A stretch of 64,000 nt of DNA from Sipunculus nudus. Its lineage: Eukaryota; Annelida; Sipuncula; Golfingiida; Sipunculidae. The position numbers and the translations under genes are program-made. Location of the stretch: the NCBI GenBank assembly GCA_026874595.1, contig CM049307.1, positions 61,904,370-61,968,369 of the forward strand, in the 5' to 3' direction. Of this stretch, positions 1-64,000 are shown one piece after another. Within the stretch, counting starts at the first letter, position 1, and each line of letters opens with the position of its first letter. The notes beneath the pieces were generated by a model that ran no database searches, was not told the origin of the DNA, and saw nothing but the letters and a program-made list of their open reading frames with translations.

Positions 1-1444
1 TGTTGTTCTCTGGTTAAACAACTACTCACAACCTCTCTTCATGCCTGTCATTTAACATAACATGCACATGCTTAGTATAAATCTTTCCATATTTAAAGTT
101 CAATCTGTGTTTTACTTACAAATGCTCCTCAACTGTTCACAATATATCTTATGTGATAGGTTACCACTTTTTTAACATTGGCACAGTACTGATTATTGTA
201 AACCTGATACAGAAAAGGATGTTTTTATTAGGCAGATGAGTAATTTTTCTTAAATATTGATAATCTATTTAAACCAGCTGATGCAATTTACCAATAATTA
301 TATCAATGTCAAAGTGATAACAATTTTCCCCTTGTCAGATTCATGATGTACTGGATGATACATTCCCTAAACCTCTTACAAAGTGACAACTGTTTCCCCT
401 TGTCAGCTGTGAATTTTGAAAATTAACAATGTGAATATCAACATTAAATTTTTTTCTGCAACTTTAAACATTCAACTGAAATGGGAAAATGTTTCTTAAC
501 ATATATTTACTCTAACTGGAAATGTTATTATTCCATTATTTCAAAGTTTTACTGGACATTTAACAGTAACAAACCCAGAAATATAATGACAATCAATGCA
601 TCAAAACCAATGATCTCCTATTGCGGTGATCTAAAGCCACTCTTAGGATCACACAAATTTGCGGTTAATTGAAATTTCTGCCCTGGAACCAACCAGTTTC
701 AATTACCTGAAATCCTCAGTGTTTCCACGGCATTGCAACAGTTGAGAGCAACCACTTTCAATTTTATAATATTTGTATAATCCAAATGAGGACGGGAGGT
801 TTAAGTGAATATAACTGAAATAATAGTGAAACAGATCAAACTTAGACACTACAAACACAAGAAGATTCACTGTTTTGTCTGGTGAATTAAATAGCAGTGA
901 CTTGCATGTAAACAATCAAATAATATGCACAGTGAGGGACTATGATTCACTTTCAGATGAGCACAAAAGTATCAAATTTCACATTTGCTGTATGGTGGTT
1001 TGTGATGCCACAAGTAACAGAATACAAACTGATGACTACTGAGCCACAGCTGTGTGCAACACTAATGTACTTGGATTATTCCACCAATCCTGACTTATCC
1101 ATTGCCTCACATACAAAAAGTTATACAAATATACCCTTCATGCTATTCTAGGTATATTGAGCTAAGCATGTGAACCAGCAACTGCTGTACTTGACCAGAA
1201 CATACAAGACACTGCAGCTATGCCAACTGCCACTACACCAAGTCTGGAACTGGCACTGCCTCCTTGAGACTACTCTAGTGTGTTTTGTTGGAATAGCCCT
1301 GTAGACACAATGTGTGAAATTAGACATTTGGACCTCCTGGCCACTCTTATTTTGGTTTTGTGAAGCACTTTGCATGAAACGTTCTGAAGAATGGGTAGTT
1401 CACCGACATATCCGCAAATTAAAGTCAATGAAACTCAGTTTATT
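1..1444. other. No gene seen; probably G-alpha intron 1
   Basis: AT-rich sequence with no coding pattern on either strand. Searched for the G-alpha exon 2 motifs (GESVKYF, DVGGQRSERK) on the minus strand without success. Confidence 0.6.
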
Positions 1445-1452
1445 CCTTACAG

Positions 1453-2329
1453 TAGGGTTGGGACGTTTACCGGTATACGGTATTATCACGATATCTCACA
1501 GCCACGGTTATCATACCATCAACTTTCCTATTATCGCGATATCACGATATCAATTTTTGTTCACGATTATGGTTCACAGACAAGCCATTGAATTATATAT
1601 TTCTGGAGAAAACTGGCATCATAAGAGTCTGTCCATGTTCAAATTAAATGTATTTCCAAGAATCACATTTATTTTTATAAACCACATGTATTTGAATACC
1701 TGCGTGTCGGTGGAACCGTGTGCTTACGGACTTCGGGAAATGTCCGGAAATAGCAGGATGAATCTTAGAGGACAAAAGCTTGAGAATTCCAGGAGAAAAT
1801 AACATTATAAAGAAGAGCAATAAAACATATTTATGCTTTTATTGCATGGAACGATAAAACATAAAAGTGTCACCATTGGATCGAACATTCCTTACGGGTT
1901 GCATATTTTGCCATGGATATAAAATTGGATTGGAATATTTAGCCATGATGGGTATGACACGCTCTCCGAAAATTCCGGGATTATCCAGCTTTTTTTGTAA
2001 CTATAGGAAACTGGTGAAACGTTCTGACAAGCGTGATTTGACGATTTGGGCAGGACTTCCCGCGTCTCAAACTTACACACCTGCAGCAGCTTCATGCAAC
2101 TTAATCACTTAATGAGTTAATTTGTGGTACTGGCACAATGGGTATAAATAATATTAATAGTTAACCCCTCGTATAAAGTCAAGAATTTAAAGGTGGTTGT
2201 TATTAATATCATTATTGATGGCTTATCAATGCTCTTATCTATTATTAAAAATATCACGATATCACGGTATATCACGATAAAATTTGAATAATCATCATGA
2301 TATCAAAAACCTATATCGTCCCAACACTA
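1453..2329. mobile_element. Non-autonomous hAT-type transposon 1
   Basis: 877 bp bounded by inverted ends TAGGGTTGGGACG and CGTCCCAACACTA, and flanked by a perfect 8-bp target duplication CCTTACAG (1445-1452 and 2330-2337). An 8-bp duplication with such ends is the hAT signature. Subterminal regions are full of ATCACGATAT repeats in both orientations. No transposase frame seen, so it must have moved in trans. Confidence 0.88.
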
Positions 2330-2337
2330 CCTTACAG

Positions 2338-3700
2338 TTGTTAAGGGTTCATAAATGCAACAAGATTTAACTGCCACAAACCAGCACAGAAGCTGCACTA
2401 ACATGTCAAACACCAAATGGTTTCTCCACACTAGTTAGAGACCCATTTAATGTGATATATCCAGATAACTTAACACAGCCCATTATATATATATATAATA
2501 TATCAAATGTGTTGTAACTTGCACAGGCCGGAAAATGACACTGAGATGATGATGAGCAAACAGGAACGTAGGCAAACAACACAAAATGTTCAGGAAAGAG
2601 AATGATGTAAAGAGAGTGAGACATGCCAACATGTTCCATCTTCATGAAAGACTGCCTGTAAAATCAAACCAATAATTTTAAGACCAATATGAACCTTCAG
2701 AATGTTTTAATATGAATCTGAGTCATATCCCAAGACTGCTGTATAATTTGACTGTTTTGTGACAAATATGTCTTTTTTTTATGGATATTATGGCAAATCC
2801 AGACTACATTAGTTGAACATTACCAAAGATTTCTTTCTTTTTCTGTAACCAGGGCTGAGATTTTTTTGTTAATAGAACAAGTATCCTATACCTACTGAAT
2901 AAGAGGTCCCATTGTGGATGGCTAGTAAAAAGGTAGAACATTGATAAATAAATTAATTTTAAACCAAAAATCAAGGATGCATCCTTGTCATAAAACATAA
3001 TATATAGGGACTGATGGCTCACTGAGTGTGTGGACCTTGTTTTAGTTTTTAACTTGGCATGTAACATTAAGTGTCTGTTCAGCGACAAAGTCATCATCCT
3101 GAACAAGGGAAGGTGATAAGCTCTTGCGGCGCTTTCTTTATTTGGCATAACCATGTGTCTGATACTGTAACCCATGATAAACTGTACCATTGCTTGACAA
3201 TGCCTCTACCTATACAACTGAGCCATGTTATCAGACAGGTGAAAAGTCACAGTTTTAGGGCACTTCAAATGTTCCAATGTTCAACTGATACATACTAAAG
3301 AGGAAGACAATTGGCACCTGTTGCTGAAAGATTTACTGAAACCACATATTTTTTAAATTACCTGATTTTAGTTGTAAACTCTTACACCAAGAAATGAATG
3401 TGGTTTGTACTTAAAAAATGAGGGCTTTGCACTTGCGACACGAATATAACTTAATATTATGCACTCACAATACATGAAAGATCCATTGGGACATCATATC
3501 TACCAGTCCTAATTGTATGCAAGTAGTAAACCGGCCTAACCACCTAATAATGCGTGGTCTAAAATGCCTGTTTTGTCCTACACGGCTTGCACTGTTTTCA
3601 CATGCACATCTAAACTCTGTTCAATGAAAATGATGAACTAGCCATTCAAAATGGCAAAGTTTATGTTAAATGTTGATTATCCTGTCTTACACCTGGTGCC
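2338..3700. other. No gene seen; probably G-alpha intron 1
   Basis: A 128-codon open frame on the minus strand (2804-3190) has no recognisable domain or splice context. A short TA tract lies near 2486-2500. Confidence 0.55.
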
Positions 3701-3708
3701 GTTTTTAG

Positions 3709-3965
3709 CATGGTTGTTATTTTTCCCGGGAAAAACAAGTTTTTCCCGGACAGTGGGAAAAACCCGGGATTAATTGGGAATAACTGGGGAAAACTGGTTG
3801 GTACCAGGAATTACTGGGGAAAAAGTCTGATCAAAATTTTTGAGAGTATAATGATGTATAGTTAATTAATTCTGTTTAATGTTGCATGCTGAAATTATAT
3901 TATATGTGTGTGTGTATATATATATATATATATACACATACATGCATATATATATCCACATGTGA

Positions 3966-4032
<67 letters not shown>

Positions 4033-4592
4033 ACGCGCAATATTTCCACAACTCATACTAGTGCATTACTATTACTTAATTACCAATTAACTGCAACATA
4101 AACTTTAGTAGGTGAGCTGACAAAAGGGATCAAGCATGTTAACCTAATCAAGGCCAATTAATCTTGGGGTACTGAAGTGTGAAGAAGCCATGCTAGTCAT
4201 GTAGGGCTCATACAACTTAGCTAGGGTGAGAAGAAACCAACCACCCATTGTGGCATCACTTGGGGAAACCCTGTCCAGCATGATGCAGGTTTCTGTGTAT
4301 ATATTCTGTATATATACATAAAAACAAGCTGTTTTTAAGGAAAAAAATATAAATTTTCATATCTTGGTTTTGTGATTTGAGTATTTTGTTTAAATATATA
4401 TATGTGTGTGTGTGTGTGAGATGATATTTCCTTTTAATTCAGTCAGATATCTGCTGATCTCTCCTTTTATTAAATTATTAGAGCTTTTTCCCAGTTTTTC
4501 CCATTTTCCTACTTTGAGAGGTTTTTCCAAAGGCGGTAAATATCGGTATTTACCAGCTGGTAAATACCGCACTGAGAAACTTAACAACCCTG
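3709..4592. mobile_element. Non-autonomous hAT-type transposon 2
   Basis: 884 bp with inverted ends CATGGTTGTTA and TAACAACCCTG and a perfect 8-bp target duplication GTTTTTAG (3701-3708, 4593-4600). Left interior has GTTTTTCCCGGG-type repeats, right interior TTTTTCCCAGTTTTTCCCAT. Two TA/TG microsatellites lie inside. No coding capacity. Confidence 0.88.
3900..4032. repeat. (TG)n(TA)n compound microsatellite inside hAT element 2
   Basis: Alternating TG and TA tracts with a short unique break near 3950-3970. A second, smaller TA/TG tract is at 4395-4419. Apparent reading frames here are dinucleotide artefacts. Confidence 0.95.
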
Positions 4593-4600
4593 GTTTTTAG

Positions 4601-5790
4601 CATACAAGTTTCAAAGTTACGACAAATATATGGTCAGATAGATGGTTCTCCAGTGGAGTTAAATAAAATATGACTCCTCTGATAGGTATGTGTAATTCTC
4701 GCTACAAGTCGAGATTGATCTTTCAATAATGCAGGGGTAAATAATTAATGAAAATGACATAAGGCAGTTTAACATACTGTTTGCTTTTTTTTTTAATCTA
4801 CAGATAACCACTTCATTAAAATGATATTATAATATATAAAATAAGTAAAATGTGTGACACTGATGTGTACCTATATATACACACCTACTACAGTGCTACA
4901 TGACTTTTCACACATGAACATAAAAGTGAATTTGTATACATGTCAGAAATGACATGCCCCTAAGAATGTCAAAAACCTGTATTTCCAACCTGATTATATT
5001 CAAAGAAATTAAATGAAATATTCCCTTAATCTGTTTTATGTGATGTTAAATTTCTTTGTTTCAGTTCAAATAATACCTATTTTAAAAGTTGTTACATCTG
5101 CAGTCTAAAAATACTAATTGCTACTGGTTGAAATAGTCAGCAGTCATTTACATATTTAAATGGTTTCATTAGTTTAATGCAATACACACTGAATTTTATA
5201 TACCACTGGTACACCAATGTCCTCTAGCAATTAGTCACTTTTTGTGGGCTTGCAAGGTAAAGCAAGGTATGACAGTGTTTTCTAATGAATATATCTAAAT
5301 ATCCCAGAAGCTGAGGAGAATTCAGGCTTTTCCCTGCACGTCCCATACCGTAAATGATAAGGTCTGAGCTATCAGGCTGCCATCTGGTATTGAGGTCTGG
5401 ACCAACAGGCAAGCGGTCCAGGGTTTACCACACTTCACAGTGCCTGTGCAGTGTGTGCTGCAAGTCAGAACTGCTTCTATAGTGTAGGATTATACAGCGG
5501 TGTCCAGACACTGTATTCAAGTTGATAAATTGACAAGATATGAAACATGAACCACTGTGGAGAGAAAAAGAAAAACATTGTGCAATATCTGAGATGACTA
5601 ACATTGGTAGTTGGGATGAAGTTTAGTGAAACAGTGGGCGAGCATAATGTGGGTGGGGCACATGAAACCACTGGGTTTGAAAACCCCACCCTTTTCATCT
5701 GCAACAGAAACATATTTGACCATGAATGCACAAATTATATGTCTGTTAATTGATTAGTTAGTGTAGTCTGTTAAACGTATGTTACGTAAA
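4601..5790. other. No gene seen; start of G-alpha intron 1
   Basis: Intronic relative to the minus-strand G-alpha gene. No repeat boundaries recognised. Confidence 0.6.
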
Positions 5791-5796
5791 CCTTAC

Positions 5797-6267
5797 CAAT
5801 TGGAATTCCCGCCGCCTGTCAAACGCCGTGACTATCCCGGAGTCTTTCCACAACTCGTGCATAGCAGGTATATACTCCAAAAACAAACTTTCGTCCAACT
5901 TGACGTTGCTGTCATAGCTGAAGACGTACTCCCCAAATTTGGCATTGCTCGGGTTTCCCCACGGAATGTTAAGTTTATCCCTCGCATCAACTAGAACTTT
6001 CATACCTTTAACGATATTTGTGTATATGGTGTTCTTGAATTCTCTACGGGCGGCCTCGTCGTAATCTTTGCCATGGATAATCCGCATTTGTTTAAGAAAT
6101 GTACTTTTGCCACTCTCACCTGAGCCAAGCAAGAGGATTTTCATAGTCCGTCTGAATTTCACCTTATCTCTTGCAATCTCCTGATCGATGTACTTGCTTT
6201 TCCTCTTGGCCAGCTTGAGCTCATCGCTATCACAGAATCCGCAACAAGACCAAATCATGTCCGCCAT
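5797..6267 (-). CDS. GNA12/13-like: G protein alpha subunit, G12/13 class, first coding exon
   Basis: Encodes the N-terminal 157 residues of a heterotrimeric G protein alpha subunit, a membrane-bound GTPase switch that in the G12/13 class couples receptors to RhoGEFs and Rho. The start chosen (ATG at 6265-6267) gives MADMIW..., like vertebrate GNA13 (MADF...). Visible parts: Cys8, Cys9 and Cys12 as probable palmitoylation sites; the P-loop GSGESGKST at residues 48-56; FLKQMRIIHG just after; the helical domain with VLVDARDKL and IPWG, both typical of G12/13; and DSGI...AFDRRREFQL before the splice site. The exon ends at a GTAAGG donor (5791-5796 on the minus strand), at the FQL|GES junction expected for the family. 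Later exons (switch regions, DVGGQ, NKxD) were not found in 1-5796, so intron 1 is longer than 5.8 kb and the gene is cut by the window edge. Class is firm; GNA12 versus GNA13 cannot be told, and invertebrates often have a single gene for both. Confidence 0.95.
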
Positions 6268-6519
6268 GATGCCCTGGCTACCCAACCCATAATCACGTCA
6301 CGCTCAAGTGTTTCCGGGGGGAATCCCCAGGCAATCCGGGTATCCCAAGCGCGGTGCTCTACCCTTAGCGATAAATTTACATGTTACCTAAGTTATATTA
6401 TTATATTATAGATTTCAAGACTAACAAATATTTCTATTGAAAAGATTTATATAAGCCAATATTTGACTGAATAAAAAAATTATCACCAGCAAATTTTTAC
6501 CCATAATCCCAGTGGAAAG
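6268..6519. promoter_or_regulatory. Probable bidirectional promoter between G-alpha 12/13 and the M3 protein gene
   Basis: The two divergent start codons lie 252 bp apart, so both transcription starts and both 5' UTRs must fit here unless there are upstream non-coding exons. The half next to the G-alpha gene is richer in GC and CpG than the surroundings. Seen sites: TCACGTCAC near 6292-6301, a TTTCCGG (ETS-like on the minus strand) with GGGAATCCCC (NF-kB-like) near 6310-6330, and a YY1-like AAGATGGC overlapping the plus start codon at 6518-6525; the minus start codon sits in a similar ATCATGGCGG. Motif matches are by eye; promoter activity is inference from geometry. Confidence 0.6.
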
Positions 6520-6614
6520 ATGGCAGCGACCATAGTGAGGAGACGGGCCTGCCGGGGCCACCGGTTATTGCCCTTAAACTCCACCAGAAAAGCACCAATT
6601 TCCTATTATGTCTT
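6520..6614 (+). CDS. M3 protein exon 1, presequence
   Basis: Residues 1-32. ATG has A at -3 and G at +4. MAATIVRRRACRGHRLLPLN begins a stretch with eight Arg/Lys and no Asp/Glu, typical of a mitochondrial presequence. Donor GTGAGT at 6615. It ends in TT, which joins the G of exon 2 to make Leu32 and keeps the frame across a 6.3-kb intron. Confidence 0.85.
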
Positions 6615-9600
6615 GTGAGTGGTTTACACATTAATTAGTGCCAATGTTAAACCCATCCCACCATGTTGTCAGTGTATACAATATTATGCTGTTTGCACAT
6701 GTGTTATGTATACAGTATACAAGTTCAATGACATTCACTGAGAAGTGGGATGCAGAGCTCACGTTTTGGAGCTAAATATAGCTTTCCAGTCACTGGGGTA
6801 GCACGCTCCACCAAAACACCCAAAGCGTTGGTGTCTTAGGGGAACCCCTCCTTAATAGCCCACTTAAAATTGAAGGCTATCTGATAAAGATTAAAACTTA
6901 ATATACTGTTGTGCATAACCATGGCATTACAGCCATTAGTGTTAGGTTGTAATTTTAGAGTTTATCTAATAACATCTTTTAGTCAAGAAAATGGAGCCAC
7001 TATAGTGCGTGGCTTCAGAGCGAATGTAGGCTCACTCACACACCATCTCGACGAGGTTATAAGTGTATTCAGACGGACGTTATGATGTTTAGGAAAAATG
7101 TAATGGAGGAGAGTGTAAGTGGCAGATAAAAATAAGTAGCAAAATTAAGATGCAAGCAGCAGTATGCAGTATGTTGGGCTTGGGCCCACATTCTATAGTA
7201 GTACCAAGAAAATCTATCTGTGCTTAGTAAATACTTGTTACCGAATGCACAATTGTGCTCATCTCAATTGTTGGAATGACCTGTACACTTTACACTATGT
7301 ACAGAAGTTTCCCAAAAATTGTAAAGTGATAAAATTTTATGCACCTCAAAGTACATGTGTTTTTGTCCTTGGTAGTAAATGAGTCTTTTTGGCAACATTT
7401 AAATGTTCTTACCTCTATATATTAATGATAAGTTCAGAGTGGGGTGCCAGTCTAAATCCTGTTGCAACGGACTATAAGACATTTCACATAATCATGGGGA
7501 CCTCATTTATATGTTAACATAAGGTCTCTTGGTTTTGTTTTGGATGTGTAGGGCAATTTAGCATTAAATTGGTGATTAAAGTTAAACCTTTCAGAAGTTT
7601 CATGATATTTCATAAAATATCCAAAGAATAAAAAATTAATTATCTTATGTTGACTCTTCCTAAAATGTCAATCATACGATTCCAAAGGGGTCTCCTATTT
7701 AGAACCTTACACAGCCTTTACATAAGGGTCAATCACAAGACACTTGATGTAGAGCAGCAGAGCAAATCAGAATAAAACATCTTGGCAAGAGACAAAATAA
7801 CTACATGACTGTTCAAAATAAAGTTATGGTCTTGGTTTCATCATAAATTATAAATGAATATAAATTGATGAACTAAGATGTAGCTACTTAAGTAGTGGTG
7901 CCTGGAGGCCAACTCTCTTTTGTGGCTTAAGAATGGTCTGGCAGTGCCCTCTTATTAGTATCATCTTGTTAGTGTCATATTAGTGTCTCTTTCATCCTTT
8001 TGCAAGGTTTACAGGATTTAGAGAGTATTAATCAAATTCAAGATTATTGGTATAAATATTCAATGAGTGAACTTAAATTATCTGAGTATACCTGATACCA
8101 TGCAGGGTTGGGGCCAGGTAGAAGTAAAAGTACCCAGGTACAGGTACAGGTATTTGTGGATTGGCCAGGTACAGTTACAGGTACATTTATTTTATGATCA
8201 CTTCAAAGACGTTTTTACAGGTAATAACAGCATCATAAATTCATGTACATGCAAATTAACATGCCTTATTTCTGTCAAACAATACTGAAGTCATTTTAAA
8301 GTATATTTTATTAGAACTTATTATATGTAAGGTTGATACAGCTTATGATGTGCAAGTGTATTAAAAGTCCATTAAGTGCACCAACTAGATTATGACACCA
8401 TACATTCACCAACATAATATTCAAGTCTACTGAAAGTCCATTAAGTACACCAACCACAGTATGACACCATAAATTCACAAACATGATATTCAAGTGTACT
8501 AAAAGTACACAAAGTACAGTTTCATCTACATGTAGCTACTGTCATTGCATTTAACAAACATCACTACAGGTAACCAAATTTAATACTAAAAGAGAAAAAA
8601 CTTTAAAAAAAAACTTAAAATATGAAAATGTACCTGGAGTACCTTGTACCAGATACAGGTACTTTAGTTCCAGGTAGAGGTACAGGTACAAGGTACTTCC
8701 TACTCATGACTGGCAGGTACAGGTACTCTGAAATGTGTACCTAGGTACAGGTACTGATACATTGTACCTTCTAAAGCATCTGTCCCTGTACCTAGATACT
8801 GTTAGAAAGTCCGGGACCTCTACCAGACCATCTCACAAATACCTTTACCTGGTCCAAACCCTGATCTATGTCCTGAGAGAACCAACACATTCCTCATCAG
8901 CCCATTACTCAACCACTCATGAGTGATTGTTGATTGGGTTGGAGTAGCAGGTTTATCCTCAGGAGTACTGCTCACTGGAGGGCCAGTCCTCTTTATTGCC
9001 ACTAATTAGTGCTATCCAGGGAGCCTGGCCAGTGGCCACCCTGACAGAGTCCCTGTTACTGGTGGACAGACCTTGGGGATTGTAAGCTGTGCTTACATTT
9101 TTGAAGTGACATTTAGCATTAAAATAATAACAATAATATATATATATGAAAATAATGAATGATTAAAACTAATGCTACAGTGAAAAAAAATCAGTGAATG
9201 ATATAGTTTCATGTGTTATAACTCACTTGTGTTCACATTTTCAGTTGGCTTACCTCTTCCCAAACATTATTCTTGCAAACCAGCATGAATAAAGCTCTCA
9301 CATTCTGCACAAAATATTGTTTGGATACATGCAAACAAAAAAGTTTTTTTGTTCAACAAATGTTTCTAATATTGCAGTTACAGGCAAGTTAAAAAGAAAG
9401 TACAAATTACTTTGAATACAAAATAATCTTCACAGATTTATACACAAGTAATATGAACAGAGTGATTTCTGCATTTTGACCAGGTGTTGGGTAAAACCTG
9501 TGAACCCTGGTTTGACTATTTTAGTTTGTAGCATTCCTACCTTAATGTTTCCAGCTCAGTTAGTAACACACTATGTGGACAAATAAAAATTATTTCCAGG

Positions 9601-12600
9601 GAAAATTTTCTGGAAAATAAGTGCATTCTCTTTTTATTATCTCTATTATGTTATACTGTACAGCTGCTCAAGTAGCAGTGTACATTCAGTGATTCATCTG
9701 CGGAAGCCCTGCTGCCTTGGCATTATTGTCCCTGTACCAGTGGCAGTCCTCATATCAGACTCTGTCAGATCATCATTTTCTCATCCTTGTATTCCAATAA
9801 GCTACTGTTTTAACACTGATGTAATTTGATCAGTAGTACATGTCAGCAAAGTATCTCTTAATTTAAACAAAAGCATGATGTGCTGAGCCCTTATAGTTCC
9901 TAGTGCTAGTTGAAGCTCTTGATATATGTGTTCTTTGCAGAACAACTTTTTCCATTTCTTTCTTTTTCTACATAACTCAAATTGCATGGGCATTCCCAAT
10001 TATTTAAATTTTTTCCCTCATACGTTCAGAATATCTGTTGTATTCTATCATTGATATCAGATTTTGTTGGTCTGTCAACTCCTTGGTGTGCTTGATAAAA
10101 ACATTTGGTTTATTGTGATTAAAATCATAATTTGAGGCGTTTTCAGTTTTATTTATTTTTAAGTTTAAGTCCTTTATAATCCTATGAAAGTTAATATTAG
10201 TCTGATTAGTATGGACTGGTAAGAAACAAACTTAGCAGTGTAACTTTAACTTTAGCATTACTTTAATTTGTTAACAATTTTATAATCAAAGTCAGTTCCT
10301 TATGTATAAAAAATATTACTTATGTATTTTGCTACCAATTAAGGGTATGATATTGGCTTGACTATGAATAAGGTTAAAAGTCAGTTCTTTGTATCCATAG
10401 GAATTGAGTGCTATTAAATTAATATTGACATGTATTGGGCTCAAATTTGAGATAAAAGACATAAACAGATTGATTTCAGTTTGTCTTACAATATTTACTT
10501 TGACTGGTAATGCCATTATATGAATGTTGTCTGTACATTTCGTGTTTATTCAATAAAAAAAACATTCTTGTACTATTTTATTAAGATTATACCCATTTTA
10601 TGATAATGATTCCTGTTCAAGCTAGTAAAAGATGGGTATACCTACATTGATCAATATCTGAACAAATCCTACAAACTGTAAATAAGAATGATATTTTATG
10701 ATGAAAAAATTAATACAGGTTCTCAGGTCTGGAAATATCTAGGTGTTATCTCATGTTGTTGATCTCAGACATTCTATTGAAAACTGAGCAGTTGTGGGGC
10801 AAATCCAGGACTGAACCTCAGCTCAGCCCTTCTGTTCTAACTCTTCCTGTTTGGCCCTTTGGGATAGCTGGACTAATTGTATCAACAGTCAATGTTTGAA
10901 GTAAAAATTTGTTACATCACAAGTAAATGCCATCTGCTTACCTGGTGCATGTGTATGCCTACAAAATAATACTTTTTCCATTAATTCTTTAACAAAACAA
11001 ACACCCATGTTTATGAACTTTGCCTTGAAACAGTTCTTTTCCAACATATTTGAATGGACTACATTATCTAGGTGTTATCTCATGTTGTTGGTCTCAGACA
11101 TTTTATTGAAAATTGAGCAGTTGTGGGGCAAATCCAGGAATGAATCTCACCTCAGCCCTTCTGTTCTAACTCTTCCTGTTAGGCCCTTTGGGATAGCTGG
11201 ACTAATTGCATTAACAGTCAATGTTTGAAGTAAAAATTTGTTACATCACAAGTAAATGCCATCTGCTTACATGGTGCATATGTATGCCTACAAAATAATA
11301 CTTTTTCCATGAATTCTTTAACAAAAGAAACACCCATTTTTATAAACTTTGCCTTAGAACAATTCTTGTCCAACATATTTGAATGGACAGTGGGACTACA
11401 TTATCTAGGTGTTATCTCATGTTGTTGGTCTCAGACATTTTATTGAAAATTGAGCAGTTGTGGGGCAAATCCAGGACTGAACCTCAGCTCAGCCGTTCTG
11501 TTCTAACTCTTCCTGTTAGGCCCTTTGGGATAGCTGGACTAATTATATCAACAGTCAATGTTTGAAGTAAAAATTTGTTACATCACAAGTAAATGCCATC
11601 TGTTTACATTGTGCATGTGTATGCCTACAAAATAATACTTTTTCCATGAATTCTTTAACAAAAGAAACACCCATTTTTGTAAACTCTGCCTTGAAACAAT
11701 TCTTGTCCAACATATTTGAATGGACTACATTATCTAGGTGTTATCTCATGTTGTTGGTCTCAGACATTTTATTGAAAATTGAGCAGTTGTGGGGCAAATC
11801 CAGGACTGAACCTCAGCTCAGCCGTTCTGTTCTAACTCTTCCTGTTAGGCCCTTTGGGATAGCTGGACTAATTGTATCAACAGTCAATGTTTGAAGTAAA
11901 AATTTGTTACATCACAAGTAAATGCCATCTGTTTACATTGTGCATGTGTATGCCTACAAAATAATACTTTTTCCATGAATTCTTTAACAAAAGAAACACC
12001 CATTTTTGTAAACTTTGCCTTGAAACAATTCTTGTCCAACATATTTGAATGGACTACATTATCTAGGTGTTATCTCATGTTGTTGGTCTCAGACATTTTA
12101 TTGAAAATTGAGCAGTTGTGGGGCAAATCCAGGACTGAACCTCAGCTCAGCCGTTCTGTTCTAACTCTTCCTGTTAGGCCCTTTGGGATAGCTGGACTAA
12201 TTGTATCAACAGTCAATGTTTGAAGTAAAAATTTGTTACATCACAAGTAAATGCCATCTGTTTACATTGTGCATGTGTATGCCTACAAAATAATACTTTT
12301 TCCATGAATTCTTTAACAACGGAAACACCCATTTTTATAAACTTTGCCTTGAAACAATTCTTGTCCAACATATTTGAATGGACTACATTATCTAGGTGTT
12401 ATCTCATGTTGTTGATCTCAGACATTCTATTGAAAACTGAGCTGTTGTGGGGCAAATCCAGGACTGAACCTCAGCTCAGCCGTTCTGTTCTAACTCTACC
12501 TGTTTGGCCCTTTGGGATAGCTGGACTAATTGTATCAACAGTCAATGTTTGAAGTAAAAATTTGTTACATCACAAGTAAATGCCATCTGTTTACATGGTG

Positions 12601-15600
12601 CATGTGTATGCCTACTGTTCTAACTCTTCCTGTATATTTTAATGGACTACATTACCCTCTTCATTACAATTATACCTACATTGCAGGTGTATTTTAAAGC
12701 CCTGGTGCATTGTGGGTGGCACATTTTTAGCCCACAAACCCTAACCAGCAGAGGTTTACTCCTGTGAGGCCGATTCTCCACAGTGTGCTTCAGCTATTGA
12801 ATCCACTATTTTTTAATGCAGGTATGCACCCTACTCCCTTACAACTGTTATACATGTATTCATTGTATGTTTCAGGTTGCCAGAAATTCCACCCGACACC
12901 CCAGAAACTAATCCTGTGATGAGGTTTGATGAAGTCCCGCGCTTCAATGTCATTTCTCCAAACGCTATCATTACTGGATGTGCAAAGTTAGCAATCAAAT
13001 ATGACATGGGTATGGGAGAGCAAAATAACAAACTCAAAGGTAAGCAAGTATAAAGTGTTGTATTTTTAAGCCTCTATTTAATGTAATACATGTTATTTTT
13101 TGCGATAGTTAAAGTTCATGAATCAGCAAGGTTGGACCTGTGGGAACACATAATGATTTTATAAATTGCCTGGAATAATTTTTTTTCTACAAAAATTAAA
13201 CTGAAAAAGAAAAATTAAGGTTAATGAGAACCAACACTGATTATTTCTGAAAGCACAAACCGTTGACATATTTAAATACACTGACATAACCACACAAGAA
13301 ATCTGTGGTGTATCCTAGTACAAGTATTGTTTAATGATGCCTTCCAATTAAACTCTCACTGTGTGGAACTAATTATTGACTGGTTACAAGCTTCATAATG
13401 TTGTGTAGTAGTGGTAGGAATTAGTTTTAAAATTATAATCAATGTTTGAGAAACGACTGATGATTGATTATTATTTGGTTATTTTATGTTCTTTCTAAAT
13501 AACCATGAAATCTGCTGTACACTAATTATTGTACACTAAATATTGACTAGTAAATAGTGTGACATATACATCAGTATTCATAATGAAGCCACCTTCATCC
13601 AAGCTTGACTTACTTTGAATAATTGTTGGCTGCGCAAGGTTCTGTTTTGATGCTGTTTGTTACTTTGTGTTCATATATCTCTGACAGGATTAGATTTTTG
13701 CATGTGCATAGAAAAGAGTTTTTCATTGATTATGCAAAAATTTAATTCATTTAATCTATTTTGAAAGAAAACGACCAATCATTGATTTAATTGATGAATA
13801 GGCACATTTCTATTGTGTAATCAAGGCCTTGAGATTTTTTATAATCAGTGTTTGTCAATGGTTCTTGCAAGATTTATTCATGAGTGACCAGTTTAAGGCA
13901 TGTAATGGTGAATTATTCATTTAAAGTTCAAGAAAAGGGATAAAATTCACATTTTGATAGATCTTATGAGGGTGGACTTGTAGGAGGAGAGATTAAGTAG
14001 CGACCATTTCCGTTTATATAAGTTTCAGTTACTTTAGATCAGGTTAGAGAACATGGTTCATTAGTTGTTTAAATGGCACAGTAACACATGGGATATTTAC
14101 ATAGAGGATTCATGTTTGATTATTCATCCACAGATCCCAATGAAACAAAAGATTTTGAGACTGTCTTCAATCCTATGGAGGAATTATCTGTACCCATGAA
14201 CACGGCGTGGAAGACGGCAAAGCATCTGAGTTATGTTAGGAGCACAGAAGGTTACATGAAAGCATTTCAAAGGGTAAGTAATTATTGTCCTTGATTTGGG
14301 TTTGTCTGTCTGTTCATCTGACGGTCTGTCTGTTTCTGTGTGATGACTTTCCTAAATATTATCCAATATCATTTAAATTTTGGTCAGTGATTGCTTTGAT
14401 GCATACCTTGGAAGGGATTGTGTTTTTGTGTGTCTGTCTGATAAGATAATAATACAATAGCATCTTTCATTATTTATATCAAGAATCAGCATATTTAGTG
14501 TTACTAGTCACCAACAGGTGTCGCTAACAGGTGACATAAATTTCTTGAATTTTTTTGCAGTAACTGCTAGGTGCTGCCATCTGTTGAGCATGGTTAAAAC
14601 TATTTGCTCTTAGACTTTAAAATCATATCAGACTTGAAGGCTGAAGCGGTGGACATAAATTCCTTGGATTTGCTTGCTTTTAAGCTGTTATGATACCAGC
14701 TCTATCACACATTTTACATTAACTCTGCAATTTGTAGCTTACTTAAAGTTTGCAGCTTGTGCGCTAAGATTAGCTCTTAATGACTTTTAACTGGATATGT
14801 TTGTCGTTTGTAATAATGAGCTTCTTAATGAATCAGTATTTTGCTGCAATACTTCTTTAAGCTCAGAGAAATGACTTCCTTAATACTGAATTATAGCAAC
14901 TGGTCTGGGTTGCCTTGACCTTTGTCATTCCACCTTGCTCAGTGCAGAGCATGCATCCAAATTGTACATAAAGAAATTTGAAACTTGACACCCAGACAAA
15001 CCGTTATATGATTTCCATGTAAATTCAAGATTGTACTGTGATGCTCGATATTTTTTAAGCCACAGGGTAAAATTAAGAAATGAAAGATAAATGTGGAAAA
15101 TGTCTGATCAGATCTGTATATTATCAGATACACCCACAAATTGAGAGGGCCAAGAATGAAAGATGGATCAGTGAGCCTTTATACAACGCTGTCAAGGTAA
15201 AATTTTATTTGTTTTTAGCTAATGATAGGATAAGAAAAAATAATATTTTACATTAAATGCCATTATTTTACATCAGGAGGTATGCATTTCAGAATACATT
15301 CAGTTTACCTGAAGAAGAGCTGTTTTAATGTTTAAATTAAATCGAATTTGCAGGTGAATGAAATTGTGTCTATCCACAGGTACTACACAATTAACAAGAT
15401 GACTGCTGACAACGCGAAATGTATTACTTTCCTAATTATTTTGTTTCACTTAAAAAATATTTCTGAAGTGGTTTTAATCGTATTTCAAAGGCTGTTCCCG
15501 AGCCCACAAAAATCTTCACTCTTTTGAAAATATTTCACACAGAATGCTACTATTCATGCTTGTTTGGTTATTAATAAAAAAGTATTTTAAGGATATCTGT

Positions 15601-18600
15601 GGTCAGTCATATATAAACAAATCATATATTATTCATTCATTGTTTAGGAGGTATCAGCTAATCGCCACAACTTGACAGATTACCAGAAGAGCCTGGTTGA
15701 CATGTATCTTCTGGAGGGCCGCCTTAATGGTATTGAACTGGTGGGGGACACAAAACAAAGATTTGTTGGAACACTAAAGAGATTAATAGACTCTAAAAAT
15801 CATTACAGGTAAGGGTCTCTGATAGGTAAGCGTTTGTGAATAATTTTGTACACCTTAGTGTGTGTAAAAAGAAAACATAGTTTGAACTTGATAATAAATT
15901 TTATTATTTCATGAAGGAGCATTGTAAATCTAACTCCATTCCATTGCAGAACCCTTGTCAACCATTTTTTTCACAATATTTCTAGAAACAATATAATGAA
16001 CTTGAAGTTCATAAATAATAAAGACCATGATCTAAGCTATTTTTGTTCCCTTCATCCTCGGAACGGAGGACATTGATTTGGGTTTGTCTGTCTGTCCCTC
16101 TGTCTAGCTGTCGGTCTGTCAGGTTTTCATTTCCATGCGATAACTTTCCTAAACATTATCAGATTTCATGCAAGTTTGGGTCAGTGATTGCCCTCATGCT
16201 TACCTTGCTTGGGAATGGTTTTGGAGAGTCTGTCTCACAAGATAATAATGCTATATGAAATTTTAATTTTTCATATGATGAATCAGCACATTTAGTTTCA
16301 CTTATCACCAACAGGTGTCACTTGCAGAGGACATATTCATTGAATTTGCTTGTCAGACCTAATATTCATAGAAATAAATAAATGAATATTGAAACTCAGT
16401 CTTTCCTTTACAAATTTGCGCATATAGTTCCTCTCATGATTGTTTTAAATGAAGCCTCTAAATGTGAAAACAGTTGTGAAAAAAACAGCTCTAGTTTACG
16501 GAAATTGTGAGTCAGTCTTCATAGGAGTGAAGAAATTAAAATCTGTCATCTCATCTCATCTGTTCTATATGTACCTGTAGATAATGGTAACATATTTTAA
16601 ATGTAGCCATCTGAAAAGATTGAATAAAAGCATTGCCCTAATGGAATTCTATCATTTTTCACATTATCTCTTTCAGAAACAAAGTCATGTTAGCAACCAA
16701 TTTGTTTTCTCACACAATAGAAGATACTGCGTTGATTAGATCTATGCCAAAGTCTCTGGTGGAACAACTGGCAGTAGACAAGTAAGTTTTGACATAAAAT
16801 CATATTTGATGTTTTATGTAGACACAGCATTTACACTTACATGCCAAGGGAAGTGCAAGAATGGTTTTGAAAACCCACAGCTATTGTTTCTGTGAAAATT
16901 AAAATCTTGTGTATAGATATTATTTGTATACAGAAAACACGAGTGCACTCTATTTAGACAAAACAGTAAATTAGGGTTTTGAGATTATCAATATGCTTTG
17001 AGATTATTTTAATTTTACAGATTACACCCAGACAAAGGTCCATGGAAGGTCAGTCTACAGCCTCAGGTATACTCACAGTTCATGGAGTACTGTGACCAGC
17101 GGCTGTTACGCTGGAATCTGTGGCAAGCATATCAAAACAGGGCATCCATAAAACAGGACCAGGTCAACCTGTCTAATCACATGATAATCAAGGACATCAG
17201 AGTCTGCAGGTATCCAATTTAATTTTCTATGCATGACTCGGATAAGATATGCTATCAAGTCTTGGGAAACCTCTGTATTATCGACACCTCTTCATTACTG
17301 GTATCTTTCTATTATACACACCTGTCTTAAGACTCCTTTTTATTAAAGACATCTCCCTAATAAGACACCTTTCTATTATACACACCCCTCTATAAAGACA
17401 CCTTTCTATTATACACATCTCTATTTAGGAAACCTTTCTATTATACACACCTCTCTTATAAGGAACCTTTCTGTTACCTACACAACTCTATTTAGGACAC
17501 TTTCTGTTAAGGACACCTCTCTATTAAGACACCTTTCTTTTATGCACACCTCTCTATTTAGGAACCTTTCTATTACATGTACCTCTCTATTAAGGACACT
17601 TTCTGTTTAGAAAACCACTCTTATTGTATACACCTCTCTGTTAAGGAAACCTTTCTATTATATGCACCTCTCTATTAACATCCCTTTCTATTATATACAA
17701 CTCTCTTTTAAGTACACCTTTCTTTTATACACACTTCTCATTTTGGAAACCTTTCTATTTAACAACCCTCTCTAATAAGGAACCTTTCTATTACATAAAC
17801 CTCTCTATTAAGGAAACCTTTCTATTATACACACCTCTCTTATAAGGAACCATTCTATTACATATACCTCTCTAGTAAGGACACTTTCTGTTAAGGAAAT
17901 ATATCTATTATATAGACCTCTATTAAGACATCTTTCTTTTATACACACCTCTCATTAAGACACCCTTCTATTATATACAACTCTCTTTTAAGGACACCTT
18001 TCTATTAATCACACCTCTCTTTTATATACAGCTTTCTATTAAGACATCTTTCTTGTATGCACACCTCTCTCACACCTCTAAACATGCCACTCTATTGAGG
18101 ACACCTTTTTTGTAATAAAATCAATATTATTAGCATTAGCAGACTGCCTTCAGTATCAGATAAGGCAACAGGTGAATAATTCACTCTGTGCAGCCAGATA
18201 CAGATCAAGAGTTCACTCAGTGCAGTAGTTGCACCTGCATATTATTTTTAGTTCACTTTGGGGCAACTGCCTGCCTCAGTTGAGCTTGGTCATCCAAGTG
18301 CACTTGACTGAGAAGTTTTATGTATCAGCCTGGAATTGTGAATGTCTACACATCTCAGATAGCTTCTTCTAAAAGACTAGTGGTGCCATCTACAGTAATT
18401 TTTGCAATGTATGTCCCTGCTTATTCCTCAGGAGTGATTTGACATGTCTGCCTAAAATTGTGCATGTTGATACATCTTAAAGAGTTAAGTTGTATACAAG
18501 ACTTGTGGTGCCACCTACAATTGTTTTTTGGTCCCATGCATCTGTGCACATAGCACAACAGTGGTTTTAAGTATCTGTCTGATATTTTGCATGTCCATTC

Positions 18601-20182
18601 ATCTTTGAGGGATTTTACGTACACAAGACTGGTGGTGCCACTTACAATCATTAGCTCAGCTGACTATAAGTCATCTGAGCTATAGTGGTGGTCCTTTGTT
18701 TGTTGGCCAACCGGCCTTCTGTCTGTCCATTAAACTGGCACGTTTATGTTTATAACATTTCAGTTTGATGGTAGATTGATCCACCGGGCATCATTTTCTG
18801 TATAATATTTGTGAATTACAGAAAAGAAGTGGCTCATCTGCTGGGATATGAGAATTTTGCAGAGATGTCTATGGAAACAAAAATGGCAGGGAGTGTAGAA
18901 AACGTAATCAGCATGATAGAAAGGTAACACACACATTTTGATCAACTGTCAGATTACAGTTTAGCCACCGACTGCGATGCAATGGTTTAGCTCTTCATTG
19001 GGAGATAAATGTAATTAAAATTTAAGTAAAAGCATATGCAAATTAACATTAAATCAAATGATAATATCAAATTTACATTGTTCAAGGTTCCATTTTTATG
19101 CTTTAATGTCCTTGCTGTATTTCCGTGAGATTTTTCTCCATTTACTTTGACTTTTATGTACATGTGCATACATCATGCATAACTTTTTGAGAGCATCAGT
19201 GGTACAAAATTGTACTCAATTTAATTCAGTTTGACAAACAAATTATCAGTGACTCATACAGTTGATTAATCATCACAAAAGAAGTAACTCTGCTGGCCTA
19301 AAACATTGTAAAACAAAATGAAATTAGTGATAATTTTTCAGACCATCTGAATTGTAGCATGAAGACAAAGTTCAAACCTGTTTCCCAAGAGGACATAGCC
19401 AGGTTAGAGAAGTTTGCCTGCAGTGAGGGCTTCCCGGGGCCCCTAGAATTATGGGATGTCCCATTCTGGAGGAGAAGAGAGAGGGATCACCTCTACGGGT
19501 ATGACACTCAGTTTCTCTATAATCATGTGTGAATATGTGTGTGTAATATGTGTATATGTTTGACACAGTCACCATTGATATCAAGGCATATGTCTGGTTT
19601 ACCTTTTCATCACACAGTTAGATGTACCCAAAATCTCAATCCATACTAAAAATTGGGTCACTACAACTTAGTTCCTTCGAGATATTAAAGAAAAACCTCA
19701 ATTTTCCATTTAAAACCCTTTGTTACATTTCAAGACTGTCTAATATCAAAACCATTGATCTGTTTTTGACCATATTTAAAATAAATATTCCACTATATGT
19801 TTCTTATGTACATACCAGAAATTTTTGTCAGTATTGTGTAATTTCATGAAGTTATGGAATAAAACATATGAAATTTGTAAAACATCAGGAAAGATATTTA
19901 CTCATGAGAATTATTGTAGCTAGTGTATTTTTTTTCAGGTATATAACTTTATTTGTTCAAGATTCATTTGTATACCCAAAATTAAATCTGATTTTTTTTC
20001 AATTTTTTAAATTATTAGCATAAATATAAAATCAGTACCTTACATTTTGGCCATTGCAATTTTTTTTCCTGTGAGTACTGTCTGATAAAATACCACAGCA
20101 TATACATATAGGGATTTAATCTGTTAAAATCTGAAATCTTGTCTAGGCAAATTTAAAATCTGCCTGGATTTCAATCTCATCT

Positions 20183-20231
<49 letters not shown>

Positions 20232-23200
20232 ACAAAAGTATATTTTCCATTTGCTAAAATTTCCAAAATTCTGCTGAGCAACACAACCCATGGGTCCCTT
20301 GTTGATACCATGAAACCTGTACCCAGCGACCACTGCAGCCAGAAACAGTCTGTGACTTATGATGGAAAACTGAGTGCACTGAGCTTAATCACTCTTTAAT
20401 GCCTCTGTGTTGAGCAACTGTTTGTAGTGCGTGACCACCAATTGCTCAGATGTGGCCAGTCGCTGGTCTTTACCGCCGTTTTTTTTTAACAAAGCCTATT
20501 TTTGAACACGTCCTATTTGTTTAATAATTGTCTAAAACATCTTTACCGTGAAGGATCACATGCTTTAGGGGAACTCCCTCATTATTATTCATCTAACAGA
20601 ACACTTGTTGTATTTCTTACACAGCCGCTATGTTTACAAGAGCGTTTGTTGACCCGAGTCACAACTAGTCTGACAAAGTGTAAAAACCATTTGCGCGGGT
20701 TAAAAAAGCTGGGCGGAATTTTACGAAACCTGGGATTATGTTCAGGTCACATGTGAACTGCTGCGCCCTGATTTTGTTTTGACCTCTGGCGGATCTCTCT
20801 TTGGCGGATACACGTAGTCGCTTGTCGACTACCCGTATTCTAGTTATCAATTGCTTTATCCCACACATTTCGACTTGACAACATGTCAGTTTGTGACCAT
20901 GACAAACTTACAACCTGCTTTGATTACATCAGTTGAATATTCATCAGTATAACAATATGACTCAGTGCTTACTACCAATATAGATAGACTGTTTGAAAAT
21001 GTGAGCAGTCACCTGTAATCTAATTATTGATCCCTTCATACCTGCTTTGAAGTTAATTTAGATTTCAAATAAGGCTGCTTCTAATTTGATAAACAAAGTG
21101 ACTCAGTGTGTACTCATCGTTAATTCCTAGTTTGTGTTTGCAATATGATAAAAAGGCTCTTCAAAGGCTTGTTTAATAAAGTTATCAAAGGACAAGCTTT
21201 CTTTGATAATTATAAACAAGATTCCCTTTGTTTTTTGTTAAGCAGAATTCATTTTTTAGCTCAGCTGACTAAGTCAGCTGAGGTATAGGAATGGCACTCC
21301 CGGTCATCCATTGGCAGGGCACAAATCGTAACTGCTGGTCCTAGAAACTTCTAACTAAATATCCAGGGAGGTCAATAAAAATTCTCCTTGGTAACCCAGA
21401 AATTTGGTCACTGTGACATATATCCTCCATGCTATGGGGCCTGAAAGTACCACCCAGAATAAAAAAAAAATGGATACAAAACCTCCAATATCTTGATAAT
21501 TAATGCATGGATTGTCATGAATCTTGCCTTGAATATTGACCATGACTAGTTTTGTCAGTTCCCTAAAAATGGAGGCGCCACCTGTATTTTTTTGTTAATT
21601 TACAAATATTTTTATATTTGTTTTTTTCTAAAACATTTCAACAGTCATGTCAGTTTCTCAGCTGTGATTACATCTAGTGTCCCAAAACCTGGTGTGTTTA
21701 TTGATCACAAATGGATATCCTATAGTAATCACCCTGTCTGTCTGTTAGTCTGTCCATCTGTCCATCCACACAAATTTGTTTCCAGATGGTAACTCCAGAT
21801 TGGATTGAGATATGGATTTCAAACTTGATTTACATATGGCCCACCACTAAAGCAAGAACCTATATGATTTTTTGGCCATGAGGTCAAATGTCAAGGTCAC
21901 AGGACTCGCTTATTAAAAAAGATTATGGCTGCAATTAAAGCCAAGTTTTTCATCCTAAACTTTCCATCTTGCACATTTGGCTGACTTGCCAGTATGGGGA
22001 GAGCATAAATGAATTTGGGGTCACAAGGTCAAGTTCACAGGGGCCATCTGTTCAAAAATTAGTTTCCAGATGATAACTCCAGTTTAGTTTGACATACTGG
22101 TTTGGATTTATGGCTCACCACTAAAGTAAGAACCATGTTGATTGTCAGGTCCAATAGTTAAACGTCAAGTTCACAGGAACCATTCATTCACAAATTAGTT
22201 TATAGATGATAATTCTGCTTTGGATAGACAGATTGGCTTCAAACTTGATTTATTAATGACCCACCACTTCAGTGAATTCATTTTGATTTTGAGGGTCCAG
22301 AGATCAAAGTTGAAGGTCACAGGAGCCACAACTTTAAAAAGATTGTGGCTGCACTGTTAATTAAACTTTTCATCCCAAACTTTTAATCTTTCAGACATGG
22401 GTTATCTGGTCAGAGGTCAAGGTCACTTCTTGAAAGATTGTTACAGTAATCTAAATGCTGCAAGTTCAAGGATAATATGATTTTTTAGTCACAAAGTCAT
22501 TGGTTAAGGTCACAGGACTCTCATTCTGAAAAATTTCTCTAAGAATATCCTTATAGACAAATTAAGCTGACCATCGAGACCCATGGCTCCTTAGTTAAAA
22601 TAAATACTGTTGTTAACTTGTAAAAATTGTTGTGAATATCTTGACTTATTTGATGAATATATCCTCCATCTATTTGTATTATTAATAAATCAATGTTAAC
22701 ATAGACATATATGCCTTGGTTTTCTTTGTTCACTTCATGCTGAGTCTTAAAGACCACCTGAGACTTAAGACCACGTATGACTTAAGACCACCTGTGACTT
22801 AGGACCGCCTGTGACTTAAGACCGCTTTCGGGTGTGGCACATCAGGTGGTCTTAACTCTCAGGTTTTACTGTATTGTGTATTTGGTCTTGCCTTGAAAGG
22901 AACCAATTTCAGCCAGGACTAGACATTATTGAAATTCGACTTAGTGTGTTTTAAATTACCACCTTATCTTCAAAATATTCAAGGTACATGAACATTTGTA
23001 ATAATACATGTTTGATCTCAGTCTATTTGTTGATTTTGGTGGAATACAAAAATTACCCAGCAAAACCATCACAGCACATGGAATTATTCTCCAATTCGTC
23101 TGTTTTTTATGTCGTCATAGTTCTGTGTGTGAGTATATGCAAACCATATGCATTTTACCATAACACGGATGCATAACCAGAGGTCCAATTTTACATGACA

Positions 23201-26200
23201 AAAACTCTGGAATAAGGAGAAGAAACATAAAAGAAGAAACTTAGAAGAAAAACCAGTTGGAAGCATTCTAAAATCTGATGTGTAATGTTATTTGATGCAG
23301 CCACCACTGATAACACCCAGTGCAAGTTTATTTCCATTTCTGTACAGGAAAAACGTAAAAGGTTCAGAATTTAATATTGGCAGATATCATGATAAATTTT
23401 AAGGAGAAAATACTACACTTCATGTATATGTAACATGCATGGTATGTGAACAGGAGCATTAAAAATCATCCATGCAAGTAGCAGTGTCAAACCAGTGTAT
23501 GCTTGTCAGGCAACTATCATATACATTAGAGTGCTGTTTTTCTGAATGCCGTTTTTCCAAAAATTTGTTTTCCCGAAATGTAACCAAAAATTTATTTGTA
23601 TTTACTCTTTTTTTTAAGCATGTTAACGCTTCACATGAACTTTTGTAATTATGACTCACAAAGGGTCAGGTATTTCGGCCCAGTTGTGACCCTAATTTAT
23701 TTTTAGTTCTGGGTTGGTGTTGTGCTTGGGCCAAGGTGTGAAAACTACAGCTAGCCACTCACTGCTGAGCTCAGTACCCCCCTAGAAAAAGGCTGAAAAG
23801 GTTATCCAAGAGAATTTGTCATGTGTATTTTCAACCATATCTTGTTTGTACTCAGGCAAGCATAGTTCATTGGCTGGGGCTAGGACGCCAGGCCAAGTTA
23901 CTGAGCAGTTTACTCACATGGGCATTAGAGAGGTGTCATTAATACATCACTTTATAGCATGAACAGTTAACCGCATCTGGTGAATTTGTTGAAGAAAAGG
24001 GCCTGTGCATATCCTTAAAACACCATATATTTTCTGGTTGTCAAAAGGTTGAAAAGAAACACTGTGTTCCCTAAGTAAAATGGCATGAAGTTTACAATAA
24101 AATGTCTTGTGAACTTCTCACTAGACCTCCGACTGGTTTTCCAAAAGTGTGTTTTTCCAAACAAAAAGCTTGTCCCCAGACTCTTTCGGATAAAAAGCGC
24201 TCTACTGTACTTGCAGGACGGCAGGGATGAAATTTTGAGCTTTCTTTATAAGAATTTGTTGTAAGAGACAGAATGATGTAACTGGGGTTATGCCTCAAGT
24301 GCCAATACAGGGGGGCCTAGGAAGTAAAAATGTTCTTTATTCTTGTTATCTATATTATATTTTACCTATATAACATATAAATATATTTATTGATAAGTTT
24401 AATTTTTTAGATTATATCTAACTTATTCTTCATAATCATGTCGAAATCTGCATTAAATAAAAACTTGATTGACTTATGCTCAGCAACAGTCTTCCAACAG
24501 TCTCTCTTACCACTTACCACTTACTGTTTCCTAGGCCATCACAAGCATAGTATGCTAAGCATGCTGAGCCATTCATCTGTATATCATGTTACTGTCAGAA
24601 ACATTTCACAGGTATCCCCCCCCCCCCCCCCAGTCTGTAGCATATACAAAATCTGTCTATGTCTCATTAGCAAATCTGAGAGGTATTGTGACTGATGAAC
24701 CTGACCTGCCCCTGACCTGACTTGGCATGCAGGGTCAGTGTGTTAAGTAAAGCTTCCTTTCCCTGCCAGGAAATGTGGTTTTTCATATCACTTTCCCTGA
24801 CTCATACAGGTTTCTCTTGTAAAAAAAAATTGGTAAATATTGATTTCCCTCAGTTTCATCTAGATTATTTTCATTATCGTGATAATAAACCATTATGGAA
24901 AGATCTATGTACTCTATGATTTTAAGAAATGCATGTGTACTGTTTTCTCAACTTTTCAAAATTCAGCACTTAGGAAAGTTACTCCTACATCAAATTTCTC
25001 TACAGTTCTTTGCCTTTTCCAGATGTTTTCAGGGCTGTCCCAGAGCTGAAAGTAAAACTTGGCAAAGATTTCCATGAGTTTGTAATAGATTTCTCATTGT
25101 ATAGCAACATTTTTAACCTGGTGGGAGGATATTTTGTCCAGGTCAGTATCATTGAGTCAAAAAAATATGGATTAACAAGCTGATCAACCTGGTATACTGG
25201 GCTTATTACCGTGGTTGGGGAGATATATTTACTGAGATGTAGAATGTTGGCTCATTTTTTATTCTAAAAGTTAAAAGATAATAAAGGTTTTCAGTGGGAT
25301 ACCTTCTCAATAAGGTATGTACAAATATTTTTTTTACATTTATTTTGTGGCACTGTGCTTGTGGCAAAAAAAAAAATCATACCCAGGTATGTTTACCTTG
25401 AAGACCTGGTCAGTGATGATGTTTAAATTGTGTACCGGAATGAGACAGAGGGGCATTCAGGTTTCTGATGATATTTGACTGGTTTCTATCGTTGGACATG
25501 TAAAGAATAGGTTGATGTGAGAAACACATGAAAGATCAATCAAATGTATGCTGCAATGAAACTGTTCCCGAAGAAAGAAACAGAAATATGCATACCTCAT
25601 AAGTAGCAGAAGCGGACCCAGTGGGACTCCATGCCGAGGGTCCATATCCCAGTTTCAGCCGCCACAAAATTTTTTTCATCATGACAGACCAATTTTGAGG
25701 CCTGAAACTCCCGCCACCATTCCACCCCTGCTCCTGAAATTGGGACCTTGAATAAGGTTTTGTCATTAATCTTCCTGGGTTGAACCCTTCATTTCATAAA
25801 GCAAGAAACATGTGTTTTTCACTTTTACTGACCACGCAAGTGGGTGAGAGCCTGGGTCCAATGAAAGGCCAGCCATGCTCAAATCCCTCACTGAAAGCAA
25901 GCAATATAAATATGAATATTGTGGGGTTGAGTGACCATGATGCATACATTCCAGTCATTGCCGAAGGCAGTTCGGCTGTGCTCGGTCTAACTTCCTCGCA
26001 AGTTAGAAATGCGGAAAAACCACTAAAATTGATGTGTACATTAAAAATTATTTATTCTCATATATCACCTATGTCACTGCAGGGACAATAACCTTTAAAA
26101 TGATGTATGTCACAGTGTCATACGCAAAGTGGTTTCAGAGAACATTGCAAACAAATGTGGACTGAATTCCTTTTATAAGTATTAGATAATGGGGATTAAT

Positions 26201-29200
26201 AACAGAGTAACCATCTTTTAATAGCCATGATTCTTTATGTGTTCCTCTTGTTAATTGTCAGTTCAGTTCTAAGCCCATGATCTACTAGCACCAAATCCAT
26301 TCATTATCAGAGTAAATGTCAAACACTAATGTTGTGTATTAAATCTTTAATTGTGCATCACATTAAATACCTAAAATACACATTGGAATACAGGTGTGTT
26401 TAATTACAATAAGGCCAAATAAAATAAAAAGGTATGCTTCTCAGGCACCGCCCTCATCAATTTTAACCCCCTGCATCAAAAATTTTTATTTTCATTTTCA
26501 TCTTTCAAGAAGATAAAATAATACAATTTTGATAAGATTTCCTTTGTTATGTATTGCTTTTACCAATTTAGCCATAAAATTCTGTTATTTTCACCTTTTT
26601 CCCTGATCATATGAAATTTTTATCAAAATATACAAAAAAGGTAAAAAATAAAATAGCAGCTGCCCCGCACTGTTTCTGAAAAAAGGGGCCTGAGAATCAT
26701 ACCTTTTTTTTTGCCTAACTGTAAAAAAAATATAAAGCACTTGAAACAGTTTGATAGAATAAATCTAGATAACACTCACAGAAACCTACCGGTACTTCTA
26801 CTGACAAAATAAACCACTAAAAATGTATTCAAGGACTACTCAAGACAATTACTTGAAATTATATAAGCACTTTGTAACAATGGCAAATTAACAAACATTC
26901 TTTTGTGTAGTTTACAGTCAACAGGCATATTTCTAGGTCAAGCCAAGCAAGTGAAGTAAGCAAACTTCTAAAATATATCACCATTTATTATAACCAAGCT
27001 TCATTTGCCTGGCTAAAAAGATTTGGGCTCTTAATATAGATCAGTGTCTCACATTTTTCACAGTTTTCATGATGATTCCCTTGCATTTGAACCTTGCTGT
27101 TGGAGCTTCATTTTCCTTATATCCTGCTGAAGGCCCATGTTTTGATAGATATATAATATAGGGTTTACCACCCCTATACTATATGAGAACGCCTTGGCAG
27201 GGGGAAGGTATGCCTCAATATGGACAGAGTGGGAAAGCAGGTAGGAGATCTGTAGTCCACATAGCGGTAACGTGCTCACCATGAAAGCAGCAAACAATAC
27301 TACCGTCCTCTTCATAGCAACAAGTAAGTGATTATGGGATTTAAATGTATATTGGACTGAATTCTTTGACATCCCTGTGTTTTCATCAGATATGGACGTT
27401 TCTGTCTTTTCAGGTTCTTGTTTGATATTCTCATTTGTCAGTTGGCTGAAGGAAGTCTCATTATTTGTCGTTGGGAGTATGTTGGTATCCTTCACAGTGA
27501 TTGTCAGATCCTCTTTGCTGAAGTACCTTTCATGTGTGTCATGATTTAAATTCTCAAGCATATATTGGTCAAGAATATGGCTGAAGGTACGTGAACGACG
27601 GATAGAGGGACGCCTTTTGTATATTTTGCTCGTGTGAGGTACTGAATTGTTGAAACTGGACTCGGACAGGTCGTTGCTTGTGACCGAAGGTTGATGCAGT
27701 TTTACACCATCTTCTATTGTGAGTCCCTTTCCATGTGTTCCGAAGTCAACCTCGCTTTCAGTATTTGCCCGAATTAGCCCACTTGTCTTGTGGCCGATGC
27801 TGTTCAACTGAGAGCAATAACAGGATGATTTTTTCACCTGTCCAGATGAAGAAACATCAAACGTTCCATGTGTAACATTCGAAGAAGTATTCAAACTAAT
27901 ACTCTGGGAAGAGCTCATACCTTTTAGTTGGCTCTTTGGACGTTTATGGTCTTTGCGGTGCTTCTTTCTGCTCTTTTTATGATGACAGGATTTGATAGAC
28001 CTCAAAAAATGTGGCGGATTAGGAGATGAGCCATCGTGAAGACTGAAGGAATCCAAGTCAGCAGTATGCCAAATTTGGTCAGCACTTTTTCGGGTATGTC
28101 GTAAGGGGTTCAGAGGCTCACTTAGGTTATCAGAATAAGGAATACTATCGCTAGATCCGTTGTAATGAAAACTTTTCTGTCTCAGCTTTGTCACTTTATG
28201 TTGCTCAGTTTGCTGACAACCATGACAGTAAGGTGTTCCAGTTGGAGTGCAGTTTTTATCGACCTGCTCACTGTTTAATGTATTCTTGGGACTTAGCAGA
28301 CTTCTGCTGAAGCTGACTGGCTGCTGTGTTTCGGCCATTTCTGTCTTTACATCCAACTGGGCTGGAAAGCTGGTGACATTTTTATCTGTCATTACATCAA
28401 CTGCTTCTGGTAGAGACATGGTTGAGGTTGACATGTTTTGTAGCCTGAGAGTCTCATTTTTAGCTTCAATCTTTCTCATATTATTTTCTGTCTGTATCTT
28501 GGAAATGTCAATATTTGATTTGCTGACCCAGGCAGTGCTGACTTTGGCTTTGCTTCTGCTGTTGCAGTGTATATCTTGATTTTGGAGCCGATTACTGCGT
28601 TGCTGCATTGCCGAGACCGCTCCTTTCAGCGGTAGGATTAGCTTGGCTCTTCTGTGCATGAGGATAAGAATTGAAACATAGCAGATAAACATCAACAGCA
28701 GAACAGTCAATATGCAGACAGTGTCTTGTACCAGTAGAGCTGGTGTAGTATTTATCCAGGTTACTAAAGAAGTAGAATTTCCACCCACTTGCAGAAAATA
28801 TGGATTTGTCTTTTTCTCATGAAGGATAACAATAACCATGTACAGAACAACAGCCAGCGGAGAGATCCAGGTGACACATATCTGTAACAGCACATGTTGT
28901 CTTACAGGCGGCTGGAAAGCCAGCCTCCACGCAGTTCTCAGCCGTAAACACATGACAATAATCAGGCTTACCCACATAACACACTGTAGGTACTGATGAA
29001 TGGTCTCAGCCAGTATTTCCAAAGCTTCATGTGATTTACCAAGTATGAACTCCAAGCTAACAGCGATATGTAACGGAGCTCCAATGCTGCATAGCAACAG
29101 CGAAGATAAGCACAGGTTGATTGTCCCAGTGTACTTCTTCTTCAGTGCCTTCCACTGGAGCACGTCCCTTAGGGCACCCACATTAGATATGACACCACAC

Positions 29201-32200
29201 ACACAGACAAGGATGTCGATGGCTATTGCCAAAAAGTGGGTGACATTAGCATTGTATGGGGTATTCATAGATGGACTCATAGCTGCTTCAACTGATGGTA
29301 GAAGTTCTTGTCAGATGCACTTCAGAGTAACCTTTGCTAAGGCCTGACAAAACAGCAGCTGATACAGTGGCAAATGTCTGACTTTCTCTCACCAAATGGT
29401 TGGACTGATATTCTTAATGCATTTAGGAGACAAGATCATCGATCTGATTTGAACCTCAATGGGCCACAAATTTAAGGAAGTCTCCCCCTGAAAACTTTGC
29501 ATTGAAAACTTCCAGTTCCCAATGGCATTTGATGGAAGATGTTTTCATGTCCTTAAGCAGCAGAAACAGGTGTCATTAGTTCATATATTCTTCAGTTAAT
29601 CTTCTGACTGTTAACATAAAGAATATGTTCAATACAGATGGCAGTTTATCCAAGTCATTCCCAGAAAGCACATACAAAGAATATTCCCACTTACAAAGAT
29701 GGCACTTCCTTATAAATTCTCCACTGCAATAAACAGTGACTGCTCACATTTCTGCTTCGTCTCAGATACAGATGGTAATGGTTATTTTTCCTACAGATGA
29801 CACATGTATAGCAGATAATTTACAGATAGCAGAAATTCAGTTTTTTCTTTTGTCATACCTAATTCAGACAAATCCCTGTGATGTTTAAGTCATCATGCCC
29901 ATTGTTCCAGTTATAAATTATGCCATATTGGCATATTTCCTGAAGGTTTAGTAAGTTCTGCTGTGATGTTGCCACATCTTTGTAAATTTGCTTGGATCTA
30001 CCAATATAGCTGCAGTCCCCATATGCTGGAGGCCAAGTCTGGTGGTGAGCTGCAGCAGTGGTATGAGAACTAACAGGTAGTGTCTATTGGCAATGGTAAC
30101 AGAGTAGTGCTAGTGACTGGTTTAAGTCATCAACAGATGTTTCGAGAAAATCTGAATTTGCTTCATTCTGCTTGCTGGCTAACACAGGACTGAATTAAGT
30201 AAGTCACTCACTGTAGGTTTGATCTGCCTACATTAGGTTCAGATTGACTGTAGCATCATGTTTTGTCCCTGATTGGTATTTTTGTTCCCTGAGAAACGTT
30301 TTGATTGGTAGACTCTATGACGTCTGTGACATATGTCCCTCACAAATGTGCTAAATGACATTAAATGAACCAGTCCAGTTCACACCTGGCATTTCCAGTA
30401 TAGATTTATGTAAGGTGCAATGCACAATTTTATCTTCACACTGGAAGCTAATTTCCTGTTATTCATTATATTATTAAAAAGCTTCCAAATACTTGGACTT
30501 AATAGAAAATTGTTCCTTCGAAATTTTAAGGAAATGTCATTAATACCTAATTGGCTTGTGCTGACATGCTTATTACATTTTGTTTATGCTTATTTGATTT
30601 TTTACAGCATTTTATTACAGATAATAAATTTATGTTAATAATTATACTTTGCTCATGTCCATTATTCTTTAATTTACAGGGTTACATTTTAGCAGGGTCA
30701 TTTCCTCTTAGCTTATCGAATGCTTATACATATGAAAAACCAAAAGAAATAAGTATGCAGTTTGCATTTGCTAAAATTTTCCAAAATTCAGCTGAGCCCT
30801 TGTTTCATGTTTGTACATTTGAAATAATTTTCACAGCAGGTACACATAAGGATGTAATCTGTAAAATTCTGAAATTTAAAAATAAAAGCTTAAAAGTTAG
30901 GCTTGTTATTGAAGTTTTTTTCAGAGGGTTAATTGTATTCATTTACATTGTCAAGCTCAGGCTGCCCACTTATGGTCACTACAGCACTGCCTGGGTAACC
31001 TTATTTGTGATGCAACACTGGTCGAGCACTGCTGCTGTCACAGTTACTCTCATGTTGCCTCCACATTTTACCACTTGCACTTGTTGCATGTGACCATATG
31101 GTTATCTGTCGAGTGTGACTGTTATATCACTGGTGACAATAACGTCAAACCACATGCTGTGCTGTTTCCATGAAAGGTGTCTTGAATGAACGTACATCTT
31201 GGGAAGGGGGCATGGTTGTTGTTTATTATGTTTACAGTCAAGTACAGCAATACCACTATGTCTAGGGTGTGTTTTTTTTTCAAAATATTCAATTGAAAAG
31301 TTACCAGGAATAACACAGGTTAAATTAATATTCCATATCACTACCTTCAGCACATGGTTTGTGTCCCCATATTGGATGCTTTTTTAATTTCTTTTTAAAT
31401 AATTAAAGTGAATTAAAATATAGTTAAACCTATCAGCAGGGATGATTTATGAGCCAAATCATGGATAAATAAAGGTGCAATTAAAAATTCTGAATCAAGT
31501 GTTATTTTCTTTATTTATTGTCTTGCAAATTTGAATATTTATTTTATAAAAAAAGTTCATGTGTGCATCATGTGATGTTGCCTGATCAAATAAGATATAA
31601 ATGTTGATGCAATTTAGAATTGTGAATCAACTTAAAATTCAGATATATATGATACACTGTAAATGTATAGTATAATTTATAAACTTGAAAAAAATGAAAT
31701 AAAAAAATGAGGATCTACTGAAAACATTTGTTCATTGTGTTCCACTTAGTAGAATGGGAATTAAATTGATTTGCTTTGTATTTCCCATCTCTCTGCCTGT
31801 TTAAAAATATTTAATTATTATGTATATACTTTTTCCTGTATGCACTGTTGAATTAATTTTCATATCCTGTATGTATATGCAAGGATGTTGTAACTACCAC
31901 AGTATGGACTGTTAATCCATTGGTAATCACAGTGTTTGCATAAGGTTACATCTGTTATCTGCTGTCTGAAGAATGGCTCCACCTTATGTTACAAGTATAT
32001 TGAGATAAGATAAGCCTTTATTAGCCCTCAACCCTTAGGCTGATGGGCTATTGTCGTCACCCATGCTGTCCATCCGGCATCCGTGATCTTTTACCTTGTG
32101 AACGGGATATCTCTAAAAGGATTCACTGTACAAATTTTATTTTTTTCGGTGCAGATGTGTATTGACAAAATGTCAGTCAAGTTTGAAGATGGGTGACCTT

Positions 32201-35200
32201 GACTTACTTTTCAAGGTTACAGCTTATTATAGAAAAAAGCTGAGGAGCTTATTTCTCAGGAACCACTTAATGGGACTGATTTTCTGTAACTGCTGCATGA
32301 GTATCGGGGCACCACCTACTATTTTTAATGAATTTTCATATGATTTTTAACTTTAGCCTCGTGAGGGGGATATTTCCTGAAGTATTCCACTCGGGAACTC
32401 ATTTTCTTCAGTGCTGATGCATAAACAAATGTCGATCAAGTTTGAAGGTGGGTGACCTTGACCTCCTTTACAAGGTCACAGAGCTTATTTCTCAGGAACC
32501 ATTTGGTGGATTGTTATGAAACATGGTATGGTCATTTGCCTTGGTGATATTTAAGTGCTGAATGAGTTTGAGGTGACAGACTTGCAAAGGTACCACATAC
32601 CTCTCTGGTTAAATTTTAAACATGAACCAGAGATATATGTACAGATCAACCATTTGAGAACAAATATTTCATAGTTGTTAGTAATACCACCCATAAACAG
32701 TGTGCTTGTGGCTGAGGGCTTTTGTCAGCTTTTGCTGATATTATAGTTATTCTAGAAATTCAGATTGCAAGCATTTTAAGCAGTGGTAGTAAGCACAGCA
32801 AAGGTATTTGTACATGTAACTAAGAATGACATAGGAAATATATTACTCAACATAATCACACATAATTAAAATCAAATCACAGACATTTTTCATATAACAG
32901 AGGATCTATCCTACACCTAAAATAAAAACAGTTATGAATTAATGAATATATATATATATATTATTGAATATCAAACATTATATCATAGAAGCTTTCACAT
33001 TGTTAAGAATTTTGATGCTAGCAGGTCCGAATGTCATGCTATATCTTGCTGTTGGGCGTGGTATGGATCTTAGCCTTTTTTTCCCGGACCCTAGGGTGTT
33101 GTATAAGCAGTGCATGAAAGGGATTGGCCATGATAGCCTTTGCTTTCTGTATGACACTGTAATAGTAGAGCTCATGCAACATTTTTACATTCCATAGTCC
33201 CAACTTTTTACTCAAAGAAACAATACTTTCAAGTTTATTTTTTGACTGGACACTGCAATTTCAAAACAGCCTGCAATACAAAATGTAGATGCAGACTGTA
33301 TTACTGACATGTAGAAAAGTTCCATTATTATTGCGTCCACTTTTATCCTGTTCAGTTTTCTCAAGAAGAACAGTCTTATACTAGCCTTTTTGCAAATGTT
33401 TGCCACATTATTTTCAAAGGTAAATTTTTTAATCAATTAGAGTACCCAAATATTTGAATTCTCTTATATTTTCTACCATCTGACCATTTATTATAAAAGG
33501 TTCGTGTTTTTCATTTCCTTTCCTTTAATCTACAATTGTTTCCTTCACAAACCTTTGTACCTCTAGCCTGTAATCCAAATCTGGTTTATTAGAAAGACCA
33601 ACCAATGGCATGTTGATCATGTGCCAAGTACAGTCCAACCTGTCTGAACGACCACCTGTGAAATGCGGGCACCTGGCTATTACGACCACTAGTTATCAGT
33701 CCCTTTTGAAATTCTGTTATATTAGCTATAGAAAAAACCTGTAAAATACGACCACCTGGCTATTACTGATTACGGGCAGTTTTTCCTGACCAAAGTGACA
33801 TATTACTAATTAATTGACCTGCCTAATGCGGGCACTCTTTGGGCTACTCACTGACCAGTGCTGACTGGTCGGTTGATTGACCATGCATGAAGTTGCGGTC
33901 ACTTGCACCGCTCTCTGTTTGTTTTACTGTTGAGCGTGTGTAAGGAGCACAGACTGATTAGGACTTATTAGGACCCTGGCAGTGGGCCTGGAGCCCCAGG
34001 CGGGCAACGTGACTGGCTCACATGACCTATCCACATGAATGGAGTGCCCCGAAGTCAATCTTTATTGTGTGCCTCTGTGATCTGTCTTTGATCTATTCAG
34101 TGCATTACATCAAATTACACAGATAAGTACATGTACATTTAGGTGCAATTAAAAAATACATGTAACACCAAGATTGTTCCCTCCTGCAAATATATTTTTA
34201 TTTATAGACATAAAGATGGTCTAATATGTATATTTCTGTCTTACATGACATTGTCAGCTAGATTCATGCAGTTCCTAAATGTTTAGAAACTGTCAAATAT
34301 GACCACTTGTCTATTACGACCACTTTGCTCAGTCCCTTGTGTGGTCCCATTAGACAGGTTCGACTGTATGTATGGTAAGCTGCAGGGGACTCCTATTTTG
34401 ACCTACCAAACCTGTTTTGTAGTATTTTCTGTGAGCTAAAATGAACTTTTCAATGTCTTCCTATGCATTGCAAAATTTTTTAACACAATAGCTTTCATAT
34501 CATCTTAAACTATTCCTTTGAGTCAGGAGATATTAATGAATTTGAATTGAAATTAATTATTTTAAAATATTATCTTTACAGCACTTTTATTTGTTTGTAT
34601 ATATTATGTCTGTTACCTATATTCTCAGGATTTTCTGCAGCAGTTAACACCAAATTTTACAGGAATTTTGATCTAGTGAATGTAAAGCTGCTGCTGGTTC
34701 CACCTGTGCTGACCTTATTATTGTGAACAAAGATGAAATATTCCACCTTTCCTGAATGTAAAGCAGATTTAAACAGTAGATGGCTTCCCCTATGTTGGAC
34801 TATTACTGACATGGTATTATCAGTTTCACAGTTTAGGCAAACTTTGCATAGAAAACCTCTGTTTGTTCAATATTGATGATGACAGATGGCTGCTTGCAGT
34901 CTGATGTGTGGTATTTTTGCTGACCAAGGCACAAGTCATAACAATTTGACCATGGACTTTCAAATTTTAATACACATAGACTTGGGTAAATTCTCATGTG
35001 TGTGTGTGTGTGTGTGTGTAAGGTTAAATTGAGAGGTGAAGAGCTGTGACTTACGACTAATGGCACCGTTATGCACTTGTACAAAAAAGGAAAAAAATTA
35101 AGCAGTAGCCATGGATATAAAAAAAATAGTAGTTTAACATTTGTAATTATGTATATTATTTGTTTGTAGGCTGGACTGGGAAAAGCTGTCAGAATATTTT

Positions 35201-38200
35201 CCTCTTCAGTCAGTACTGGATGGATTATTCAGCCTGTGTGATAAATTATTCGACATAGAGATACATGTAAGTGTACATCATATCTTTAAAAATGATATAG
35301 TCCGTCCCAGTACCCGTGTCCGCATGTTTTTTTGCGATAATTATTTTTAAAATATTCTTTAAAAAAGCCCTTTGGCCTGAAACAGATATACAGATATTCC
35401 ACCGATTTTGTGTAAAGTTGTTATATATCATGAAAAACGTATTTACTTTGCGACTCTTTTGCGTTATTTTTGCTGAAATACCTTGAATGGCGTCTTCCCG
35501 GCACTGCTAGACAGTACATTCCTCCATGTTACACTTTCCATGTCTATGGCTGCGTTTGGTGTTTGTTAGACAACAGTGACGTCACAAAGACGTCACAGTG
35601 ATCGGTCGCACGTCACCATCAATTGACTGACGTCATAAGTTTGACTGGCTTGTTTATTATCAGTTCTCAGGTAAGGAATAAGTCGTAAACGCTGTAGCTT
35701 GTTTTGTCATATTTTGGACTATTTGTTTCATATAAAATCAAGGCAAGGTAAGGTATTACTTTTTACGCAGGTAGTCGGCGGAATAGCTCCTGCAACCTTT
35801 GGACAAGAAAGGTTTACACTGCTTTACTTGTATAAAAAATTATTCCGGAAAAACATGCGGACACAGGTACTGGGACGGACTATAAATTTTTATTTTTACA
35901 CCATTTTATTTCAGTTAATAAATTAAATGTATATTATTATACTACAGCTCATATCCATTATTCTATAAATAGCAGAATTTTTTATGTTCCCAGTGGATAT
36001 ATTAACATGCATATTATAGTCACTTAGTTGATATACTGAAACTTAAACAAATTTATCTATGTGATCATGACAGGCCTCTCCATCTGTCATGTAGTTCATA
36101 AAAGTCTAAAGTCAACACAACCACTAGGATTTTATACAAATATTCTCAGAATTAATTTCAGCTGAGCACAGTGACCCACTGGTTCCTTGTTTGTAAAACA
36201 CCCCAAAATTGTATTCACAACTGGTAACATGATCAATTTGATTCCACAATGATTTAATTTAAATTTGAATCTGTACTGGTTACAAGACAAACTTGATCCA
36301 AGCCATGGTGATTACCCAATACTTTTCTTCACAGGACAGTACCAGTGGGACAGCAGTTTGGCATCCAGATGTCCGCTACTACAAGATAACAGATCCCAAA
36401 GGTATGACCTTACTCTTGTTCTGATTACACAGTGTAGTCTTCAATCAGTGTTGAAATGCTAGAATTTTTTCACCGTATTTAATTTTTTTTTCAATTTTTT
36501 GCCTCCGCCAGGGGGATATGCATTCATCTCCCATTGTGTGTATGTGTTTATTAGTTCATGTCTGTCTTTGTGCACAACAACTCACTCAGTCATGAACAGA
36601 ATCTAATGAAGATTCTGTTAGATTTTGGTGTGGATCTGGCATATGATCTGGCTATGGGAACATTATGAAGGAATATTCACAAATGTGCTGCCACTTGTGC
36701 CCAAATGAACCTAGGGACATAAGCTGAATAAGTAAGAGGCAGAGGCTTGCATTCATTAAAATGCAGATTTCTAGTTTCTGAATAAGATATAACCTGGCTT
36801 ACAAACCATGTCTGTTTTGGGACTCATCTAGTGGGGGTTAGGGAATTTTCAGTGCTATGAGAAATCTTTTTCTGCAATGTATAACCTTGCTGGTTTATTG
36901 TATACAGATAGAACATGAATACCCTGCATACACTCCCATATTTAGTGAACCAACTTATCTGTTTATTCATGTTCTGTCGTTTTATGTATTGTACTGTGGT
37001 CTGCCTTTTTGTTTGCAAAGGTTTCAAATTCATGATATTTGTGAAAGGAGAATTATTGCCTTCGTGAATAAGAGGTTTTAGGTAAATTGAAAGGTTGAAA
37101 AGATATATAATGAATAATAATATCATATATTTACCTACTGAAAATGAAGTCAACAGAATTTCCTGAAATTTTCATATTTAACCCTGTGAATTACATTTTG
37201 TTTCTAATTACTCATTGATCTCAAAATTAAGTAAGCCTGACCTTCCCCATACTCATTTATCTCAATAATAAGTAGGCCTGACCATCCCCCTACTCGTTGA
37301 CCTCAACATTATATAGGCCTGACCCTCCCCCTACTCATTGACCTAAACATTAAGTAGGCCTCATCCTCCCCCTACTCATTGATCTCAAAATAAAGTAGGC
37401 TTTACCCTCCCCCTGCTCATTGATCTCAACATTTAGTAGGCCTGACCCTCCCCTTACTCATTGATCTCAACATTAAGTAGGCCTGACCTTCCCCCTACTC
37501 ATTGACCTCAACATTAAGTAGGCCCGACCATCCCCCTACTCATTGACCTAAACATTAAGTAGGCCTGATCCTCCCTCTACTCATTGATCTCAAAATAAAG
37601 TAGGCCTGACCCTCCCCCTGCTCATTGATCTCAACATTAAGTAGGCCTGACCCTCCCCTACTCATTGATCTCAACATTAAGTAGGCCTGGCCAACCCCCC
37701 TACTCATTGACCTCAACATTAAGTAGGCCTGACCCTCCCCCCACTCATTGATCTAAACATTAAGTAGGCCTGACCTTCCCCCTACTCATTGACCTCAACA
37801 TTAAGTAGGCCTGGCCATCCCCCTACTCATTGACCTCAACATTAAGTAGGCCTGATCCTCCCCCTACTCATTGATCTCAACATTAAGTAGGCCTGGCCAT
37901 CCCCGTACTCATTGACCTCAACATTAAGTAGACCTGACCTTCCCCCTACTCATTGATCTCAACATTAAGTAGACCTGACCTTCCCTCTACTCATTGATCT
38001 CAACATTAAGTAGGCCTGACCCTCCCCCTACTCATTGATCTCAACATTAAGTAGGCCTCATCCTCCCCCTACTCATTGATCTCAACATTAAGTAGGCCTG
38101 TTCTTCCCCCTACTCATTGATCTCAACATTAAGTAGGCCTGGCAATCCCCGTACTCATTGACCTCAACATTAAGTAGGCCTGGCCATCCCCCTACTCATT

Positions 38201-41200
38201 GACCTCAACATTAAGTAGGTATGACCCTCCCCCTACTCATTGATCTCAACATTAAGTAGGCCTCATCCTCCCCCCTACTCATTGATCTCAACATTAAGTA
38301 GGCCTGACCCTCCCCCTACTCATTGATCTCAACATTAAGAAGGCCTGACCTTCCTCCTACTTATTGATCTCAACATTCAGTAGGCCTGACCTTCCCCCTA
38401 CTCATTGATCTCAACATTAAGTAGGCCTGACCCTCCCCTTACTCATTGACCTCAACATTAAGTAGGCCTGACCTTCCCCCTACTCATTGACCTCAACATT
38501 AAGTAGGCCCGACCATCCCCCTACTCATTGACCTTAACATTAAGTAGGCCTGATCCTCCCTCTACTCATTGATCTCAAAATAAAGTAGGCCTGACCCTCC
38601 CCCTGCTCATTGATCTCAAAATTAAGTAGGCCTGACCCTCCCCTACTCATTGATCTCAACATTAAGTAGGCCTGGCCAACCCCCCTACTCATTGACCTCA
38701 ACATTAAGTAGGCCTTACCCTCCCCCAACTCATTGATCTAAACATTAAGTAGGCCTGACCTTCCCCCTACTCACTGACCTCAACATTAAGTAGGCCTGGC
38801 CATCCCCCTACTCATTGACCTCAACATTAAGTAGGCCTGATCCTCCCCCTACTCATTGATCTCAACATTAAGTAGGCCTGGCCATCCCCGTACTCATTGA
38901 CCTCAACATTAAGTAGGCCTGGCCATCCCCCTACTCATTGACCTCAACATTAAGTAGGCCTGACCCTCCCCCTACTCATTGATCTCAACATTAAGTAGGC
39001 CTGATCCTCCCTCTACTCATTGATCTCAACATTAAGTAGACCTGACCTTCCCCCTACTCATTGATCTCAACATTAAGTAGACCTGACCTTCCCTCTACTC
39101 ATTGATCTCAATATTAAGTAGGCCTGACCCTCCCCCTACTCATTGATCTCAACATTAAGTAGGCCTCATCCTCCCCCTACTCATTGATCTCAACATTAAG
39201 TAGACCTGACCTTCCCCCTACTCATTGATCTCAACATTAAGTAGGCCTGTTCTTCCCCCTACTCATTGATCTCAACATTAAGTAGGCCTGGCCATCCCCG
39301 TACTCATTGACCTCAACATTAAGTAGGCCTGGCCATCCCCCTACTCATTGACCTCAACATTAAGTAGGTATGACCCTCCCCCTACTCATTGATCTCAACA
39401 TTAAGTAGGCCTGATCCTCCCTCTACTCATTGATCTCAACATTAAGTAGACCTGACCTTCCCCCTACTCATTGATCTCAACATTAAGTAGACCTGACCTT
39501 CCCTCTACTCATTGATCTCAACATTAAGTAGGCCTGACCCTCCCCCTACTCATTGATCTCAACATTAAGTAGGCCTCATCCTCCCCCTACTCATTGATCT
39601 CAACATTAAGTAGACCTGACCTTCCCCCTACTCATTGATCTCAACATTAAGTAGGCCTGTTCTTCCCCCTACTCATTGATCTCAACATTAAGTAGGCCTG
39701 ACCCTCCCCCTACTCATTGATCTCAAAATTAAGTAGGCCTGGCCATCCCCCTACTCATTGATCTCAACATTAAGTAGACCTGACCTTCCCCCTACTCATT
39801 GATCTCAACATTAAGTAGGCCTCATCCTCCCCCTACTCATTGATCTCAACATTAAGTAGGCTTGGCCATCCCCCTACTCATTGATCTCAACATTAAGTAG
39901 GCCTGACCCTCCCTCTACTCATTGACCTCAACATTAAGTAGGCCTGACCCTCCCCCTACTCATTGATCTCAACATTAAGTAGGCCTCATCCTCCCCCCTA
40001 CTCATTGATCTCAACATTAAGTAGGCCTGACCCTCCCCCTACTCATTGATCTCAACATTAAGTAGGCCTGACCTTCCCCCTACTCATTGATCTAAACATT
40101 AAGTAGGCCTGACCTTCCCCCTACTCATTGATCTCAACATTAAGTAGACCTGACCCTCCCCCTACTCATTGATCTCAACATTAAGTAGACCTGACCTTCC
40201 CCCTACTCATTGATCTCAACATTAAGTAGACCTGACCTTCCCCCTACTCATTGATCTCAACATTAAGTAGGCCTGAGCTTACCCCTACTCATTGATCTCA
40301 ACATTAAGTAGGCCTCATCCTCCCCCTACTCATTGATCTCAACATTAAGTAGGCCTGACCCTCCCCCTACTCATTGATCTCAACATTAAGTAGGCCTCAT
40401 CCTCCCCCTACTCATTGATCTCAACATTAAGTAGACCTGACCTTCCCCCTACTCATTGATCTCAACATTAAGTAGGCCTGTTCTTCCCCCTACTCATTGA
40501 TCTCAACATTTAGTAGGCCTGACCCTCCCCCTACTCATTGATCTCAAAATTAAGTAGGCCTGGCCATCCCCCTACTCATTGATCTCAACATTAAGTAGAC
40601 CTGACCTTCCCCCTACTCATTGATCTCAACATTAAGTAGGCCTCATCCTCCCCCTACTCATTGATCTCAACATTAAGTAGACCTGACCTTCCCTCTACTC
40701 ATTGATCTCAACATTAAGTAGGCCTGGCCATCCTCCTACTCATTGATCTCAACATTAAGAAGGCCTGACCCTCCCCCTACTCATTGATCTCAACATTAAG
40801 TAGACCTGACCTTCCCCCTACTCATTGATCTCAACATTAAGTAGGCCTCATCCTCCCCCTACTCATTGATCTCAACATTAAGTAGACCTGACCTTCCCCC
40901 TACTCATTGATCTCAACATTAAGTAGGCCTCATCCTCCCCCTACTCATTGATCTCAACATTAAGTAGACCTGAACTTCCCCCTACTCATTGATCTCAACA
41001 TTAAGTAGGCCTCATCCTCCCCCTACTCATTGATCTCAACATTAAGTAGACCTGACCTTCCCCCTACTCATTGATCTCAACATTAAGTAGGCCTCATCCT
41101 CCCCCTACTCATTGATCTCAACATTAAGTAGGCCTCATCCTCCCCCCTACTCATTGATCTCAACATTAAGTAGACCTGACCTTCCCCCTACTCATTGATC

Positions 41201-44200
41201 TCAACATTAAGTAGACCTGACCTTCCCCCTACTCATTGATCTCAACATTAAGTAGACCTGACCTTCCCCCTACTCATTGACCTCAACATTAAGTAGGCCT
41301 GGCCATCCTCCTACTCCTTGACCTCAACATTAAGTAGGCCTGACCTTCCCCCTACTCATTGATCTCAACATTAAGTAGGCCTGACCCTCCCCCTACTCAT
41401 TGATCTCAACATTAAGTAGGCCTGGCCATCTCCCTACTCATTGATCTCAACATTAAGTAGGCCTGACCTTCCCCCTACTCATTGACCTCAACATTAAGTA
41501 GGCCTGATCCTCCCCCTACTCATTGATCTCAACATTAAGTAGGCTTGGCCATCCCCATACTCATTGACCTCAACATTAAGTAGGCCTGACCCTCCCTCTA
41601 CTCATTGATCTCAACATTAAGAAGGCCTGACCCTCCCCCTACTCATTGACCTCAACATTAAGTAGGCCTGACCCTCCCCCTACTCATTGATCTCAACATT
41701 AAGTAGGCCTCATCCTCCCCCCTACTCATTGATCTCAACATTAAGTAGGCCTGACCTTCCCCCTACTCATTGATCTCAACATTAAGTAGGCCTGACCTTC
41801 CCCCTACTCATTGATCTCAACATTAAGTAGACCTGACCCTCCCCCTACTCATTGATCTCAACATTAAGTAGACCTGACCTTCCCCCTACTCATTGATCTC
41901 AACATTAAGTAGACCTGACCTTCCCCCTACTCATTGATCTCAACATTAAGTAGGCCTGATCCTCCCCCCTACTCATTGATCTCAACATTAAGTAGGCCTC
42001 ATCCTCCCCCTACTCATTGTTCTCAACATTAAGTAGGCCTGACCCTCCCCCTACTCATTGATCTCAACATTAAGTAGGCCTGGCCATCCCCCTACTCATT
42101 GATCTCAACATTAAGTAGACCTGACCTTCCCTCTACTCATTGATCGCAACATTAAGTAGGCCTGGCCATCCTCCTACTCATTGATCTCAACATTAAGTAG
42201 GCCTGACCCTCCCCCTACTCATTGATCTCAACATTAAGTAGGCCTGGCCATCCTCCTACTCCTTGACCTCAACATTAAGTAGGCCTGACCTTCCCCCTAC
42301 TCATTGATCTCAACATTAAGTAGGCCTGACCCTCCCCCTACTCATTGATCTCAACATTAAGTAGGCCTGGCCATCCCCCTACTCATTGATCTCAACATTA
42401 AGTAGGCCTGACCTTCCCCATACTCATTGACCTCAACATTAAGTAGGCCTGATCCTCCCCCTACTCATTGATCTCAACATTAAGTAGGCCTGGCCATCCC
42501 CATACTTATTGATCTCAACATTCAGTAGGCCTGACCTTCCCCCTACTCATTGATCTCAACATTAAGTAGGCCTGATCCTCCCCCTACTCATTGATCTCAA
42601 CATTAAGTAGGCCTGGCCATCCCCATACTTATTGATCTCAACATTCAGTAGGCCTGACCTTCCCCCTACTCATTGATCTCAACATTAAGTAGGCCTGACC
42701 TTCCCCCTACTCAGTGATCTCAACATTAAGTAGGCCTGACCTTCCCCCTACTCATTGATCTCAACATTAAGTAGGCCTGACCCTCCCCCTACTCATTGAT
42801 CTCAACATTAAGTAGACCTGACCTTCGCCCTACTCATTGATCTCAACATTAACTAGGCCTCATCCTCCCACTACTCATTGATCTCAACATTAAGTAGACC
42901 TGACCTTCCCCCTACTCATTGATCTCAACATTAAGTAGGCCTGACCTTCCCCCTACTCATTGATCTCAACATTAAGTAGGCCTGACCCTCCCCCTACTCA
43001 TTGATCTCAACATTAAGTAGGCCTGACCCTCCCCCTACTCATTGATCTCAACATTAAGTAGACCTGACCTTCCCCCCTACTCATTGATCTCAACATTAAG
43101 TAGGCCTGACCCTCCCCTACTCATTGATCTCAACATTAAGTAGGCCTGACCCTCCCCCTACTCATTGACCTCAACATTAAGTAGGCATGACCCTCCCCTA
43201 CTCATTGATCTCAACATTAAGTAGGCCTTACCCTCCCCCTACTCATTGATCTCAACATTAAGTAGACCTGACCTTCCCGTACTCATTGATCTCAACATTA
43301 AGTAGGCCTGACCCTCCCCCTACTCATACTCATTGATCTCAACATTAAGTAGGCCTGACCCTCCCCTACTCATTGATCTCAACATTAAGTAGGCCTGACC
43401 CTCCCCCTACTCATTGACCTCAACATTAAGTAGGCATGACCCTCCCCTACTCATTGATCTCAACATTAAGTAGGCCTGACCCTCCCCCTTCTCATTGACC
43501 TCAACATTAAGTAGTCATGACCTTCCCCCTACTCATTGATCTCAATATTAAGTAGGCATGACCCTCCCCCTACTCATTGATCTCAACATTAAGTAGGCCT
43601 GACCATCCCCTTATTCATTGATCTTAACGTTAGGTAGGCCTGACCTTTCACCTACTCATTGACCTCATTTTGTTATGTATGAATCGATGTGTTCAAAATC
43701 TAAGATTAATTTCTGGATATTATCTGAGAATTATGTCTCCCCTCAAATTTGGAGCATTAAAATTTCTTGTCATTACTTGTGAAATACCTTTTGAACCACA
43801 TGACATTTTTTCATAAAATTTTAAATTTATATTGTTTTTACCAATATCTAGTACTTGTTCGAAAACCAGTGACCTTGACCTTCATCTTCAAGGTCATATC
43901 AGCTGGAAAATAAGTAATTTGATATATAAATAGAGAAAACAGCTGTATCTTTGAACCATTCAACATTTTTTTTTGTGAAATTGTATAAATCAAATGTGTC
44001 TCACTTAATCTTGCATAAGATTGGAAACCAGTGACCTTTACCTTCATCTTTTAAGGTCAATTAGCTTGAAATAAAAATATGATAACTCTTGAACCACTAA
44101 ACATTTCTTCAACATATTCGAAATTAAAGTTTCAAATGTGTCTAAAAATTATGCATGAGATCAGAAACTGGTGACCTTGACCTTCATCTTTAAGGTCAAA

Positions 44201-47200
44201 TCAGCTTTAAAAGAAAACAGATAGGAGGGGAGACATCGGATTGTTTTTGATTCAAAGTCAACCCATTACTAGTAATGATTGAGTGTTTACTCTCAAGCTA
44301 TTGACAGGAGTTTATTTAATTCATCACCTGCTGGAGGATATCAATTTCATGATTTATGGTATGTAAACATGGGCTTAGATTTTATCCTCTGTGTGTGTGA
44401 TATTGCACAGCAGGGGGCCAAATGCTTACTAGCATTGCAGTTGTTGCCATGGAAATGGATACAGTGCTCAAAATATGGATTATTTTGATGAAATTTTTTA
44501 CTTCGTCTTATATAATTGTGTGTGAACCATTTAGCAAGTGTGAGCCTTTTCTTGCCAAAGATGTGGTTTTACTTATAAATATGCTGGAGTTTGGCTGTGT
44601 AATAGACTTAAGATTCGGTGTTCACTTTCCATTCTTAATCTAATAAAGTCCCATCACGCTTGAATTCCTAGATTTATTTAACGATTTGAAGTGTATTAAA
44701 CAACTCCAAACACAGTGTTTCTGATCTAATTAGTCTTCATTTTCTTCTCATTTAATATTAGATAGTGGCCATTTTGCCGATAAAATGGGGCCTTAAAAAG
44801 TCTTAATTTTTTATTTTGCTTTCTTGAGGCCTTGAAAAGGTCTTAAAAATGCCAGAAATCCTTATATAGTTATTGAAAAGGTCTTAAATTTGATTTTAAC
44901 CTTTCCTGATAAAATGAATGTGCTCAAACAATTAAGTGGTCAAATGTAAGCTAGAGACAGTTAAGAAGAAGTTGCTGCTGAAGAAAGATCTCAGTAGATT
45001 CCCAGGGCACACAATTCCTTGAGACCAGTCCCAACTTGTAGTGATAACCATTTGGGATCTTCAGTAGTTAAGAAGCACGGTAGGGCCATTAAAGAATTCT
45101 GTGTATAAAGGGTTCTTAAATTTTTCTGTCAGCTTGTCTTAAAAAGTCTTAAAGGATCTTAAATTTGCTTTGCCAAGAGGTGCAAGAAACTTGACCATAC
45201 CGGGAATATCATGCATTTTGATAAAACTCAAGAGAAATATTAACCCATATGGTATCTGGCATAAGGCTAGCATTCCATATATGCATATGCAGTACACATG
45301 TGTAATGAAGCTAGAAAATGGACGCCTTTGACTCCTTGTATATTCCTTATGATTCAGTACATATGGAGCAAAATCAGGCCGATAGTATAGAGCTACAAGA
45401 GTAGAGAAATCATCTGCAAGAGGAATACCTAATCACTGACGTCAAATTTAGGGATTTTCCCATTCATTACCATGCGTAAGCATTTTTTATTGCTAACCCT
45501 ACCCAATTATGGACCCTTGTGGTGGTCTTGTTAATTTCATTCTTTAAGGGAGAGAAAACACATTCCATATCTGTGTAGGTTGTTGCAATAGAAAGAGGAG
45601 TTTAAAAAGCCTTTGTTGATTATGGAGGGTTCATTGACTCATGAATGGGTTCTAGACAAGTGTCAAAATATCTGCATGAGGGTGGTTGGGTAGCCATGAC
45701 AACCCCACTCAGTAGGCATTCATATTGGGCTGGTAAGCTTAACTTGAGTCATGATACAAGCCATATGGAGGAATGATATGCAGTGGTCTTCCAGCATACT
45801 GCATTCATATGATGGTAAACAGCCTATAATCTAAACATTAGGCTACGAATGATGAAAGATAACAAAAGAATATATGTGAACTCACAATCCAATCTGAAAT
45901 TCCATCTCTATAGTAACGAGTCATTTCCTGTATCGTGTAAAAGTTGACTCCATCTTGTAACCTGTGAGAACCAAGTTTGTATTCAGCTCATGTTAGCTGT
46001 TGTTAGAAAGTTTACTAAAAAAACTAGTCTCGTTTATGTCAAGTAACAATAATCTGTACATCCAGTAACCTGTGCAAGCCAAGCTTGTATTTATGTGGTC
46101 AGAAATTAAAAAAACATGCTAGGGGTTTTACCAACATGCCGAGTTGAAACAGAACTTTTCTTGCTCTTGTTAGCTGTTGTTAGAAAGTTTACTAAAAAAG
46201 CTAGTCTTATTTATGTCAAGTAACAGTGTACTTGTAGGCCGTAAGGCATTGTCAGAAATCACAAAAAAATATTTTCATCCTCACAGAGCCTTGAAGAGCT
46301 TTCCTCTTTGAAGGATGTAACAGCACTCTTACAGCCAGTATCTGGTCATAGACTCTCTATTGGCACTAGTGGTTTGGGTACTTGGGCTGTTTTCATGAAA
46401 TGGCCATGGGTGCTGTTGCTCTGCTGATTCATCCAGTCTTGCACTTGACTTAGGGGTCTGGAGCTGCATCTTGTATAAATTGGTGCTTGACTTTGAGTGT
46501 CATCTGCAGAATTATAGTTAAGGCTATCATACCTCCATTATATCTAAACTTTCTCCTTAAAATTGACTGATTAAACCAAGAGGCCATAACTATCCTCTCT
46601 GACTTTGTTGAGGGAGTATGGCTGTGCTCGGTTTTGGCAATGTGAAAGGACAGCTCAGGCACGGTCTTCCCCTTTTTCAAAAAAATAAATTAACAAGCTT
46701 TGAAACTTTGGTCATAGGCCATTCATGAAAAAAGATAAATTAAATGTTGTTTTACTCATTTTATTTTGATGAGATGTTTTAATTACCTCAGGACATGAGT
46801 TCAGCAAAACAGTTAGAATATTTTTTACCATAGAATGGTATGACACAGTTATGAAGCCCAAAGCACCAGCTCTAATAATAACAACTTACGCTATGGTGGT
46901 CAGAGAGATGTGTGAACACTGACTGGCTCTGCGGCAGGTTGATGGCACAAGGTTTTACAGACAAGAATCCAGCAACACATGAACAGGTGTGATAAAAAAT
47001 GGAGGAGATATTCAAGCCGTACATAAGAGTCAAGCTTATAGATTCACAGTTTGGTTGTTTATTATTTGTCACCTGCTCAGTTTGTGCATGAAAAATACCA
47101 GCAAAAGGCATTTCAGAGGGATTTTCCTTTCAGGAATGTTCTAGAAGCAGAAAAAATTTTCAACAAAGAATAATCATGGACACAGTGTATATATCATTTA

Positions 47201-50200
47201 CACCACACCTAATTGCAGAATATGACTTTATATTTCCATGTTGGAGTAAAGCTCACATTAGTATATTTCATGTATGGTCTTTTAAAACACTTCAGACGTA
47301 TGATCCATCACAAAGGAACAATGCACGCCCCTTTGCTTTGATGCCTACCGGTAAATATACTTGTTCACCAAACGTTTGACGTTGAAGTTGAATGAATAAC
47401 TGAAGTAGAAATCTGCATTTTAAGGAGTGAAAGCCTCCACAATGTGGGAGTCCCCATTTTGTGATGCTTCCCAAACTGTGCTTGCATTCACTAATTCGGC
47501 CCATATTCCCAAGTTCATAAATGCATAAGTGACTGTACATTTGTGAATATGCCTTGACAATGTTCCTGAAACCAGATTATGTGCCGCATCCACACCAAAA
47601 TCTAACCGATTCATTGCTGAAATGCTCTTAAAATTTATTGAGATTCCTTTCATGATTGCTTAATGTTTGAGGTATGTTGTGACACACAAGCATGGACATG
47701 GATGAATGCATACCCTCATGGCAGAAGCAATAATACCTGTACACAGTTGAGATTGAGTGGTGCCTATGAACACAAACAGAACTTGAAAATGGAAAACTGG
47801 TGTTTGGTCATCAATTTGTCATGTGCAGTTAATCATTGTATCGCCAGACATAGTCTGGAGATACTATGGTTTAGGCACGGTCGCGCCGCCGCCGCAGAGA
47901 TTTCTTTTGGACACAATAACTCAAAAAATATTTCACGGATCTTTACCAAACTTGGTATATGTATAGATATGGGTGAGAGGACGACGCCTATTTAAAATGA
48001 GGTCATGACCTCAACTAGGAGTGTGACCTTGACCTTGAATAGGTTCAATTTTGGGGAAAATCACACAAATTCTTAAATATCTCAAGAAAACTTGCATGGA
48101 TTGATCCCAAAATCAAGTTGATCGAAGATCATGGATAGGGTTGTCATGTTCCAGAAACTGGTGGCGCCACCTATTATTCTTTACTTGTTTTCATGCCGTT
48201 TAATATCCCCAAAATTGCTACTTGACAGTACTGTGAGCATAATAAGTCAAAAACTAATGGACAGATTTCTTTCATATTATGCAAATACATAGATATGGAT
48301 TTATGGGATGATGTTTATTTAAACTGGGGTCATGACCTTTCCTATGAGAGTGGCCTTGACCTTGAATATTGCCATATATGGTGAAAATCACACAAAATCA
48401 TTAATTTCTCAATAAGGGATGCATGCATTGGTCCAAAAATCAACTTGACCGAAGATCTTGGATAGTAATGTCATGTACCGGAAACAGGTGGCGCCACCTG
48501 TTATTCTTTTACTTGTTTTCGTGCCGTTTAATACCCCATCATTGCCACTTAACAGTACATTTATAACCTGTGAGCATTATAAGTAAAAAACTAATGGACA
48601 GATTTCTTTCATATTATGCATATACATAGACATGGGTTATGGGATGATGGGATGATGTATATATAAATTGGGGTCATGACCTTTCCTATTAGAGTGGCCT
48701 TGACCTTGAATATTGCCATATATGGTGAAAATCACACAAAATCATTAATTTCTCAATAAGGGATGCATTGATTGGTCCAAAAATCAACTTGAAAGAAGAT
48801 CTTGGATAGTGTTGTCATGTAAGGGAAACAGGTGGCGCCACCTGTTATTCTTTTACTTGTTTTCAAGCCGTTTAATACCCCATCATTGCCACTTAACAGT
48901 ATTGTGAGCATTATAAGTCAAAAACTAATGGACAGATTTCTTGCATATACATAGACATGGGTTAGGGGATGATGTATATTGAAATTTGGATCATGACCTT
49001 TTCTATGAGAATGACCTTTTCTATGAGTGTGGTCTGATATTAATTGTTGTTGAAGATGGGGGGCCTATTCTTAAAGGGGGGGGGGGATTAATTGTCTGGG
49101 GATACTATGGCACCTGCGGTGCCAAGAATTATCTAGTTTCTTACCATTTGTAGTAATCAGTTTGAGTTTTACACATATTCCAGGTTAAAAACTGCCCGGT
49201 TGACTAACGTGTGTTAATTCAGCATGATTTATTCTTACACAGATGGCAGCACAATAGCTGGGTTTTTCATCGACCCGTATGCCCGACCAGACAGTAAAAT
49301 GGGTGGTACATGGATGGAGTCAGGCAGAGGTAGGGAAATACTGCTTCACTTCTCTTTATGTGGTCTTGTATTTATACATAATTTTGTCATGACTATTAGA
49401 TTAAATATTGATATAAAATCATTTGCAGATAACATCTCTGACTTTAGAGATCAGTACTAATAACTTTTTAGTTCGTCACTGCTTCCTACCCAACAACAAG
49501 AGGCATGACCAAAATCAGTGTTAACGTTAACTTTATCATTAATTCAGTCATACTGTAATTGCAGCTGCAAACTGTGTAAACAAGACTGCAAGACAACTGC
49601 AAGACAAACACCTGTTCAATATTTGCAGATATTACATTCATGAAAATGTTTTCCATTCTCTGGGAACATTTTTGTTAATCATAACAGTTTTAAAGAAGCA
49701 AGTTTATTTTCCACTAGATTAAATGGGCATACAAAGATTCATTATATAATTCTGCTCTTCCATGAATGTTACACATAATTTTGCTTTTGCTTTTCCTACA
49801 GTGTATGAAGACACACTTGTGTATTGCCAATATATTAGAAACTTAATTGCCATAAATTTTGTGTTTGATAATTTTGCTCATTTTTGCAAATTACAATGTT
49901 CCATGTCAGGTGAGCTTTGAGTCCTGGAATTCTCTGAAATTTTTAATATTTTCTGTTTACAGAGAGGAGTGAAATGATGAACACCTTCCCAGTCTCCTAC
50001 CTGAACCTCAGCATTAACCCACCCAGACACGGCAGCCCAGCCCTGCTGAACCTCGATCAGTTAAATGCTCTCTTTTATGAGGTGAGACACCCTTAAATCT
50101 TCAAATTACATTGAAAACAACACCCTAACTTAGGCGAACAACTGGCTTTAACGGACAAGATTTTTAATTCCCTTCTCATGGTTTCCACTCAGAGAATTGG

Positions 50201-53200
50201 AGATGCTTCTGGGGGATATTTTTATTAATGGCCCCCCTGTCCGTCTGTCCGTCCTCTGTCCGCAAATTCGTTTCTGGATGATAACTCATGTTTTGATGGA
50301 CATATTGATTACAGACTTGAATTATTTTTGGCCCACCACTGAATGAAGAACCCTATTGATTTGGGGGTCATAAGGTCAAAGGTCAAGGTCACAGACCCAC
50401 AACTTTAAAAAGTTTGTGGATGCATTATAACCAAACTTTTCATCCCAGACCTTTCATCATGCACATATAGCTCACCTGCCAATAGGGGAAAATCCCTATC
50501 AATTTTGGGGTTACAAGGTCAAAGGTCGAGGTCAGAAAAGAGCCATCTGTCCAACAATTTGACAGATGATAACTCCAGTTTGAATTGACATTGCATTTCA
50601 AACTTGATTTATATATGGCCTACTACTAATGTAAGAACCATTTTGATTTTTGGGTCAAGAGATCACAGGTGAAGGTCATAGTATGTGCATTTTAAAAAAG
50701 ATTTTGGAGGCAAGGTAACTGTTTCCTCTAAAATCTTTCACTTTTGAATTACTTAACAATAGGGGAAGAACCATATTATTTTGGACACTTCAAGGTCAAG
50801 GTTGCAGGACCATTCTACTGCGAATCACTCACCGAACAAGGCTTACAGTTTATAACATCAGATGTTATTATGCTTTGTTGCTTGGGATGCTCCACTCCTA
50901 CACCTTCATACCTAACTGTCACTGATTCAACCATAACATCTTGGTTCAGGTGTTAAAATACTGTTTTCGGTCTGTCTCTGCATGTGATCAGGTCCTTTAC
51001 TATATTATTTCAAACATCACATAGCCCCACACTGTAAGTCTATGGCCCTTCCTGACCTGTCGGTATTCTAGTTTTATGGGGAGGTTTTTTACCATGAAAC
51101 TTTTTTTGTACCTTTACCAATGATATCATCTTTGTGTGTTTTACAGTTTGGTCATGGACTGCAGCAGATGCTGACTACAGTACCTTACAGTGAGGTGTCA
51201 GGCCAGCGTAACGTGCAATGGGACACGCTACAGGTGTGCAGTGTCCTTATGACCATGATCCTTAACAATAACCATGTGTTACAGCAGATCAGCAGCCACT
51301 ACAGCACGGGAGAACCCCTCAGTGATGAGCAGGTCCAGAAAATCACTTCAGGTCAGCACAACCCTTCATTATATAGCGATCCTCCTAATGTCACGGGAAC
51401 TATCAAGTTTCCTTCACAATCCCCTTGATTCAAATTTTTCAGGGCTCCTGCATGTCATAGGATATTATCTTGTATCTAAGAGCCAATAAAATCATAAAGA
51501 TAAACAAAGAAAGATACAGTTGTCATTTCATTTGTGGTCCTACATTTTTTGTAGTCAAAGAATGTCCCAATTTCACAATGATGAAAGTTTACAAATTTAT
51601 TTGATCTGTATCACTTTGATTTCTTAAGGGTCATCTGATTAGAAAATTGTTGATACAATGAAAAATTTCATTTGTCTTGAAAGAGAGAATTTTAGGGATC
51701 ATTACATTAATGATTTTGACCACATGCACTGTTTGAATCAAGGGGGTGGTTTAAGAAGCTTAAACATTTGCCCTGATGCTGTGAAACTGCTGACTGTATC
51801 AAATATGTTATGATATGTGAGTTATCTTTTTGTTGGTGGTTCTACCAGGAGTAGGGACTTTGTTGACAAATTATTATTTATTATATAATAATTTATTAAT
51901 ATTTGATGTCTTTGAAATGACTTTACTTATTACTCTGGTATGTTCAGACACACATGTGAAAATGAATTCTTCATTCAGGAACCTACAGAAACAATTTTAT
52001 TTTATGATTTATTCTGTGATCAAAATGTAAAATGCTGTCGAAACATTTATATTACTCTTTTAACTCTGAATTGTTTTTCATTATATACTTCATCAACAGA
52101 TCACTTTTCTTTTTTTACAGCCAGAAAACATTTTTCTTCATACGACATGATGAAGCAGCTGTATTTTAGTGCTTATGATATGGAGATATATATCAGGTAT
52201 GTGACCAGTCTGTTGATATTAAAAGATAAGGGTACCAGTCTGTTCTTACACCAGTGGTCTCAGGAATCTAAAAAAATGATAAATATTTATATTTTATTTT
52301 ACATATCCTCTTCCTAAGACTGTGACATCAGTACATGAACGAAGAAAGACTTAAAACTAGACAGCATGCATAATATGACTCAGTAAGGGGAATCAAGAGG
52401 AACCCCTAATATTGCACCAGCATTTACATATACCAATTAGTACAGACTATTTATAAACTATCTTTCTGGAGAAAATTGGGTGTATTAAGTAATGCAGGAT
52501 ATGATCTAATGTAGACATTATGGTACTTACAGATGTTGTATGTAACAAAATAAACAGATGACCAGCTGTTCCATACTAACTGAAATAACTTACATGACTA
52601 TATTGGTCCTAATCATTACAATCCTAGTTCAGGGGAAGGGCAACTTTTCTCTTCAGTAGTCTCATGAAAAATCAAGTTTTCCCACTCCCAACAACAACAA
52701 AAAAAAAACTAAAATTTGCTAAGTAAAAAAATATTACAAGTATTACTTAGGTTTGGTTAGCAAAATTTTAAATGTCTGGGATCACACAAATAGACATCAC
52801 TACTTATAATTCTATTGCCTTTTCAGCAATGATCACTGGCACCAGGCCATGCTTAAAGTATGGAAGGAATTCATGCCCGTCGCACAGACTGATGAAGACA
52901 ACCATCCATGTTCTCTCACCGCCATATTCTCAGATCAGTACCCTGCTGCATATTACAGCTTCAAGTGGGCTGAGGTAAGAATAATTCTAAAAAAAATCAC
53001 TCTCCAAGCAGATTCCTGAATTTAGCACATCCATTATATAACAGAATGTTTAGACAAAGTGCTATGGCATTAGTTAAAACATATTTATTGTAAACTTGGT
53101 TTTGGTAGATACTATGTTTTTGACCGGGCTACACAATCTCCCACGCTGCTGCCACGTTTGTTTCAGGAGAACTTCTCTATTATTTGCTTATTATCCTTTA

Positions 53201-56200
53201 TATAAGCTTAAAATCAATGCATAATATTGTAATAATAATATAAGATATTTAACTTATCTTATAATAAACAAGAATTTTCTTTGTTTGATCTACCGTAAAA
53301 TCTGTGAAATTTCGTACCTTGATGAATTTCGTACACGGTCTTTCTTCAGTAACCATAATTATAAAATGACATGTTAAATTTCGGACTGCCGATGGTCTGT
53401 TACGCCACATTTGACGTTAGCAGGACTGCCGTGAATGTAACATTGACGTAACCTCACACTGTTATCTGGTTTTGAACAAGCCGACCGGTCCCATTGATGT
53501 GATTGCCATGCTATTGATAATTAATATGAATTATATCTACATCATATAGAATGTAATTTGACTGAAAACTAAGATTTTTGTTTCAGCGACAATAAAAAAA
53601 ACTTAAAATATCTCGAATGTGAGTTGCTTAATTGTCCGGGATGCGAGCGACACACCGTGAATAACTGACAGACGTCCATGAAGTTTGACGGAGGTTGGAA
53701 ATTGGATAATCAGGATTAACTCCGTAAATGATCTCAAGACCACTAGCTTAACATGCACCGTAAAGGGGGATTTCCGTGTGTAAGCCAGGTTCAAATTTGT
53801 TTCTTTCAAGCAAGCTCGGCGTTACGGTGTATGTAATGCCAATGTTAATCAGTTTGAAAATTAATGCTAATTTCCATTAAAACATTTAAAATGTCACACC
53901 AGAACGACTCAGTTTCGAGTTCCCGGGCTCCGTATCACCCAACAAACAAGTCACACGAGATCAAACGGTACATCAGAGCGCTGGCAGACGTTCATGAAGT
54001 TTAACGGAGGTTGGATATTTGATATTGGATAATCAGCATCGATTAACTCTTCAAGTGATCTAAAGACCTCTTACTTTTTGTGCACCATTAGTTGGGATTT
54101 CCATGTATAAGCCACCTGAAAAACGTTCCCTCCAGGCAAAGCCCCGGATGTCATGCAAGCATGTACGGGTGTCGAGCCTCATGACAGGATTAAATCCTTC
54201 AGATATACTTTTCAGATTTCTTTTCCAAACTGATTTAATATAAAATAAACAACACAAGTATAGAAAATAATGTTTTTATTCATGAAACTTCATGGTTAAC
54301 ACGGATGAATGAAAAATCGGCGAGTGAATACTTGAGGCTCCTATTATTTCCCACTGCCGACGAGGCATCTTAACTTGTCAAGACCATAATTTTAAAACTG
54401 CTGAAATCGACTGTTAAATTTCGGACTTCCACTAATTTAATTATTTTTTTCTGTACGAAATTTCACAGATTTTATGGTAACTTGGGTTGTCCTTTGTCAG
54501 TTGTTAAGATTTTGGTCGCATGTTAAATAACTCACATGTTAAATAATATACAACAAACAATATACTCTGTGTAGATCACTACTTAGTGAGACTACAACAA
54601 TTGAACCCTTCCTAAACACTGTAAAACTTGAAATCATGAAAATTTATCCCTTCAGATAAGAAGCCAACCATTTTCTTTAATTCATTATTAATATGTTAAC
54701 AAAATAACATTTGCACTGTTCATTAAATATGTAATAAACTAAAGTAACTTTGTTTTGCTGAAACTGGAGCTTGATTTAAGTGTTTTGGAAGTATTTATCA
54801 GTATTCTTGTCATGATCAGAAGTTCTAAGTCAGGAGGAAGGGAAATGTATGACATTTTCTATAATTACTGCAATGCAGTATGCACTTGCATTTTCTGTTA
54901 ATTGGTTATACATTAAAATTTAAAAAATAACCTATAGTTATAGTTGTTTCCCAACACAAAGTCGGGGGATACTATGTTTTCATACCAGTCCCGCCACTGC
55001 TGCCACCGCATAATAATCTTGTTCGCGTGATAACTCAAAAAATATTTCACCATCTTTACCAAACTTGGTATATGTACAGATATGGGTGAGCGGACCATGC
55101 CTATTTAAAATAAGATCATGACCTTTACTACTTGGAGAGTGTCCTTGACCTTGAATAGGTCCAAATTTGGGGAAAATCACACAAATTCTTAAATATCTCA
55201 AGAAATCTTGCATAGATTGATCCAAAAATCAAGTTGATCGAAGATCATGGATAGGGTTGTCATGTTCAAGAAACTGGTGTCGCCACCTGTTATTTTTTAC
55301 TTGTTTTTGTGCCTTTTAATACCCCCAAAATTGCCACTTGACAGTACTGTGAGCATTATAAGTAAAAAACTAATGGACAGATTTCTTTTATATTATGCAT
55401 ATACATAGATATGGGTAATGGGATGATGTTTATTTAAATTGGGGTCATGACCTTTCCTATGAGAGTGACCTTTACCTTAAATATGCCAACGCTTATAAGA
55501 AACCATGGTGGCTTGCCAAGTGTCATTCCCTGCATCTGAATTCAAGATGGGATCCTATTCTTCGAGGCTGGGAGGAGGGGGCAGGGGTTAATTGTCTAGG
55601 GATACTATGGCACCTGCGGTGCCAAGAAATATCTAGTTATCATCTTCCTTGCATTCACAGACTGATGGTCATGTTGCTATGGTTACAGCTGTAATGTGCA
55701 TTTACATTCTTGCATTGATAATGTAATGTATATTTAAACATGAGCAATTAATTTACACTAAAACAAAATGAACTAAAGTGACTTCATATCACTGAAAGCA
55801 AGAAAGTGGATGAAATATTGTGAGTACTGCAAGGTCACTTGTGGTTTTCATCTTCATATAGCAATGATAGTTTTGTTGCTCAGCTGACTGAACTTGAAAA
55901 TCAACTGAGGTATAGGAATGGTGCTTTGTCCTGGGCCAGCTATCCGGGCATGTGGAAGTTAGCAGGGCACAAATAGTAATTGCTGACCCTAGACAAGTAA
56001 ACATCCATGGAGATAATGAAAAATATCTGAGGAAACATGAAAATGTGAAATTAGGTCACAGAGAACTATATCCTTTGAGCTATGGTGCTTGTAAGTACCC
56101 CCCAGAATAATTAAAATTTGATACAAAACCTCAAGAATCTCAGTAAGTATTGCATTATTGGTCATGAATCATGCTTTGAATGTTAAACATAACTAGTTAT

Positions 56201-58922
56201 TTTTCAGTTCCCAAAAATGGTGGCCCCACCTGCATATATTCTAATATTTACAATTTCTTTTTTGTTTTTGGGACTGTCAAATGACAGCAATCATGTCAGG
56301 TTTTCAGCTGTGTTTTCATTTAGTGTCCCAAAACCTTGTGTATTTATTGATCATAAGTGGGTGCCCTACAGCAATCACCCTGTCTGTCCATTTGTTTGTC
56401 TGTCTGTCTGTCTGTCCATCCATCCATACATCCACAAATCTGTTTCTGGATGATAACTGCAGTTTGGATAGATAGATTGGCTTCAAATGTGATTTAATAT
56501 TAATGGCCCACCCCTAAAGTAAGAATCATTTTGAATTGGGGGTCATGAGGTAAAAGGTGAAGGTCGCATGACCCACATCTTTAAAAAGATTGTGGATACA
56601 TTGTTAATATTCATCCCAAACCTTCCATTTTTCACATATGGCTTATCTGCTCAAAGTGAAAGAAATCTGTATATTTTGAGGTTACCTGGTTAGAGGTTGA
56701 GGTCACTGAACTCACATTATAAAAAAGACTTTTATGAAAAATCACAATTGTGCAAGTTCAAGGATAGTAAGTTGTCAAAAAGCTCATAAAAACATCCTGA
56801 ATTCCATGACAATATCCATGACTTTTGAAAATCACCCTCTTGCTGAACTCAATAAACCACCCACTTACTGAACAAATAAACCATTCCCTACTGAATAAAT
56901 AAACCACCCACCTACTGAACAAATAAACAGCTTATTTTTAGAGGCTGATACTTCTAAATATAGATCAGCAGAAGTGCAAACAGAGTACATTTTCATTTTT
57001 AACTTGGCTGACTTTCCGGTGAAAACTACCCACCTACAGAACTCAGTAAAAAGCTTATTTTTAGATATTTGGCAATCAGCCTTTGTCGATCATCCAGCCA
57101 ACACAGTACTCATCTGGAGCATTACACTTAGAAACATTTTAACTTACCAAAAGGGAGATCCTTAAAAAATCTGCTTTGAAACTAGGTAACAAGTGACTGC
57201 CACATATATTCTTTGATTTACAGGGCATCTTTGAGCAACCTAAAAAAAGTTCTCTTGCTGTAAAATTTGATAAAAAGCTTCAGTATTTCAAATAAATAAT
57301 GCATGAGTTGCCATGATTCTAGCTTTGCATTTTGATCATGGACAATTTCGTGGTCAAGTCCGTGGAAAATTAGTATTTTCTCTCCTCAGTTTTAGGGATG
57401 GGGGCATATGGGTCAACATCTGCATGTTTTTTAGAAAAATAAATATTCTAGTTTACACATATATCCAAGTCAGCATGCAGAATTTGACTAAAATTGGGCT
57501 TTCCAATTCTTCACAAACCTTATTCTTCTGTCATACAACCTGTATATACCAGTCATGATTGGTTTCAGTCTTCACATATGTATAACCTGTCACTGAAGGA
57601 AAAACCCTGTTGACTTTGATGTCAGAAGGTAATATCAGTTATTGATAAATTCCTGTTGTGAATGTCAGGCTTATAATGTCATGCTAGTTAGCTGAGAAAA
57701 CCTATGTTTTCCGGTATAAACATATTGTTACACTTCAAAACTGCTGAAAACCGCTTTTGTTTTGGTTATTTGAAATAACCATTCCTGCATATATCTCTTC
57801 TGTACATGCAAGAAATCAGGTGCTGCATTCAGTTCTGGAGACCTCCTCTGAGACCCTTGTAGACCCTGAGACCGATCTTTCCGAAACCTGTCATAGTTAT
57901 TCCCTCAGCTATGAGGTTGCCCAGACTGAGAATTTGTGTGGCTGAGAATTTGTCTTTATTATATTTTACAGATGATTGCTGCTGATCTCTATGAAGCTTT
58001 TGAAGAAGTTGGCTTTGAAGATCTGGATAAGACTGCATCTGTTGGCAAAAGGTAAAATTTTTTATTCAAATGCCAAATAATAAGTGTGAACTGGAAGTAA
58101 ATAAATCAAACTTTTCATCAGTACTGTCTTGAAGATGCTTGTACTATTGTAGGTGTGTATGTGTATGTGTGGAGGGGTAAATAAAGTACTGGTATTCATG
58201 CCTCATATAAAAAAGAAACATCTAGTTTTACCTGGAAAGTAAACTAAAACTTTACCTCAGTCTTAATCATTACCTTATTAATGATGCTTCTTGGGACTAT
58301 GTGTGTACTATGGGGTGATTAAAAAAAATCACACCTAATAAAGGAGAATTAAATGTAGATTTCCTTGGAAAATGTGATAGTTCAGTAGTTTTGTGAATGA
58401 ATGACATCGAATATACACTTGACATAATGGAATTCAGCCTTTTCTGAATCACCACTTAATCAAAGATTCCTCTAAGAGTATGGATGACAACATTGAGTAA
58501 AGTATTCACACATATTAAAATGAAAAAAATCTGGCTCTGCTTGGGACATAGGATAATAGTTTAAAAAACACTTATAAAAACCGATTTGACTGCATTCCTC
58601 CTTTCAGAATCACCCTGAAGATGTCTTTTTAAGTGTATAATAAAATGAGTTTAACAAACATTCACACCTAAAAAAAGAAAAAGAAAATATATTGTTTTCT
58701 GAGAAAATAGGATAATACTTAATTGGGATAATAGAATTATATGTTAAGTTGTACCATTGAATTCAGCCTTTTCCATGTTTATTTATTTATTTTTGAATCC
58801 ACAGGTTCCGTGATACATACTTGGCTCATGGAGGGGGCATTCCAGCAAATGAGGTCTTCCGTCAGTTCCGTGGGAGAGATCCATCCCAGGATGCATTGTA
58901 CAACTACTATGGCCTGAGCTAA
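6520..58922 (+). CDS. Mitochondrial-type oligopeptidase A-like M3 family protein, catalytically degenerate (whole gene, 18 coding exons)
   Basis: Joined exons: 6520-6614, 12876-13039, 14134-14273, 15128-15196, 15648-15808, 16677-16781, 17021-17209, 18822-18923, 19358-19498, 35170-35266, 36335-36401, 49243-49329, 49963-50081, 51147-51351, 52121-52196, 52827-52974, 57972-58051, 58805-58922. They total 2163 nt: 720 residues plus TAA, close to bacterial OpdA (about 680) plus a presequence. The first 36 residues have many Arg/Lys and no acidic residue, as in mitochondrial presequences. Residues about 45-300 match the helical N-domain of OpdA; 300-715 match the peptidase M3 domain, including VWHPDVR, FFIDPYARPDSK.GG.WM, Y.TGEPLS and the C-terminal FRGRDPSQDAL. 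Family members are zinc peptidases that clear short peptides, but here HExxH is Y511-E-F-G-H515, the third ligand Glu is Gln541 and the substrate His is Ala638. I infer a pseudoenzyme. Complete reading frame and splice sites argue for a kept gene, not a decayed one. Confidence 0.93.
6615..8102 (+). other. Intron 1 of the M3 gene, proximal part
   Basis: No repeat or exon recognised. The intron runs to 12875 and contains the hAT-like element and the 329-bp array. Confidence 0.6.
8103..8863. mobile_element. hAT-like non-autonomous element with GGTACA-rich arms
   Basis: 761 bp in intron 1 of the M3 gene. Inverted ends CAGGGTTGGGGCCAGGTA and its degenerate counterpart ending TACCTGGTCCAAACCCTG. 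Both arms are strings of AGGTACAGGTAC. Flanks ATACCATG and ATCTATG could be a decayed 8-bp target duplication (one gap, one change). Family call is by end similarity to the two better preserved hAT elements. Confidence 0.65.
8353..8520. repeat. 69-bp tandem repeat, about 2.4 copies
   Basis: Units start at 8353, 8422 and 8491 with CAAGTSTA.T.AAAGT; the third is partial. Lies in the core of the hAT-like element at 8103-8863. Confidence 0.85.
8864..10734 (+). other. Intron 1 of the M3 gene, middle part
   Basis: Unique AT-rich sequence; nothing further that I can support. Confidence 0.55.
10735..12648. repeat. 329-bp tandem array, about six units, intron 1
   Basis: AGGTGTTATCTCATGTTGTT recurs at 10741, 11070, 11407, 11736, 12065 and 12394: period 329 bp, once 337 owing to an 8-bp insertion near 11390. 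Inner units are nearly identical; the outer ones (first and last) share variants, e.g. TTGATCTC and GAAAACTGAGC. The last unit is cut and joined to a short piece of the unit again. An 82-codon frame recurs in the units, but 329 is not a multiple of 3 and sequence identity alone explains it. Confidence 0.95.
12876..13039 (+). CDS. M3 protein exon 2
   Basis: Residues 32-87. Acceptor TTTCAG, donor GTAAGC. NPVMRFDEVPRFNVISPNAI aligns with the OpdA start region NPLL....LPPF..I....V, the first conserved block of the N-terminal domain. Confidence 0.92.
13040..14133 (+). other. Intron 2, no feature
   Basis: AT-rich, no repeat boundaries recognised. Confidence 0.6.
14134..14273 (+). CDS. M3 protein exon 3
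   Basis: Residues 87-133. Acceptor CCACAG, donor GTAAGT. FNPMEELSVPMNTAWKTAKH corresponds to the family block where helices pack over the active-site cleft (..PLE.L...L...W..V.HL). Ends in phase 0. Confidence 0.92.
14293..14555 (+). repeat. Dispersed repeat R1, copy 1 (intron 3)
   Basis: GATTTGGGTTTGTCTGTCTG, then a TGACTTTCCTAAA.ATTATC block, GGTCAGTGATTGC, and CACCAACAGGTGTC, in the same order as the copy in intron 5 at 16075. No terminal inverted repeats seen; family not recognised. Confidence 0.75.
15128..15196 (+). CDS. M3 protein exon 4
   Basis: Residues 134-156, 23 codons. Acceptor TATCAG, donor GTAAAA. IHPQIERAKNERWISEPLYN matches the family's block ...F...L..S.PIYNA. Too short to stand alone, but phase and alignment both fit. 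Confidence 0.88.
15648..15808 (+). CDS. M3 protein exon 5
   Basis: Residues 157-210. Acceptor TTTTAG, donor GTAAGG. Contains LVDMYLLEGRLNGIEL and the F...L..L..... pattern (RFVGTLKRLIDSKNHYR), matching the OpdA segment L....R.F.LSG..L....K.RF..I...L..LS..F. Confidence 0.9.
16075..16349 (+). repeat. Dispersed repeat R1, copy 2 (intron 5)
   Basis: Same order of blocks and same strand as the copy at 14293, roughly 75-80 percent alike by eye. Not a segmental duplication, since flanks differ. Confidence 0.75.
16677..16781 (+). CDS. M3 protein exon 6
   Basis: Residues 210-245. Acceptor TTTCAG, donor GTAAGT. SHTIEDTALIRSMPKSLVEQ corresponds to the family's ...I.D...L.GLP......A, at the expected distance from exon 5. 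Confidence 0.9.
17021..17209 (+). CDS. M3 protein exon 7
   Basis: Residues 245-308. Acceptor TTACAG, donor GTATCC. GPWKVSLQPQVYSQFMEYC then RLLRWNLWQAYQNRAS match the W..TLD.P.Y.P.M.....R.LR...Y.AY..RAS block that opens the M3 peptidase domain. Confidence 0.93.
17258..18115. repeat. Degenerate ~35-bp minisatellite, intron 7
   Basis: About 25 imperfect units of the form ACACCTTTCTATTATACACACCTCTCTATTAAGG with unit length drifting between 33 and 37 bp. Much more diverged between units than the 41-bp array in intron 11, suggesting an older array. Confidence 0.9.
18653..18745 (+). repeat. 5' fragment of dispersed family A (intron 7)
   Basis: Begins with the hairpin AGCTCAGCTGACT-ATA-AGTCATCTGAGCT followed by a GTGGTCC...TCTGTC segment; stops after TGGCACG, 77 bp before exon 8. 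Same head as the copy at 59181. Confidence 0.7.
18822..18923 (+). CDS. M3 protein exon 8
   Basis: Residues 308-342. Acceptor TTACAG, donor GTAACA. VAHLLGYENFAEMSMETKMA matches the family hallmark LR...A.LLGY.NYAE.S...KMA. Confidence 0.94.
19358..19498 (+). CDS. M3 protein exon 9
   Basis: Residues 342-389. Donor GTATGA. PLELWDVPFWRRRERDHLYG matches the L..WD..F....... block. Two AG acceptors lie 16 nt apart: the upstream one (19340-19341) has the better pyrimidine tract but gives an in-frame TAG after five codons; the downstream one (19356-19357) keeps the frame and is used in this model. Confidence 0.85.
19610..20303 (+). repeat. Family A dispersed repeat, 5'-truncated copy (intron 9)
   Basis: Aligns along most of its length with 59310-59790 (blocks TAATATCAAAACCA, ATGTACAT.CCAGAAAT, AATATAACTTTATT, GTATACCCAAAATTA) and ends with the family 3' terminus CCCATGGGTCCCTTGTT. 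A CA/TA microsatellite is embedded near the 3' end. Confidence 0.75.
20183..20231. repeat. (CA)n(TA)n microsatellite
   Basis: About ten CA followed by about thirteen TA units. Confidence 0.95.
20304..21257 (+). other. Intron 9 part with a CpG-containing patch
   Basis: About 20640-20850 is richer in GC and CpG (GCGCGGG, GGGCGG, GGCGGA twice, GTCGCTTGTCGAC) than the surroundings. No gene or transposon signature could be attached to it. Confidence 0.4.
21258..22596 (+). repeat. Family B dispersed repeat with AGGTCA-rich modules (intron 9)
   Basis: Starts with a near-perfect hairpin AGCTCAGCTGACT-A-AGTCAGCTGAGGT and ends GACCCATGGCTCCTTAGTT, so both ends are shared with family A. The interior is different: roughly 200-260 bp modules with AGATGATAACTCCAG, TTCAAACTTGATTTA, CCACCACTAAAG and AGGTCAAGGTCACAGG. 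Related copies at 50208 and 55878. Confidence 0.75.
22745..22828. repeat. 17-bp tandem repeat next to a transposon-like end
   Basis: GACTTAAGACCACCTGT repeats about four times, followed at 22845-22874 by AGGTGGTCTTAACTCTCAGG and TTTTACTGTA, which look like the inverted end of a TA-flanked element. No matching left end was found. Confidence 0.6.
23524..24207. mobile_element. TA-flanked terminal-inverted-repeat element, pogo/Tc1-mariner type (intron 9)
   Basis: 684 bp, ends CATTAGAGTGCTGTTTTT and AAAAAGCGCTCTACTG, with TA on both sides (23522-23523, 24208-24209). Non-coding. The end sequence resembles Tigger/pogo termini; class assignment is by eye. Confidence 0.72.
24210..26410. other. Intron 9 part, no gene
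   Basis: Only the C16 run at 24616 stands out. A 103-codon open frame at 25780-26091 shows no family pattern. Confidence 0.55.
24616..24631 (+). repeat. (C)16 homopolymer
   Basis: Sixteen C in a row; length may be unreliable. Confidence 0.9.
26411..26716. mobile_element. Small terminal-inverted-repeat element (MITE), 306 bp
   Basis: Left end AAGGCC...AAAAAGGTATGCTTCTCAGGC and right end GCCTGAGAATCATACC...GCCT form inverted repeats of about 30 bp with A-tract length differences. The interior is AT-rich and partly self-complementary (AAATTTTTAT and ATAAAATTT-like blocks). Lies about 350 bp downstream of the GPCR stop. Confidence 0.7.
26984..26989 (-). terminator. Candidate poly(A) signal of the GPCR gene
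   Basis: AATAAA on the minus strand about 78 bp past the GPCR stop codon. Correct spacing for a short 3' UTR; use not shown. Confidence 0.35.
27067..29280 (-). CDS. Orphan class A (rhodopsin-like) GPCR with very long third intracellular loop, intronless
   Basis: A 737-residue seven-helix receptor, plasma membrane. Helices by eye: TM1 about 16-41, TM2 54-79, TM3 92-114, TM4 130-153, TM5 184-208, TM6 655-681, TM7 690-713. N-glycosylation sites at Asn12, Asn168 and Asn177. NPILY (706-710) at the end of TM7 and P6.50 in TM6 place it in class A. Loop 3 spans about residues 209-655 and holds a very basic patch (CHHKKSRKKHRKDHKR), as in receptors that bind scaffolds there. Unusual: Ser60 where Asp2.50 is expected, LRL in place of DRY, Thr in place of Trp6.48, and no Cys pair linking TM3 to extracellular loop 2. 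Ligand and subfamily not recognised. It lies wholly within intron 9 of the M3 gene on the opposite strand. The ATG chosen is the first in frame and gives a short extracellular tail, normal for the class. Confidence 0.88.
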   Translation of the reverse strand: MSPSMNTPYNANVTHFLAIAIDILVCVCGVISNVGALRDVLQWKALKKKYTGTINLCLSSLLLCSIGAPLHIAVSLEFILGKSHEALEILAETIHQYLQCVMWVSLIIVMCLRLRTAWRLAFQPPVRQHVLLQICVTWISPLAVVLYMVIVILHEKKTNPYFLQVGGNSTSLVTWINTTPALLVQDTVCILTVLLLMFICYVSILILMHRRAKLILPLKGAVSAMQQRSNRLQNQDIHCNSRSKAKVSTAWVSKSNIDISKIQTENNMRKIEAKNETLRLQNMSTSTMSLPEAVDVMTDKNVTSFPAQLDVKTEMAETQQPVSFSRSLLSPKNTLNSEQVDKNCTPTGTPYCHGCQQTEQHKVTKLRQKSFHYNGSSDSIPYSDNLSEPLNPLRHTRKSADQIWHTADLDSFSLHDGSSPNPPHFLRSIKSCHHKKSRKKHRKDHKRPKSQLKGMSSSQSISLNTSSNVTHGTFDVSSSGQVKKSSCYCSQLNSIGHKTSGLIRANTESEVDFGTHGKGLTIEDGVKLHQPSVTSNDLSESSFNNSVPHTSKIYKRRPSIRRSRTFSHILDQYMLENLNHDTHERYFSKEDLTITVKDTNILPTTNNETSFSQLTNENIKQEPEKTETSISDENTGMSKNSVQYTFKSHNHLLVAMKRTVVLFAAFMVSTLPLCGLQISYLLSHSVHIEAYLPPAKAFSYSIGVVNPILYIYQNMGLQQDIRKMKLQQQGSNARESS
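29281..30589. other. 5' flank of the GPCR gene within intron 9
   Basis: The GPCR promoter and 5' UTR should lie here on the minus strand. No TATA box, CpG island or other clear signal was recognised. Confidence 0.45.
30590..30810 (+). repeat. Diverged piece of a family A-like 3' region (intron 9)
   Basis: TTATGTTAATAATTATACTT, GCTCATGTCCATTATTCTTT and a terminal CAGCTGAGCCCTTGTT resemble 35905-36191 in the same order. Low identity; extent uncertain. Confidence 0.4.
32005..32735. repeat. Dispersed repeat with short inverted ends (intron 9)
   Basis: AGCCCTCAACC near the left end and GGCTGAGGGCT near the right end are inverted. Between them two similar halves occur in tandem: each has GGATAT.TC.., AAATGTC..TCAAGTTTGAAG, GGTGACCTTGAC and TTTCTCAGGAACCA. 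Looks like a two-module non-coding element; family unknown. Confidence 0.55.
32960..33628 (-). pseudogene. LINE reverse transcriptase 3' fragment, decayed
   Basis: On the minus strand, from about 33600 down: KPDLDYRLEVQRFVK, then INGQMVENIREFKYLGTLID, then NVANICKKASIRLFFLRKLN and IIMELFYMSVIQSA, then RLRSIPRPTARY...SIKILNN near 33030. This is the order seen at the C-terminus of jockey/RTE-like LINE polymerases (thumb and tail). In-frame stops (e.g. after TLID) and a frame change between pieces show it is dead. A further GVP-type RT motif is faintly readable near 34390-34405, beyond the transposon at 33631-34366, which may have inserted into the LINE. Confidence 0.78.
33631..34366. mobile_element. 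TA-flanked terminal-inverted-repeat element (Tc1/mariner type), 736 bp
   Basis: Ends CAGTCCAACCTGTCT and AGACAGGTTCGACTG with TA on each side (33629-33630, 34367-34368). Subterminal ACGACCAC / TATTACGACCAC repeats on both sides. No transposase. It abuts the LINE fragment at 32960-33628. Confidence 0.82.
34997..35018. repeat. (TG)11 microsatellite
   Basis: Eleven TG units, 150 bp before exon 10. Confidence 0.95.
35170..35266 (+). CDS. M3 protein exon 10
   Basis: Residues 389-421, after a 15.7-kb intron that contains the GPCR gene. Acceptor TTGTAG, donor GTAAGT. SEYFPLQSVLDGLFSLCDKL matches the family's L.PYFPL..V..GLF....KLF.I. Ends in phase 0, 29 bp before a small transposon. Confidence 0.93.
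35296..35884. mobile_element. MITE with ~36-bp terminal inverted repeats and CRE cluster, intron 10
   Basis: 589 bp. TATAGTCCGTCCCAGTACC at the left is the inverse of the right end GGTACTGGGACGGACTATA, and the match runs on for about 36 bp with one change. Starts 30 bp after exon 10. The centre has four CRE-like sites: TGACGTCA at 35577-35584 and 35628-35635, AGACGTCA at 35588-35595, CACGTCAC at 35609-35616. No coding capacity. Confidence 0.85.
35890..36191 (+). repeat. Family A-like 3' end (intron 10)
   Basis: AT-rich stretch ending CAGCTGAGCACAGTGACCCA...TTCCTTGTT, the 3' terminus shared by families A and B. It directly follows the CRE-bearing MITE. Confidence 0.5.
36335..36401 (+). CDS. 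M3 protein exon 11
   Basis: Residues 422-444. Acceptor CTTCACAG, donor GTATGA. AVWHPDVRYYKITDPK matches VWHPDVRF.... of bacterial OpdA almost exactly. Followed by the 12.8-kb intron that holds the 41-bp minisatellite. Confidence 0.93.
36491..36774 (+). mobile_element. Helitron-like short element (intron 11)
   Basis: 3' end has a hairpin TGCATT-CATTAA-AATGCA (36748-36765), then GATTT, then CTAG followed by T, which fits the Helitron 3' rule. The left end is less sure: TCAATTTTTTGCCTCCGCC at 36491 is a candidate TC start. Confidence 0.5.
37209..43668. repeat. 41-bp minisatellite, about 158 units, intron 11
   Basis: Unit ACTCATTGATCTCAACATTA followed by AGTAGGCCTGACCCTCCCCCT, 41 bp, over 6.46 kb. 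Variant positions recur in ordered series: GATCTC/GACCTC, GGCCTGACC/GACCTGACC/GGCCTCATC/GGCCTGGCCATC/GGCCTGTTC. Larger blocks are duplicated: a 985-bp block (24 units) at 37561 and 38546, and a 410-bp block (10 units) at 39001 and 39411. The first and last units are the most diverged, as expected for unequal exchange. The unit is not a multiple of 3 and long frames are absent or accidental. Confidence 0.98.
43733..44236. mobile_element. 504-bp element with 12-bp perfect inverted ends and three AAGGTCA hairpin modules
   Basis: ATGTCTCCCCTC (43733-43744) and GAGGGGAGACAT (44225-44236) are exact inverses. Between them three modules each carry TGACCTTGACCTTCATCTT followed by AAGGTCA, which folds into a 7-9-bp stem, plus a TTGAACCA.T.AACATTT block. 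Sits only 64 bp after the minisatellite. Family not recognised; target duplication not evident. Confidence 0.65.
44237..47853 (+). other. Distal intron 11, repeat remnants
   Basis: At 44790-45165 the word GTCTTAAA or close variants recurs many times on both sides of a unique core, suggesting an old inverted or tandem element. The rest is unique apart from the local duplication at 45958-46235. No exon recognised. Confidence 0.45.
45958..46235. repeat. Local duplication, two copies
   Basis: TAACCTGTG.AA.CCAAG and, further on, GTTAGCTGTTGTTAGAAAGT...TTTATGTCAAGTAACA each occur twice (45958/46066 and 45992/46169). The second copy has about 69 extra bases between the two blocks. Confidence 0.8.
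47854..49136 (+). mobile_element. Helitron-like non-autonomous element, copy 1 (intron 11)
   Basis: Starts TCTGGAGATACTATGG; ends with hairpin GGCACC-TGC-GGTGCC (49109-49123), nine bases, then CTAG followed by T. The interior has three modules of about 327-344 bp, each with the palindrome GGTGGCGCCACC (from 48160, 48487, 48831), GAGCATAATAAGTCAAAAAC and a GGTCATGACC palindrome followed by TGACCTTGACCTT-like half-sites. The base before the TC start is G, not the A expected for a Helitron target, so the left border is less certain. Confidence 0.68.
49243..49329 (+). CDS. M3 protein exon 12
   Basis: Residues 444-473. Acceptor ACACAG, donor GTAGGG. IAGFFIDPYARPDSKMGGTW matches the strongly conserved I..FY.D.Y.R..K.GGAWM block next to the zinc site. 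Confidence 0.94.
49330..49962 (+). other. Intron 12, no feature
   Basis: Unique AT-rich sequence between two exons; nothing recognised. Confidence 0.7.
49963..50081 (+). CDS. M3 protein exon 13, first half of the zinc motif (altered)
   Basis: Residues 473-512. Acceptor TTACAG, donor GTGAGA. MNTFPVSYLNLSINPP matches PVA.L..N...P...KPALL. It ends ...ALFYE, where active members have LFHE: the first zinc-ligand His of HExxH is Tyr511, while the catalytic Glu512 is kept. TAT is clear in the sequence. Confidence 0.93.
50208..50830 (+). repeat. Family B internal modules (intron 13)
   Basis: Two and a half modules related to 21258-22596 and 55878-56790. Holds AGGTCA-A-AGGTCA-AGGTCA at 50373-50391, a perfect DR1 plus an abutting third half-site, and AGGTCAAAGGTCG near 50517. 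Head and tail of the family are missing. Confidence 0.7.
51147..51351 (+). CDS. M3 protein exon 14, second half of the zinc motif (altered)
   Basis: Residues 513-581. Acceptor TTACAG, donor GTCAGC. Begins FGHGLQQML, keeping the second zinc His (515). Gap-free alignment to WDAVELPSQFMEN gives W537-D-T-L-Q541-V-C-S-V-L-M: the third zinc ligand Glu is Gln541 and the conserved PSQF.EN pocket is gone. HYSTGEPLSDE then agrees well with HY.TGE.LP.E. Confidence 0.94.
51352..52120 (+). other. Intron 14, no feature
   Basis: AT-rich with short T tracts before exon 15. Nothing recognised. Confidence 0.6.
52121..52196 (+). CDS. M3 protein exon 15
   Basis: Residues 581-606. Acceptor TTACAG, donor GTATGT. 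FSSYDMMKQLYFSAYDMEIY matches F......LRQL.FA..D..LH of active members. Confidence 0.93.
52827..52974 (+). CDS. M3 protein exon 16, substrate-binding loop (altered)
   Basis: Residues 606-655. Acceptor TTTCAG, donor GTAAGA. TAIFSDQYPAAYYSFKWAE aligns to SHIFAGGYAAGYYSYKWAE: His becomes Ala638, the Gly-Gly of the flexible loop becomes Asp642-Gln643 and the last Tyr becomes Phe651; Tyr644 and Tyr648 are kept. Confidence 0.94.
53293..54477. mobile_element. TA-flanked terminal-inverted-repeat element, 1185 bp, intron 16
   Basis: CCGTAAAATCTGTGAAATTT at the left mirrors AAATTTCACAGATTTTATGG at the right; the match covers about 25 bp with one change, and TA flanks each side (53291-53292, 54478-54479). 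Inside, a block of about 150 bp is present twice in direct order (53660-53800 and 53980-54125: GACGT.CATGAAGTTT.ACGG, GGATAATCAG, ATTAACTC). No transposase frame. Confidence 0.82.
54962..55636 (+). mobile_element. Helitron-like non-autonomous element, copy 2 (intron 16)
   Basis: Starts TCGGGGGATACTATG and ends hairpin GGCACC-TGC-GGTGCC (55609-55623), nine bases, CTAG, then T, as in the copy at 47854. Only about one and a half internal modules remain. A piece of a third 5' end lies at 53107-53160 (GATACTATGTTTTTGACC). Confidence 0.68.
55878..56790 (+). repeat. Family B dispersed repeat (intron 16)
   Basis: Head GCTCAGCTGACTG...TCAACTGAGGTATAGGAATGG matches that at 21258, followed by the same TAGCAGGGCACAAAT, GTGTCCCAAAACCT and TCTGTCTGTCTGTC blocks and at least one AGGTCA module. 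It begins about 240 bp after a Helitron-like element. The 3' terminus is not clear. Confidence 0.7.
56791..57971 (+). other. Rest of intron 16, no gene
   Basis: A short tandem (ACTGAACAAATAAACCACCC, about three units) at 56850-56935 and possible remnants of repeat families. No exon or gene recognised. Confidence 0.6.
57972..58051 (+). CDS. M3 protein exon 17
   Basis: Residues 656-682. Acceptor TTTTACAG, donor GTAAAA. MIAADLYEAFEEVGFEDLDK matches the VL.AD.F.AFEE.G block near the C-terminus. Confidence 0.92.
58805..58922 (+). CDS. M3 protein exon 18, C-terminus and stop
   Basis: Residues 682-720 and TAA. Acceptor CCACAG. RFRDTYLAHGGG then FRQFRGRDPSQDALYNYYGL match the family's C-terminal R.. 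I L..GG....  F..FRGR.P..DALL...G, so the protein ends where the family ends. I did not find a clear nearby AATAAA in the 3' flank. Confidence 0.95.
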
Positions 58923-59174
58923 TGGCAACTTAATACACTTGAATACTGTTTAGCACAAACTAAATGTTGCTTACCTCAGCCTAACAAGGAACAAACTACA
59001 TCCCTGGTACACTTAATAGAACATGGGTCATATTGTGAGATGTAAGTTGGCTGTGTCAAATGACTTGTGAAGGTCATACAAAAATGAGGTGAATCATGAT
59101 CTAATAATAGGCACAGGAATAGGATTACTTGAACTATGGAGCATAAATGTGTATACTGATGAACACCAACCCTG

Positions 59175-61633
59175 TTTTTTAGCTCAGCTGACTATAAGTC
59201 ATCTGAGCTATAGTCGTGGTCCATTGTCCGTCGTCCGTCCGTCCGTCCGTCCGTCCGTAGATGTGGCACGTTTTGAAACCGTAAGACCTAGGAATCCAAA
59301 ATTCGGCATAATGTTAGATGTCCCCAAGATCTCCTACCAAGCCGAAAACTGGGTCTTTGTGACTTCGTTCCTTTTAGAAATTAAGGAAAAACCTCATTTT
59401 TTTCTTAAAAACCTATTTTTACACTTCAGGACTGCCTAATATCAAAACCACTCATCTGTTTTTCATCATATTTACCATAATTATTCCTCTATATAGTTCC
59501 TATGTACATGCCAGAAATTATGTCTGTATTATGTAAATTTAAAAAGTTATGGGCCCAAACATAATGCATTGTGTAAAAAATCAGGAAAGATATTTGATCA
59601 CTTAACACAAAATATGTTTAAGCTATAAACTTTTTTTCCAGTAATATAACTTTATTTAATCAAAATTAAATTGTATACCCAAAATTAGATCAAAATCTTT
59701 TAAATTTTTTAAAATATTAACAAAAATAAAAAATTGGTACCTTAAATTTTGCCAAACTTTGACTATGGCACGTTTTTTTCCTGTAAGTACTGTGGATTTA
59801 ATTTTCTAAGCATGTTTTTTTTAGCATTTTGTCTGTAAAAACCGAAAATTTGAAACCAGTTGATCAAAAACTGTAGATTTTATTCAAGTTTTCAAGCACC
59901 ATGTAACATATTGTTTACATCAAGCTAGTGTCATGCAGTTTGCAAGTGCTCAGCTCCCCAGCTTCAGCTCTCAGTTCCTAAAATTTGGCATGCAATTAGA
60001 TGTCTCAAAAATCCCCTACCATGCCAAGAATTTGGTCACTAGGACTTAATACCTTCGAGATATTAATGAAAAACGTCATTTTTCCAGCACTTTGTAAAAA
60101 ATCAAGAAAAATATTTACTCCCTTAACAAGAGGATTGCTGAAGCTAGAGATTTTTTGTCAGAGATGTAACATTATTAAATCAAGATTCAATTGAATACCC
60201 AAAATTAGTTCTGAATTTTTCAAATTTTATAAGTTATTAGTATAAATATAAAATTAGTACCTTAAATTTTGCCCAACTTTGACCATGGCATGTTTGTTTC
60301 ATGTGAGCACTGTTGATATAATTTTCATATCATGCACACATAAAGATTTCAACTTTTTAGTTTAAAAAGTTGAAAGAAATTGGCCAAAAATTGTAGCTTT
60401 TATTAATGTTTTTATGAGACCATGTCAGACCTTGGCTCTCTGGAGCACCTCTTGAGTCACCTGTATGTTGACCTTGTTGAACTTTCAGCAAATTATGCAT
60501 GCTTGAGGCGAGTCATAGACTGGGGCTCCAGGCAGCTTATTATATAATGGCCAGCCACAGTTGATCCAGGTGTCCAACCCAACTCATCTAGTAGTTTTAA
60601 CCAACAACATAACAATAAACAATAAATTAATAAATTTTTATTGGTTTTTAATAACAAATTAAAGAAAAATAGAAAAGAGTTTGTTAGTTGATAATAACAG
60701 GAAATTAACTCGCAGTTACTGATGATATAAGAATCTTGTACCGATGGATAGAATGTCACATATTCCAAATAACACCATGCAGTCACCTATGGTATTTTTC
60801 AGTTCAATTTTAATGATAAAAAGTAAATCATATTATTCATTACTAATCATTAGGGATCATATGAAGAAAATTAATGATAGACAATGATGCAGTTGATAAT
60901 ATTATTATTTAGATTCCTACTGTGTCTATAGTTAGTACATTGATGTGAAATTAGTCCAAAGTGTATATATTACATTTTTTTTTTTAATATAAATAAAAGC
61001 CATAAAACCAGGTACTTATGATCATTATTTAAATGTGTGAATTTTGTATATTCTGGATTCTCAACATCATTGTTTGGTGAAAACTGAATAAATACCAGAC
61101 ATGGTGCGAATACTTTGCAATTGTATTTAAACATGAATATGAATATGTACTCCATTTTAAAATTTCTTTCATAAGAATGGGAATTCAGGTAAAAATGAAA
61201 GTATATGAATACCAGTGCAAATACTTTCAAAATGTATTAATGAATGCATTCATGAATATATTCTTTAATATTATTTTAATAATCATTTCAGTCATATTTT
61301 ATTTGAAAAAATCATAATATTCTCTTATATTTGGGACAATATTTGTAATTTTTAATAAATAGTTAAACTCTTATATTATATGTTCTGCTTATAAGTTATA
61401 TGGCCAAGTCAAAATCTGTGTGACAATTGCACTCCATTTGTTAATAAAATAAATTAAATTAATCCTCTTTCCTGTCTCCAAAGTACTATCAAAATCATAC
61501 ATAAGCTAAACAACAACAAATCATAATACAGCTTATTTTTGTTACCACATAAAACCAGCATGTGCCTCATTTCTAAATCATACTTTTTTATCATATATAA
61601 CAGCTGAGCGCCGTGACCCATAGGTCCCTTGTT
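59175..61633 (+). repeat. Family A dispersed repeat, longest copy or two joined copies (3' flank of the M3 gene)
   Basis: Head: hairpin AGCTCAGCTGACT-ATA-AGTCATCTGAGCT at 59181-59209, then a GTCC microsatellite (59226-59258). The body segment GATGTC.C.AA.ATC.CCTACCA occurs at 59318 and again at 59999, so two family members are probably merged or nested. Tail: CAGCTGAGCG...GACCCATAGGTCCCTTGTT at 61601-61633. Confidence 0.65.
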
Positions 61634-64000
61634 CTCTCAGTTCATGAAATAACCTTTCCATCTTAGTAAATTAGTATAAAGTCAACATACTTTTTAATTT
61701 CAGTGAATGAAAAATTAACAGGTTTGCTCTGCATGAAACCTATGTAAAGATTCACGTGGTTTGCATGGGTTAGGATAAATGAATAACATTGTTTTATGGA
61801 GTGTATAGTAACTCCAGTTCTGTCATGGAGGGCAATGCAAGATTTGTAGGTGTCAGTTTTGCAGGTTAGCTCTTTAGAAAGTGGGGAAAGTATCTAAAGT
61901 ATGACCCTTACTGCTCCACTTCTGCAGGTCAAGGTCATGACCTATGGGGAATTTGGGTCAAGGTCATTCAAATATCATGAAGTGTTTAAGTGTTACTTGA
62001 ATTTTTACATCATGTTAATTTAGTTGAGGTCATGATTATGGACTGTTCTGGTTACTAAATATGTAAAATGTGATGGTATTTATGATTACCATGCATGCTT
62101 ATAACACTCACAATCAACAAGGTAACCTTGACCATGGTGGGCCTTTCATTTTCAGGAAGATAAATGGTGGAAACCTTATATCAAGAACAAAGTATGAAAC
62201 ACCATATTTTAATTATTATTTCAGGAAATGTCAAATGCTTACACATACACTTTTAGTTACCTTAGCACTGTAATGCAGGGTTTCTCAGCCATTCTGGAAA
62301 TAAAAAAAAATCCTTGAAAATGAGATCTGCTTTTTCCAGTAATGGAATTTGAGAAAAATCAGGGACAAAGTGTGGGACATTGATAGGGCATAAAGGGAAA
62401 ATGGTAAAAAATTTACATTTTGTATTTTTTTTTAAATGTATCTGCTCGAAAAATGGCTATGGTAGCTTCTAGCTTTGGCCTGTTAAGAAGGTAATAATTA
62501 TAATTATGGAAATTTATTGAAAACCAGGAAAAAATTAGCTAATTTTGTTTGCTGAGAACCCAGTATTGGTTGCTATAGTGAAGTAAGGGTTATCATGATA
62601 TCATGATAGTTGCCATGATACCATGACACTATGCACTTAAGACCTGTAAATATTCTCTGCCCTCCGTCACCATCGAGTAAAATCTTCTTTCTCAGCCCCA
62701 GGATGTTTTTATTTTTACCATTGATAAAGTAGCAATACCAGCTTTCTCTCAAATATTCATGATTTTTGTATTGCTGTGAATCCCTGTACTAAAATCATTT
62801 TGATCATGTATGCTGGCTCGTGTTGGAATGTATGTTAAGGCCAAAAGATGTAGCAGCATTAAGAATATGATGAGCAAGTCGTGTGAAATATCAAATCCTA
62901 TTATGTAAGATATATGTAATCAAATCAAGCTTTCAGAATATTTGTTAAACTGTATATAGTAATAAACATGCTTGAATAATAAGATAAACTGAATCTCTTA
63001 TCTGTTTACTGATATGCATGCCGCAAAATATGCAACTTAAATGCTCTGTGTCACTATCATTATGTTCTACTTTTGTCCTTGTGGTGGGTGTGGTGTATCA
63101 GCAGTAACTTACTTTGAAACTCTTTTATTTAATCCTAAATGACCAGGTTTCCCCGAGTTTATCCAGGACACATACCTTCCACTAAGTCCAGTTGTTTGAT
63201 ACATTAAATTATTTTTAGAAACTCTGTAAATTTTGAGACTTTTATCCTCAGTCTGACAACTTTTGTGTTTGTGGGTGACAAATAATCATTGATCCTGGCA
63301 GTCAAATGTAAATGTGACTTCATAAACTGGATAGAGCAAACATAATAAGTTTCAAGTCACTGGTAAGATATTTATAGTCAAGCCAGATCATCTATAATAG
63401 CACTTGCAGACTACTTCATTGAGCCAGTCTGGTGTCTGTTTGATAAATAATGAACAAGGCAATTGAACCAATCAAATGACTCTTGTTAACTTCTTCTACA
63501 CATCAACTGACATGCATCTGTTGCTATTTTAAGATCAAATGTTAGGCATTTCAAGAAGGGAATAAGTAATCTGACCAAATGAATAAAAGCTTGTAAACAT
63601 ATCCCATTTCCAATGCATGTATTATTCTGGCAGCATGTGAACAGTTTTGACTATTGCATATTTTTTAGATTTGGTTCATTGGATTTAATTGGCAGCAATT
63701 GGCAGTCTTCTTCATTATACATGAAATAGATGTCAGAACAGCTCAATAAATCAAGGTCACTGACAGAGTAGCTGCCAAAGCCTAGATATTAGGGAGATGA
63801 GCTAGATATTTCAAGGCATTTAGTTTTTTTGACGGATTCTTCAAAATAATGTGGTAATTCTGGAAAGTGCAGTTAAATTGTTGAGTGTTGAAATTCTAAA
63901 AATATTTTTTATTGGCCTAAATTGTGCCATACATTACATTAATATTTTATCGATAATCTCATACTAATTATTCATATATATATCTAAACACTGCCCTTAT
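61634..64000. other. 3' flank, no gene recognised
   Basis: Contains AGGTCA-AGGTCATGACCT at 61926-61943 and other scattered AGGTCA words up to about 62035. No coding exon or RNA gene found up to the window end. Confidence 0.5.

Follow-up and report, generated by a model that had tools for sequence, protein, structure and literature searches.

The window analysed here, a stretch of 64,000 nucleotides of the Sipunculus nudus genome, carries on its forward strand a gene for an M3-type metallopeptidase homologue which extends over about 52 kb, from approximately position 6520 to 58922, and which comprises 18 exons, 720 codons and 17 introns as reconstructed by spliced alignment together with some placement by hand. 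The joined coding sequence is 2163 nt long with its sole stop codon at the end, the introns are GT-AG in 17 of 17 cases and the phases are consistent throughout. An intact 18-exon M3 gene with 17 in-phase GT-AG introns had been proposed in a preliminary description of this DNA, and the spliced alignments and the translation of the coding sequence bear this out; the interval given there, 49963-52974, stands as the catalytic part of the gene (exons 13 to 16 only) and not as the gene as a whole.

The gene was recovered by spliced alignment to E. coli OpdA and then to 4ka8 and OpdA, the parts set by hand being exon 1, the donor at 52196 and the acceptor side of exon 2, which begins at 12876. Exon 1 (6520-6614) provides the start ATG and a basic N-terminus, MAATIVRRRACRGHRLLPLNSTRKAPISYYV, ends in phase 2 at the donor GTGAGT and is placed without homology support as one of five candidates. 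The criterion for that choice was the 720 residues of the earlier reading, and so the length of 720 residues and the agreement in absolute numbering are not independent of it, while the catalytic exons and their substitutions do not depend on which exon 1 is taken. A G-alpha open frame on the opposite strand ends 222 bases from the ATG of this exon. Exon 2 (12876-13039, LPEIPPDTPETNPVMRF...) comes from the spliced alignment with its acceptor placed by hand, and exons 3 (14134-14273), 4 (15128-15196), 6 (16677-16781) and 17 (57972-58051) from the spliced alignment with splice and phase checks. The same evidence is joined by tblastn matches for exons 5 (15648-15808), 7 (17021-17209), 8 (18822-18923), 9 (19358-19498), 10 (35170-35266), 11 (36335-36401, VWHPDVRYYKITDPK) and 12 (49243-49329, DGSTIAGFFIDPYARPDSKMGGTWMES). 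Exons 13 (49963-50081) and 16 (52827-52974) rest on tblastn, spliced alignment and a check of the codons, and exon 14 (51147-51351) on tblastn, reference alignment and the codon check. For exon 15 (52121-52196) the donor CAG/GTATGT was taken by eye over the program's 52211, as its phase 2 fits the acceptor at 52827. Exon 18 (58805-58922), supported by tblastn and spliced alignment, reads FRDTYLAHGGG...FRGRDPSQDALYNYYGLS and ends in the TAA stop. Two further weak tblastn matches (E 0.15 and 0.26) were taken as chance.

Residues 37-719 of the predicted protein are matched collinearly by the plant oligopeptidase A 4ka8 (E 1.8e-108), and matches of E 4.7e-108 and 1.7e-107 are found with 4ka7 and 4put, the three presumably being Arabidopsis TOP1/OOP and TOP2. 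The best chains to thimet oligopeptidase and neurolysin reach E 2.2e-50 and 9.7e-50 and that to Dcp 2.9e-44, and bit scores of 366.9 for 4ka8 against 174.9 for thimet oligopeptidase and 154.7 for Dcp put the protein closer to the OpdA type. Pfam PF01432 (Peptidase_M3) is found over residues 265-717 with 373.8 bits against a gathering score of 27, the TOP_N domain with 41.1 bits, and the best NCBIfam model is NF008159 (oligopeptidase A), an equivalog model serving prokaryote annotation, at 360.3 bits and thus short of its curated cut-off of 927. Judged by its similarities the protein is an OpdA/OOP-type M3 metallopeptidase homologue, of the subfamily which we take to be M3A. In a tree whose prokaryote rows were 19 of 76 proteins hand-picked for spread, it falls with 4ka8 into one set of 15 rows (support 100/99) that leaves out Dcp and seven proteobacterial rows including E. 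coli OpdA. Its end branch, at 3.22 changes per column, is seven times the median of 0.46 and is exceeded only by that of the outgroup Dcp (4.13), and given this long branch and a composition unlike that of the alignment its exact place is unsure.

At the active site two of the zinc ligands have been replaced. Exon 13 ends in ...LFY(511)E(512) and exon 14 continues with FGH(515), so that YEFGH stands at 511-515 in the place of HExxH, with Tyr511 (TAT, 50076-50078) for the first zinc His, while Glu512 (GAG) and the second His, His515 (CAT, 51153-51155), are kept. Further into exon 14, in WDTLQ(541)VCSVLMTM, the third-ligand Glu has become Gln541 (CAG, 51231-51233) in a gap-free alignment, and the pocket sequence PSQFMEN has become CSVLMTM at 543-549, including V545, T548 and M549. 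Exon 16 carries Ala638 (GCC, 52921-52923) for the His and Phe651 (TTC, 52960-52962) for the last Tyr, positions which we take to act on the substrate side, and Asp642-Gln643 (GAT, CAG) for the Gly-Gly pair, with Tyr644 and Tyr648 kept. Each of these replacements had been named in the preliminary description, and each was read again from the codons and set against 78 references, namely E. coli OpdA, plant 4ka8 and 76 prokaryote proteins taken from those 80 stretches, out of 597 matched, that most resemble the window protein. Among these 78 H511, E512, H515, Q545, E548, N549, H638, Y644, Y648 and Y651 are invariant, and all but one row have E541, as is also the case for G642 and for G643 (77 of 78 each). 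The motifs used to find the prokaryote loci, VW[HN][PN]DVR[FY] and [SNE]K[RM]GG[AT]WM, lie outside the zinc site. Four of the 80 loci (L044, L051, L053 and L057) were missed by the frame filter and stand outside the 78-row counts; checked separately, all four have the usual form at all 13 positions. In viral contigs the single-protein query gave one pattern match and no relatives, and the alignment query found 10 relatives among 93 matches to two patterns, one of which spans HExxH and accepts either His or Tyr there; all 10 have H511, E512, H515 and E541.

What such changes do to an M3 enzyme can be gauged from the plant proteins. According to PMC8215294, the zinc of TOP2 is held by two His and one Glu, a change of the first HExxH His to Ala leaves TOP1 and TOP2 unable to cleave a test peptide, and a similar change is stated by its authors to have abolished the activity of THOP1 and neurolysin. 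With changes at two of the three zinc ligands and at several residues of the pocket, in an intact gene whose core is largely retained, the designation of probable pseudopeptidase given in the preliminary description is well supported, and the window protein would very probably hold no stable catalytic zinc and have no peptidase activity. Catalytic residues lost from an intact gene, the mark of a metallo-pseudopeptidase, are what the locus presents. Tyr serves as a zinc ligand in the astacins, and this, together with the keeping of Glu512, His515, Tyr644 and Tyr648, speaks for a protein that has stayed enzymatic through a changed metal site or a changed chemistry, with the metal bound by Tyr511, by His515 and by either Gln541 or an acid close by, and with Glu512 acting as the base. 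Such an enzyme seems improbable, since the replacements extend at once to two ligands, to the substrate-side His, to the last Tyr and to both Gly-Gly and PSQFMEN, where in TOP1 and TOP2 the single His-to-Ala change already stops cleavage (PMC8215294). It is very improbable that the changes come from an error of sequencing or assembly, or that alternative exons with an intact HEFGH were missed: no point in support of this was found, the named changes are spread over three exons (13, 14 and 16), some of them need at least two base changes from any codon for the usual residue, and tblastn of the window with OpdA (E ≤10) gave 11 matches forming one collinear set, with no second M3 copy or alternative catalytic exon (HExxH/WDAVE) in the window.

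A dead protein could also come from a young pseudogene, one whose function was lost recently and which is drifting ahead of any stop or frameshift, and the long end branch fits such a state. Near-invariant columns (at least 97%) are lost in 17 of 32 cases in the catalytic segments, taken as 506-518, 536-550 and 634-652 with the motifs and losses already known, compared with 15 of 71 in the rest of the protein (p 0.0015 in a one-sided Fisher test); the value varies with the cut-off, being 0.026 at 90%, 0.014 at 95% and 0.026 at 99%. By the same count 4ka8 has lost 1 of 33 catalytic columns and 1 of 71 elsewhere, and OpdA 0 of 32 and 5 of 71. The 15 of 71 lost outside the catalytic segments count for the pseudogene and make the relaxation partly general. 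Retention outside the segments climbs with conservation, from 17/143 through 38/171, 49/120 and 60/105 to 56/71, and a part of this gradient consists of ancestral differences. In neutral simulations of 200 runs each, 6% stayed stop-free at 0.03 changes per site, with the splice sites intact at a probability of 0.13, which leaves room for neutral drift that was brief and recent; with 0.05 changes per site there were 4.3 stops on average and 3% of runs were stop-free, and at 0.1 none of the 200 was. For 17 of 32 catalytic columns to change neutrally some 0.34 changes per site are needed by arithmetic, and at that level the probability that all 68 splice bases stay intact is about 5e-13. The intact frame and splice sites, with no stop within the 720 codons and every one of the 17 introns canonical, argue against long neutral decay. 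A coding-like GC3 of 0.508, beside a GC of 0.369 in the introns, also speaks against the young pseudogene, which we consider unlikely. Taken as a whole, these results favour an old loss of catalysis, after which the fold would have stayed under selection; if the pocket evolved under positive selection, this dating would be less secure. For the dead form, represented here by a single sequence, selection is an inference; that the protein is made and selected seems likely.

The best account of the locus is thus likely to be a full-length homologue of OpdA/OOP-type M3 enzymes which is catalytically dead and would be kept by selection for its fold. The M3 family degrades signal, presequence and other short peptides, and in the window protein the M3 clamshell may have been kept while its cleft was rebuilt to bind a peptide or a partner. 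That the protein acts by such binding through the remodelled cleft is a tentative proposal. There is a precedent for peptide holding by an M3 protein without activity in THOP1, an inactive form of which served in substrate-capture assays (PMC6722639); in that paper "catalytically inactive" refers to THOP1 oligomers and to this substrate-capture form. A simple trap that binds the same peptide and does not cut it is disfavoured here because Gly-Gly and PSQFMEN are lost, and their loss beside the zinc ligands suggests that a new surface may have been formed and not just an uncutting trap. Residues 1-34 contain seven Lys or Arg and no Asp or Glu, and this basic, acid-free N-terminus fits a mitochondrial presequence, the fit resting on exon 1 and so on a segment without homology support. 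Mitochondria as the site of action are a doubtful, though possible, assignment. Of the earlier interpretation, then, the probable pseudopeptidase stands, whereas the idea that it binds presequence peptides, or serves as a decoy or scaffold for them, keeps the rank of an inference for which the N-terminus is the sole mitochondrial cue. Taken together, an animal lineage might keep an M3 pseudopeptidase of the OpdA type whose rebuilt cleft is dedicated to peptide or partner binding, probably in mitochondria, and this protein might be the first non-catalytic M3 member to be described, a composite view that we offer as a conjecture.

A kept but dead M3 member would open the way to studying which functions the M3 clamshell has apart from cleavage. 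Among the matches listed, a search of the open-access literature by title and start of abstract found no natural inactive M3 protein. Metallo-pseudopeptidases are known from several other families, including Gone early (M13), alpha-MPP (M16), FtsHi (M41), EBP1 (M24) and Tma108 (M1), and some pseudopeptidases have roles in signalling, in translation or in import (PMC11266112). No M3 member stands in Tables 1 and 2 of this 2024 review, and the words "oligopeptidase", "neurolysin" and "thimet" do not occur in its text (PMC11266112).

Where plant oligopeptidase A 4ka8 reads HEFGH, PSQFMEN and FSHIFAGGY and carries the third Glu, the window protein reads YEFGH, CSVLMTM and LTAIFSDQY and carries Gln in place of that Glu. 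E. coli oligopeptidase A (prlC/opdA) shares 31% identity with the window protein, in which the catalytic residues are replaced. Thimet oligopeptidase and neurolysin, although also of the M3 family, lie some 190 bits below the OpdA-type match and are active enzymes. Gone early, alpha-MPP, FtsHi, EBP1 and Tma108 belong to other families but resemble the window protein in that zinc or catalytic residues are replaced and the protein is kept, as would be the case here; in Tma108 all substrate-binding residues but one are still present (PMC11266112).

Head to head with the first exon of the M3 peptidase gene lies part of a G-alpha gene, read as a single open frame on the reverse strand (5782-6297), and 222 bases separate the frame from the M3 ATG. 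The PF00503 profile, 333 positions long, aligns over its first 137 positions with residues 31-167 of this frame (E 8.8e-37), and a promoter common to the G-alpha gene and the M3 gene is possible.

The M3 introns themselves carry tandem repeats and a further open frame. In intron 1 an array at 10736-12615 comprises 5.7 copies of a 329 bp unit (match 96%), within which 107-aa open frames recur that look spurious. Intron 11 holds a 6.5 kb minisatellite (37209-43667) made up of about 157 copies of a 41 bp unit (match 91%), the forward strand of which is strongly C-rich. Nested in the 15.7 kb intron 9 is a 747-codon open frame on the reverse strand (27067-29310), possibly that of a divergent receptor; it has NPILYIYQ close to its end and only a weak match to 7tm_1 (E 0.0017), which at 18.3 bits falls short of the cut-off, 30.5.

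Among M3 relatives from the viral collection, the contig protein L090 has Val for the substrate-side His, Asp for the first Gly and His for the Asn of PSQFMEN, and retains HExxH and the third Glu; L087, L089 and L092 show one change apiece among 13 listed positions (511, 512, 515, 541, 545, 548, 549, 638, 642-644, 648 and 651, window protein numbering). In the OpdA of a Trichodesmium MAG (L037) Ser-Ser stands for Gly-Gly (IFSSSY), and H511, E512, H515, E541 and H638 are kept. Replacement of the third zinc-ligand Glu is seen in just one of 78 references, whose prokaryote loci came from the best 80 of 597 matched stretches, namely the OpdA of a Lysobacterales MAG (L056), where Ala gives WDAVALPSQ; this could be an inactive bacterial form, or an error.
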